Origin: a virus
Virus record (IMG/VR): IMGVR_UViG_3300020160_002143
Coordinates: 1-48,545 of that record
Length of the DNA: 48,545 nt
Strand: one strand, 5' to 3'
Shown: positions 1 to 48,545 of the stretch, piece by piece
Layout of the letters: each line of letters opens with the position of its first letter
Numbering within the stretch: position 1 is the stretch's first letter
The notes under the pieces: generated by a model
Database searches by the model: none
What the model saw: the letters and a program-made list of their open reading frames with translations, nothing else
What the model was told of the DNA's origin: nothing
Program-made: the position numbers and the translations under genes

Positions 1-99
1 AACAGCAGGAGAGGATGCGCATGCAGTCCCAGCAGGCGACTCCGCGTGATCACATGCAGTACCAGCAGGCGGCCGCCTTTAATGCGGAGTCTATGGCTA
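1..99. repeat. Left copy of 99-bp terminal identity
   Basis: The first 99 bases are identical to the last 99. The overlap lies inside a coding sequence that reads through in frame when the ends are joined. A 99-base exact overlap is what a circular de Bruijn graph contig leaves at k=99, so I take it as an assembly overlap on a circular or circularly permuted genome. A true short terminal repeat cannot be ruled out from sequence alone. Confidence 0.95.
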
Positions 100-428
100 A
101 AATAAACATGAGCCCACAGATGCAGATGCCACGCCAAGGCCCTGCGCCCGCCGCCGGCATGGGTTTCGGCGCTATGCCGCAGACGCCTTTCAGGCAGTAT
201 CCGCAATTTGGACAACAGCCCGGAGCCCCAATGGTGCCAAGCATGCCCATGACTCCGGGATATCCTTATGATGGAATGTCTGTCCCTAACTCTCCGCTGA
301 TGCCGAAAAAGAAGGGCTTCTATGGCCCCGACATGGGCATGGATTTCACCGACGAGGATTTTGGCAACATGTACCAGCTCCTTTCACAGCAGGGAGCCTT
401 TAGCCCAGAAAGCCTTCAGGGATACTGA
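1..428 (+). CDS. Met/Gln/Pro-rich virion-region protein (3' part)
   Basis: This is the 3' part of a gene that begins at 48344 and crosses the circular join; joined, it gives 176 residues. Codons are in frame from base 3. The protein is very rich in Met, Gln, Pro and Gly, with no recognisable fold. It lies between a 112-residue unknown protein and the head-tail adaptor, and it overlaps the adaptor start (TGATG), so it is probably a small head- or neck-associated protein. An ATG at base 15 only looks like a start because the window was cut here. I do not recognise a family. Confidence 0.85.
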   Translation, partial: QQERMRMQSQQATPRDHMQYQQAAAFNAESMAKINMSPQMQMPRQGPAPAAGMGFGAMPQTPFRQYPQFGQQPGAPMVPSMPMTPGYPYDGMSVPNSPLMPKKKGFYGPDMGMDFTDEDFGNMYQLLSQQGAFSPESLQGY

Positions 429-1183
429 TGCGCACCGCGAACTTCAGCGAGATACTCTTTTCCTCTCTGCAGTTCTGCGGCTTGGATAGGAACCTGACCA
501 CCCCGGACAGGTTTGCCATGATTAGGGACTTCGCCAGCCGGCGCCTCCAAAAGATATGGGAGTCCAACGATTGGCCTGACCTGAAGAAGTATACCATGTG
601 CCCGGCGGAAAATGTTGGAGACAGGCGCAAGGTCACTCTACCTGCAAACGTCGGTCAGGTCATAGCCATATGGTCTAGGGATCCGCTTGGTAGCACTCAT
701 GCAATACAGAAGGATTTTGAGTCCGTCGACGACGGCTTCTACCTGTCAAACGACGTCGACTCACAGGTATGGGTTGAGCACCGACCCGATGCTCCTGTTC
801 TCAACGGAGACGCTTGGAGTCCCTCGGTGTCCTACTTCAAGGGAGCTCAGGTCTATTATGATGCGGGCTCGGAAAGCGGCTCACTCGTGCCTGTGAATGG
901 GTACCCGGTTCAGGGCAACTTCTACATCTACACGTCCGACACCCCGTCCGTAGCCGGCACCAAGCCGACCATCGGCCCATGGGAAAGGGTGAACATCCCT
1001 AGGCTTTTCTCCGACTACGTCGCGCAGGGGGCCTTCTCGGATTACAGCCGGGCTCAGGGATCTCAGGACGTAAACACCCTAGGCTTCATCGAGAACCGCG
1101 CCGAAGAAGCAAAAGACCATGCCTTGGATCAAGTCCTGCGTCAGCAGGGATCCACTAGGCGCATCAATTTCCGAGGATACTAA
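428..1183 (+). CDS. Head-tail adaptor / connector protein
   Basis: 251 residues. The N-terminal part (about residues 1-60) is helical, with a pattern seen in podovirus adaptor proteins: a short helix, a stretch ending DLKKYT, then beta-rich sequence. Its place after the capsid genes and before fibre and nozzle supports a role docking the tail onto the portal. The ATG overlaps the previous stop (TGATG), which suggests coupled translation. I assign the role from position and general pattern; no diagnostic motif decides it. Confidence 0.6.
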   Translation: MRTANFSEILFSSLQFCGLDRNLTTPDRFAMIRDFASRRLQKIWESNDWPDLKKYTMCPAENVGDRRKVTLPANVGQVIAIWSRDPLGSTHAIQKDFESVDDGFYLSNDVDSQVWVEHRPDAPVLNGDAWSPSVSYFKGAQVYYDAGSESGSLVPVNGYPVQGNFYIYTSDTPSVAGTKPTIGPWERVNIPRLFSDYVAQGAFSDYSRAQGSQDVNTLGFIENRAEEAKDHALDQVLRQQGSTRRINFRGY

Positions 1184-1186
1184 TCT

Positions 1187-1462
1187 ATGTTCAACAAGAC
1201 CACCCCGCTTATCAAGCGGTTCAAAACCAAGACCATCACGGCTTCTGCCACCGCCACCAAGATCAACCCGGTTGAGCTGGGCGAACAGCGCATCCAGCTC
1301 CATATCCAGCCTCAGACTAGCCATTGTCACGTCACCTTCAACGAGGGTGATACGACCGGGCTGCAAATCGCGAACGGAGGCATCTACATTATCGAAGGCT
1401 ATCAGGGCCCCCTGTTCATCACCGGTAACGGAACTGTAGTCGTCTACGAGGGCGTCATCTAA
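1187..1462 (+). CDS. Small beta-rich virion protein
   Basis: 91 residues, mostly alternating polar and hydrophobic residues, as in a small beta-sandwich. The end (residues about 60-91) is Gly/Ile/Val-rich and looks like a beta-barrel edge. It sits three bases after the adaptor stop and overlaps the fibre gene start (TAATG). Candidate roles are a capsid decoration protein or a small tail-collar protein. I do not recognise the family. Confidence 0.7.
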   Translation: MFNKTTPLIKRFKTKTITASATATKINPVELGEQRIQLHIQPQTSHCHVTFNEGDTTGLQIANGGIYIIEGYQGPLFITGNGTVVVYEGVI

Positions 1463-2550
1463 TGGGATCGTCGTATCTGCCCCCTTCGGAGCAGAACGTC
1501 GTCAACGTAGGCGATGAGCTGTCTCAGGCCGCCATCGACGCTATCAACGCCGCCGTAGCTCCATCTGGGACTAACCCATTTGTCACGGCCAGCGAGGCGA
1601 CGGGAGCCGGCTTTAGCGACTACGACAACTTCAAGGTCTATGCGGCCGGAGACGTTGTCTTAGCGTCTAATGACTTCTACCGGTTTAACACCTTCATAGG
1701 CGCCGCGGGCTATGGCCCTATCACCCATCCGGCCGCTTGGACCAAGCTCTCTGCTTCCGATCTGACGGGCTACGCCCAGCTGGCCGGAGGAACCTTCACG
1801 GGCAAAGTCAGCTTCACTCCAGCATCTGGCGTGGCCGGTCTCAACGTCGGCATCGGCGGGACGAGCGCGGCTTCCACCACGAATGGCGACCTTTGGATCA
1901 CGACCGGCGGGCCGAACCTTAACTTCCGTGACGGCACGGGCGCATGGAAAGTTCTGGCTTCGTTGCAGAACGGAAATGTATTTAGCGCTGTTCAGACTGT
2001 CAATGTCACGTCGGCAAGCCCGGCTTTGCTGGTGAAGCAGCTTGGATCTGGAGATGCTTTTCGCGTCGAAGATGAAAACCCGGAAAACAGCCCTTTCGTA
2101 ATTAACCAATTTGGCAGAGTCGGCATCGGCGTCGCCCCGGATGTTTACGCCGCGCTGAAGGTGGATAATGGCGGCATTAAGTTTAGCGACAATAGCGTTC
2201 TCACTTCCGTGGCCGGCCTTCAAAGCGCCATCACGCAAGCGGTCATTAACACCATCTTTAGCGGATCGGCAGTATACGGAGGCTCCGGCTCGGTGTATGC
2301 TCAATATACCTACTTCGACAGCACGTTAAATGGAGGAATGGGCGGAGATATATTCGTAGACTACCTTAGCTACACATATACTTACTACGTGGCTTGGAAC
2401 TCCATCAGCATGGTTTTTTCGCAAACCACTTCTAGCCCAACTTACCCGGCACTATATAATGTAGTCGGAAGCTTTTCTACGTCTGGAGGCTCTATGTTTA
2501 ACATCAGAGCCGACGGCGTCGGCGGCGTTTACGACGTCGTCCAAGTTTAA
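1462..2550 (+). CDS. Tail fibre-like protein
   Basis: 362 residues, very rich in Gly, Ser, Thr, Asn and Tyr, with hardly any charged helices. The middle has the short beta repeats of trimeric phage fibres: GTGAWKVLAS, GRVGIGVAPD and GGIKFSDNS are classic fibre phrases. The last 85 residues are Tyr/Ser/Gly-rich and may form the receptor-binding tip. The start overlaps the previous stop (TAATG). It is short for a whole fibre, so it may be one subunit or a fibre attached to the nozzle next door. Confidence 0.75.
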   Translation: MGSSYLPPSEQNVVNVGDELSQAAIDAINAAVAPSGTNPFVTASEATGAGFSDYDNFKVYAAGDVVLASNDFYRFNTFIGAAGYGPITHPAAWTKLSASDLTGYAQLAGGTFTGKVSFTPASGVAGLNVGIGGTSAASTTNGDLWITTGGPNLNFRDGTGAWKVLASLQNGNVFSAVQTVNVTSASPALLVKQLGSGDAFRVEDENPENSPFVINQFGRVGIGVAPDVYAALKVDNGGIKFSDNSVLTSVAGLQSAITQAVINTIFSGSAVYGGSGSVYAQYTYFDSTLNGGMGGDIFVDYLSYTYTYYVAWNSISMVFSQTTSSPTYPALYNVVGSFSTSGGSMFNIRADGVGGVYDVVQV

Positions 2551-2554
2551 TCCC

Positions 2555-2662
2555 ATGATCACTATCATCCTCGCATCCATCACCTTCCTCGGCGGCGTCT
2601 ACGTCGGCGCCCGCTGGGCTGAAAAGCTCAGGGAAGTCTATCACTCCATCACCGGTAAGTAA
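2555..2662 (+). CDS. 35-residue single-span membrane miniprotein
   Basis: A short ORF fills an otherwise empty 111-bp gap. It reads MITIILASITFLGGVYVGAR followed by a charged end, so it has one transmembrane helix (about residues 2-20) and a basic/acidic tail. Its TAA overlaps the ATG of the next gene (TAATG), the same junction used by its neighbours, which supports real translation. Its job is unknown. A lysis helper, or a protein that inserts into the envelope with the tail, would both fit. Confidence 0.6.
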   Translation: MITIILASITFLGGVYVGARWAEKLREVYHSITGK

Positions 2663-4050
2663 TGGCCAGAGAGGTCACAGCCGATGCCGACCTGAGGTTC
2701 GAGGGGTTCGCAAGCTATCCCAATAGCGCGACCTTCGAGCCTAGCTCGTTTCTGGAATACGCCAGCAACGTCAGGATAACGGACGGCGTGATCTCCCCGC
2801 GCAAGGGATCTAAGCTGGCGTTCGTCGCCGGCCCTGACGCCAATTACGCCGTCGCCTCTTACGGCAAAACGGGCGACCACATCAAGATATTCGGCTCTAA
2901 TCAGGAGTATCTGATCGACGATAACGCGTCACAAGTCATCCCGCAGATAGCCGGGTTCCCTATGGTTAGGGGTCAGGGCTACGCTCAGTCCATCTGCGCG
3001 GAGTCCACCGACCTAGATTACGTAGCTGGGGGCAATATAACCGAACGGCTGGTTACGGCAAAAGACGATCAGCTTCGCTTTACTGCCTACGGGGGCGTCA
3101 AGCCTGTGCCGGCCGACACGTTGAGTCTCGTCCAAGGCACGTACGACAGGATACAGGCCATATCTACGGGGCACAACATGGTCTTGGCCTTCGGGAAGCG
3201 TAGCATCTACGCCGTGAAGGCTGGAGCAGGCTTCCTCGCTACCCAAAAGAAGCAGGAGTCTCTCCATCAGGTGCAGAAAATCAGCTCCTCTGACGGAACC
3301 ACCGGCCCAGACTCGGTGGCAACCTCCGGAGGAACGACCATTTTCTTCGATGCCAACCGCCGGCCGGGCATAAAAGCCCTAGCTGGAGACAAGTTTTCCG
3401 AGGGCGCAGAGCCAATGAGCACCATGATCCAAGACATAATGGATCGCGTCGCCCCCAACATGTACGACAAGGTGTGCGTAGTCGCTTATTGCGGCAGATT
3501 TTACGTCACTCTTCCGTTCATCGAGAACAATCAGGTCAGGTGGCGTGTCCTAGTCATCAATCCTCAGCTTAAGGGCATGTTTGAGTCTCTGGATGAGTAC
3601 CCATTTAACCCATCCACCCTGCTTGTCGCCAGAAAAGCCGACAGGCCTCGCCTTTTCGCCTTCGACTCTACGAGCAAAAAGCTGTTCCTGCTAGAGGAAG
3701 GCACTTTTGACTCCGGAAATACGGCCTTCGAGCTCATCACGTCCGAAATAAGGACCCGAAACTACATGTTTAGGTCAATGGCAGACAAGAAGTACGACGC
3801 GTTCTACGTGCACATGGACAATGCGGACAGCTCTAACGTAGAAGTTAAGGCTATTACGATCAACCCAGACTCCGAGCAACTCATGGATAAGTTTACAACC
3901 GCGTCCGGAAATACGATTAGGCGCGGATTGATCAACAAACGTGCCATGGGTGTTAAGCTCAAGATCATTGTCACCGGTGGCTCGGCTCGCATTCTTGCGT
4001 GTGGCGTGGATGCCTCCATCGCCGGAAGATCCCTATTTAGCATCTACTAA
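2662..4050 (+). CDS. Tail nozzle / tail tubular protein B-like
   Basis: 462 residues, beta-rich throughout, without membrane spans. The start (LRFEGFASYPN, then SNVRITDGVISPRKGSK) resembles podovirus stopper and nozzle proteins, which are beta-propellers at the tail tip. The position after fibre and adaptor fits. The ATG overlaps the stop of the 35-residue gene and its own stop overlaps the next ATG (TAATG). The nozzle call rests on position and overall pattern, so it is moderately sure. A tail-associated receptor-binding protein is the main alternative. Confidence 0.55.
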   Translation: MAREVTADADLRFEGFASYPNSATFEPSSFLEYASNVRITDGVISPRKGSKLAFVAGPDANYAVASYGKTGDHIKIFGSNQEYLIDDNASQVIPQIAGFPMVRGQGYAQSICAESTDLDYVAGGNITERLVTAKDDQLRFTAYGGVKPVPADTLSLVQGTYDRIQAISTGHNMVLAFGKRSIYAVKAGAGFLATQKKQESLHQVQKISSSDGTTGPDSVATSGGTTIFFDANRRPGIKALAGDKFSEGAEPMSTMIQDIMDRVAPNMYDKVCVVAYCGRFYVTLPFIENNQVRWRVLVINPQLKGMFESLDEYPFNPSTLLVARKADRPRLFAFDSTSKKLFLLEEGTFDSGNTAFELITSEIRTRNYMFRSMADKKYDAFYVHMDNADSSNVEVKAITINPDSEQLMDKFTTASGNTIRRGLINKRAMGVKLKIIVTGGSARILACGVDASIAGRSLFSIY

Positions 4051-5018
4051 TGGCTTACATAGACCCAAACACAGGCCTTTGCGTGGGTTGCAATAGTTCG
4101 CTTCCTCCGACCGGAAATCAGACTACTACTACGACCGCATTCCCGGCGTTCCCATTCCCGTCCGCGCACGTTACGACCACTAGCACGTTCCCGCTTGATG
4201 CCAACGGATATGCTACGAACGTAGGGTACGTTCTCTACGGAAGGCATCTAATCAATGAGATGCTCGGCGGGATAGAGGCTCACGGAGAGTGCATGACCGA
4301 ATGGGCTTCCGCAAACACCTCGGCCAAAACCGCCATGTCGAACGACGTGCTGTCTTTTGCTCCGGGGTTCAGAAGCTCAATGCTCTTTGGCATGGCCGGT
4401 CAGGGCCTGCCCGGAGTAACTGTAAGTTACGTAGACAATGTTCCGACAAAGGAAGACCAGAGGTCCAAGCTTACCGAGCTCGCCGCCGCGGCCAAAAGCC
4501 TCCTAGAAGACAACGAGATAGACCCGACTCAGAACGCCCAATATGCGGCAGGCCTCAGCGCCGCCATGGGTGGAGGACATAATTCCGCAACTGCCATCAA
4601 GGACAACATCACCTTTGAGCAGAAGCTTCAGGCCAAACAAGTGGCCTTTGCCACCTACGCGCAGGCTATCGACGCCTACTACAAGACCTACACGGCAACG
4701 GCCACTCAGCTTGGCATGTCCGCCAATCAGGCAGGGCTAGCTACTTCAGCAACCATACCTACTGTAGTTCCTTTTGAGTCTCAGCTGGCTGGAGACATAT
4801 ACGCCAATTGGCAGGACCTAAAGAACACCGGCCAAATGCGCGACCAGCAGATCAGGCAGACCATAAATGGCGCCAATGCCTTTGCGGCTTACAATACTGT
4901 GTCTGATAACTGGATACTGCCAAGCGGACTAAGCCTCGGGGCCGGAGCTTGGAATGCCGAAACTACCGCGTCCATAATGGGTATAAAGTCTCAGTATCGC
5001 GCCGCCGCCACTTACTAA
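4050..5018 (+). CDS. Unknown virion-region protein
   Basis: 322 residues. It opens with a CxxC pair (LCVGCN) and a Thr/Pro/Phe-rich stretch (about residues 25-55), then becomes mainly helical and Ala/Gln/Thr-rich (about 130-290). This low-charge helical make-up is common in internal or ejected virion proteins. It begins on the overlapped stop of the nozzle gene (TAATG). No family recognised. The five genes from here to 9728 probably form one functional block with the giant gene downstream. Confidence 0.7.
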   Translation: MAYIDPNTGLCVGCNSSLPPTGNQTTTTTAFPAFPFPSAHVTTTSTFPLDANGYATNVGYVLYGRHLINEMLGGIEAHGECMTEWASANTSAKTAMSNDVLSFAPGFRSSMLFGMAGQGLPGVTVSYVDNVPTKEDQRSKLTELAAAAKSLLEDNEIDPTQNAQYAAGLSAAMGGGHNSATAIKDNITFEQKLQAKQVAFATYAQAIDAYYKTYTATATQLGMSANQAGLATSATIPTVVPFESQLAGDIYANWQDLKNTGQMRDQQIRQTINGANAFAAYNTVSDNWILPSGLSLGAGAWNAETTASIMGIKSQYRAAATY

Positions 5019-5019
5019 C

Positions 5020-5907
5020 ATGCAACAGCTTAACTCAGGATACAGGGGTGATACGTCAGAGACGCTTGGAAGCATAATGCAGGGGCAGTATGCCCCGCTT
5101 GCGATGCTCAATCAGTTCACCAACGCCCTGACTCAGACCGGCCTTAACAATGCATCGGCTACGCAGAGGGCGGCGATGCAGATCGATGCGCAAAGGGAGC
5201 TGGAAGCAAAAAGGGCAAAGATACAGCAGAAGCAGTTCGAGATGAGCTACGGACTCCAGCAGGAGTCTGAGGGCGCAAAGGCTGACTACTACAGATACGT
5301 CGGAGGAGGAAAGGATGCCGCCGAACTTCAAAAGCTTGGAGGCCAAGCATCCGGAAAGCTGTATAGCCGAATTGGCGACTTAAAGATGATGCTTTCGCAG
5401 TTGCCGCCAAATGACCCGCGACGAAAGGTAGTTACTCAACAGATATCCATGCTCACCGCAGGCCTAGGCTTAGCTCCGGGCGAGCGAAGCGGATTTGCCG
5501 GTACGCTTGGGTCGTTCCTAGACAACCCTGCCACGGCGGCGCTATTCGCCGATGCGTATGGGAATAAAGCGAAGGTTCCGGCCAAGCCCGGCTCAAATTC
5601 AGCGGTGCTTCCGGCTCCCGCCCCTCCGGGCTCCACTCTTCAATTTAATCCGGGTGACGACAATCCTGACTCTGCGGCAAATATGGAATGGCTTTTTGCC
5701 GGCGGCGTCGGCACCTCTCCGTACGCCAATGGAGCCTCTTTGACTGAAGTCCCTGATGAAGAAAACTATCAAGGTCTTATTGATGAGCGCAATGCGGCAT
5801 GGGTTGATCCTGAGCTGGGCGGATCAGAGCCTACGCCCGGCCCGACGGAGCCGGGCGAGCCCGAGAAGAAGGAAGAAGGTACCCCAGACCCAACCCTGTC
5901 CTACTAA
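5020..5907 (+). CDS. Unknown virion-region protein with coiled coil and Pro/Glu-rich tail
   Basis: 295 residues. A helical, coiled-coil-like stretch covers about residues 45-85 (RELEAKRAKIQQKQFEM). The last 45 residues are dominated by Pro, Glu, Gly and Thr and look disordered. It starts two bases after the previous stop. Candidate internal virion or ejection protein by position. I see no enzyme motif. Confidence 0.7.
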   Translation: MQQLNSGYRGDTSETLGSIMQGQYAPLAMLNQFTNALTQTGLNNASATQRAAMQIDAQRELEAKRAKIQQKQFEMSYGLQQESEGAKADYYRYVGGGKDAAELQKLGGQASGKLYSRIGDLKMMLSQLPPNDPRRKVVTQQISMLTAGLGLAPGERSGFAGTLGSFLDNPATAALFADAYGNKAKVPAKPGSNSAVLPAPAPPGSTLQFNPGDDNPDSAANMEWLFAGGVGTSPYANGASLTEVPDEENYQGLIDERNAAWVDPELGGSEPTPGPTEPGEPEKKEEGTPDPTLSY

Positions 5908-5908
5908 T

Positions 5909-6877
5909 ATGCCCGGAGCTTATTGGACACAGGGCGCAGTAGAAAACGCCACTAGGGGTTACAATAGGCCCGACGACAGCCAGCTTGCCATAAACAAGTC
6001 GCCACAGTACTCGCTGTCGCCTGAAAACCTAAAAGACATATCGGAATACATCAACAGCCTGCAGGAAGGGGACGCTGAGCTTACGCCGGAGCATGCCTCT
6101 TGGCTTGCAACCCAGATAGCTGGAGGATCCCCGGCCATATTAAGGGGCAATCCTACGGCGCTCGCGTTTAAAGGCGGAGCCGCAACCGCTAGACTCGGAG
6201 AGACGGCCATCGCAGGAGCCCTGATGAGCCGAAGGGCTAGGCAGGTCGCCCTGAAGGCAATGGGGCCTCAGGTCTTCAAGAGCGCAATACGCGGAGCATC
6301 CCTCCCCGTCGCCGCCGGACTTGAGGTAGCTGGTGCGGGCTTAGAGGAGGCCGCGAACGTGGCATCTAGGCCTACCATACAGGCGGTAGACTCGCAGGTA
6401 CCTGAGGCGATATTCCACCCTGCGCGAAACCCAAACAACTTAGCCGAATGGAAAGGGTATGGAAGCGCTTGGAGCAAGGCCTTGCATGCCCTTAATCCTT
6501 ATGAAGGCGAAACGAGGTCCAACCAAATGGAAGAGTACCTAAAGCAGAACCCGCAAGCCCAAGCCGACTTCGAGTCGCTTGGTGGCTACGCTTTGCAGAC
6601 TGACAATAGCCATGAAAGGCTGTCCGGGCTTGTCCAGAGCCAGCAAGAGGGATCTAAGCCCGACGACCTAACGGAAAGGCTTGATCCGATAAGGGCTGAA
6701 AGAGTTAGGTACTTGGCTAGACTCGCAAGCCCGGATGCTATGGAAGGCGACAGGCGCGAATACGCCGTCTGGAACGCCATGGTGAACAATCAATTCCTCA
6801 AGATTAAGGCAGCTCGCAGGAAAAAGGCCTATGAAGACCTAGGCGACTCCCTTAGTTATGGAATGTACGCTTTTTAA
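5909..6877 (+). CDS. Ala-rich internal virion protein candidate
   Basis: 322 residues from the ATG at 5909, just after the previous stop. The frame is open further upstream to 5756, but that part would overlap the previous gene by 150 bp and has low-quality Arg-rich sequence, so I reject it. Residues about 75-155 are rich in Ala, Gly and Val with scattered Arg (for example GASLPVAAGLEVAGAGLEEA), which is typical of amphipathic segments in ejected proteins. A more charged helical domain follows. No family recognised. Confidence 0.7.
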   Translation: MPGAYWTQGAVENATRGYNRPDDSQLAINKSPQYSLSPENLKDISEYINSLQEGDAELTPEHASWLATQIAGGSPAILRGNPTALAFKGGAATARLGETAIAGALMSRRARQVALKAMGPQVFKSAIRGASLPVAAGLEVAGAGLEEAANVASRPTIQAVDSQVPEAIFHPARNPNNLAEWKGYGSAWSKALHALNPYEGETRSNQMEEYLKQNPQAQADFESLGGYALQTDNSHERLSGLVQSQQEGSKPDDLTERLDPIRAERVRYLARLASPDAMEGDRREYAVWNAMVNNQFLKIKAARRKKAYEDLGDSLSYGMYAF

Positions 6878-6909
6878 TTAATTCCATCGGCCGTTAACAA
6901 TTTAAAACC

Positions 6910-8721
6910 ATGAGTGATTACGACAAAACTAAACTAGAAGCATACAAAGCCGGGCTCGATAAGCGTGAGAAGGCGTTTATTGCCAAGTTCAGGGATCAGA
7001 TGGGCGCCCTTACTGACAAGAAAGGAAACCCCATTTACAGCACGAAGCAGATCGAGAAGATGATCTCGGAGCGCAGGTGGGCTGACATTCCTTTCATGGA
7101 AGGCCAGAAACTTCCGATGGCGCAGGCAAAGACCATGGAGAGGGCCATGCTTGAAAAAGAGCTTCTTGATTATGACGCAGACCTTACTGTGGCGACAGAC
7201 TTCAAGAATTGGGGAACTCCGGGAGGCCCGTTCGCGATAGAGGCAAAGAAGAAAGGAATTGATGTAACGCTTGGAGACGGAACTGTCGTTCACTACGACA
7301 GCCAAGCTGACGTCCATGCGGCGATAAAGAAAGGCACACTTAAGCCGGACGAAAAGGCTATCATGGTAGACCTAGACGCCGCAACCCCCTCGCCAATCAG
7401 GGTGACTGAGCATCAGCCGTTCCTTGCGGATCTATACAAAGCTCCCGCCGAAACCGACGACGCTGATACTTTGCTTGCGCGCGGAAAGAAAAAGCCGACT
7501 AGGACATTCCCGGGCCTTAGGACTGCCGGACCACAGACTACTAGGACGGAGGCGACGCTCAGGAACGTATTCCAGAACACCGGCTCCGCAGTCGATGCCG
7601 CATTCACGGGGGCGAACATAGATATTGACCAAGTTAAGTGGGAAGAAAATCAGGCGGCCGCCGCGGCCGGCCAGACAACGATGCCTCACCCCGACGTCAC
7701 TCAGGCGCCCCCGTCAAAGGGAGCCGCGCAGAAATTTTTTGCCGAAGGCAGACAGATTGGATCTAAAGCTATTCCGGCTATGGCAAAGCTTGGAGCTAGG
7801 GGCCTGAAGCTCTACGGATTGGGCGAGGCTATGGGCTTCGCAAGAACGATGGCAGACGATCCCAATGACAAACCTTGGGACTTCTCCAACATTTCCGGCT
7901 TTGCGCAAGCCCCGTTCTCAATGGTGCAGGGAGCTTATGGCGCCGGTCAGGCCCTCACTCAAAGCATGGACGAAAGCGGGAAAACCACCTTGGCATTGCC
8001 CGTAAAGGCGGCGAACGCCTTGCTTGGGTCTATTCTTACAGTCGATGAAACCGCCCGAGCCAAGTCTGGCGCAAGGCAATCCAACGATCTTGAAAAACAA
8101 AAGTTGCTCGATGAAAGGTATGCCACCGACGCAAAGGGAATAATGGGTGCCCTTGGAAGGGTGCACCCAATGTCGACCAAGAAAGCCCCCGTTGCGGGAG
8201 ACTTCTCAGTCGACGATACCTATATGAGCGCCATAAACACTCCGGACGCCGAATTTGCCGGAGCCGGAGGCGTAAAGTCGATGGTTCCTAGGGGCTCTGC
8301 TGTGTATTATAATTTGGCCGGGTTTACCGGTGGCGCCGACGACAAGGATAAGGGCGAAAAGCTTGCGAAGGAGCTGGACCTCTTAGCCAAGGGTCAAAAG
8401 ACGAGCACCAACAAGACGGCCGGTGACATAGTCAATCAAGCCTTAGTTGCCCTTAAGAACTCCAAGTCCAAGATTAAGGTCGAAGATGGAGTCATACCTC
8501 TGGGAAGGAATGGGAGGGACTCAAAGGTTCAATACTTGGCCGTAAACGTAGATCCTGCCGCAGGAATGAATGGCTGGAAGATCGTGAAGGCCGACACGTC
8601 TACCGGGGAAATCATGTACGGAGATAGGGACGTCAGGGGCGCTCAAGACAAACTCAAGACCACCAACGAGGCCGCCTCCCATATGGGCCCGTTTGATGAA
8701 AAGCGGCTTACGGCCCGATAA
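6910..8721 (+). CDS. Unknown 603-residue virion/ejection protein candidate
   Basis: 603 residues. The first 90 are highly charged and helical, and residues about 225-300 are Ala/Gln-rich. A Gly/Ala patch lies near 300-350. The rest is mixed and soluble-looking. It is preceded by the only sizeable AT-rich gap in the virion cluster (6878-6909), which could hold a promoter or an unstructured leader. No Shine-Dalgarno is visible. I recognise no family; the place between virion genes and the giant gene suggests a protein carried in the capsid. Confidence 0.75.
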   Translation: MSDYDKTKLEAYKAGLDKREKAFIAKFRDQMGALTDKKGNPIYSTKQIEKMISERRWADIPFMEGQKLPMAQAKTMERAMLEKELLDYDADLTVATDFKNWGTPGGPFAIEAKKKGIDVTLGDGTVVHYDSQADVHAAIKKGTLKPDEKAIMVDLDAATPSPIRVTEHQPFLADLYKAPAETDDADTLLARGKKKPTRTFPGLRTAGPQTTRTEATLRNVFQNTGSAVDAAFTGANIDIDQVKWEENQAAAAAGQTTMPHPDVTQAPPSKGAAQKFFAEGRQIGSKAIPAMAKLGARGLKLYGLGEAMGFARTMADDPNDKPWDFSNISGFAQAPFSMVQGAYGAGQALTQSMDESGKTTLALPVKAANALLGSILTVDETARAKSGARQSNDLEKQKLLDERYATDAKGIMGALGRVHPMSTKKAPVAGDFSVDDTYMSAINTPDAEFAGAGGVKSMVPRGSAVYYNLAGFTGGADDKDKGEKLAKELDLLAKGQKTSTNKTAGDIVNQALVALKNSKSKIKVEDGVIPLGRNGRDSKVQYLAVNVDPAAGMNGWKIVKADTSTGEIMYGDRDVRGAQDKLKTTNEAASHMGPFDEKRLTAR

Positions 8722-8723
8722 TC

Positions 8724-9728
8724 ATGATCACGCCCGAAGAAGAAGACGACAATATCGCTTCGATGATAGCCGGGCAGGAGGCTGACATTGCCGACATGCC
8801 TAACCCGCTTGCGCCACGCGGGCCGGACATGTCTAAGGCCAATGATGGCGATATCGCCGAGGCAATGGGCTATGACAGGTCTATAATCCTCGACCGCTTC
8901 CGCGCAGAGGCAGAGGGAAGGAAAGGCTTTGCCGCGCAGGCTGACGCCTATAGGCAAGGCTACCAAAAGGCTATGGCTGGCCAGCAAAGGGTGGCGACGT
9001 CTCAGGCGATCGCGCAGGCCAAAAGGGAGGCAGACCCGAGGTATGCCGCCCAGCAGTTCTACAGTCAGACGGGCGACCTAAATGCGGCCATAACAATATC
9101 AAAGTCGACCGGGTCGGCATTGTTTGACATGGGTCAGGAGATTGACCTTGGCTCATTTGGGGCCTTCGCAATGGCGCCTAAGGGCAACATAGATCTGGAC
9201 GACGGGAAGGGTGGACGGATGCGCGTCCCCACTAGGTGGTACGCCGAAAAGAAGGGCATAGGCGTCATTCCGTTCACAAGCGGAGACGAGAACGCCGACG
9301 CCTTCAGGACTAGCCTTAACGACACCCAGCGCATAATGGGGCTCCTTGATAGGCTAGATACCCTGTATAGTGATAGCGGATACATAGGGTCCCTGTCTCC
9401 GACTGTCCGGGCCGCAGAGGCAAAAGCCATCGAGAGCCAGCTTGCCACCGGTATCCTGAAAGTCCTTAACGGGACAAAGAGCTTGGCCAGCGTCTCAGAG
9501 GGTGAAATGAACATGATCATGGGAAGTATCCCTCAGGCCGCGTCTACTTGGTTCACCAACCTGAGAGGCAACGAGAGCGTGAAGCTGAATAAGCTACGCA
9601 ACGATTTGACCAACGTTATCTTCAGGGCGGCCGACCAGAATGGAATTGCTTTGATACCCATGAAGAGACAGGCTCCGGCCACGCGTGAGGGAGGGAAAAC
9701 CCCTACCCCTAGCGGAGTCACTTTCTAA
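8724..9728 (+). CDS. Unknown 334-residue virion-region protein
   Basis: 334 residues. The N-terminal 120 residues are helical and rich in Asp, Ala, Gln and Arg; the middle is beta-rich; the C-terminal 100 residues are again helical. It starts two bases after the previous stop, and its TAA overlaps the giant gene's ATG (TAATG), so the two are probably translated together. It could be a chaperone or a partner of the giant protein, but that is inferred from coupling only. Confidence 0.7.
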   Translation: MITPEEEDDNIASMIAGQEADIADMPNPLAPRGPDMSKANDGDIAEAMGYDRSIILDRFRAEAEGRKGFAAQADAYRQGYQKAMAGQQRVATSQAIAQAKREADPRYAAQQFYSQTGDLNAAITISKSTGSALFDMGQEIDLGSFGAFAMAPKGNIDLDDGKGGRMRVPTRWYAEKKGIGVIPFTSGDENADAFRTSLNDTQRIMGLLDRLDTLYSDSGYIGSLSPTVRAAEAKAIESQLATGILKVLNGTKSLASVSEGEMNMIMGSIPQAASTWFTNLRGNESVKLNKLRNDLTNVIFRAADQNGIALIPMKRQAPATREGGKTPTPSGVTF

Positions 9729-12700
9729 TGGAACAGCCTACCTCTCCGGAGCCCCAGAAAACCGAAGTTAACGCAGATCTAGACGTACAGAAGACGCGAG
9801 ATCTGATGGCCAGCCTCAGCGCTGGAGGAGTAAGCGTCGCTCCTGCGCCCTCGTTTAACTTCGAGACAGAGCAGACAGAGCAGGAGCCCGTGGCCAACGG
9901 CCAGATGACGGGCAAGGACTACTTTGAGTTCTTCCAGCAGAACAGATCTGCTAGGTTTACGCACGACGAGCAGGGCAGGCAGGCGTTCAGGATGATGAGC
10001 GAGTACATGGATACTCGAAAGGTGGACATTATGAAGGCCGCAGAAGGGGCGCTAGGCCAAATGGCCGAAGAGCTAGGAGGCCTTGCCAACGCACCACTTC
10101 GGCCGGATAAGTTTGCGGCCAGCACAGTAGAGGCGGCCGCAAAGGGCCTCAGGGATATGTATGGCATCTTTGCCCAATCCGAAGACCCGGGCAGTCCTTT
10201 CTTCAAGCTGAAGAGCTGGATGATGAGGGTATCTGGCGTTGATGACGGGGACATTGACTCGCAGATGAGGCACTTCCATGAGGCCCGCGAGCATAACAAC
10301 AAGTCCTACGAGTACATGGAGGGCAAGGGGACTATCGTTGGAGAGCTACTGCCTGAAGGATACAAGGAGATGTTCAACAAGCTGGTGGACCCTAAGTTCG
10401 CCAACGCACTTTCTTACGCAGTCCTTGATATCCCTGAGATAGTAATGTCCAGCGGCATGTCTACGCCGGCTACCGCCGCTAGGCTTGCCGCGATGGCCGC
10501 CCCGAAGGCCGCCGCCAAGTCTGGAGCCTTTGCCGCTTGGTCTGCTAGGTCCGCAGAACGACTCAGCAACTACGCCGCTATCGCAACCGGCAAGGCACTC
10601 GAAACGACCGGCAAGGTCGTCAAGGCTCCGTTCAAAGCGATATACGGAACGAGCCAAGCCGCGGCCCAGCTCGGAGGCGACTTCGCTGGGAACGCCGTGC
10701 GCAACATGGCCACGGCCGAAGTAATTGAAGCTGGAGCAGAAGTGATCGGATCTACTGTAAGGCATCCTGCCATGGGCTTCTTGCGAAGCTTTGGATTGGA
10801 AGCGTTCGGAGAGCTGGCTCAGGTCGCCGGCGCCGACGTAGTTGATCGAGCTCTTGGTAAGGTTAACGTCAAGATGGACGTCCTTGGTGCCACCACCCTT
10901 GAAAGGCTTGCCGCCGGAACCGCGAAGGGCGCCGACACCATGTCCCGCGAGGCACAGCTTCTCGCCAAGGGATTGAACGCGTCGATAGGATGGGCCCCCA
11001 GCATGTCTGGTCAGGCCCTGAAGACGATGTTCAGGGATGGCATAATAGGCGCAGGACTCGGATACGCTAACTCTCGCGAAGAAGGCGCCGGAGCAGGCCT
11101 TGGAATGGGTATCGGATGGGGCGGCATCTCCGGAACTGTCCGGCATGTCCACGCATACACTAACTACACCCACCAAGACCAGAGGGTAGTAGATAACTTC
11201 AAGCAGTTCGTCGTTCCTAGCTTTGCTAGGCTTCATGGCGTCACCGCAGGAGAGATGGCTAGGCGCTTCTCGGATCACGTTCAGTCGTTCGGCGACCTCA
11301 GGACCTCGGCGATAGAAATGTCGCACCTGTCCACCCTTATTGCCCACGAGACGGGTCTTCACGGCGACGGGAACGTCATATTCTACTTTGGCAACAGCGC
11401 GGCTGAATTCGACAAGGTCTTAATCGAGTCGAACATGAAGGCTGATCATGTCGAAAGGATGAGGGCCGAGTTCCGAAACCTTGGGAACAACCCTGCCATG
11501 TTCTCGGACGTGGAGCTCACGCCCGGAAACGTCAAGAAGCTAATCGCCATAAACTCCGACGCCTACAGGCCTACCTCTGGAAGGCATGAGATCGCGCACA
11601 TGCTCTTCAGGTCCGTAGCCGAGGCTAATGGAGACATGGATAACATATCCATTCCTGACCCTATAACCGGACAGCCTAAGCACCACGGAAAGACCTTTAG
11701 CCCTAGGTATCTTTCTACCATATTCGGCGCATCCAAAGACTTGGGCGTCATGCCTGACGTTGCGTGGGAGTCCGTCATACAGCATTATAGCGCCCTTCAG
11801 GCCTATCAGTATCACGCCTCGCTTAAGGTCGCCAACGCCAATGAGCTCGCACAGCAGTATGGAGCTTCAACCAAGAACTTGGTCACAGAGTTCAGGCACC
11901 TCTACACCACGGGAACGCTAGACCTTAGGGGTAACTTAGATCACATCGCGCTGGTAAAGACCCTGACCAAAACCGCCGAAGAAGCTTTCGCCTATTACCA
12001 TGCGGCCACGAGCAACGTGTTCCCCGTGGACAAGTACGTCAAGGATCCGGTTCACCGGAATATGCTCAGGGCTTGGGCTGAAAACAGGGCGGCCGCCAAC
12101 AACAGCCGTATTATATCCGACCTAGAGCTGGCTGGCATAGAGATCAAGGGCAAGCTGACCAACAAAGATGGAAGCATAAAGCTCTTTGACGAAGAAGGAA
12201 ACCCGGCCATCGAAACTTCTGCGTACGATGACGGAAAAGTTGTCCGACTCAAGGCCATGGATACATGGATTGAGTCCATCATTAAGTCCGCCTACACGCG
12301 CGGAGAGGTCAGCGTAAGCACCCTTGATCCCCTCAGGCAGGAAGCCTTGGCTAAGACCTCTGGCAAGGAGCACCTGTTCAATGCCGTCGCCGGCGGAGGC
12401 ATGAGGCTCAAGCCCAAGAAGGAGCTCGACGAGCTGGCTACGGCTCAGTCGCAGAAGATACTCGGAAGCATATCCCAGCTCCCCGAAAACATAAGGCCGT
12501 TAATCCAAGAAGGTAGCGACGGGACTAAGCGTATATTCCTTGAGCAGATCAACGGCGAAGGCCTAGAGGCCATCAGGAAATCCGGAGCCTTTACGGACAG
12601 GGAGTTCAATGAGCTTGCCGGAATGATACACATCGCGCGTCAAGGAGCTCAGGGCAACCCCGTGTTCAACGTGATGAACTGCACCCTGCTTGCCGCCACT

Positions 12701-15700
12701 CAGCAAGTGCGGCGTGGCGCGGCCGTGTTCAGGCTTACCGGAGAAGACGTGCCCGTCACTTACAGGACGTTTGTTCCTCTCAGCGTAGAGGTATACTTCA
12801 AGGATAAGGACAAAGACGGAAACCCCCTCAGATCTCCTCAGGGTAATATTGTCGTCCACTCTTTGGACGTTGCCGCCGAGAACCGAAGGCTGACGAAGAT
12901 GTTCAAGCGTGGAGACGTCCAGCAACTCTGGGGCGGAAACTTCGACGACTTCGTAAAGAGCTATCAGGACTACGTCATCAATCAGTCCGGACTTAACGGG
13001 CCTAGGGTTCCTACTGCCGAGCTGTTTAGGCCGCGCTTCGGCGCCGACGCCGAGCGAGTCAGGGACATAATGTACGAGACTTTCGGCGGGCGTAAGCCCA
13101 AGGACGCCTCGTTTATCAACACCCCGGCCAACGGATACCTTGGCGGAGCCGACGACCCTAACAGGCCGTTCTACAGCATGAGGTTCGACACCATGTCGGA
13201 CACCCGCATGCACCCCACTTCTTGGAACGCACGCTCTAGGCTTCCCTTGTTCCCGTACGTCCCTTCCGCCTACGAAGGGATCACGCGCAACATGATGTTC
13301 TCCGGTTTCGAGAAGCTTCCTCTGGCCGGCGGCATGAGCTTCCTGCGCAACAGGAACGGGTTTGAGATCTATCAGGGAGAAAAGGGCTTTAACCTTTTCG
13401 ACATGTTCGGCATCAAGGTCGGAACCTTCAAGTCGGTAAAGAGCGCCATAGATAAGGCCAACAAGGAGGTAGCTAACTACGACGAGGCGGACCTTCAGCC
13501 GGCACAGGAAGGACATACTGTCGTCGTCAACGGGCGCGAGGAAGAGCTCCTGTTCCCCTCCACTCCTTCGTTCATGGTCAAGGGCCTGCACGACAGGTCT
13601 AGCGCAATACTTCATGCCTCTTCAGGGGCTCCCGGAGGCCTTGCCTCTACGCTTCTTGGAGCAATAAGGGACATTGAAGTGAAGATAGACGCCAACGGAA
13701 ACATGACCGACGCGGCTGGAAATCCGATCAACGAGAAGGTGTGGGCGTCCATAGGCATAACCGCAAAGGTCAATTCCCTGATACCGAACAGCGGGTTCGA
13801 TGACTCTGTTAGGGTCGGCGTTGGCAAGAGCTCGCTTACGTCCGACATGGAGGCCACCAATGCCGGCAATGAAGCCGTCAGGTTCTCCCCTGCTTGGATC
13901 AGGGCCCTTCAGTCTCTTCCGAATGGATCTGACTTGGCCAATAGGCAGATGGCGCTTCGCATGGCTATGGCCGAGCGCGTCTCGAAGGCTTTTAAGGATG
14001 GGAAGATACCTATGCCGTCGGCCAATGGAAGGGGCATGTCTTTCAACTTCATGCAGATCGCAGACGCGATGGAAGTCGGATCCAACGATTACGCCACAGT
14101 CGAGGCGGCATTTGATGCCGTCGTGCAGGATCAAAAGGCAGACATAACGGAGCACCTTGTAGATCGAATTGATAAGTTGTTCGGCTTAAGTCTTCCCGGG
14201 TCGAGCAGCAAACTTCCGTTCGTAGATCCAAATGGCGTAAATAGGTCAGTCATATCCAAGCGACAGAGCTTCGCGGCATATGGAGTCACCATAACTCCTG
14301 CGCTTCAGGCCTCCATAATGTCCGGACAAAATCCGGCGCTTGCCAGAACCCTTGGTCCGGCCTTTGCCGAGCTTGCCAATCAGCATTCGATACAGTCTGG
14401 AGATCCCGTAAAGCCATTCGTCATACAGGCCAAGAACGCGGCCGAGTATAACCAAATGATACAGGCCGGCGGCGTCCCCAATGAATGGCTGATGTACCAC
14501 GAGGCCCAGACCCCTAGGTTCACCGAAGAGTACCAGAGCCTGATAGACTCTGTCATGGGCTCCAACGCGAACCCGCTTAGGTTTAAGCTTAACAGCCCGG
14601 ACGCGGCCCTTCACGTCAAGGCTTTCATTGATACCGCCAAGGCCGCGGCGAGTAAGGATGGTCCGTACAGGAAGTCGGTCATAGCTGAGTTCGGGCCCGA
14701 CGGGGTAAGGCCTAACGCTTCCGGCAATAAGGAGGGAGCACTCTTCGTCGTCTTAGCCAACATAAATGACCCGGACATAGAGGGACTCATGTCGCAGGAG
14801 TCCGTGTTCAGGGCGATCAGGGTGGCCATGGATAGGAATAATTACACTCAGTTTGCCGATCCTGACTTAGCCAGAGCTCAGGACATGGCGAAGCTCCAAT
14901 TCCTGATCCACAATCTTCAGTTCGAGGACAACAGGTATCACCACGAAATAAAGACCACGACGGACAGAGAAGTTGGCATAAGAGGCACTCGTGAACTGAC
15001 GGGCGGGCCGGTCCCATCTATGGGCGCCTACTCCGAATACACCACCGCCCCGTCGATCTCTTATCCTCCGGGCATCGTTCAAGGTCCCAATAGGGTAACT
15101 CTTTCTCCGGTCGGGATAATGAACAACGTGAACCATTTCACGCCGGGAAGGTTCAGGCATGTGATGGACCGCAAGGGCTCGATGCTAAAGGGCAACGTGC
15201 TTACTGTTCTGTCGGGAGATCCGGGTAGTAGCGCGCACCTCGGAAGAAAGCTTTCGGACATATCATACATAGTTAGCACGACTGACGAAAGTGTACTGCT
15301 AAGCGGACAGGGCTCCGGAATGACCTCCACCCAAGTCCCGAAGAACATGGGCCTTGTGGATGGGGCTCAGGTCCCCGGAGACATGTTCTTTAACCCGGGC
15401 GACAGGTCTATAAGCCCTGCAGGCATGGCGCTTGCCATGCGCACGAAGAGCAAGGCCGGCATAGCAAACATGATTAGGTCATCTAACGATGCAGGCTATA
15501 AGTATCTCCGCAGGTACATGTCAAAGGAAGACGTCGCCTACATTAAGACCAACTTCATAGACGTCCTTGCCAAGGAATTTATTGCCTCAAGTGGGGATGT
15601 TATGTTTGGCCACCCTGCCACCATCGCTCCCATAATGGCTAACTTGACTGCGCTGCTTGATGGCATCATGCCGCAGGAGAAGGTGCAGTTCGCCGAGGAA

Positions 15701-18700
15701 GTCATTGCGGGCATGGCGCTTAACTTCGCCAGCCTCAGCCCGCGAAGCGACATGGGGCCTTTGATCCGAAAGGGCCAAACCTCTAGCAGTCTTCCCCCTA
15801 GGCTTGGAGCTGACCTGCAAAGGGCAGATGCCGTCTCCGGGATGGCTAAGGTGCTTCAGGGAATACAGCACTCGGAGCTTGCCGATCAGGACTCTAGGTA
15901 CGTCACAAACCTGAAGGAAAAATGGACCGGGCACACCAGAAGGGGCGCTGAGTTCCTGAGGAACGGCTTCGTAACCCTTGAAGCTAGGGCGATCAACAAC
16001 ATCAATGATCCTGCATCGAGCCTGATGATGCTTGCTGGTCGCCAAGCTATTGAGCGACTAGACTCAGACAGAAAGGACCTGATGCGAGGTCTTGGCCTCC
16101 TTGGGAAGGCAAAGGACTTCTTCGGCAATGAATTCGATTATCTCGAGATATCGGATAGCAGGTCTCGCCTTCGCATGGACAAGTTCGGCGGGCGCGTAGC
16201 CATGATTGTCGCCAATGGAATGACTGACCCGGATGGGCACATCAAGGCCGCCGTAGCTGAGATAGCTTCCGGAGTCTATGACGGGCCTTGGACCGAGGCC
16301 CTTATGGACCATGCCAACAGGCAGGGCCTCAGGCTGAAAGACATATTCAACCACGACGAGCTGTTCGGGCTTTATCCGGGCATGGGAGAGACCCAGATAA
16401 CCTTTGAGAACGGAACCTTTGGAGCCGGTTACTACGGGTCTGGCGGCTTTGGCAAGATAGCATTGGACGTGTCCCTATTGCTCAGGGATGAGCTGGCGGA
16501 ATACGACGCTACTGACGGCATCAAGAGTGAGTTCGCCGGTCAGTTCATAGACTACAAGGGCAAGGGCGGCCTCACCTACGAGGAGAACCTCAGGAGGGTC
16601 ATCATCCACGAGATCCAGCACATGATCTATCACGCCGAGGGATGGGCTGAGATCTGGGATTGGAGCCTGACCGACAGCGAGACCGGCAAGTTTGATGCCC
16701 GGGACATGATATTCTCAGGTCCGGCCGCGCTAACTAAGATTGAGAAGATGCTTGGCGGATCGGAAGATACGCCTGTCGTGGACTCCTTCGGCTCGGACAT
16801 TGACGAAGCCTTTGTTCTCAAGGTGGGCCACATGCAACATGAGACCAGCCGAATACTCAGCTTTGACAGTAAGAATAAGACCATAAGGCAGGCCGACGAG
16901 GCTACGGCTACGGCCGCCATAGAGCGCATCATCCACGCCCCTCTGGCGCAAAAGATGATGAGGAATGTCATACCTGAGACCATCAGGTGGACTCAGGCCT
17001 TGGACGGAACCTATCACATGCTTGCCAGCGCGCTCGCGAGCAAAAAGTCCTCCATGGACCCGGCTGTGTATAACAGCGCCATGGCTAAGCTGAACGACGC
17101 CAACTCCGCCGTATCCCTGATCTCTACCAAGGTCAGGATGCTTGAGTCGCAGGTAAAGGCAGGCCAAGCCGACCCTAAGGTCGCATCCTTATCCCTGTTG
17201 CGCGAGATCGAGGATAACCGCAGGTTCTTGTCCATAGAGGATCCGTCTTGGTCCACGCTGTTCGACAGCTTGGCTCCCAGCGTACAGCACAACCTGAGGA
17301 CTATGTCCTTTAGGGGTCAGTCCCAGCTCTGGGCTCAGCTCCTAGAAGCTCATGAAGACCTTGGCGCGCGCGGAGGAAAGATGCCGGGCAATTGGGCCCA
17401 ATGGCACATGGTTAAGATAGCTAACGCCATGGGAAGCATGATGTACCATGCCCAGCCAGACGAAATAACCGCAAGGGTCACGGAAGGAAGGGCGAAGATG
17501 ACCACCAAGGAGCTCGCCGCTAGTCCTCGGTTCATACCGGCTCCCGACAGGGATCTGGCCATGTTCTATCAGGTCGGCAAGTACATAGGTCAGGTCGCGG
17601 ACAACCCGCGCCTCGCTATTCCTTTTGACGACAGCCTGTTCATGATCGGCGGAGCAAAGGGCTCCGAAACATTCACCTCCGAGCTTCTTGCCGGAGGAAC
17701 CCCCAACGCCTTCAGGCTTGGGATGAGGATGATGTCGAGGGCGGCCCTGCTTTCGCATTACGTGACCATCAGAGACGTCGGCAATGCGTTGCATCACGTC
17801 TCCTACTCTAGCAGAGGCTGGCGCATCGGCGCCGACGGCAAGCCTGAGTTCGTCTTCTCTATCGGCAACCTGAGGGGCGCCGAAGGATGGGCTGGGGATG
17901 TGAGGAGCAAGAACATGAACGTAAGCGACATGGTCAATAAGGCCGTGGATCTTTACCGGGAGTTCCCGATGGACCAGCTTCCGCAAGGAAGGAACATGGA
18001 CATGGCTAGCATAGACTCAAAGGTCGCCGAGTCCGCCGCGTTCCATCAGGTTAATCCGAAGACTACCGAGACCCAAAACGCTCTGGTGGACCTCATAAAG
18101 TCCAACAGGTTCATCAACACCCCGGAGTCCGGATCAAGGATGAACTTCTCGAATGGCTTCGCGCTTCTGGCCGGCCTGTCGAAGGACGGAATTTCCGTGG
18201 GCATAGAAGATCTGGCCAAAGCCATGGGCGCCACCATTCAGGTAGACAGCATGGTGACGATGCAGAGCCCCGTGCTCAATGCTATCCACGCCGGATCAGT
18301 CCCTTTAGTGATGACCGGAGGAGGAATAGTCGAAGCCTTCAGGATGGCCGGCGTCGACAGCGACGGCATAGCCATGGCCAAGCTTGCCGAAATAGACAAG
18401 AACTTCGCCGGCATATCAATGTCTGCCGGAGAGCTTGCCGAGATAGTGGCCGTCATGCACGACGTTCCGTTTGAGAGCGTCATGCAGGCTCCCCTTGGAG
18501 CGAAAAACATACTATTGAACTTGGCTAACGCTGATGAGAACTTCGTCGGCAAGGTGAGGACCGCGCAAAGAGAGGCCGGACCCAGCTCTTCGTTTAGGGC
18601 TAAAATGTCGCTGTTCATCAATGAGGTGATATCCAAGGGCGAAAACACCAGCTCGAAGCCGTTGAGGTCCGTAGTGAACGCCGCCACTTTGAGCTCTCCG

Positions 18701-21700
18701 GGTTCTGGCATCATGTTCCTTCAGGAGATGCTTAACACCGAGGTTAGGCTTTCTTGGAGGGGCAACGAGGCCCTGCAGAAGTTGCTCGGCGGAGAAAGGT
18801 TCAGTAGGTTCATAGGCAAGTATCACGATCCGGCTACTAACGAGGTCGTGTTCAAGCACGTTCAAAGGCTGTCCAATATGAGATCGGGTTATGAGCTCGG
18901 CAAGATCAGCGAAGCTGTCCTTAATTCGTATTGCGCGAGGGTAGAGAGCCTTCTGATGGCGCTTACGCCTTTGGCTGAAAAGGTAGCCGACCACATACTT
19001 AAGCAAGGCGAGGAAGGGATGGCGAACGGCGTAGACATACTCGCCGACATGTACAGGACGGCCCTCACCGCAGCGCTTAAGGATATCACCAGCTCTACCA
19101 TAGGAACGGCCGACAACGATATGGGCGGCCCGATATACGACCTTAGGCGCAGGCTGGACATGAGGATCGGCACCCATAACTCGGATGCCAGCGCAGTAGG
19201 TAAGGCCTTTGAAAAGGCGGCAGAGCACGCGCTCGGATGGACCCAAGGTCGCACGGATAACGCCCTCCTTCTTCCGGCCTTCGGGCTCATAGGCGGAGCC
19301 ACCGAAGCCTTTAGCAGGACCGCCAGCGCTAGGGCGAGGTACCTAGGAACGGCCGGGATCAGTTCGGCCCCTTCTTGGGGTCTGGATAACCTCGGATCAA
19401 CTTCCGATGCTCGTAATACTGAGCTCGCGCGCGGCGTAAGCGTAAAAGTCGGCCCCAACATGCCGGACGTCATCCCCGTGAACATATGGGGACAGGAAAT
19501 TGAAGTAGCTCGCGCAGAGAGAACCAATAGCCCGGGCACCAATGGACGCGTCAATGTCGGCGCGGACCAAGTGTTCATGGGGTTGGCTCAGGACATAAAC
19601 ATGACCAGCGACCAGAGCAGGCCGGGGTCATCCCAGAGCATGATCGATAGCAGGGGCATGGACCCTGCCATAGCTTCCACTATCTACGCGTCCCAGCGCC
19701 TCATCGCCATGGGACGTAACATCCTATCCACGATTGAGGCCTACAATAACCGATACACTCTTGGGATTGTCGCGGACGCCATACACTCGTACGCCGACAC
19801 CGGCCTTAGCGGAAGCGGGGTCCACCAAGCCCTCATGGAAAACCCGGGCGCGGTTCAGGCTCTCGCCTTGGGCGATCTGAGCAACGACCTGCAAAAGGCA
19901 AAAGCCTTCCTGACCACCGCTTATCAGGTATCCGACAGGCCGGACATGAATGTCGCTCTGGCGAACTTCGCCAACCCGATGGGCTCTGTCACACGATGGG
20001 GAGGATACGGAGGCATCGGAGAAGCCGCGCTCAGCTTTGATTACGGATCATTCAGGCCGCTAAGCCAGACGTCCGTAGTCCGCACTTATATCGGACCTGA
20101 CGGAAGGCTCGTCCTTACCAGCGCGTTCGAGGGTCTGGCTGACTCTAGGGACATAAAGGAAGCCCGCATAGTCGACGCGATAACCGGCACCGGGGTCTAT
20201 GAACGACACGAGATAGCTCACAAGCCTACCATGGTCATGCTTGAGGGTTGGCACCAGAGCCTGAACCTGTTCGCCGACGACGAAGCCGCGGATGGGGTCA
20301 GGACGTTCGATCAAGCCCACGGCGCAGACGTGTCCGCCAAGTCTATCGGCAAAAGGGTAGGTCGCACGACCGACATAGCCTTATGGGCCTTGACCGCGCT
20401 TCCCGCCGGCTATCAGGGGCCTGTTTCATTCATCAGGAGCTCCATGCTCGGGTTCAAGGACAATTGGTACCCTAGGAACCTGATGGAAACCATGACGGGC
20501 GAAACCATCATGGACGTCGTCCTTGGAAAGCTTGCGCATCATGACCAAGCGACGTTCGCGGCCTTGGACAGATACCTGAAAGACCACGGCTTCTTCGGCT
20601 CCACCTCCCGCGTGATAATGGGTGATGCCAATAAGAACGACTTCGCGCAAGCGTATGCGAAGTATGTGTGGGGTGCCGCGACGATGATAAACATCCGCAG
20701 GGTGGTCGACGGAATTTCCGAGCCCACCAAATCGATCGTCCTTGAGCTCATAAAGAGGGGAGAGGATACCGATCAGATATTAGAGACGCTGGCGTCCGGA
20801 CCTCAGTCTGGCTTCGGAAGTGGATCCGCTAGGCATGGGCACACCATATCCGCCCTTGAGATATCTCAGATATACGCAATGGCCGGGAACATGTTCATCA
20901 AGGACAAGGTTCTGCCCGCCCTTGAGTCCAGCGGCGTATTCAGCGCGGACCAGATCTCTACTGTGCGTAGGTTCGTTGACCACGTTACGGCCTACGACCC
21001 AACCACGATCGCGGACATAAGGAAGTCAGGAAGGGTAAATGACGGGCTTGTTCGCACTCCGGGAGCCGGAAGGGATCTTACTAACGGATCTTTATCTCAC
21101 TCCGGGCAGTACGGAATGATGGGAAGCCATAAGGGAGGGCTGATATATGGCGTGAACATGCATGACTACGGAGAGGGCGCCCGTGCCGTCGTCGACATGA
21201 TGAAAGGGCTGGCGAGGATTGAGGGCCGCAGGCCTAAGTTCGGCCTAAACACGGAAGAAGCCGTCAGGTTCCAGCTTCCGACCTTCGAGGGAGTTGAGAC
21301 GGGAGGCGTGACCGACGGGTACCTCATGGGCTATGGCCCCGGAACGTTCTACTCGGCCACTTCCGACAATGTCGGCAACGATGGCCTTATAATGACGAGC
21401 CATCATTATACCAAGGGAGCTCCGTACGGCTTCGGCAAGGGATCCGAAATACTTAAAGACGAAAGCGCTAGGTACTACGTTCGCAATACTCAGGCGGGAG
21501 TCGTAAGGCACGAGACTGTAAGCGTCGAAGAAGGCGGTGCGCTGGCGGCCCTGCTGGGTGTCCCTCAGTACAAGGACTTCTCTTATACGGCTCCCGAGTC
21601 CCAAGGAGTGGTCGTCTCCCCGTCTAGGACGGGAAGGTCTCCGCTTAGCTCGTCAGTAGTCAGGGCGGCCATGGTAGAGTCTATCGTGGCCGAGCTCAGG

Positions 21701-24700
21701 AGGGCTGGACAGAAGTCTCTGGACGTAGCTCCCGCCGGACACCACCTGTCCTACGTTGGGGCAGACCCGATGATGCTTGGCTCCGCGATCCAAGGAACTC
21801 CGGCAAAGGACTTCACCAAGACTTGGAATAACAGGGGCGTAAAGACAATCAACAGGACCCTGCAGGCAGGCTACGCCGCGAGTGTAGCGAATGAGGCCTA
21901 TGTGTCTCCGACCATAATGTCTTCTTCCCCTGTCGCGCATAACCCTCCCAAGGGCATAGCGCACGGCATGGGCATGACCACAGGATTGGGTACGGGAAAG
22001 AATACGGCGCCCGACCAGATGGCCGAGTTCGCCCCCAAGAAGGGATACGCATGGCAGAGGTTGCCCGACGGAAGGATAATGATAAACGTCACCGGCGACC
22101 ATCTTGGCTACAAGCTAGACCACAAGATGCTCACCAAGCGCCGGCCCGGATACGGGTTCAGCCTGATCGAAGGCCTCGGCTGGGATCAGCAAAACGGCAT
22201 GCTTATACCGATGCGCATCAACTCGCATGTCGGAATAGCTGACATGCTTTCCGTGATGGAGCACCCTCTGGCGGCTCTGTTTAGCCATGAAGACCCTGCA
22301 ATAATGGGTCAGCACATCAGGGCCGCACGGCTCAACAAGACCAAGGGTTTCCACCAGACCAGAGGGGAGTTCACCGGAGCTTCGTTCAATACGTATACGG
22401 GCGAAAGGATAATCACGAAGGGCTTGGATGACGGAATGATACAAGCCTACCTTGAGGATCCGAACGTAGCGCCTCAGGCGAAAGCTGAGATAGCCGCACA
22501 GCTCAACGGGCATCAGGCCGCCAACGGGTATGTCAGCATGGTTCTGCCTGCCGGCTCTACCCCTGAGCAGATCCGCAACGCCATATTGGCCCTCCACATG
22601 GAGCCTGTGCTTGGACTTACGATCGAGCATCAGTCTAGGCACGGGAGGGCCTATTCGTTCTCTCAATGGTCGGGACAGCTTGCCTATGAAAAGAACAGGA
22701 AGCTTCCCACCAAGGGTGGAACCGCGCCCGGCAAGTCCGGCATGAGGATGAGGTACTCCGGCGAGCAACCCGGAAGCCTGCCTGACGAAATACTTAAAAG
22801 CATGATGGAGACGGCCGCCATGATAAGTCCGCACCTCATGGATGATATCGACTCCCTCATAGGCAAGATGGTGTCTGGGGAGAACGGCTATTTCCTCCCG
22901 GACACGGAAAGGGTTCTCGCCTCCAACGGAGACACGGGTCTGGCGATAGCCTCCATGTTCCCCGGCAGGGCTGACCTGCTTAAGTATTCTTGGGATGCCA
23001 AGAACATGCATGGCATAAAGATCTGGAAGCGCACCATTCCTAAGGGCGCTACCGGATACCATGCCCATGTCGTTCAGTTCGACGCGCCCATGATGTTCGA
23101 CGCCGAAGGAGGCCTAAGGCTTGGGCCTAAGGCGATAGCGTTCAAGACCCCGGAGCAGGCTAATGCCTTCGCCAACAGGATGGCCGCCTCGCGCGGAGGA
23201 TCCGACATAGCTAGGGCGCTTGCGGCAGGAGAAGTCGAGGTCGTTGACGGGCCTGATACTCCGGCAAGCCCCTTCATGCCGGACACCTCGGTCGTAAAAG
23301 GCCAGATGGTCGATGGCATGAGGCTCAGGGATATGGAGAACGACGCCCACTTCGTAGGCGACATGGACACCCCCATGGACAAGAAGTCCGCGAGGGCCCT
23401 TGCCCGAGGACTCGGAGCCAACAAGCACCTCAGGTTCACGCCCGGGGAAAGCCTCATGATGGTCGGAGGAAAGACCATGGAGGAGCTGAATGACATTGTG
23501 AGGTCCAAGATTAACTTCGGATCCCCGATGGGGCCTGTGGGCTTCGCCTCTAAAGCGATGAACGCCATAATCATGGGCGCCCTTCCCAACGGCCAGAAGC
23601 TGGAAGCCATGGGTGGCGAGGATTGGTTTAAGATTATGAAGAAAGCCGGCGTGTCCGGCGAAGAGATGAGGCAGACCGGTCTTGCCGCCCTGTTCATCAA
23701 CGCCAAGGCGACCAAGCTGACTAGGATGGACGTCGCCGAGTTCTTGGCGGCCACCATACCCATGTTGCGCAGGCACGACTTGTTCACCACTCCTGAGCTC
23801 AAGCTTGGCGCCATTGCGGCGCTTGGCGGAGGCGTCGCCGGCGGAGATAACGCCCATAGGATCAAGGGCGGGTACGTCATGCCCTATATGCCGGACAGCG
23901 TCCTTCAGACGCGCATGAACCAGCATCAGGCAATCTCTGGAATGCTTGCTGGCTTGGAAAGGCTGGAGCTCACGCACAAAGCCTTAGTGGAGGCAGGCAA
24001 CAAGAACGCCGACGCGACCCTGATGGCCATCTCCGGGGTTAATAAGGTTCTCCTTACGTATGCCCAGAGGATTGGAATGGATCTGAATGAGCTCAAAGAC
24101 TTGGGCGCCGCACAGCTGGCCAAGCGCATACAAGACAAGATAGTCAACCTGACCAAGGAAGCCCACAAGGGAGACGATACGTTCGCCAATCTTAATTACG
24201 TAGGACTCGAGACGGCTCGACTTACGATGAACGACCACATTGCGGCGATCAGGTCTAACGATGAAATCACCGCGCTTGTCGGAGGGGTCATGCCCGAGCT
24301 TGTCTTGCCTCTCAGGCAGATGGTGGATGAGTTTGCAATGGGAACTAGGGTCATGGGACTGCCCATGGAGTTCACCAAGCAGAACGGCCCGTACGGATGG
24401 TCTAGCTCCACGGCTGAAATCGGCCTAGAGAACCTTACCGGTCAGGCCTTGGATAACTCATACAACAAATTCTGGGCAGGATATACCTCCGGCTACCAGC
24501 ACGTGCAGACCCACCCTGTCGTCAGGTTTGCCGACAAGTATGCCACCGAGCAGATTACGGGCTACATCGACCAGCTTAAGGCGATCAAGACCTCGCTATT
24601 GGATAAGACCAGCCCGGAGGACGTTGCCAAACTCGAGGCAAACCAAGCCCTGCTTAGCACGGCTCAAAGGGTTCTATCCGTAAGGGTTGCGCTCAAGAAA

Positions 24701-27700
24701 ATAATGGAGCCTCACTCCAGCCATGGACACTTCGGCGATAAGATGCCGGGCGGAGGAAACATCGGCGGAAGCAAGGGCGTACACGAGATAGGACACTCTA
24801 GGTTTAGCCAATCCCTGTCCGTATCCGGCCTGTCGATAGAGGGCTTTGCTGATCCGCTTGGCTTCAGCGGAGCGCTTGTCGGCGGGGATCGCAAGTACTC
24901 CCTCGTTCCCCTCGCCTATCCGATAACCCTGCTCGAGGAAGTTCAGTCTGACTTCGCGCAGAAGATTGAAGGCGTCGGCATCGAAGAGGACATGGCCGTC
25001 TATCTTCCCCTTGGGCCGGACGAAGAAGCGGCATTGGCGGCCGTTCCTCAGTTCAAGGAGATGATTGAGAAGGCGGCACAGCTTAGGGCGATGGCTAACA
25101 ATGTCACGGACTTCGTGTCTGGAAGGCTTGTGGCTACGATGATGGCGCCCGACGGAGACGGAGGCGTTGGAGTCGGATCTGCGGCGCCGGCTAATATCTT
25201 CATGAGGCTTCAGCTGGATGCCACCGACATGCTCAACAGGGGCATCTTGGCGGTTCAGGTTCCGGGCCTCTTGAGGGGCACCGGCCGCGACGTAAAACCC
25301 CCCGAAAGCCTGAAGGCCAGCCTTAGGGGCAAGTTCCAGCTCGAGATACCCGACAGGGTTCCCTCGATGGAGTTCGACCATGAGCTCTTGGGCATGCTGT
25401 CCCCGTATCAGGTAGGAAACGGCTTCAAGCACATACCTGAGCGAGTGCTCAGCGTTATCAAGGCCCGCATGAAAGCCAATATAGAGTCCACTAGGACTTG
25501 GTCCGACTCGTTTGGGCGCAGAATTGGCGGAGCCGGAACCGATGCGGCCTTGGCCATGATAGACACCAGCTCTATCCATGTGCTCGAGAACCTCAACCAG
25601 ACTCTCGGAAACATCATGAAGAGAGGCCAGCAACAGATGGCCGAGCAACACGCCGTCATAAAGAAGCTGGCTAACGAAATGAAGGGCGCTGGAGACAATT
25701 CCGACATTGCCAACTTCATCAATTCCTTGGCCCTGATCGGAGAGAGGTCGCATGGAGACCTTAACAGGTTGATCGGAACCGAGTTGGCCGGCATGGCCAT
25801 CCTTGACGAAGAAATAGCCATGAATGTGGCGTCTTACGCTAGGGGTGAGTACAAGTTCAACTACGAGGCCTTAGCTAGGCGCGCGCTCGAAAGGATACGC
25901 GCCAAGTACACCGACACCAAGACCTTCACCGGCAAGACCATCCTATTGGCGTACGAAGAGATGCTAAGGACTCCTGCCGAAGAAAGGCCGTTCATCAGTA
26001 TCACCGACAACCTGTCAGACCCGAAGCCGTTCGGCCCGGCCATGAGCATGGTTCAGGACCTAGCATCGCTCGTCAGGCAGAGTGGATCAGAGTACGCCGA
26101 AGCGTCAGAGTCCCTGCTGAACACTCCGTTAAACCAGATAGACGCGAACATAGCCGACTACGTAAACGCTATCGCCAATTACCTTGGCCAAGGCGGATGC
26201 TTGTATGTCAGGAATACCAACTCCGGAGGCCACATGTCCGAAGGAACCAACAGGACCTACAGGGTGTTCAGGTCGATGACGGAGGGTGGGCACGAGCGCG
26301 CGGCCGCTGAGCTCTTGAGCTACGTCCTTGAGAGGGGCGCCGAAGGGCACTCCATGGATCAGATCAGCATCGTTGAGGCCAATTACCACAGGCACAGCGG
26401 ATCCCTTGCCGGAGACTTCGTCAAGCAGGTCATCGAGGTGTTCGCAGGCCTGTCCAAGCGCAATGAGTTTGCGACCGAGGCGAGCGTCATCGAGGCCAAG
26501 GCCGCCGAGCTCAAGAAGGGCATACCGGATGTAGGGTCTTACAGGGACGACAGGATGGTTCCTGCCTCCCTTCCTTATTCCGGAGAGAACGTCTATAAAT
26601 CCATGCAGCTTCAAATGTCTGTCATGGACTCCTTGAACCGAGGACAGCGCGGCGTAGGCATCATGGATGCAAGCTGGCAGTTGACGCGCGGGCACGGACT
26701 TAGTGAGGATGCCACCATCGGCCTTGGTATCGGTCAGAACCGAAGGACTATATTGATGGGAATAGCTCCGGAGACCGCCTCAGCCATACAGACTGTCTTG
26801 GCTTGCTACGAAAGGATTACTGGAAAGAACCCGAGCGAAGTAGACGGACCTTATGGAAGCTTCCTATTCAGGCTCGGAGACATGGACGACAACACGGCCG
26901 GCGTCGTCATGAACGGGCAGAAGTTCGACCATGAAGGGTCAAGCGCCACGATAATCGGACACCTTGGCTTCATGCTTATGGGCATGCTCGACAGGATATC
27001 CCTTCAAATACCTCCTGAGTCCAAGCGCACCTTGGCTAGGGCCATCCAGAAGCTGTACGATAACGACAAGAGGTTCTTGGAAGAGATACGCAGACAGTCT
27101 ACGGACGGCCCTGCCTTTGTCGGCGGAAAGAAGAACATACAGCACCGGGTCTGGTCGTCTGACGCCGAAAAGTTCGTCGCCAACGGGCTCAAGGATGCGT
27201 CGCTTGTCACGATGCCTAGGCACACGGGCATGGGAGGATGGGGATACATAACCAATTACGGGCTTCCTCAGCACAAGGCCGACATAATGTTAGCCGGAAC
27301 TAGCAAGAGGTTCAGGGCCGAATACTCTTTGGACGCCTTCGAGAGGCCGGTACTTCAGGTCGAAGGAACCAACATGAACATGCTGGACCCCAAGACCGGT
27401 AAGCTGATCGTGTCTGTCGACGTAAGGGACGAAGGACAGATGAAGCTGTTCCGCGAGCGATACCTGCAGTCCTCCAAGTATGTAGGCGGGAATTGGATGG
27501 TTAGGTCGTTCCTTAAGGAGTGGGCCCCCGTCGGAGGATACGTCGACCTTACTGTCGTCGGATCTCATGCCTCTAACAAGGGTTCGTTCGCGGACTTCAA
27601 TTGGAGCAGGGGCCTTAATGCGCCTGACGCTGAGTTTGACGCCATCATGCAGGCCGTAAACCAGCGGTATGCCAGCGGAGATAAGGCCCTCGTTCTTGAA

Positions 27701-28753
27701 CGCGGCCATCAGCTGATGACCCCTGAGTATGCCGCCTCCGAGCGAGCCATTGAAGCGGCCGGCGGTGTGCTAAACGGAGGAGAGATAGCTCCGGTCACGA
27801 ACTTCGTGCTCGATAGCAATGAGTTCAAGGCGAACCAGCCGATATCTACTACATTCAATCCCCTCGCTATTGGTGAAAATGGGAACGCGAGATCTTCCTA
27901 CGGAGCTCCGCATGAGCCGGACATGGTGAGGGCGCTCGTCGCTACCTTCACCGGTTTCGGCATGCAGGCCACCTCTGATCAGGTAGCCTCTTACATCATG
28001 CGCATGCGCCACCCTGTCGTGACTACGCTCGTGCACTCCCCCGAGGGCAGGACCAAGGAGATGGACTTGGCGTTCAGGAGGAAAATGTCCGAAGGCGTGT
28101 TCCTGCTTATGGCCGCCGGCGAACGTCCTCGAGCTGGTCAGCTGTCTCAGACCGGCTTCCAGACACTCCTCACTACTGTGAAGAACAGGGAAGAGATGCC
28201 GATCAGCTACGCCAAGAACGTGCTCGTTGATAGGCTTGAGCTTCCGCCCTTAGAGCCAGCCCTTAAGGCCGCGCCTCGTAGCGAGGAAGACAAGCGTGTG
28301 CGCGTGTTTGACCGCAAAAAAGCCGTTAAGTTAATGAAAAAGGGCTATCCCGACACCCAGATAGCAAGTCACCTCGGCGTGTCCCGCGTAGCCATACTTA
28401 ACCTCAGGAAGAACGCAGGCGTGGCGCCACTCACGGAAGGGTCTGTCAAGGGCCAGAGGACGGGATATAGGACCCCTGATAGCGTGATAGAAGAATACGC
28501 AAAGGAGAGATCTGCTGGCGCGACGTGGCGCGAAATCAGGCAAAAGCGCGGACAGACAAGCCATACCATTGGGGATAGAATTAAGATACGGGTGGAGGCT
28601 AAACAAAAGAGTTCCAAACCGGACGGAAACAACCCGATGCCGACTGATAGCTTGAGCGACCCTCAGCATCCTAATCAGATCAGGCCTACCGAAAGCAGGC
28701 CTAGGACCGACATGGCACAACGTGAAAACATGGAGCGCGAAATGAATGAGTAA
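9728..28753 (+). CDS. Giant polyvalent virion protein (6,341 residues)
   Basis: One uninterrupted frame of 19,026 bp, 39% of the genome, predicted near 0.7 MDa. Residues about 220-370 are Ala-rich helices and 438-470 are Gly/Ala-rich. RHEIAHM (H620, E621, H624) is a zincin-like HExxH. A second, HEIQHMIYHAEGW (H2294, E2295, H2298, possible third ligand E2304), follows the phrase HDELFGLYPGMGE, the pattern of the HExxH-bearing large polyvalent protein domain. LLEEVQSDF (5068-5076) after HSRFSQS matches the EEIQSD motif of other polyvalent proteins. HVVQFDAPMMF begins near 4447. The C-terminus (about 6197-6233 and 6252-6291) has two HTH-like segments. Family knowledge says such proteins are packaged and delivered with the DNA. 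What this one does is unknown. It starts on the overlapped stop of the previous gene, and its end overlaps the holin start. Confidence 0.93.
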   Translation: MEQPTSPEPQKTEVNADLDVQKTRDLMASLSAGGVSVAPAPSFNFETEQTEQEPVANGQMTGKDYFEFFQQNRSARFTHDEQGRQAFRMMSEYMDTRKVDIMKAAEGALGQMAEELGGLANAPLRPDKFAASTVEAAAKGLRDMYGIFAQSEDPGSPFFKLKSWMMRVSGVDDGDIDSQMRHFHEAREHNNKSYEYMEGKGTIVGELLPEGYKEMFNKLVDPKFANALSYAVLDIPEIVMSSGMSTPATAARLAAMAAPKAAAKSGAFAAWSARSAERLSNYAAIATGKALETTGKVVKAPFKAIYGTSQAAAQLGGDFAGNAVRNMATAEVIEAGAEVIGSTVRHPAMGFLRSFGLEAFGELAQVAGADVVDRALGKVNVKMDVLGATTLERLAAGTAKGADTMSREAQLLAKGLNASIGWAPSMSGQALKTMFRDGIIGAGLGYANSREEGAGAGLGMGIGWGGISGTVRHVHAYTNYTHQDQRVVDNFKQFVVPSFARLHGVTAGEMARRFSDHVQSFGDLRTSAIEMSHLSTLIAHETGLHGDGNVIFYFGNSAAEFDKVLIESNMKADHVERMRAEFRNLGNNPAMFSDVELTPGNVKKLIAINSDAYRPTSGRHEIAHMLFRSVAEANGDMDNISIPDPITGQPKHHGKTFSPRYLSTIFGASKDLGVMPDVAWESVIQHYSALQAYQYHASLKVANANELAQQYGASTKNLVTEFRHLYTTGTLDLRGNLDHIALVKTLTKTAEEAFAYYHAATSNVFPVDKYVKDPVHRNMLRAWAENRAAANNSRIISDLELAGIEIKGKLTNKDGSIKLFDEEGNPAIETSAYDDGKVVRLKAMDTWIESIIKSAYTRGEVSVSTLDPLRQEALAKTSGKEHLFNAVAGGGMRLKPKKELDELATAQSQKILGSISQLPENIRPLIQEGSDGTKRIFLEQINGEGLEAIRKSGAFTDREFNELAGMIHIARQGAQGNPVFNVMNCTLLAATQQVRRGAAVFRLTGEDVPVTYRTFVPLSVEVYFKDKDKDGNPLRSPQGNIVVHSLDVAAENRRLTKMFKRGDVQQLWGGNFDDFVKSYQDYVINQSGLNGPRVPTAELFRPRFGADAERVRDIMYETFGGRKPKDASFINTPANGYLGGADDPNRPFYSMRFDTMSDTRMHPTSWNARSRLPLFPYVPSAYEGITRNMMFSGFEKLPLAGGMSFLRNRNGFEIYQGEKGFNLFDMFGIKVGTFKSVKSAIDKANKEVANYDEADLQPAQEGHTVVVNGREEELLFPSTPSFMVKGLHDRSSAILHASSGAPGGLASTLLGAIRDIEVKIDANGNMTDAAGNPINEKVWASIGITAKVNSLIPNSGFDDSVRVGVGKSSLTSDMEATNAGNEAVRFSPAWIRALQSLPNGSDLANRQMALRMAMAERVSKAFKDGKIPMPSANGRGMSFNFMQIADAMEVGSNDYATVEAAFDAVVQDQKADITEHLVDRIDKLFGLSLPGSSSKLPFVDPNGVNRSVISKRQSFAAYGVTITPALQASIMSGQNPALARTLGPAFAELANQHSIQSGDPVKPFVIQAKNAAEYNQMIQAGGVPNEWLMYHEAQTPRFTEEYQSLIDSVMGSNANPLRFKLNSPDAALHVKAFIDTAKAAASKDGPYRKSVIAEFGPDGVRPNASGNKEGALFVVLANINDPDIEGLMSQESVFRAIRVAMDRNNYTQFADPDLARAQDMAKLQFLIHNLQFEDNRYHHEIKTTTDREVGIRGTRELTGGPVPSMGAYSEYTTAPSISYPPGIVQGPNRVTLSPVGIMNNVNHFTPGRFRHVMDRKGSMLKGNVLTVLSGDPGSSAHLGRKLSDISYIVSTTDESVLLSGQGSGMTSTQVPKNMGLVDGAQVPGDMFFNPGDRSISPAGMALAMRTKSKAGIANMIRSSNDAGYKYLRRYMSKEDVAYIKTNFIDVLAKEFIASSGDVMFGHPATIAPIMANLTALLDGIMPQEKVQFAEEVIAGMALNFASLSPRSDMGPLIRKGQTSSSLPPRLGADLQRADAVSGMAKVLQGIQHSELADQDSRYVTNLKEKWTGHTRRGAEFLRNGFVTLEARAINNINDPASSLMMLAGRQAIERLDSDRKDLMRGLGLLGKAKDFFGNEFDYLEISDSRSRLRMDKFGGRVAMIVANGMTDPDGHIKAAVAEIASGVYDGPWTEALMDHANRQGLRLKDIFNHDELFGLYPGMGETQITFENGTFGAGYYGSGGFGKIALDVSLLLRDELAEYDATDGIKSEFAGQFIDYKGKGGLTYEENLRRVIIHEIQHMIYHAEGWAEIWDWSLTDSETGKFDARDMIFSGPAALTKIEKMLGGSEDTPVVDSFGSDIDEAFVLKVGHMQHETSRILSFDSKNKTIRQADEATATAAIERIIHAPLAQKMMRNVIPETIRWTQALDGTYHMLASALASKKSSMDPAVYNSAMAKLNDANSAVSLISTKVRMLESQVKAGQADPKVASLSLLREIEDNRRFLSIEDPSWSTLFDSLAPSVQHNLRTMSFRGQSQLWAQLLEAHEDLGARGGKMPGNWAQWHMVKIANAMGSMMYHAQPDEITARVTEGRAKMTTKELAASPRFIPAPDRDLAMFYQVGKYIGQVADNPRLAIPFDDSLFMIGGAKGSETFTSELLAGGTPNAFRLGMRMMSRAALLSHYVTIRDVGNALHHVSYSSRGWRIGADGKPEFVFSIGNLRGAEGWAGDVRSKNMNVSDMVNKAVDLYREFPMDQLPQGRNMDMASIDSKVAESAAFHQVNPKTTETQNALVDLIKSNRFINTPESGSRMNFSNGFALLAGLSKDGISVGIEDLAKAMGATIQVDSMVTMQSPVLNAIHAGSVPLVMTGGGIVEAFRMAGVDSDGIAMAKLAEIDKNFAGISMSAGELAEIVAVMHDVPFESVMQAPLGAKNILLNLANADENFVGKVRTAQREAGPSSSFRAKMSLFINEVISKGENTSSKPLRSVVNAATLSSPGSGIMFLQEMLNTEVRLSWRGNEALQKLLGGERFSRFIGKYHDPATNEVVFKHVQRLSNMRSGYELGKISEAVLNSYCARVESLLMALTPLAEKVADHILKQGEEGMANGVDILADMYRTALTAALKDITSSTIGTADNDMGGPIYDLRRRLDMRIGTHNSDASAVGKAFEKAAEHALGWTQGRTDNALLLPAFGLIGGATEAFSRTASARARYLGTAGISSAPSWGLDNLGSTSDARNTELARGVSVKVGPNMPDVIPVNIWGQEIEVARAERTNSPGTNGRVNVGADQVFMGLAQDINMTSDQSRPGSSQSMIDSRGMDPAIASTIYASQRLIAMGRNILSTIEAYNNRYTLGIVADAIHSYADTGLSGSGVHQALMENPGAVQALALGDLSNDLQKAKAFLTTAYQVSDRPDMNVALANFANPMGSVTRWGGYGGIGEAALSFDYGSFRPLSQTSVVRTYIGPDGRLVLTSAFEGLADSRDIKEARIVDAITGTGVYERHEIAHKPTMVMLEGWHQSLNLFADDEAADGVRTFDQAHGADVSAKSIGKRVGRTTDIALWALTALPAGYQGPVSFIRSSMLGFKDNWYPRNLMETMTGETIMDVVLGKLAHHDQATFAALDRYLKDHGFFGSTSRVIMGDANKNDFAQAYAKYVWGAATMINIRRVVDGISEPTKSIVLELIKRGEDTDQILETLASGPQSGFGSGSARHGHTISALEISQIYAMAGNMFIKDKVLPALESSGVFSADQISTVRRFVDHVTAYDPTTIADIRKSGRVNDGLVRTPGAGRDLTNGSLSHSGQYGMMGSHKGGLIYGVNMHDYGEGARAVVDMMKGLARIEGRRPKFGLNTEEAVRFQLPTFEGVETGGVTDGYLMGYGPGTFYSATSDNVGNDGLIMTSHHYTKGAPYGFGKGSEILKDESARYYVRNTQAGVVRHETVSVEEGGALAALLGVPQYKDFSYTAPESQGVVVSPSRTGRSPLSSSVVRAAMVESIVAELRRAGQKSLDVAPAGHHLSYVGADPMMLGSAIQGTPAKDFTKTWNNRGVKTINRTLQAGYAASVANEAYVSPTIMSSSPVAHNPPKGIAHGMGMTTGLGTGKNTAPDQMAEFAPKKGYAWQRLPDGRIMINVTGDHLGYKLDHKMLTKRRPGYGFSLIEGLGWDQQNGMLIPMRINSHVGIADMLSVMEHPLAALFSHEDPAIMGQHIRAARLNKTKGFHQTRGEFTGASFNTYTGERIITKGLDDGMIQAYLEDPNVAPQAKAEIAAQLNGHQAANGYVSMVLPAGSTPEQIRNAILALHMEPVLGLTIEHQSRHGRAYSFSQWSGQLAYEKNRKLPTKGGTAPGKSGMRMRYSGEQPGSLPDEILKSMMETAAMISPHLMDDIDSLIGKMVSGENGYFLPDTERVLASNGDTGLAIASMFPGRADLLKYSWDAKNMHGIKIWKRTIPKGATGYHAHVVQFDAPMMFDAEGGLRLGPKAIAFKTPEQANAFANRMAASRGGSDIARALAAGEVEVVDGPDTPASPFMPDTSVVKGQMVDGMRLRDMENDAHFVGDMDTPMDKKSARALARGLGANKHLRFTPGESLMMVGGKTMEELNDIVRSKINFGSPMGPVGFASKAMNAIIMGALPNGQKLEAMGGEDWFKIMKKAGVSGEEMRQTGLAALFINAKATKLTRMDVAEFLAATIPMLRRHDLFTTPELKLGAIAALGGGVAGGDNAHRIKGGYVMPYMPDSVLQTRMNQHQAISGMLAGLERLELTHKALVEAGNKNADATLMAISGVNKVLLTYAQRIGMDLNELKDLGAAQLAKRIQDKIVNLTKEAHKGDDTFANLNYVGLETARLTMNDHIAAIRSNDEITALVGGVMPELVLPLRQMVDEFAMGTRVMGLPMEFTKQNGPYGWSSSTAEIGLENLTGQALDNSYNKFWAGYTSGYQHVQTHPVVRFADKYATEQITGYIDQLKAIKTSLLDKTSPEDVAKLEANQALLSTAQRVLSVRVALKKIMEPHSSHGHFGDKMPGGGNIGGSKGVHEIGHSRFSQSLSVSGLSIEGFADPLGFSGALVGGDRKYSLVPLAYPITLLEEVQSDFAQKIEGVGIEEDMAVYLPLGPDEEAALAAVPQFKEMIEKAAQLRAMANNVTDFVSGRLVATMMAPDGDGGVGVGSAAPANIFMRLQLDATDMLNRGILAVQVPGLLRGTGRDVKPPESLKASLRGKFQLEIPDRVPSMEFDHELLGMLSPYQVGNGFKHIPERVLSVIKARMKANIESTRTWSDSFGRRIGGAGTDAALAMIDTSSIHVLENLNQTLGNIMKRGQQQMAEQHAVIKKLANEMKGAGDNSDIANFINSLALIGERSHGDLNRLIGTELAGMAILDEEIAMNVASYARGEYKFNYEALARRALERIRAKYTDTKTFTGKTILLAYEEMLRTPAEERPFISITDNLSDPKPFGPAMSMVQDLASLVRQSGSEYAEASESLLNTPLNQIDANIADYVNAIANYLGQGGCLYVRNTNSGGHMSEGTNRTYRVFRSMTEGGHERAAAELLSYVLERGAEGHSMDQISIVEANYHRHSGSLAGDFVKQVIEVFAGLSKRNEFATEASVIEAKAAELKKGIPDVGSYRDDRMVPASLPYSGENVYKSMQLQMSVMDSLNRGQRGVGIMDASWQLTRGHGLSEDATIGLGIGQNRRTILMGIAPETASAIQTVLACYERITGKNPSEVDGPYGSFLFRLGDMDDNTAGVVMNGQKFDHEGSSATIIGHLGFMLMGMLDRISLQIPPESKRTLARAIQKLYDNDKRFLEEIRRQSTDGPAFVGGKKNIQHRVWSSDAEKFVANGLKDASLVTMPRHTGMGGWGYITNYGLPQHKADIMLAGTSKRFRAEYSLDAFERPVLQVEGTNMNMLDPKTGKLIVSVDVRDEGQMKLFRERYLQSSKYVGGNWMVRSFLKEWAPVGGYVDLTVVGSHASNKGSFADFNWSRGLNAPDAEFDAIMQAVNQRYASGDKALVLERGHQLMTPEYAASERAIEAAGGVLNGGEIAPVTNFVLDSNEFKANQPISTTFNPLAIGENGNARSSYGAPHEPDMVRALVATFTGFGMQATSDQVASYIMRMRHPVVTTLVHSPEGRTKEMDLAFRRKMSEGVFLLMAAGERPRAGQLSQTGFQTLLTTVKNREEMPISYAKNVLVDRLELPPLEPALKAAPRSEEDKRVRVFDRKKAVKLMKKGYPDTQIASHLGVSRVAILNLRKNAGVAPLTEGSVKGQRTGYRTPDSVIEEYAKERSAGATWREIRQKRGQTSHTIGDRIKIRVEAKQKSSKPDGNNPMPTDSLSDPQHPNQIRPTESRPRTDMAQRENMEREMNE

Positions 28754-29093
28754 CCCTCCCGACACGGACTTCCATGTCATGGCCAAGGACTCCCTGATAT
28801 CCAGCGTCCTTGGATCCGCGGCAATGGGAGCTCGCCTGTTGCTCAGCCCGGAGCCCGTGGGCTTGGCGTGGATTATCAGGCGCACGCTGGCCGCGTGCAT
28901 AACAGCTGTGTTCGTCGGGCTGGTTGCTCAGGACTATATCCATTCCAAGGGAGCTCTGTATGCGGCCATAGGCGTATCGGGCGCGGCGGCTCCGGAGATA
29001 ATGGACTTCATCATCAAGTATGTCCGCGCTCGCGGAGAACGAGAGGTATCCAATGTCACCAAAGCAAAGCCCTCCAAGAAGCGACGCAAATAA
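28746..29093 (+). CDS. Holin, LydA/superfamily III type
   Basis: 115 residues with three hydrophobic segments (about 17-34, 41-66, 70-93) and a strongly basic C-terminus ending KPSKKRRK. The phrases GLAWIIRRTLAA and AAIGVSGAAAPEIMDFI fit the LydA-type phage holins well. Holins make the membrane lesion that lets the lysozyme act or triggers lysis. The ATG lies eight bases inside the giant gene, and a GGAG sits about ten bases upstream, one of few SD-like sites here. No lysozyme is next to it; the candidate is in the early operon at 33222-33653. Confidence 0.8.
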   Translation: MSNPPDTDFHVMAKDSLISSVLGSAAMGARLLLSPEPVGLAWIIRRTLAACITAVFVGLVAQDYIHSKGALYAAIGVSGAAAPEIMDFIIKYVRARGEREVSNVTKAKPSKKRRK

Positions 29094-30147
29094 CCTGTTA
29101 TGGGTAGTTGCAGTAATACTCTCCATGGCCGGCGCCTGCGCGGTCTATACCTCTTATGTCGTGCAGTCTGTTCTGGATGCTCTCATGAGCTCGAACACGA
29201 TGGCTCTCTTGATAACGGACAACGGCTTCCGAAGCGACGACGTCAAGCTAGAGGCAAAGCTCAACAGCGCACAGCAAGCGCTCCAGACCTCCGCTGACGT
29301 AGCTACGGCGCTGACTGTCGCCTGTATCATGGTCGCGATCGGCCTGATAGTGAGGGTCGCCTTCCTTAATAAACATGAGCACCAAGCGCCCAAGAAAGAC
29401 CAAAAAGCAAAGAAACGCGGAAGCCTTCCTGTCGTCGCTATTCTCTCGGCTTGTCTCGTTTCTCAAGTAGGATGCAAGTCGGCGCCAGAGCCGGCTCCGC
29501 CACCCGTGGTGGTAAAGACGAACCCGGAGAAGGACGCATACATCACGCGCGTCGAGAAAGAGGTGTCCGAGGCCGCGGCCGCCGTGACAGTAAGCATCAA
29601 GTCTAAGACCATAGAGCTATTGCCCCTGACCGAGACTAGGCTTAACGGCATAGCCAAGCCAACCCCCGAACAGGTACGCAAGTATGAGTCAGCTCTGACC
29701 AGCAAGGCCGAGCTCAAGAAAGAGGAAGACCGGGCGGCCAAGGTAGACGCTGAAACCACGGCCTTGTACGATCGGGTGAACAAGATGGACAAGGAGAACG
29801 CCGAGCTAAAGGCGACGATCGAGGCCGAGCGTAGGGCCAAAGCATTTGACGAGTTGCGCAACAAGTGCATCACGCTGGCCGGACTATTCGCCATTGGCGG
29901 AGCCGGCCTTCTGGTGCTTTCCACCTTCGTGGGCAAGGGCAAGGCGGCAGGAGTGACCCTGCTGTTGCTCGCGGGAATAACTGCGGCGGCACCTTACCTC
30001 ATCGAGGACCTCATTAACGCCACATGGTTTAAATGGACGGCCGGGAGCATAGTCGTCTTGGGCATCCTGTGGGGCGTCAAGGAGGCGATCGAGGGGCACA
30101 CCGAGGTCAGGAGCCGCTTGACACAAGAACCGCCAACCTCAGGCTGA
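29053..30147 (+). CDS. Multi-span membrane protein with coiled coil, lysis candidate
   Basis: 364 residues from the ATG at 29053, which has GAGAGG six bases upstream; an in-frame ATG at 29020 would add 11 residues. Hydrophobic segments lie at about 15-37, 84-105, 125-141, 272-294, 298-317 and 327-343. Between the third and fourth is a long charged helical stretch (about 155-270), probably a coiled coil, preceded by a Pro-rich run. The third segment contains LSAC (131-134), a perfect lipobox, but it is internal. It overlaps the holin gene, so a spanin-like or other lysis role is plausible, though no known family matches. Confidence 0.65.
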   Translation: MSPKQSPPRSDANNLLWVVAVILSMAGACAVYTSYVVQSVLDALMSSNTMALLITDNGFRSDDVKLEAKLNSAQQALQTSADVATALTVACIMVAIGLIVRVAFLNKHEHQAPKKDQKAKKRGSLPVVAILSACLVSQVGCKSAPEPAPPPVVVKTNPEKDAYITRVEKEVSEAAAAVTVSIKSKTIELLPLTETRLNGIAKPTPEQVRKYESALTSKAELKKEEDRAAKVDAETTALYDRVNKMDKENAELKATIEAERRAKAFDELRNKCITLAGLFAIGGAGLLVLSTFVGKGKAAGVTLLLLAGITAAAPYLIEDLINATWFKWTAGSIVVLGILWGVKEAIEGHTEVRSRLTQEPPTSG

Positions 30148-30190
30148 TCTAGTCGGTTCATTGTGTACGTGGGGTGGCTTCGGCCTTAAA

Positions 30191-30209
30191 GGGAGTTGGA
30201 GAAACTCCC
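30191..30209. other. Hairpin in convergent intergenic region
   Basis: A 7-bp stem (GGGAGTT / AACTCCC) with a 5-base loop. On - it is followed by TTTAA, on + by no T run. It may be a second, weaker stop behind the main terminator at 30225-30249. GGCTTCGGCC at 30176-30185 is the reverse complement of 30235-30244, so a larger alternative fold is possible. Confidence 0.5.
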
Positions 30210-30224
30210 GCCTTGTACGGGCAC

Positions 30225-30249
30225 AAAAAAGGGAGGCCGAAGCCTCCCT
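30225..30249 (-). terminator. Rho-independent terminator of the early operon
   Basis: Read on -, an 8-bp stem (AGGGAGGC / GCCTCCCT) closes a UUCG tetraloop and is followed by six Ts. It lies 20 bases past the stop of the last early gene. The + gene at 29053-30147 ends on the other side, so the stem may also slow + transcription, but the T run serves -. Confidence 0.9.
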
Positions 30250-30269
30250 GTTCCCCTATGTGGCGCGCC

Positions 30270-30611
30270 TTACTTGAGCAGGGCGCGGAGCTTGCGGAGG
30301 GTGTCCTTGGCTTCCTTGTCCACCTTGTTGGCCTTGTACCGGATCTCGGTGCTATCGTTCGTGCCGAAGGCCGAAGTGTTGAGCTTCAGTTCCTTCGCCA
30401 GAGCGATGGCTCCGACTTCACGGATCAAGCCGCGCCGGACGATATCCGACAGGCTGAGGCCGCTGTTAGCGATGGCCTCGTTGACCTTGTCGTTCAGGGA
30501 CGCCGGGATGACGGCGCTGATGAGCGCCTTCTTCTGGCCGTCCTTGACGAGCGTGACCTTGCGGTACTTGGTGGGGCGCTTGCGCGCGTTGGTGTTGTGT
30601 TCGTTGTTCAT
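30270..30611 (-). CDS. RHH-like small DNA-binding protein
   Basis: 113 residues. The N-terminus is basic. Residues about 33-65 (SAVIPASLNDKVNEAIANSG, then LSDIVRRGL) look like a ribbon-helix-helix: a short strand followed by two helices with a turn between. The rest is a Lys-rich helix. It is the last gene of the early operon, after tRNA-Gly and a CA-rich leader, and before the terminator. A regulator of early transcription is plausible. RHH proteins are short and diverse, so the call is tentative. Confidence 0.65.
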   Translation of the reverse strand: MNNEHNTNARKRPTKYRKVTLVKDGQKKALISAVIPASLNDKVNEAIANSGLSLSDIVRRGLIREVGAIALAKELKLNTSAFGTNDSTEIRYKANKVDKEAKDTLRKLRALLK

Positions 30612-30633
30612 GTGCGTGTGTGCGGGTGAAAAG
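30612..30633 (-). promoter_or_regulatory. CA-rich leader before the 113-residue gene
   Basis: These 22 bases join the CCA end of tRNA-Gly directly to the ATG. On - they read C, TTTTCACCC, then a CA-rich run, with no Shine-Dalgarno. The same TTYCACCC plus CA-run occurs before the genes starting at 32757 and 36949. It may be a start signal for an SD-poor ribosome. Confidence 0.55.
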
Positions 30634-30708
30634 TGGTGACGTAGACAGGACTTGAACCTGCAACAGTCTGCTTGGAAGGCAGATACTCTACCATTGAGCT
30701 ACTACGTC
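30634..30708 (-). tRNA. tRNA-Gly(TCC)
   Basis: Cloverleaf on -: acceptor GACGTAG / CTACGTC, anticodon loop CTTCCAA giving TCC, which reads GGA and GGG. CCA is encoded (30634-30636 on -). It lies four bases after tRNA-Arg. GGA is a favoured glycine codon in the virion genes. Confidence 0.93.
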
Positions 30709-30712
30709 GAAT

Positions 30713-30784
30713 TGGCCCCACTAGGAGTCGAACCTAGATTAAGCGTTTAGGAAACGCCTGTCCTATCCGTTGAACGATGAGGCC
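30713..30784 (-). tRNA. tRNA-Arg(CCT)
   Basis: Cloverleaf on -: acceptor GGCCTCA / TGGGGCC, anticodon loop TTCCTAA giving CCT, which reads AGG. T arm has the usual GTTCGACTC. CCA is not encoded. AGG is by eye the dominant arginine codon in the giant gene, so this tRNA probably helps its translation. Confidence 0.93.
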
Positions 30785-30790
30785 GAAGGA

Positions 30791-31507
30791 TCAGAACGGG
30801 ACGTTATCTTCGGGTTCGTCGCTGTTGCCGGACTTGGCCTTGATGTAGGCGTCGAGGGCGGAGCGAAGGATGATATCGGCTTCGGAGATGCCCTTGTCGC
30901 CGTACGGCTTGGGTTGCCATTCCTTGGCATACCAATCGAGGCTGTTGGCCGGGAGCGATCCGAGTGTCTGGCCCTTATTCTTGCCGAAGTGGAGGGCGAC
31001 GTTGCGCCATTCACCCTGCACGGACGTGGGAGCCTGCTTGGGCTTGATGTTGGCGTCGGCGCCGGACTTGGCGAACACACCGGTGTTGTGGGTGTTCACG
31101 GGCGTCTCGACCGAAGCCTGACCATCGTCATCTTCTGCGGCCAGATTAGCGATGGCCGACAGCGCGTACCTGCGAAGGTAGCTATAGATCGAGCCGGCTT
31201 TCTGGGCGTCAATCTTCGCCGGGTCGACGGGAAGGTGAGCCGAGAACTCCATCTGATCTCCGGAGACGTGGAGCAGGATGCTCTTGATGCCTACCTGTCC
31301 GTTGTAGGAGGACGGGTGCTGGATGATGGTCCAGCCGTGCTTGGCGAAAGTCCCTTTGATGGCGTCAATATGCGAACCGAGGGTAGCATACTTGTTGCCG
31401 TAGTGGGGGTTCTTCGCGTCGAACTTTGGCGACTGCACTTCGCTGATAGCCTTGACCAGAGCCGCGGAAGCGACGGCGCTGAGCTTGATGTTGTCTTGGT
31501 ATTCCAT
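30791..31507 (-). CDS. erf: ERF-family single-strand annealing protein
   Basis: 238 residues from the ATG at 31507; the frame is open upstream to 31645, but that part overlaps the next gene and is poor sequence. Residues 5-130 match the ERF family: KNPHYGNKYATL and AGSIYSYLRRYAL are its hallmarks. ERF proteins pair complementary single strands in phage recombination. Residues about 158-215 (FGKNKGQTLGSLP...) resemble a small DUF3820-like domain seen in other nucleases. The protein ends SDEPEDNVPF, much like the acidic tip of bacterial SSB. It works with the exonuclease at 35342-36196. Confidence 0.88.
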   Translation of the reverse strand: MEYQDNIKLSAVASAALVKAISEVQSPKFDAKNPHYGNKYATLGSHIDAIKGTFAKHGWTIIQHPSSYNGQVGIKSILLHVSGDQMEFSAHLPVDPAKIDAQKAGSIYSYLRRYALSAIANLAAEDDDGQASVETPVNTHNTGVFAKSGADANIKPKQAPTSVQGEWRNVALHFGKNKGQTLGSLPANSLDWYAKEWQPKPYGDKGISEADIILRSALDAYIKAKSGNSDEPEDNVPF

Positions 31508-31515
31508 GGTGGGAG

Positions 31516-31710
31516 TTATTTGGATTTGGATTTGGTTTCTGCCTGAATGGCGAGATTGACGGCGATGGACCGGCCGATGATGGCCGTCGCAAGCTGAGTC
31601 TGGTTGATGCCGTATTTCTTGGACATGTCGCGGAACGCTTTCCACTCCTGCTTGGAGAGCCGGAGGGTCACGAACTGACGCGGGATCTTATAGATTTTGG
31701 GCTTGGACAT
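31516..31710 (-). CDS. Small RHH-like protein
   Basis: 64 residues. VTLRLSKQEWKAFRDMSKKY followed by NQTQLATAIIGRSI is a strand-helix-turn-helix pattern like Arc/CopG ribbon-helix-helix proteins, with a basic N-terminus and a Lys-rich tail. It overlaps the stop of the gene above (TAATG) and lies eight bases before erf. A DNA-binding regulator is the most likely role. The 113-residue gene on the far side of erf is a second RHH-like protein. Confidence 0.7.
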   Translation of the reverse strand: MSKPKIYKIPRQFVTLRLSKQEWKAFRDMSKKYGINQTQLATAIIGRSIAVNLAIQAETKSKSK

Positions 31711-32090
31711 TACTTGCGGGGCATCGGGTGGATGCGGGTGTCGTCGATGACGTGAGGCGACTTGATGGACGTCTCAAGCTTCTCGAGCGCGGCGGCTTCC
31801 TTCTCCTTGAGTTTGATCGCGTCGTACCCTTCGGCCATGAGCCTGAGGTCTTCGAGCGCGATGCTCTCGGAGAACGTCACGTGCGGCGTGATGCCCGAGT
31901 CCGGAGAGAACGTCAGCGTGGTCATTTCATTGACCTGCGTGAAGTGCGTCTCGGCGCTGAAACCGCCGGCGATGGCGATCTTGTAGGCGTCCGACGGGTT
32001 GCTCATCGTGTAATGAGCCATCCGGCGCTTGGTGAGGTCCCATGGCGTGTGGTACGCCACGGATACGAGGTACATTTTGGTTTTGATCAT
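31710..32090 (-). CDS. Unknown 126-residue early protein
   Basis: 126 residues from the ATG at 32090, directly after the stop of the gene above. The frame is open to 32126, but that would overlap. The N-terminal half looks beta-rich (MYLVSVAYHTPWDLTKRRMA) and the C-terminal third is an amphipathic helix. No family recognised. It is in the early operon between an unknown protein and a small RHH protein. Confidence 0.75.
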   Translation of the reverse strand: MIKTKMYLVSVAYHTPWDLTKRRMAHYTMSNPSDAYKIAIAGGFSAETHFTQVNEMTTLTFSPDSGITPHVTFSESIALEDLRLMAEGYDAIKLKEKEAAALEKLETSIKSPHVIDDTRIHPMPRK

Positions 32091-32091
32091 G

Positions 32092-32757
32092 TTAGTAGAC
32101 TTCCTTGGTTTTGATGCGGTTGGCAAGTTCGTGATAGGCGGCGATGAGGGCCTTCTCCTCGTTGTTGAACATGGCGTAGATGCGCATCATTTCCTTGCGC
32201 ATGCGCTCCTGAACCTTCTTGCGGGCCTTCTCGTTCTCCGGGTAGGTGTTCATGATCGCGGCGACGACGGCGTGTACGGCCTCGGTGACGCCGACAGGAT
32301 CCTGAAAGTCCTCGTCGATGGGGAGCGAAGGGCGCTTAACAATCTGGGAGTCCCCGAACTGCTTGGCGGCGCGCTTAACGGCGGCCTCGATCGGGTCCAT
32401 CAGGTAGCTGTCGATGTTCACCATATTGGCGACTCGGTAGCCCATGTCGGCCAGAACGTCGATGGACTTGGGGATGATGTTCATCCGGGCGTTCCTCACG
32501 AAGACGGAGGACGGCGCGGACTCGTCATAATCCTCGAGCGTGACGCTGTAGCTCTTGTTCTTCTTGTCGAAGACCATGTAGCCATGGACGGCCGGGATGA
32601 TCCACGTGCCTTCGTCGTCGAGCTTGTCGACGAGCTGGCGTTGCCATTCGACGAATTCGCTCCAGCGCGTGGCCGGGATCTGGGTTCTGGGATCCTCCAT
32701 GAAGTATGAAGGATCGTCGGTCACTTTGATGACCTTGGTTTTTTTGTTTTTACTCAT
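32092..32757 (-). CDS. Unknown 221-residue early protein
   Basis: 221 residues from the ATG at 32757; the open frame to 32832 runs into tRNA-Cys and is rejected. Lys-rich N-terminus, mixed alpha/beta middle, long helical C-terminus (about 160-221). No enzyme motif recognised. It is first in its sub-cluster after tRNA-Cys, with the CA-rich leader in between, which suggests it is translated from an mRNA end made by tRNA processing. Confidence 0.75.
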   Translation of the reverse strand: MSKNKKTKVIKVTDDPSYFMEDPRTQIPATRWSEFVEWQRQLVDKLDDEGTWIIPAVHGYMVFDKKNKSYSVTLEDYDESAPSSVFVRNARMNIIPKSIDVLADMGYRVANMVNIDSYLMDPIEAAVKRAAKQFGDSQIVKRPSLPIDEDFQDPVGVTEAVHAVVAAIMNTYPENEKARKKVQERMRKEMMRIYAMFNNEEKALIAAYHELANRIKTKEVY

Positions 32758-32778
32758 TGTGTATGTGTGGGTGGAAAG
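32758..32778 (-). promoter_or_regulatory. CA-rich leader behind tRNA-Cys
   Basis: 21 bases join the CCA end of tRNA-Cys to the next ATG. They carry CTTTCCACCC then ACACATACACA, without a Shine-Dalgarno. The same core precedes the genes at 30611 and 36949. RNase cleavage at CCA would leave exactly this short leader. Confidence 0.55.
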
Positions 32779-32852
32779 TGGAGGCTGAGGCGAGAGTTGC
32801 ACTCGCGTTACGTGCTTTGCAGACACGGGCATAGCTACTTTGCTACTCAGCC
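32779..32852 (-). tRNA. tRNA-Cys(GCA)
   Basis: Cloverleaf on -: acceptor GGCTGAG / CTCAGCC, anticodon loop CTGCAAA giving GCA, reading TGC and TGT. CCA is encoded. The T loop reads TGCAACT rather than the usual TTCRANY, a mild oddity. Cys codons are rare in this genome, so its use is less obvious than for Arg and Gly. Confidence 0.88.
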
Positions 32853-32861
32853 GGAAAGTGT

Positions 32862-32877
32862 GCCCCCTTTCGGGGGT
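32862..32877 (-). other. GNRA-loop hairpin upstream of tRNA-Cys
   Basis: A 5-bp all-GC stem (CCCCC / GGGGG) with a GAAA loop on -, ten bases before the tRNA-Cys 5' end and just after the 78-residue gene. No T run follows, so it is more likely an RNA-stability or processing element than a terminator. Confidence 0.55.
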
Positions 32878-32882
32878 CTCGA

Positions 32883-33119
32883 TTACTTCTGGATCGTGTT
32901 CAGGCCGAGTTGGGACTCGATGCGAGAAACGCGAGCGTTGAGGTCTTCGATAGCCTTGATGGTGGCGTTATGGATGCGGATGATTTCTCCCGCGTCCTGC
33001 AGAGGGTTGACCTCGGAATGGCGCTTGTTGAGAAGCGCGATGACCGGGTTTTCGAGGTCCTTGATGAGAGCCTCGATTTCCTCCTTCGACACCTTGGCCT
33101 TATGATCGATGAACGACAT
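32883..33119 (-). CDS. Small helical early protein
   Basis: 78 residues, almost wholly helical, with heptad-like spacing (VSKEEIEALIKDLENPVIAL and IKAIEDLNARVSRIESQLGL). Probably a coiled-coil oligomer. It lies between the lysozyme gene and tRNA-Cys after a 102-bp gap. Its leader is rich in CAAC repeats and lacks a Shine-Dalgarno. No family recognised. Confidence 0.7.
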   Translation of the reverse strand: MSFIDHKAKVSKEEIEALIKDLENPVIALLNKRHSEVNPLQDAGEIIRIHNATIKAIEDLNARVSRIESQLGLNTIQK

Positions 33120-33221
33120 AGGTTGGGTTGTTGGTTGTTAATGAACGTGGCCGGTGTTTGTCACCGACTCCAGCACTATTGGTAGCTGTGTACCCTTGTG
33201 CAACACGAATTTAACAGTTTC
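33120..33221. other. 102-bp gap between lysozyme and the small helical gene
   Basis: No gene on either strand. A 5-bp hairpin (CGGTG / CACCG, loop TTTGT) lies near 33150-33165. On -, TTGCAC is followed about 18 bases later by a TA-rich hexamer, a weak promoter-like pair. The last 20 bases before the ATG are CAAC-rich. I cannot assign a firm function. Confidence 0.4.
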
Positions 33222-33653
33222 CTACCGAAAGTTCGTAAGTCGCTGATATGGAACGTGATATTCTTCCATCTTTTTGCGGAAACTAGGGGGAGTTTGGCTG
33301 ATCCGGCCGCCCATTTTAAGGTATCCGGTCACTCCGAAGCGATATCCGGCATATACATCCGCGAAGGTCAGCTTCCTGCCTAGCTTAGACTGAAGCCTTA
33401 TGTATGTAAGTTCTAGATACCGAGCGCAAGCGCGACGCGCGACCTCCGGATAGTGAGCGTCAGTCCAAGGCATGACAGACACCTCGCCCCATGCGTCCTT
33501 AGAAAGTCCATACGCACCGCGAGCCACGACAAAGCCGCGCGATGTGTGCAGGCATGCATCAGGATCAGCGACACCGCCTGTCTCGAGCTCGCGCACCCAT
33601 TCGGTCTGATCCGCCTTGGCGATGATGCCAAGCAACAAGAAGAGCCACCTCAT
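33222..33653 (-). CDS. Secreted lysozyme-like / lytic transglycosylase endolysin
   Basis: 143 residues from the ATG at 33653, which overlaps the stop of the 51-residue gene (ATGA); a GTG at 33668 is less likely. MRWLFLLLGIIAKA is a signal peptide with an AKA cleavage site. The mature part has the lysozyme-fold pattern: ELETGG with E24 as candidate catalytic glutamate, GAYGLSKDAW where transglycosylases have GxxQ/S, and DVYAGYRFGVTGY near the C-terminal helix. It would cut peptidoglycan in the periplasm. It sits in the early operon, 5 kb away from the holin, which is unusual. Confidence 0.72.
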   Translation of the reverse strand: MRWLFLLLGIIAKADQTEWVRELETGGVADPDACLHTSRGFVVARGAYGLSKDAWGEVSVMPWTDAHYPEVARRACARYLELTYIRLQSKLGRKLTFADVYAGYRFGVTGYLKMGGRISQTPPSFRKKMEEYHVPYQRLTNFR

Positions 33654-33805
33654 TTGATGGCTCTCCACTTGTTGCGTTCAGGCGAGAATAGGCATTCCCA
33701 CATGTCGGCTATCTTGCGCTTGGTCTTAGACATTACCTTCTTCTCATGCGGAGTAAGAAGCTTAAGCCCCGGCTTCATTATCTCCGGCCTGCGTTTCTGC
33801 TTCAT
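33650..33805 (-). CDS. 51-residue basic early protein
   Basis: A short ORF between the helicase loader and the lysozyme. It overlaps both at ATGA junctions (start in the loader stop, stop in the lysozyme start), which strongly supports translation. It has about a dozen Lys/Arg, for example MKQKRRPEIMKPG and MSKTKRKIADMW, with a hydrophobic helix-like centre. No family recognised. It may bind nucleic acid or act with the loader. Confidence 0.7.
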   Translation of the reverse strand: MKQKRRPEIMKPGLKLLTPHEKKVMSKTKRKIADMWECLFSPERNKWRAIK

Positions 33806-34512
33806 AGCATCTCGGGCGTCTCGTTGCCGGGCGCCACGCCGACGACGTTGAACAGATCCTTATCCTTCAGGCGCGCAAGAAGGGCATTGCCCACCTCCTT
33901 GTCATGGAAGCGCTCGGCCAAGCTGACGCCGGTGTGATTAGTCGTGATGACTGTCGGGCGCTTGTGCTGTGCCCGCTGGTCGATGATGGCGAACAGCACG
34001 GAGGCCATGCGCTCGGTCATCTTCTCCTTGCCTAGGTCATCAAGGCCAAGCACCTCGACCTCCATCAGCCCGTGCATGGTCTTGTCCCACCTGTCCTTAC
34101 CCCAAGCGGCGGCCATGTCGGCCTCTAGCTCGAACATGCTCATGACCTTCATGTTCACGCCGGCGCCCTTAAGCCTGTTACGGATATACCACATGCACCG
34201 GGTCTTGCCCTTGCGGGTCACGCCGTGGATCAGGAGAGACTTCTTCTGGGTGTCCGGGTGCCAAGTAAGCGCAAGCGCGGACAGCACAGGCGGCAGGCGG
34301 TTCGGATCAGTATCCTTGAACAACTCCGGGCAACCATCCGTGTTGGACGGCACATGGACATGGAACTCCTTGGCGCGCTCGGCCTCGGCTACGGCCACGC
34401 AAGCGTCCTTAATGCAATACTTGGCCGGTGGCATGTGGATGATGCGCCCGGCAAGCTCCATGGAGTAGAGCTTGATTGGGCCGCCGCAATGCAGGCAATG
34501 GTGGTCGCTCAT
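33802..34512 (-). CDS. DnaC-like helicase loader ATPase
   Basis: 236 residues from the ATG at 34512. The N-terminus has a zinc-ribbon-like set (C6, C9, C33, C38). Residues 97-104 are Walker A (GVTRKGKT), 155-160 Walker B (LGLDDLGKE region with D158, D159), and TTNHT fits the sensor-1 position. This is the DnaC/IstB type of AAA+ ATPase that loads host DnaB helicase at the origin. It is three genes below the lambda O-like initiator, as P follows O in lambda. It overlaps both neighbours at ATGA. Confidence 0.85.
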   Translation of the reverse strand: MSDHHCLHCGGPIKLYSMELAGRIIHMPPAKYCIKDACVAVAEAERAKEFHVHVPSNTDGCPELFKDTDPNRLPPVLSALALTWHPDTQKKSLLIHGVTRKGKTRCMWYIRNRLKGAGVNMKVMSMFELEADMAAAWGKDRWDKTMHGLMEVEVLGLDDLGKEKMTERMASVLFAIIDQRAQHKRPTVITTNHTGVSLAERFHDKEVGNALLARLKDKDLFNVVGVAPGNETPEML

Positions 34513-34679
34513 TTCTTTTCCTCGTAGAGCTTTACCAGCGTCTTCTGGCTGAAGGCCTTGAGCCTGCCGTCGATGAGCAGGTTCCAATACCGGATGTTGC
34601 CCTTCAGCCTAGGCTTGAGAGGCCTGACCACCGAGCCATCCGGCAGGACATAGTATTTGGTTTGTTCGATTTGTTTCAT
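34509..34679 (-). CDS. 56-residue early protein
   Basis: A short ORF between the initiator and the helicase loader. The start is three bases after the initiator stop and the stop overlaps the loader ATG (ATGA). The sequence, with YYVLPDGSVVRPLKPR and RYWNLLIDGRLKAFS, looks like two short beta-hairpins and a C-terminal helix, similar to small NUMOD4-like DNA-associated modules. No firm family. Its position suggests a replication role. Confidence 0.7.
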   Translation of the reverse strand: MKQIEQTKYYVLPDGSVVRPLKPRLKGNIRYWNLLIDGRLKAFSQKTLVKLYEEKK

Positions 34680-34682
34680 GGA

Positions 34683-35345
34683 TCAGAAGCCCTTAGCGTG
34701 GTCCTCGTCCGTGTGAGCTGGCTTGGACAGCCGGACATAGCCGTGCTGGCCCGCCGGCGCCTTCACATGGATGGATTGCCACTCGTTGCGAGTGGATACC
34801 TCAAGCGCCTCCTTGGCCGCCTTAGGATCGAAGCCAGATAGGTATTTAAGCTGTTTGTGCATCCATGGGATGCTGGTCGTCCATTTGCGGGAGCGCCTGA
34901 GCATGATGTACTCACCCCAAGCGTCTGCCACCCCTTGCTCCAGCTTCCCGGTAGCAATAGCGACCTCTGTCATCTGTATCTTAGTCTTATCATTTATATC
35001 CCTTGTATCTATTGGGTGAAGGATTTTTCGCCCCTCCCCTGAAGGATTTTTCACCCCCCCGGTGAAGTTTTCTTCACCCTCTACCGCGAGCGTGACGATA
35101 TCCCAGAGCACCCCGGTTGCGTCGCGCCTGATCAGGCCAGCCGTATGAAGCTCCCCGATCAGCATCTGGACGTTGCGGTCGGTGCAGTTCAGGTACGAGG
35201 CCAGCGTCGCTCTGGAGGCATAGCACCCACGCTCATTGCTGAGGATGTGGATGATGCTCCAGAGGAACTTGGCGTTAGTGCTGATGTTGGGGTTGCTGAA
35301 TACCTTTGCGGGTATCCAGACCCCCTTGAACGGAAGGTCGCTCAC
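34683..35345 (-). CDS. Lambda O-like replication initiator
   Basis: 220 residues from a GTG at 35345, which overlaps the exonuclease stop (GTGA). Residues about 20-85 form a winged helix: NISTNAKFLWSIIHILS, then ATLASYLNCTDRNVQML and a short wing. The middle (about 90-125) is linker-like and is encoded by DNA with 23-bp iterons and an AT-rich stretch, as in the lambda O gene. The C-terminal part is helical and may contact the helicase loader. Initiation at its own gene is the likely role. Confidence 0.8.
   Translation of the reverse strand: MSDLPFKGVWIPAKVFSNPNISTNAKFLWSIIHILSNERGCYASRATLASYLNCTDRNVQMLIGELHTAGLIRRDATGVLWDIVTLAVEGEENFTGGVKNPSGEGRKILHPIDTRDINDKTKIQMTEVAIATGKLEQGVADAWGEYIMLRRSRKWTTSIPWMHKQLKYLSGFDPKAAKEALEVSTRNEWQSIHVKAPAGQHGYVRLSKPAHTDEDHAKGF
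34967..35013. other. AT-rich DNA-unwinding region candidate
   Basis: About 47 bp inside the initiator gene, markedly richer in A and T than its surroundings, directly beside the iterons. In lambda-type origins an AT-rich stretch next to the O-binding iterons is where the duplex opens. Here it lies on the downstream side in the direction of the gene. Confidence 0.55.
35014..35082. repeat. Three 23-bp iterons, candidate replication origin
   Basis: The + strand phrase TGAAGGATTTTTC then CCCC starts at 35017 and 35040, and a related TGAAGTTTTCTTCACC at 35063, exactly 23 bp apart. Each unit is an imperfect dyad, the third a perfect one (GGTGAAG tttt CTTCACC). Because 23 is not a multiple of three, the protein is read in a different frame at each unit, so the repeat is kept at DNA level. 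This is the layout of a lambda-like origin inside the initiator gene. Confidence 0.75.
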
Positions 35346-36196
35346 AGGATGGATACGCCGAAGTAGGCGTCGTCAGTCAGGTCGGTGAACGTGCGCTGAT
35401 TGTGGATACGGATCAGACCCCTGATGAGTGAGGCTCGCCCGATCTCGATGGTGTCATGCGAGAAGGTGTAGGCGCGCGAAGCGCCGGTATCCTTGCCCGA
35501 TACGACATACATGATTTCAGGACTGCGAGCCTTGCCGGACGCGAACAGGAGCTCCTGATACAGGTAGGCCTGAAGCATCCAATTGGAGTCGCGCGACTTG
35601 CGCCTCACGACCTCATAGGTGCTCGAAGGAGCCGTCTTGTAGTCGATGAGCACGGCCTTGTTTTCGCCGGCCGCATAATGGTCGATCTGGCCTTTGACAG
35701 GCAGGGAGAACAACAGCTTGTCATCCCGGATCACCTCTGCGACGCCGATGATGGACACTTCCCTGTGGTCAACTAGGCCGGTGAGGTCGATGGCGTTATT
35801 CACCACATCCTTGGCTCCGGACACGAGCGACTCGGCCTTCTCCCACAGGTGGTCTTGCACCATGGTCTTGCCGGACTCGGCGGCAAGGGACATGAACGAC
35901 TCATACTGAGCCTTTCCATCCTTGGTGCGCCTGTCCATCTTGGGTACGCGCAGGAAGTTGTCCTGCTGGTTGGAGAGGAGAGCGTGGAACACAGAGCCGA
36001 TAATCATGTCATCGGTCGGATCCTCAGGCTCGCTGACAAGCTTGGCGGCCATGTTGTAGCCGTGCTCGTTGACAAGCTTGATGAAGCTCTGGTTGATGCC
36101 TTCGTGAGCCCGGTAGATCGAGTTATCGATCGTTCTGGCCTTGATGATGCGCACGTCGGTAGTCGGCGTGACGATTTCGGATATGATATCAGACAT
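35342..36196 (-). CDS. PD-(D/E)XK exonuclease, RecB/RecE-like
   Basis: 284 residues from the ATG at 36196; the frame is open to 36541 but that overlaps the next gene with low-quality sequence. Motifs fit the RecB/RecE-type nuclease: GSVFH (H71), QID (D172), IDYKT (D185, K187) and a later QAYLYQ. The likely role is 5'-3' degradation of linear DNA to feed the ERF annealing protein. It overlaps the initiator start (GTGA). Confidence 0.82.
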   Translation of the reverse strand: MSDIISEIVTPTTDVRIIKARTIDNSIYRAHEGINQSFIKLVNEHGYNMAAKLVSEPEDPTDDMIIGSVFHALLSNQQDNFLRVPKMDRRTKDGKAQYESFMSLAAESGKTMVQDHLWEKAESLVSGAKDVVNNAIDLTGLVDHREVSIIGVAEVIRDDKLLFSLPVKGQIDHYAAGENKAVLIDYKTAPSSTYEVVRRKSRDSNWMLQAYLYQELLFASGKARSPEIMYVVSGKDTGASRAYTFSHDTIEIGRASLIRGLIRIHNQRTFTDLTDDAYFGVSIL

Positions 36197-36632
36197 TATT
36201 GTTGGTGTTGGGAGATTGTTTAGGCGCGCGCTTCTTGATCTCGCGGCGCTCGACCTTGATGGCTTTGACGTCATCCCAGAGGAAGCCACCTCTGGATGGC
36301 TTAGACTCGCGGGATACGTAGGCGGCCGCAAGCGTAGGATTGCCGGCGAAGCCGACCTCGTACCACTTGTCTGTCTTTTCGATCTCGACAAGCCTTTCCT
36401 GCAGGATGCCGATCCACCTGATGCGATCAGAGCGCAAGGGCGTATTGCCCTCATGCTCTGCGCGGGCGACCTCGGTCTTGACGCGCTCGATATCCTTGCG
36501 GACTTGAGCCGCGTGGAACTCGCGCCACTTCGGGCCGGCATAGCCGGTGATTACGGAGTCGTAATCCCTGTCACTCTTGCGAGTGACAACCCTGCCATCA
36601 GGCAGAGTCGCTTTGTATTCGTACTGAGCCAT
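36189..36632 (-). CDS. Unknown 147-residue early protein
   Basis: 147 residues. The N-terminus (MAQYEYKATLPDGRVVTRKS) looks like a small beta module; residues 40-85 are a charged helix; the C-terminus is Lys/Arg-rich and ends with Asn repeats. Its end overlaps the exonuclease start. The short CAACC leader lacks a Shine-Dalgarno. No family recognised. It could be a partner of the exonuclease. Confidence 0.7.
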   Translation of the reverse strand: MAQYEYKATLPDGRVVTRKSDRDYDSVITGYAGPKWREFHAAQVRKDIERVKTEVARAEHEGNTPLRSDRIRWIGILQERLVEIEKTDKWYEVGFAGNPTLAAAYVSRESKPSRGGFLWDDVKAIKVERREIKKRAPKQSPNTNNNV

Positions 36633-36637
36633 GGTTG

Positions 36638-36949
36638 TTAGGCCTTGGGGTTGGGATCGAAGCCGAGGTAGGCACCGAGGTCATCGATGGCCTTCTCGAC
36701 TGCGTCGAGGGCGAACTTATTGGCGCTGAACGTGAGTCCGCGCGCCCTGAAGTTCTCTTCGACCTTGGCGAGCTTGGCCTCGAGAGCCATGACCCGGCGA
36801 TTATGTTCGTCGGAACGGCTAGGTCCTCGAGCGATCGAAATCACGTTGGTCGGCCTAGTGGTAAGCTTCAGCTTCGACTTGAGAATGCTGACGCCCGGAA
36901 TGAGCGACGCATTGATGGGCTTGAGCCCGTTGTTGTTTTCTTGGTCCAT
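36638..36949 (-). CDS. Unknown 103-residue early protein
   Basis: 103 residues from the ATG at 36949. Residues about 15-55 are extended and basic; residues about 55-95 form one or two helices (VMALEAKLAKVEENFRARGL). No family recognised. It starts after a 22-base CA-rich leader of the same type that precedes the genes at 30611 and 32757. Confidence 0.7.
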   Translation of the reverse strand: MDQENNNGLKPINASLIPGVSILKSKLKLTTRPTNVISIARGPSRSDEHNRRVMALEAKLAKVEENFRARGLTFSANKFALDAVEKAIDDLGAYLGFDPNPKA

Positions 36950-36971
36950 GTGTGTGTTGGGTGGAAGGTGA
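36950..36971 (-). promoter_or_regulatory. CA-rich leader, third copy
   Basis: 22 bases between two genes with no tRNA: on - they carry CTTCCACCC followed by AACACACAC before the ATG. The core matches 30612-30633 and 32758-32778. This copy shows the motif does not depend on a tRNA. Confidence 0.55.
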
Positions 36972-37496
36972 TTAGTTGATGGAGTCGAGAAGCTTTTCGA
37001 GGCGCATGATATCCGGGCTCTCAAAGTGCTTGCGATATATAGCCAGCACCGCGTTAACCGCGTCCCGGGCTTCGGCGAAATCCGGGTGGCTCTTGGAAGG
37101 CCACAGGTCTACGGCCTTGCGATTTTCCGGGTCATAGAAGGACTCGTTCTTGTCGATGATCTTGAAGCTGAAGCTGACAAGCTTCGCGCCGGTCACGGGC
37201 TTGCCGTTGCGACTATGAGCCTTGATGTAGGCGTAGAACGCCTCTAGCCGACTGTCATAGAAGCTGACGAAAGCGTCTTTGGCTTCCGGGTTATGCTTCT
37301 TGAAGATCGCGAACAGGCGTTCGAGTCCGGGCTTGGCGGCCTTAGCGGCAATCGGGCCCGCCTTTTCCTTCAGCCTTTCCGACTCCCTGAGGACGAGCCT
37401 ATACAGCTTCTCCCCCATCTTGTCAGCCTTGGCGACGACCTTGTTGTTATGGTTAACCAGCTTCGTGAGCTGGGTGATGTTCTTGTTGGTTTTCAT
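36972..37496 (-). CDS. Unknown 174-residue Lys-rich early protein
   Basis: 174 residues, strongly helical and rich in Lys, Arg, Ala and Glu (LYRLVLRESERLKEKAGPIA). No zinc or nucleotide motif. It is preceded by a 113-bp leader region with a TTGACA hexamer and a dyad, and a tRNA further up. It may bind nucleic acid, but that is inference from charge only. Confidence 0.75.
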   Translation of the reverse strand: MKTNKNITQLTKLVNHNNKVVAKADKMGEKLYRLVLRESERLKEKAGPIAAKAAKPGLERLFAIFKKHNPEAKDAFVSFYDSRLEAFYAYIKAHSRNGKPVTGAKLVSFSFKIIDKNESFYDPENRKAVDLWPSKSHPDFAEARDAVNAVLAIYRKHFESPDIMRLEKLLDSIN

Positions 37497-37609
37497 GTGC
37501 GTTATGCGTGTGAGACAAGGACTTTGACTGCTTTGTGCGTCATGTCAACGGCTTTGACCCATATTTCGCACTAATTGTCCTAAGTGCTTGGTATTCAACG
37601 TAATTTAAT
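37497..37609 (-). promoter_or_regulatory. Regulatory region before the 174-residue gene
   Basis: This 113-bp gap is relatively AT-rich. On - it holds a perfect TTGACA (37543-37548), but the -10 at the usual spacing is poor. An inverted repeat GCACT-N10-AGTGC lies at 37568-37587. CTTTGAC occurs twice on + at 37522 and 37552. These could be a promoter with operator sites. The base before the ATG is again CA-rich. The evidence is suggestive only. Confidence 0.45.
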
Positions 37610-37685
37610 TGGTGGGCCTGCCCGGATTTGAACCGAGAACCAATCCCTTATGAGGGGACTGCTCTAACCATTGAGCTACAAGCCC
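37610..37685 (-). tRNA. tRNA-Ile2(CAT), or Met(CAT)
   Basis: Cloverleaf on -: acceptor GGGCTTG / CAGGCCC, anticodon loop CTCATAA giving CAT, CCA encoded. The short D loop (CAATGGTTAGAGCAG) and TTGGT after the anticodon stem match tRNA-Ile2 such as E. coli ileX better than elongator Met, and the C4-G69 pair used by TilS is present. If lysidinylated it reads AUA, a codon visibly used in the virion genes. Confidence 0.9.
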
Positions 37686-37690
37686 GGCAA

Positions 37691-38080
37691 TTATTCCTGA
37701 TCGCCGGTGCGTATTATGACCGGGCGACGCTCGCCCATATAGGCCACGCCGCGCACGACATTATAATCTACCCACTCAACGGCTGTCTGCAAGCGCTCGT
37801 CCTCATCGACGTCATCGAACGATTGGTAGAATGCGGCCACGAGCTTCTCGTAGCTGTAGATGACGTGGTTTGCATCCATGTCCCATCCTACGATTGCGCT
37901 GTCGAGCTCTTCGCGCGGCTCAAGCATGATGCATCCATGCAAGCCATCCTCATAGTCGAGCACATCATCGAAGTGAGTGCGATGCTTGGCCGGCACATCT
38001 GAGCCAAGCTTATCAGCTGGAGACGTGCTCACCCGAGCCTTGATTTTATTGGTCTTTTTTGATTTGCGTTTGCGGGTCAT
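37691..38080 (-). CDS. Unknown 129-residue early protein
   Basis: 129 residues from the ATG at 38080. Basic N-terminus (MTRKRKSKKTNKIKAR) and acidic rest with many Asp and Glu (HFDDVLDYEDGLHG, SFDDVDEDERL). It is first on the early operon, five bases upstream of tRNA-Ile2, and faces the nuclease gene with only 30 bp between. The acidic core could mimic DNA, but this is a guess. No family recognised. Confidence 0.7.
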   Translation of the reverse strand: MTRKRKSKKTNKIKARVSTSPADKLGSDVPAKHRTHFDDVLDYEDGLHGCIMLEPREELDSAIVGWDMDANHVIYSYEKLVAAFYQSFDDVDEDERLQTAVEWVDYNVVRGVAYMGERRPVIIRTGDQE

Positions 38081-38110
38081 TGCGCTCCTATCCAGATCTA
38101 ATCGTTGCAC
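38081..38110. promoter_or_regulatory. 30-bp divergent gap
   Basis: Two genes diverge from only 30 bp, too little for two ordinary promoters plus leaders. No clear -10/-35 or Shine-Dalgarno. Promoters must lie inside the opposite genes or the leaders must be extremely short. Confidence 0.4.
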
Positions 38111-38602
38111 ATGTCCATACCAATCTATGAGAGCAATTCGGATCGTCAGCGCCAGCACGAGGTCATAAGTTTTGTATCAGCTCAATGGCTATGCACAGCT
38201 GTCCCATCAGCTCCCATGGCTCAGCATGACTACGCTCTATGCAGGCATGACCACAAGGATGACCGGCTATACGCGCATGCTTACGCCGAAGTGAAATGCC
38301 GATCCGAACACAGGCAGGACTATTGGCTGTCCAAGGCCAAGTGGGACTATCTGATGGACCTGAGCAACATGACCGACAGGCCAGCCTTCCTCATTGTCCA
38401 TTGCGCCAAGTCAGACAAGGTCAGGTATGCCAAGGTAGGCGTAGAGCAATTCTACCCGAAGGTCATCCAAGCCGGGCGAACAGACCGGCCAGATGACCCC
38501 AATGCGATAGAGGATATGGTCGTCCTTCCTATGGCTCGTTTCAGGTGCCTAGGATGCCTCAGGAAGCCCGATCAGGCCAAGGATGAGCTTACTACCGGTT
38601 AG
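38111..38602 (+). CDS. PD-(D/E)XK endonuclease-like protein
   Basis: 163 residues from the ATG at 38111 (a TTG at 38105 is less likely). D40 in QHDYALCR and E60-V61-K62 in YAEVKCR fit the D...ExK catalytic core of small PD-(D/E)XK nucleases, with E17 as a possible helix glutamate and K75/K77 downstream. A Cys pair near the end (FRCLGCLRK) may help folding. It could cut host or branched DNA. It stands alone on + between two - genes. Confidence 0.7.
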   Translation: MSIPIYESNSDRQRQHEVISFVSAQWLCTAVPSAPMAQHDYALCRHDHKDDRLYAHAYAEVKCRSEHRQDYWLSKAKWDYLMDLSNMTDRPAFLIVHCAKSDKVRYAKVGVEQFYPKVIQAGRTDRPDDPNAIEDMVVLPMARFRCLGCLRKPDQAKDELTTG

Positions 38603-38822
38603 GGCTTAGCTCGACGTCCTGAGCCGATTGGGATTGAGTCAGTATCGATTATAACGCGTGACCCCTAGCTGGTAGCCTCCCAAAGAAGGACCCCATGTCA
38701 AGTGGCTAACTGATCTATTGGCCGGTCAGAGCACGTAATGATGACCTTTGGACCGATATTGAGTCATCAATTAGACATAATGGATCTTGTGCGAAATGTA
38801 ATCCGACGTCCACCGGTCATGA
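38603..38822. other. 220-bp non-coding region with short repeats
   Basis: No ORF of note. ACCGGT (38594, 38812), CGACGTCC (38612, 38804) and ATTGAGTCA (38633, 38758) each occur twice, in mirrored order across the gap, though in the same orientation. It lies between converging genes. Terminator stems here are weak. The function is unclear; protein-binding sites are possible. Confidence 0.45.
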
Positions 38823-39437
38823 TTAAGGGGGAGGGGGGGGTCGGCTCTCGTCTCCCGCGCTATACGCTGACGGGTCAGTAGACTCATCCTTTATTTCCAA
38901 AAAAGACCCCTTGGGATCCTTAGCCCAATTGAGGAACTTGGCGGTATCGGCCGGCTTCACGGACTCGAATTCCCCGTCGATGATGACCTCCTTGGACTTC
39001 CTTAAGTCTTCCCCCCGGGATTTGAGCAATTTGTCCAGCGAGGCATGGTCTACTGTGAACCTGTGCTCGACGACCGCCTGAGGCTGGTCCTGTAGGGCCT
39101 GTATCTTGTCAATGGCGATACCCATGGCGATCGGGATCTGGGAGACGTGTAGCTGGTCAAGCTCATCGACCAGCTTCTGGCTGGCCTGCTGGACGAAGCT
39201 CTTCAGGTTCCGGACAGTCGCGGCCTTGAACTCGTCATTCAGGCCGGTGGACTCCGGCATCGACCTTTTGATGGCCATGACGTTGTTCGGCGACATGCGC
39301 TGGGACTTGGCGACTTCGTCGATCGTGACTCCGGCCCTCAACAGCTCCCGCACGGCCTGCTTGCGCTCTTCGGTTACGCGCGACGCGTTATGGTCGGAGC
39401 TTGGGTTTGTATCCAACCTTCCATTATCATTTGACAT
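38823..39437 (-). CDS. HTH DNA-binding protein (terminase small subunit or regulator candidate)
   Basis: 204 residues from the ATG at 39437. Residues about 20-55 (TEERKQAVRELLRAGVTIDE then SQRMSPNNVMAIKR) form a helix-turn-helix. The middle (IPIAMGIAIDKIQAL) resembles a phrase common in phage HTH proteins. The C-terminus ends in Pro residues from an 8-G tract on + near the stop. It is on the opposite strand to terL, so a small terminase role would be unusual; a regulator is equally likely. Confidence 0.7.
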   Translation of the reverse strand: MSNDNGRLDTNPSSDHNASRVTEERKQAVRELLRAGVTIDEVAKSQRMSPNNVMAIKRSMPESTGLNDEFKAATVRNLKSFVQQASQKLVDELDQLHVSQIPIAMGIAIDKIQALQDQPQAVVEHRFTVDHASLDKLLKSRGEDLRKSKEVIIDGEFESVKPADTAKFLNWAKDPKGSFLEIKDESTDPSAYSAGDESRPPPPP

Positions 39438-39466
39438 GGGTCCGGATGGTCCAGATATTTCGACAC
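39438..39466. promoter_or_regulatory. 29-bp divergent gap between HTH and RusA genes
   Basis: The HTH gene and rusA start 29 bp apart, facing away. No convincing promoter or Shine-Dalgarno is visible in so little room. The HTH protein could bind here and control both directions. Confidence 0.4.
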
Positions 39467-39961
39467 ATGTCAAACGACGAGCTCGTTGGTCGCGATCCCC
39501 TCAGGCCTAACTTCGTCGTCGGCATAGAACCTATCAGGACGACCCATCAGGCCGACCTGAGGATCATGCGCACCAAGGACGGACGTCAGTTTATCGGGAA
39601 GAGCTCGAAGTCCCGGATCAAGCAATGGGGCGAACAGTTCGCCCTTCAGATCCGCCGGTACAAGCCGGACAAGCCGCTTGAAGGCCCGCTTTGGCTCAGG
39701 CTGGTGTTTGCCTTCCCCCTGAACAAGGGCGACAAGGGCAAGAGCCATCCACACCCGGTCAAACCGGATTGGGACAACCTCCCTAAGACTGTCTGTGATA
39801 TCATGACGCGCGAAGGCTTCTGGCACGACGACTCCCAGATTGTCTTCGGCCAAGTGGTCAAGTGCCGGCACGTCAGTCCGTTCGTCGGTATCAAGATCTG
39901 CCCGGCACCTTGGATAGACGAAGCTTTCGTCAGCTCACTTTATGACTCCCACACAGACTGA
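39467..39961 (+). CDS. rusA: RusA-type Holliday junction resolvase
   Basis: 164 residues from the ATG at 39467. HPVKPDWDNLPKTVCDIM with D101 and D103, then GFWHDDSQI with D121 and D122, are the RusA acidic residues. RusA cuts four-way junctions made by recombination or replication, which would fit the exonuclease plus ERF system and prepare DNA for packaging. It is the first gene of the long + operon and overlaps the next gene by 20 bp. Confidence 0.88.
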   Translation: MSNDELVGRDPLRPNFVVGIEPIRTTHQADLRIMRTKDGRQFIGKSSKSRIKQWGEQFALQIRRYKPDKPLEGPLWLRLVFAFPLNKGDKGKSHPHPVKPDWDNLPKTVCDIMTREGFWHDDSQIVFGQVVKCRHVSPFVGIKICPAPWIDEAFVSSLYDSHTD

Positions 39962-40400
39962 GAAGGAGCTCATAGCGCGGTATGGACTGCCTCGCGATGA
40001 GATGACCCGTTTCCGGCGGGACTCCCTGCAACCCGGAACAGATTGGAACCGCGTCAGGCAAGGCGACAAGCCGGAGCACATGTGCCCTGTCGCTTTCACC
40101 GAGACGGGCATGGCTAAGGTGCTCACTCATTTCCGGATAGACCTGAAGCCACAGGACAATTGGCCGAAGGTGGCCATAGTCTCTCGGACTAATTGGCCGA
40201 ACCAGAAGCTCATGACTGTCTTGATTGACGGCAAGAGCCATAACGTCATTGTCGCTAACGCCCGGCTATTTTATCCGGGCGCAGAAGTGACGATCGACAG
40301 GAAGGGCGGAAAGCTAATCTGCCCGCAACGTCCCGAGAGCGCTCGCAAACTTTTCAGCCTAATCCAACGCAAACATGAAGAAACAAAGCAACAGCGGTAA
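39942..40400 (+). CDS. Unknown 152-residue protein
   Basis: 152 residues. N-terminal helix, then beta-rich middle (WPKVAIVSRTNWPNQKLMTV, IVANARLFYPGAEV), then a basic tail. It overlaps the end of rusA. No catalytic motif recognised. Possibly a small DNA-binding protein, by charge and location only. Confidence 0.75.
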   Translation: MTPTQTEKELIARYGLPRDEMTRFRRDSLQPGTDWNRVRQGDKPEHMCPVAFTETGMAKVLTHFRIDLKPQDNWPKVAIVSRTNWPNQKLMTVLIDGKSHNVIVANARLFYPGAEVTIDRKGGKLICPQRPESARKLFSLIQRKHEETKQQR

Positions 40401-40458
40401 ATCCTCCAAGTCCTGCTCCACCGGCAAGGGCTGGAAGGGCTACAAGGGTTGTAAGTAA
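40375..40458 (+). CDS. 27-residue Lys/Gly/Ser/Cys miniprotein
   Basis: An ORF too short for most callers, overlapping the end of the gene before it and the ATG of the gene after it (TAATG). It has nine Lys, two Cys, one Trp and one Tyr, reading GKGWKGYKGCK at the end. The reuse of the TAATG junction supports translation. The function is unknown; nucleic-acid or membrane binding would suit its charge. Confidence 0.5.
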   Translation: MKKQSNSGKSSKSCSTGKGWKGYKGCK

Positions 40459-41276
40459 TGGGCAACGCCAAGAACAAGGATGGAGCTGACGGGCTGAATT
40501 TGAACAGCTCCGTCAACCGAGAGGCATACCGCGAAATGCGGGTGGCTCAAGAGACGCGAGCCTCCCAGCAGGGCGACACCAGCCCTGACACGGCGGAAGC
40601 GATGGACAGGCAGTTCGCCACGGAAGATTATAAGCGTGGGCAGGAAGTGGATAACTTCATGGCGTCCCAGAACCGCGCGGCCTACGTCAAGTCTCAGCGC
40701 GATTACTTTAACTCCGTGTCCGAGGGCATGACGGCCCAGAGCATCCTTAACAACGGAGGAGTCCAGCTTGCCAACACGCAGAGCATTGAAGGAGGCGCGG
40801 CCGGTATTGTAGCGGCCGGCGGCCAAAGAAAAGGCTCCCGGCAGACCATCGAGGGTGGAGCCGCCGGGATCGTCGCCGCTGGCGGACAAAAAACAGCCCA
40901 GACCCTCGGCATTGGGTCTACGTTCCGCGAACAGCTGAACGCGGTCAGGTGGGGGTCGGCGATGCAAAAAATTCGCACCGCCGAAAGGGAGTACAAGCGA
41001 CGTCAGAAGGAAAAAAAGGAAAATGATGGCGGCCTTGCGGCCGCCAGACAGAGGCACACGGGCAAGAACTTCTTCAGCCACAGGCCGATGTTTACTGTGG
41101 GGTCGGTCACATATAATCCGATGACGTTCAATAGCTACTTCCCTCAGGTTGGCACGTATAGGGCGTGTGAAGAAGGATGGCCGCCGATGACGGACGGACC
41201 ATCGGACACGCTTAACAGGGTGACGCTACAGACCGGCAGAAATTACAGGGCCTCTCAACCTCTTTACGGCCCGTGA
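40458..41276 (+). CDS. Unknown 272-residue protein with tandem Gly/Ala repeat
   Basis: 272 residues, just before terL and overlapping it (GTGA). The first 100 residues are polar and helical. IEGGAAGIVAAGGQ occurs twice exactly (110-123 and 131-144), with different codons in the two copies. A basic helix follows (about 165-190, TAEREYKRRQKEKKEN), then a beta-rich C-terminus. The position suits a terminase partner or a head protein; no family recognised. Confidence 0.75.
   Translation: MGNAKNKDGADGLNLNSSVNREAYREMRVAQETRASQQGDTSPDTAEAMDRQFATEDYKRGQEVDNFMASQNRAAYVKSQRDYFNSVSEGMTAQSILNNGGVQLANTQSIEGGAAGIVAAGGQRKGSRQTIEGGAAGIVAAGGQKTAQTLGIGSTFREQLNAVRWGSAMQKIRTAEREYKRRQKEKKENDGGLAAARQRHTGKNFFSHRPMFTVGSVTYNPMTFNSYFPQVGTYRACEEGWPPMTDGPSDTLNRVTLQTGRNYRASQPLYGP
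40785..40889 (+). repeat. Tandem 14-residue protein repeat
   Basis: Two 42-bp units at 40785-40826 and 40848-40889, 21 residues apart. The amino acids are identical while several codons differ, so the protein sequence is under selection or was kept after an old duplication. Confidence 0.85.
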
Positions 41277-42913
41277 GCTTCGAGCAGATCAATATAGGGA
41301 GCAAAGAGTCGCCCATAATGGTGACTAAGCACCCGATCATCCATACGCCTAGCAAGGATGACGTTATTGATCTGGCTCGAGAGATAGGGCCTGAGGCCAC
41401 CTATGAAGTCCTCAAGAGGCGCGAGGAGAAGATAAAGGCTGAAGAGCTCGATCCATACAGGCACGGATTTGAGCCGGATCATTGGCGAGAAGCTGACCAG
41501 CTGTTAATGTCCGGTAACGAGCTCCTGATAATGGGCGGCAACCGAGCTGGAAAGACTGAGTATGCCGCCAAGCGCATCATGCAGTTGCTGTGCACTAGGC
41601 CGAACTCGCGCGTCTGGTGCCTGCATACGACCTCGCAGACCTCCATTCAGATGCAACAGGCGGTCATCTGGAAGTATATGCCTCCGGAGTATAAGAACGC
41701 CAAGAAGACCAAGGTGACGAACATCCAATACTCCCAGAAGAACGGGTTTACGGATGCGACCTTCGTCCTGCCAAACAGGTCACAGATCTTCTTCATGAAC
41801 TACGGACAGGAGAAGAAGGTCATCGAAGGTGGCGAGCCCGACATGATCTGGTGCGATGAGCTTGTTCCGCCTGATTGGGTCGAAACGCTTCGCTACCGAC
41901 TTGTGACTAGGTCGGGCAAAATGATCCTGACGTTCACCCCGATCACCGGCTATACGCCGGTCGTCAAAGAGTACGTAGCCGGGTGCCGCTTCAAAAAGAC
42001 CCTCAAGGCCGACCTGTTGCCGGACACTCAGAACGTCCCGAACATACCGAAGGGGCATATGCCGTTCACCGCCGCGTGTATAAAAGGGTCCGCCAACGTC
42101 ATCTGGTTCCACTCGATACTCAACAGCTACTCTCCCTTTGAACAGATCAAATTGGCGCTCCGCGGAAGAGGCCCGTACGAAGTTAAAATCCGAGCGTACG
42201 GATGGGCGGAGTCGCTTTCAGGATCTCAGTTCCCTAGGTTCGGAGAACCCAACATTATACCAGACAGCAAGGTCCCGGCAGAGGGAACTAACTATATGGC
42301 GGTTGACCCTGCTGGAGCTCGAAATTGGTTCATGTGCTGGATGAGGGTGGATAAGGAAGGCAACCGATACATCTACAGGGAGTGGCCCGACATAAGCATG
42401 GGCGAGTGGGCCCTGAATGGAGACAAACCGGACGGCAAACCGGGACCTGCACAGCGCCAAGGTGCCGGCATGGGAGTCATCGAGATGAAGGAGCACATAC
42501 GCTCTCTCGAAGGCGACGAAGAGATATTCGAGCGATACATCGACCCTAGGGCAGGCAACGCAACCGCGATAAACAAGGAGGGCGGAGTGACCCTGATACA
42601 GCTTTTAGAAGACGAGCCGAACCCGATGTGGTTCACGCCGGCCGCCGGCCTAAGGCTCGAGGAGGGCATAGGAATACTCAACGATTGGTTTTCCTACGAC
42701 CAGAACAACCCGATCAGCGCAGTAAACCAGCCTAAGCTCTACATAGCCGAGAGCTGTATAAACACCATATGGTGCCTGCGCGAATGGACGGGGCTCGACG
42801 GAGAAAAGGGATCAAGCAAGGACCCGATAGACGTCCTTCGTTATCTTGCCGTCATGCAACCCAACTACGCCGACGACAAGTCGTACAAGGCCCTCGGCGG
42901 GGGAACCTATTGA
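41273..42913 (+). CDS. terL: Terminase large subunit
   Basis: 546 residues from a GTG overlapping the previous stop. ATPase domain: Walker A GGNRAGKT (88-95) and Walker B MIWCDE (D195, E196). Nuclease domain begins around D345 in MAVDPAGARNW. TerL drives DNA into the prohead through the portal and cuts it. Length is normal. A classical small subunit is not obvious next to it; candidates are the 272-residue gene before it, the 68-residue HTH after it, or the HTH gene at 38823-39437. Confidence 0.92.
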   Translation: MSFEQINIGSKESPIMVTKHPIIHTPSKDDVIDLAREIGPEATYEVLKRREEKIKAEELDPYRHGFEPDHWREADQLLMSGNELLIMGGNRAGKTEYAAKRIMQLLCTRPNSRVWCLHTTSQTSIQMQQAVIWKYMPPEYKNAKKTKVTNIQYSQKNGFTDATFVLPNRSQIFFMNYGQEKKVIEGGEPDMIWCDELVPPDWVETLRYRLVTRSGKMILTFTPITGYTPVVKEYVAGCRFKKTLKADLLPDTQNVPNIPKGHMPFTAACIKGSANVIWFHSILNSYSPFEQIKLALRGRGPYEVKIRAYGWAESLSGSQFPRFGEPNIIPDSKVPAEGTNYMAVDPAGARNWFMCWMRVDKEGNRYIYREWPDISMGEWALNGDKPDGKPGPAQRQGAGMGVIEMKEHIRSLEGDEEIFERYIDPRAGNATAINKEGGVTLIQLLEDEPNPMWFTPAAGLRLEEGIGILNDWFSYDQNNPISAVNQPKLYIAESCINTIWCLREWTGLDGEKGSSKDPIDVLRYLAVMQPNYADDKSYKALGGGTY

Positions 42914-42915
42914 CC

Positions 42916-43122
42916 ATGATTAATGTACCCGCGGGAACCCCGCCCCTGCTTCGCCTGACTGAGGCCAATCAGATATTCAACCTAAGCAAGTCTACCCTTC
43001 TTCGCCTCAGGCGCAAGGGGGCGCTCAAGACTTACAGGACTTCCGGAGGGCAGTTCATGTTCTACCGGGACGACCTGATCGAACACATTTCCAAAAACAC
43101 CAATGGCTCAAATCAAGTATAA
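42916..43122 (+). CDS. Excisionase/MerR-like small HTH protein
   Basis: 68 residues from the ATG at 42916, two bases after terL; the open frame to 42769 is inside terL and rejected. LRLTEANQIFNLSKSTLLRL then RRKGALKTYRTSGGQFMFYR is the winged-helix pattern of excisionase-type (helix_turn_helix_17) proteins. It overlaps the portal start by 20 bp. With no integrase in the genome it is more likely a packaging or gene-control protein than an excisionase. Confidence 0.75.
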   Translation: MINVPAGTPPLLRLTEANQIFNLSKSTLLRLRRKGALKTYRTSGGQFMFYRDDLIEHISKNTNGSNQV

Positions 43123-45352
43123 GGACCACCCGAACCAGCGCGACCAGCTGGCGTACCACAAGCGGGTGCCGGACATTCAGTTCCTGCTGAATGAATACCA
43201 GCGCTCGGCGTTCCACGGAACGATGGTGTCCAAGATGGTCTACTCGGATGACATACGTCTTGCTCGCTGGCCGGGGCAGACTGACGACGGGAAGAAGCAT
43301 AGCTACGCCCGACCGGACGGAGATCCCGCGTTCCCTTTCGAGGGAGCCTCCGACGTTCGTTGCAGGCTGGTAGATCGGCTAATCAATGAGCAGAAAGCGA
43401 TGCTCATGCATGCCTTCAAGTCTTGCACCCTCAAGGTCGGAGGAACGGAGATCATGGACACTATGGCGGCGGCATCCGCCACCAACCTCATGAGGTGGCT
43501 GATCGAAACCAAGATGAAGCTCGAGATGCATCGCGAGGCAGAGCTCCTAGCGGACTACATGCTTCACTATGGATGGTCGGTCGTGCAGGTTGGCTGGGAT
43601 CGCCAGATGGGCAAACGCACTCAGTCGATATCCATGCAGGAGCTGGCTCAGGCCGCTGAGGCCGCTAGGGCCGCCGGGCAGGACTCGACCATGATGACGA
43701 ACCTTGTCTCGTCGATTTCCGACCCGCGCAAGGAGGATTACTCTGTCCAGCTCATCAAGCAACTGCTCCCCACCATGTCGGAGCCACAGCTCAGGAAGTG
43801 CATCCAAGACCTGCGCGAAAAGGGAGAGGGCATCGTCGAGGAGCAATACATAGCCAAGAACCTACCTGTCGTCACGGCGCTCAAGCCTTATGATGAGGTA
43901 TGCTTTCCTCCGGAGACTTCTGACCTGCAGAAGGCACGAGTCATCTTCCGTAGGCAGTACGTCACCGAAGTCGAACTAAGGTCCATGGGAGAAGTCGACG
44001 GATGGAAAGACGAGTTTGTAGAGTCTGCCAGCCGGACGATGGGCAACCATTACTACTTCAATGACCCCAATCTCGTTCCGACCACTACGATGCTCAACTC
44101 GAACATCCAGCGTGGCGACAACCTGATAGAGCTCGTTTGGGCTTATTACCGCCAGCTGGACAAGGATAACGTGCCGGCTATCTATTATACTGTGTTCTGC
44201 CCTCAGGTAGGCTCCGAGCTATATGGAAAGCAGGAGATGCTGAACTACGCACATAACGACTATCCCTTCGTCGACATACGATACGAGCGTAGCCGCCGTC
44301 AGGTAACAGAGTCGAGGGGTATCCCCGAGCTGTGCAAGACGGAGCAGGATGAGGTCAAGGCCCAGCATGATGCGATAAGGGACAGGACAGCTATAGAGGT
44401 GCTACCCCCTGTCAAGGTCGTGAAGCGCATCGGAGCACTCAACAGGATCGCCCCCGGGCAGGTCCTGCCCGTCACCAACAAGGACGACTACACGTGGCTC
44501 GAACCCCCGGCCGGCCGCGCGGAGTACGCCTTCCAAGTCATCGAGCAGATTGAGAAGAACCTAGGCAACTACTTCGGCTTCCAAGTCGGCGAAAAGCCCA
44601 TCGACCCCACCAAGATCCAGATGATCCAACAGCTCCGCGTGGACAATTGGCTCATGTTTTGGACTAGGGCTTACACCCAGATGTTCTCGCTCTGCCTGCA
44701 GTTCATGCCGGAAGAAGAGATCATCCGCATAACCGGCTCCCCCCTTAAGCAGGGAATGTCGGATATTCATGCGCAGTACGACCTAAATGTCAGGTTTGAC
44801 GTTCGTGACGCTGACCCGGAATTTGTCAGGGAGAAGTTGAAGTCCATCATCGAGACTGTCGTTCCTCTAGACGTTTCCGGCGTCATCGATCGAGACAAGC
44901 TCGTGAAGCTTGTCATCGAGTCTATCAGCCCGGACGCCGCGCGCGAGCTCGTCATCGACAAGGCAACCGCCTCACAGAAGCTCTACAAGGACGTCACCAG
45001 CGACATAGCTTTGATGATGCTTGGCAACGAAGCTCAATACGTCGAAAACGACCCTCAGGCCGGATCAAAGCTTCAGTTCGCGCAGGATATCTTGGCCAAG
45101 AACCCGAAGGCACAGCAGGCGGCTCAGGGCGATCGCATCTTCCAGATACTCCTAGAGAACTACATGAAACAGCTTCAGTTCTCGGTCGATCAGGAAAAGA
45201 ACAAGCAGATCGGACGAGTAGGCGTTTCGCCCGCCACAGAGCAGATCCAAAAGGAATTCGGGGAGGCCGCCCAAGAAGCCCAAGAAGCTCAGGCGCAAGC
45301 TCCGCAACAGCAACCCCCGGCAATGCCCGGACCGATGGGCATGCAAATCTAA
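43103..45352 (+). CDS. Portal protein
   Basis: 749 residues, long but within the range of podovirus portals. The order terL, portal, scaffold, capsid is standard. It starts with a basic helix, has an alpha/beta middle typical of the clip and stem, and ends with a Gln/Ala-rich disordered tail (EAAQEAQEAQAQAPQQQP). It forms the ring at one capsid vertex through which DNA passes. Assigned mainly from gene order and length. Confidence 0.82.
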   Translation: MAQIKYKDHPNQRDQLAYHKRVPDIQFLLNEYQRSAFHGTMVSKMVYSDDIRLARWPGQTDDGKKHSYARPDGDPAFPFEGASDVRCRLVDRLINEQKAMLMHAFKSCTLKVGGTEIMDTMAAASATNLMRWLIETKMKLEMHREAELLADYMLHYGWSVVQVGWDRQMGKRTQSISMQELAQAAEAARAAGQDSTMMTNLVSSISDPRKEDYSVQLIKQLLPTMSEPQLRKCIQDLREKGEGIVEEQYIAKNLPVVTALKPYDEVCFPPETSDLQKARVIFRRQYVTEVELRSMGEVDGWKDEFVESASRTMGNHYYFNDPNLVPTTTMLNSNIQRGDNLIELVWAYYRQLDKDNVPAIYYTVFCPQVGSELYGKQEMLNYAHNDYPFVDIRYERSRRQVTESRGIPELCKTEQDEVKAQHDAIRDRTAIEVLPPVKVVKRIGALNRIAPGQVLPVTNKDDYTWLEPPAGRAEYAFQVIEQIEKNLGNYFGFQVGEKPIDPTKIQMIQQLRVDNWLMFWTRAYTQMFSLCLQFMPEEEIIRITGSPLKQGMSDIHAQYDLNVRFDVRDADPEFVREKLKSIIETVVPLDVSGVIDRDKLVKLVIESISPDAARELVIDKATASQKLYKDVTSDIALMMLGNEAQYVENDPQAGSKLQFAQDILAKNPKAQQAAQGDRIFQILLENYMKQLQFSVDQEKNKQIGRVGVSPATEQIQKEFGEAAQEAQEAQAQAPQQQPPAMPGPMGMQI

Positions 45353-45355
45353 CCT

Positions 45356-45616
45356 ATGAACGACCAAGCAAGCTGGATAAGAAAGTCATTCTCGGCGACG
45401 GACCCGAACAGCGTAGAGCTGTTCAAGGCCGTGCTCGTAGTTATCGACCAAGGCCTACAAGTCGAAATGGGAAGGGTCATGGCCGCCGGGACAACCGGAG
45501 AAGCTAGGGTCCATTCGGCCGGAAGGCTGGATGCGCTCAACGACATTCTGGTTCACCTGCAGGACCACAGGGACACCGCGCTTAAATCCAATACGGCTCA
45601 AACCGGACCTCAGTAA
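45356..45616 (+). CDS. Unknown 86-residue protein
   Basis: 86 residues, helical, from the ATG three bases after the portal stop. LFKAVLVVIDQGLQVEMGRV and LDALNDILVHLQDHRDTALK look like two amphipathic helices. No family recognised. It may help portal or scaffold assembly, by position. Confidence 0.7.
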   Translation: MNDQASWIRKSFSATDPNSVELFKAVLVVIDQGLQVEMGRVMAAGTTGEARVHSAGRLDALNDILVHLQDHRDTALKSNTAQTGPQ

Positions 45617-45695
45617 CAGCGCATCTTGCTTAGCCACGCGTGAAAGCCATTTCTACTTACGTCTCTGCGGACGTTAAACGCTGATCTCCATCTAT
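45617..45695 (+). promoter_or_regulatory. 79-bp leader before scaffold and capsid genes
   Basis: No gene. A small hairpin (ACGTC / GACGT, loop TCTGCG) lies at 45659-45674. TTGCTT with a TA-poor -10 at the usual spacing is a weak promoter guess. A promoter here would let capsid genes be made in excess. Confidence 0.4.
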
Positions 45696-46646
45696 ATGGA
45701 AAACGACCAACAGCCACAAGCTGAGCTCGAACTTGGGAACGAGTCTAATCCCCCCATGTCAAATGCTGGACAGGCCGAACCCAGCAATAACCAAAGTCCG
45801 GAAGATTTCTTCTCCCGGATACTGTCTGCCGGCCAGACGGAACAAACCACCGACGTGGAGTCGTCGGAAGCGCCCGAGGCGGCAACGCCGGAGGCAACCA
45901 CAGAAGCCGAAGAAGTAGAAGTACAGTCCCAGAATTCTGAACGCCCCACCAAAGGCATGCAGAAGCGTCTGGACAAACTTACTGCCCTAAGGCGGGAAGC
46001 CGAGGAAAGGGCCCAGCAGTTAGAACAGGAAGTCGCCGAACTCAAGCGATCCAAGGCCGTCACCGCGCCTGTTGCTCAAAATCCATACGAGCAACTTAAT
46101 AGCGCGGCTGATATACAGGCCGAGTTTGATAAACAGCGACAGATACGTCTATTCTGCGAGCGCTACCCGGACGGATACTACCCAGAGCAAGGTGAACCCG
46201 TGACGAAGGAGAACATAGCCAAGGCCAAGGTCAAGGCGCTCCAAGCCATGGAAGAACACCTTCCGCGTCATGCTCAGTATCTGGAAACGCGAGAAAACAC
46301 CAAGAGGTTCGCTACCGGCGAATATTCTTGGCTGAACGATCCCACGGACGACCGCGCCATCAAGGCAAAAGCCTTTATCGATGCGCTTCCTGAGATTAAG
46401 CGTTTCCCGGACTACGAGCTTTATGCGGCGCATATGGTCAATGGCATCACGAGCTACCAAGCTCAGAAGGCTAGGGCCAAACAGCAACCTGCGCGTGTTC
46501 CGATGCAACCATCCGTATCGTCATCCGCCCCTGCCCGCCAATCAAACGGCGACGGCAAGATGGAAGGCGCTATAAGCATGGAGCGTTACCGCAAGACGGG
46601 ATCTATGGACGATCTGGCTAACGTGTTCAAAAACAAGTTCGTCTAA
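45696..46646 (+). CDS. Capsid scaffolding protein candidate
   Basis: 316 residues. The first 80 are acidic and low in complexity (many Glu, Ala, Thr, Asn), residues about 84-125 form a clear coiled coil (RREAEERAQQLEQEVAELKR), and the rest is helical with a basic end. This is the usual make-up of scaffolds, and it is directly before the capsid gene. It would guide prohead assembly and leave before DNA enters. Confidence 0.78.
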   Translation: MENDQQPQAELELGNESNPPMSNAGQAEPSNNQSPEDFFSRILSAGQTEQTTDVESSEAPEAATPEATTEAEEVEVQSQNSERPTKGMQKRLDKLTALRREAEERAQQLEQEVAELKRSKAVTAPVAQNPYEQLNSAADIQAEFDKQRQIRLFCERYPDGYYPEQGEPVTKENIAKAKVKALQAMEEHLPRHAQYLETRENTKRFATGEYSWLNDPTDDRAIKAKAFIDALPEIKRFPDYELYAAHMVNGITSYQAQKARAKQQPARVPMQPSVSSSAPARQSNGDGKMEGAISMERYRKTGSMDDLANVFKNKFV

Positions 46647-46658
46647 TCCAAAAAGACC

Positions 46659-47993
46659 ATGGCATCGCTCTATGAACGGGAGTTTCAAAATCAGCGCCCC
46701 CTCCCCGGCGCTCGTATCGGTATCCGCGAAGAACTCTCGGACCTGATCCTCAACGTCGACGCTAAGGACACGCCCATCTCCTCGATGGCTAAGCGTGGCT
46801 CTAAGCCCGGCAACACGACCTTCCGCTGGCAGGTCGACCGCAACCCGGAACCCTCGATCGAACTCGGCATCCTTGACGGCGCCGACGTCGACCCGACCAC
46901 CCCGGCCACCAACCCCGCGTTCAAGGAATACACCAAGAACTACCGAACGGAAGTTGAAAACAACATCCACATGTTCCGTAGGTCTGTCCACGTCTCTAAC
47001 CTGACGCAGGATATCCTGAACATCGCCGGCGTTAAGGACGAGCTCTCTCGTCAGCTCTCGAAGGCCACCATCGACCTGAAGCGCTCCATGGAGCTCACCT
47101 TCACGTCCGATATCCTTCCTGCGTTCGACAACGGAACCATCCCGTATCGCACCCGATGCCTTACGGCTTGGATCAAGCCCGAGCTCGCCTCCGCCGAGTA
47201 CAACACCCAGACCAAGTATGGTATCCAGAATACCAACTCGACCGCGGGCAACTACAGGCAGGAAATCCGCAAGATCAACGAGAACTTCCTCACCCCGTCG
47301 ACCTCGATCGTGGGCACCGGCCTTACTGTCGATAATCTCTCCGAGAACGACGTTCAGGACGTGATGACCTCGGTGTACGAGCAGACCGGACAGTTCCGTT
47401 CTCACGAGGCCGTCGTCGGCACCTCCCTCAAGAGGCAGTTCACGAACCTCGTCTACACCCAGCGCGCTCCTGCCGATACCAGCAAGATCACGAACAACCG
47501 CGACGCCAACTCGGACACCATCAAGGCTTCCGTGGACGTGTTCGAGGGTGACTTCGGCCGTCTCTCGCTGATCCCGTCGCAGTTCCTGCATGCCGGCGTC
47601 AACCCCTACACCATCAAGTTCGTCTCCGGCGACGCCGACGGCGAATGGCACGTGTATGACGGAGACCAGAGCATCGCCGCCAACGTCGTCGACAACAAGG
47701 TCACTTGGTCCGGCGACACCCCGACCATCACGGCCGGCACGAACAACGCTAAGTACGCCACCGAAGCCTTGGCCAAGAAGCACGTGAACCTTCACGCGCA
47801 GAACGCCAAGACCAAGGGCTTCATCATCCCGTGGGAATACCTCGAGATCCGCTACGGCGGAAACATCGCTCAGGTCCGCGAGCTGACTGAAAACGGCGGT
47901 GGTCCTCGTCGCATGATGGAAGCCATGGCGGCTCTGGTCGTTCAGAGCCCTCTGTGCTTCGGCATGTTCGACTATAAGGCCAACAACGCCTAA
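46659..47993 (+). CDS. Major capsid protein, SU10-like
   Basis: 444 residues. REELSDLILNVDAKDTPISS, FRWQVDR, LGILDGADV and the helical stretch with DLKRSMELTF follow the SU10-like major capsid family (HK97 fold). Codon choice differs from most virion genes: Arg mainly CGC/CGT, Ile nearly all ATC, Gly mostly GGC, as in very highly expressed genes. The ATG is preceded by an A-rich leader (CCAAAAAGACC) without a Shine-Dalgarno. Confidence 0.85.
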   Translation: MASLYEREFQNQRPLPGARIGIREELSDLILNVDAKDTPISSMAKRGSKPGNTTFRWQVDRNPEPSIELGILDGADVDPTTPATNPAFKEYTKNYRTEVENNIHMFRRSVHVSNLTQDILNIAGVKDELSRQLSKATIDLKRSMELTFTSDILPAFDNGTIPYRTRCLTAWIKPELASAEYNTQTKYGIQNTNSTAGNYRQEIRKINENFLTPSTSIVGTGLTVDNLSENDVQDVMTSVYEQTGQFRSHEAVVGTSLKRQFTNLVYTQRAPADTSKITNNRDANSDTIKASVDVFEGDFGRLSLIPSQFLHAGVNPYTIKFVSGDADGEWHVYDGDQSIAANVVDNKVTWSGDTPTITAGTNNAKYATEALAKKHVNLHAQNAKTKGFIIPWEYLEIRYGGNIAQVRELTENGGGPRRMMEAMAALVVQSPLCFGMFDYKANNA

Positions 47994-48005
47994 TTAATCG
48001 AGGTC

Positions 48006-48344
48006 ATGGGTGAGCTGCCAGCACTCCATGAGTCCATACCGGACGAGCTTCTCAAGCCCATGCTTGAGGAGTTTCGCTCCGGATGGAACCTCCGTAAGGT
48101 CCAATCTGAGGCGGCCCGAAAGCTCATCGCGGAGACCAATAAGGATGAGCACAAATTTTCTGAGGGCCTCGGCCAGATGCGAGCCCGAATACCGATCGAG
48201 TTCTACCAGCACATGAAGTTCCTTTTCGGACACGGCATATGGAACGACAAGAAGTTCCTTAACCGGGTGCTACAGGAGAACCCAGAGTTCAGGGTTAACA
48301 CAGTATCCAAGACCCAGATCGTAGTTCCCGGATTTTCAAAATAA
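48006..48344 (+). CDS. Unknown 112-residue protein
   Basis: 112 residues, helical, charged, with an aromatic motif near the middle (FYQHMKFLFGHGIWND). It lies after the capsid gene and its TAA overlaps the next ATG (TAATG). It may be a head completion or connector protein by position. No family recognised. Confidence 0.72.
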   Translation: MGELPALHESIPDELLKPMLEEFRSGWNLRKVQSEAARKLIAETNKDEHKFSEGLGQMRARIPIEFYQHMKFLFGHGIWNDKKFLNRVLQENPEFRVNTVSKTQIVVPGFSK

Positions 48345-48545
48345 TGCCCTACAACCAACCTGCCAAGAGGCCAACTCCTCCCGCGCCGATAAACTATAAC
48401 TACACCCGGACGCCGGGCCCGCTGAGCGCAGACCAAATGATCGCGCAACAGCAGGAGAGGATGCGCATGCAGTCCCAGCAGGCGACTCCGCGTGATCACA
48501 TGCAGTACCAGCAGGCGGCCGCCTTTAATGCGGAGTCTATGGCTA
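48344..48545 (+). CDS. Met/Gln/Pro-rich virion-region protein (5' part)
   Basis: The 5' part of the 176-residue gene that continues at base 1. It begins at an ATG overlapping the previous stop (TAATG), with a Pro/Asn/Tyr-rich N-terminus (MPYNQPAKRPTPPAPINYNY). The last 99 bases here repeat the first 99 of the window, so the reading frame continues without a break. See the entry at 1-428 for the rest. Confidence 0.85.
   Translation, partial: MPYNQPAKRPTPPAPINYNYTRTPGPLSADQMIAQQQERMRMQSQQATPRDHMQYQQAAAFNAESMA
48447..48545. repeat. Right copy of 99-bp terminal identity
   Basis: Identical to bases 1-99 and inside the same open frame. It shows that the window is a closed circle cut at random, with 48,446 bp of unique sequence. 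Confidence 0.95.

Follow-up and report, generated by a model that had tools for sequence, protein, structure and literature searches.

The window, as we term the 48,545 nucleotides of IMG/VR virus record IMGVR_UViG_3300020160_002143 analysed here in full, carries an exact 99-base terminal direct repeat (1–99, identical to 48447–48545), which indicates that the record is complete and that the genome comprises 48,446 unique bases. Its structural genes follow the order TerL-portal-g32-scaffold-MCP-g1...g5-g8-g9-g10-giant-g12, which is kept in relatives, as is the placement of the Erf, DnaC-like and exonuclease genes after g12 on the opposite strand. The plus strand encodes the terminase large subunit (TerL; 41273–42913), a portal and a major capsid protein (MCP) of the SU10 families (PF23899, 43103–45352, and PF17236, 46659–47993, respectively), three candidate co-ejected proteins, namely g8 (5756–6877; 373 aa, one cysteine), g9 (6910–8721; 603 aa, no cysteine) and g10 (8724–9728; 334 aa, no cysteine), and directly downstream of g10 a giant open reading frame (9728–28753). 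The next gene, g12 (29020–30147), encodes a 375-aa membrane protein with five hydrophobic segments and five cysteines. The giant gene closes the late operon, a position that corresponds to the block of ejection proteins in SU10, and its ATG overlaps the TAA of g10 by one base (TAATG), so that its translation is probably coupled to that of g10. The g8 frame overlaps a same-strand ORF (5020–5907) by 152 bases, and the start given by its longest ORF is probably too early. Four tRNA genes (Gly-TCC, Arg-CCT, Cys-GCA and Met-CAT) lie among the early genes on the minus strand (30634–37685).

The giant frame starts with ATG and encodes 6,341 aa (~688 kDa, pI 6.4, four cysteines), occupying 19,026 of the 48,446 unique bases (39.3%). 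The original prediction described one unbroken frame of 6,341 codons at 9728–28753 that takes 39% of the genome, is nearly twice as long as the virion RNA polymerase (vRNAP) of phage N4 (6,341 versus 3,500 aa) and is free of internal stops and low-complexity filler, and all of this holds: the frame is open throughout, only 10 of ~6,300 30-residue windows fall below 2.8 bits, and the gene contains no tandem repeats. Its length is far beyond chance, by which one stop is expected every 20–25 codons. The record is a metagenomic assembly, and the condition named as refuting the prediction was sequencing error that had masked stops or frameshifts. This is excluded by independent, uninterrupted homologues of 5.6–6.5 thousand residues at the equivalent location in at least 14 other contigs, with gene context kept both in those of 6,259–6,459 aa (G001, G002, G003, G005, G006, G010 and G027) and in those of 5,615–5,828 aa (G007, G008, G029, G030, G031, G033 and G036), together with a low dN/dS of 0.05–0.20 in every 500-codon bin of the giant gene when compared with a 91%-identical homologue. 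Purifying selection acts over the whole gene, which is real and of inherited size; an assembly or annotation artefact is refuted by the many contigs with equal frame length and by selection throughout, and retains virtually no probability. Antisense ORFs of 338–359 aa within the giant gene need not be invoked for any of these findings. Longer antisense ORFs (504–690 aa) lie over the capsid gene of three relatives (G004, 33799–35313; G007, 32654–34267; G010, 11677–13749) and are probably an effect of codon usage.

A TerL search of IMG/VR recovered at least 80 relatives, and two scans with core profiles added further ones. The size classes of the giant proteins correspond to six clades of the terminase tree, in which A and B are joined with full support. 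Complete homologues measure 6,259–6,459 aa in clade A, 5,615–5,828 in B, 3,467–3,649 in C, 2,586 in D, 1,574–1,796 in E and 1,654–1,917 in F. The giant and its homologues thus form a previously undescribed family in which lengths vary from about 1,600 to 6,460 residues and the N-terminal part is shared. In the 88-kb contig G015 (IMGVR_UViG_3300010970_000150) two distinct though related genomes follow each other head to tail, with TerL at 39329 and 82943 and giants of 3,511 and 2,586 aa, and the ends of G010 (1–2220 and 48495–51894) carry g20, a 387-aa gene and W25 in two copies, some of them diverged, perhaps reflecting two strains joined in assembly.

The shared part is a conserved N-terminal core (9728–13477; residues 1–1250), the sole region common to all six clades, with a colinear stretch of ~1,150 residues (about 58–1192) present in every clade. 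A core profile built with clades D and E included, and with C and F left out, recovered clades C (E 2e-43) and F (E 4e-12) in colinear alignment. The core (~1,200 aa) is absent from Pfam and PHROGs and is predicted to be helix-rich. Within it lies a predicted zincin-like region (11375–12007; residues 550–760) in which H620, E621 and H624 are invariant in a predicted helix that follows two strands, and E752 is invariant in a later helix. The order of these predicted elements would be that of a zincin; the motif reads HExxH in clade A and HExxxH in part of clade B, and the region gave no match in database searches. Two homologues of the core carry additional domains, ART-PolyVal in G021 of clade E (Pfam, E 2e-14) and an ASCH domain, just above the cut-off, in G025 of clade F.

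Beyond the core, the family carries ~500–5,200 residues of clade-specific sequence that we term cargo. Three stretches are colinear between clades A and B (residues 2100–3120, 3968–5130 and 5567–6135), and no homologue of the clade A/B cargo was found in clades C–F. The conserved blocks comprise residues 2550–3120 (17375–19087), residues 3968–4690 (21629–23797), which are the best conserved in the two clades, and a C-terminal block of residues 5567–6135 (26426–28132). An enzyme-like signature (24728–24961; residues 5001–5078) consists of H5001, GHxR (5023–5025) and EExQSDxxQ (5070–5078), and is invariant in 21 relatives. Residues 1500–2000 (14225–15727) form an exchangeable module that differs between near-identical relatives, and their dS of 3.1, against 0.12–0.27 further 3', indicates that they were swapped by in-frame recombination. 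Close to the C-terminus, a helix-turn-helix (HTH)-like tail (28301–28414; residues 6192–6229; HTH_23, E 0.001, below cut-off) occurs in part of clade A only. This tail alone resembles a stand-alone HTH family, a likeness that the window's own copy does not show by blastp; fusion of neighbouring genes was rejected as an origin of the cargo since the genomes with small giants hold no stand-alone cargo homologue. No internal duplication was found in the giant protein, nor a peptidoglycan hydrolase or a strong membrane-spanning segment; the lack of the latter two counts against an ejected protein.

The greater part of the cargo resembles no known sequence. A profile search against phage protein families, which the original prediction had proposed, returned no Pfam or PHROG family above the cut-off for the giant protein, and tblastn against known phages gave no match to residues 1–3000 or to the last ~3,000 residues. 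Structure prediction, proposed alongside it, was equally uninformative: AlphaFold models of two parts were of low confidence (pLDDT 61 and 59), and Foldseek searches of these models against PDB and BFVD returned nothing usable. The profile approach did succeed for one region by hhalign. A FEISD motif followed by a zincin with HEIQH (16607–16621) occupies residues 2100–2320 (16025–16687), and residues 2195–2320 match the zincins of Pseudomonas phage AF gp16, the 3,145-aa protein of MW202426 and EBPR podovirus 3 gp3 with probabilities of 96–98.5, compared with 0.1–0.3 for reversed-sequence controls (AF and MW202426). On this profile evidence the region is homologous to the zincin found beside LPD23 in known polyvalent proteins, the multidomain phage proteins, often over 2,000 aa, described by Iyer et al. 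2017 (PMC5512222). All three matched proteins have Pfam LPD matches, that of EBPR gp3 below the cut-off. The LPD23-like FEISD motif of the giant is itself not significant, and the giant protein contains no LPD or ART domain above the Pfam cut-off. Residues 3888–3960 had also been considered for their resemblance to a polyvalent motif, and were dropped because the likeness is not conserved in relatives.

AF gp16 (2,213 aa, LPD22 and LPD23) resembles the giant in being a very large multidomain protein encoded in a late or internal-virion gene cluster, in its homologous HExQH zincin, in having two HExxH sites and in being free or nearly free of cysteine. ART-PolyVal in a relative of the giant is a further likeness to polyvalent proteins, and the giant, with several separately conserved blocks in 6,341 aa and a zincin-type metallopeptidase (MPTase) domain of the polyvalent type, shares both their multidomain size and this domain. 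The giant differs from AF gp16 in being nearly three times longer, in the lack of an LPD domain above the cut-off and in a core that lies outside Pfam and PHROGs.

The two conserved HExxH regions, one with clear zincin homology, raise the question of whether the chain is a polyprotein whose own zincins would cleave it, ahead of head assembly or in its course, into several separate proteins that are packaged or used. Cleavage before packaging has been proposed for P1 DdrB (PMC5512222), and one relative, G032, makes the equivalent product from two genes (5490–22459; 2,367 and 3,289 aa) joined by a four-base ATGA overlap at the equivalent of residue ~2590, with no homologous residue missing or extra. 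This seamless split implies that the protein probably remains functional when divided in two. Against cleavage, no cleavage site was identified in the giant, N4 vRNAP is packaged uncut despite its MPTase domain, and a single frame of 17–19 kb is kept in at least 15 genomes, which suggests that a single chain is favoured. We therefore regard a polyprotein as a possible but distinctly less probable reading; it would be compatible with ejection, though incompatible with function as a single 688-kDa chain.

Comparison with N4 had been part of the original prediction, and it stands for the probable way of working (operon position, cysteine depletion and polyvalent domains) but not for kinship. N4 gp50 (Schitoviridae, 3,500 aa) is likewise a giant single cysteine-free chain at one end of the block of structural genes, contains an MPTase region with HExxH, a motif also present in the giant, and is expected to traverse a narrow tail as a thread (PMC12633501). 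The giant reaches almost double its length in a genome that is about 30% smaller than that of N4, and has neither detectable homology to gp50 nor an RNA polymerase domain. Hhalign comparisons with N4 vRNAP, T7 gp15/gp16 and SU10 gp24 gave a best probability of <2%. An RNA polymerase of N4 or T7-like type was rejected, as no piece of the giant has such a Pfam match and no tile matches N4 gp50.

The gene order matches that of the Kuravirus SU10, with which the window shares the succession TerL-portal-small gene-scaffold-MCP-...-ejection block, portal and MCP of homologous families, and a cysteine-free block. SU10 gp20–24 are ejection proteins, present in virions and absent from genome-release intermediates (PMC9509320), and gp24 was detected in particles by mass spectrometry with 116 peptides (PMC4281155). 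The likeness of gp24 (1,473 aa) to the giant is positional only, without sequence similarity, and the early genes of the window (Erf, DnaC-like and ExoVIII-like) are unlike those of SU10.

A late operon, huge size and a helix-rich core would also suit a passive structural virion protein (a tape measure, an internal core or a giant fibre) rather than a carrier of effectors. The 5,002-residue tape measure of P23-45, another very large virion-carried protein, shows that such a protein can have further functions, in its case that of an RNA polymerase (PMC10770324); compared by description, it differs in being tied to a long tail. For the window, a short tail is to be expected from portal and capsid proteins of the SU10 type. 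The absence of repeats and low complexity, the polyvalent zincin and ART domains, and a fourfold size range among clades whose capsid and portal stay similar also speak against a passive role, as does the presence of cysteine in large non-ejected virion proteins of N4 and SU10, so that we consider such a role improbable. Cargo proteins gp45–gp50 of crAss001, for which extrusion in a partly unfolded state has been proposed (PMC10172136), are comparable by description as very large virion-carried proteins, and differ in being several chains in ~103 kb.

Cysteine depletion separates the giant and its neighbours from the rest of the genome. The giant contains four cysteines against 51 expected from the other proteins of the window (P about 10^-16.5), and its family contains 45 in 98,786 residues. 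The two to four genes immediately preceding the giant mostly encode proteins with no or almost no cysteine in the majority of relatives; the block ends at g12, which has 5–10 cysteines in clades A and B, and cysteine makes up 2.6% of the DnaC-like protein, 1.6% of TerL and 1.1% of the exonuclease. Among controls, SU10 gp20–24, T7 gp15/gp16 and N4 gp50/gp51/gp52 have none, while N4 gp65 has 11, SU10 gp17 nine and terminases five to seven. Absence of cysteine is a correlate of ejection only, and there are exceptions (no cysteine in the N4 capsid protein, one in T7 gp14). We posit that low cysteine marks proteins which pass through tail and envelope as unfolded, threaded chains. A cytoplasmic enzyme made late in infection and never part of the virion would account poorly for the place in the operon, or for a depletion common to g9 and g10 and not seen in the DnaC-like, TerL and exonuclease genes; we judge it very unlikely, marginally more so than a passive structural role. 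Phage C75C1 (OQ984151, 38751..7576 and 8707–12738) has a structural block that closes with two 'hypothetical' proteins, of 2,769 and 1,343 aa, both free of cysteine and probably ejected too; neither shows homology to the giant core.

The host is probably a member of the Verrucomicrobiota, judging from terminase matches. Seven of eight distant TerL relatives in GTDB genomes fall in Verrucomicrobiota and Lentisphaerae bins, and strong TerL matches occur in 12 of 388 Verrucomicrobiota genomes versus 1 of 395 from the comparison phylum Bacteroidota. A search of Verrucomicrobiota genomes with the core gave one marginal match only. A TerL-bearing prophage-like region (G175:C1, about 3,067,600–3,093,500) on a 3.75-Mb Verrucomicrobiota contig encodes a 2,411-aa cysteine-free polyvalent protein with LPD3 and an HEVGH site at the same place, which is not a sequence homologue of the giant core. 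To our knowledge, few phages of Verrucomicrobiota have been described.

Taken together, the late-operon place matching that of SU10, the cysteine depletion, the polyvalent zincin homology, the ART domain in a relative and the layout of constant core and variable cargo argue that the giant is quite likely a polyvalent protein which a short-tailed phage carries in its virion and ejects. Under this reading, the protein would be expressed late, as part of the morphogenesis operon, and stored in the head alongside the small cysteine-poor g8–g10, and would leave through portal and tail, largely unfolded, ahead of the DNA. The N-terminal ~1,200 residues would probably serve as a constant module for packaging, ejection or an envelope channel, and the remaining ~5,000 residues would be cargo for the host interior. 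The two zincin-type peptidases may cleave the chain into active parts, and further domains may target host defence or metabolism during the first minutes.

The series of clades at about 1.6, 1.8, 2.6, 3.5, 5.7 and 6.4 thousand residues on one core shows the growth of this protein, and the swapped module and the split in G032 show that its parts are exchangeable. We give roughly even chances to the broader proposition that a phage lineage of Verrucomicrobiota carries a constant ~1,200-residue N-terminal chassis for delivery, whose lineage-specific cargo has grown about tenfold (~500 to ~5,200 residues) within one gene, and that cysteine-free blocks mark ejected proteins generally and so predict injected giants in phages not yet cultured. 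As a simple sequence sign, such a block could serve to recognise ejected proteins across many uncultured phages. If the giant is ejected, a 688-kDa chain would have to share a small head with the DNA and pass as a thread through a short tail; at nearly twice the length of N4 vRNAP, it would represent an extreme case of protein injection by phages.
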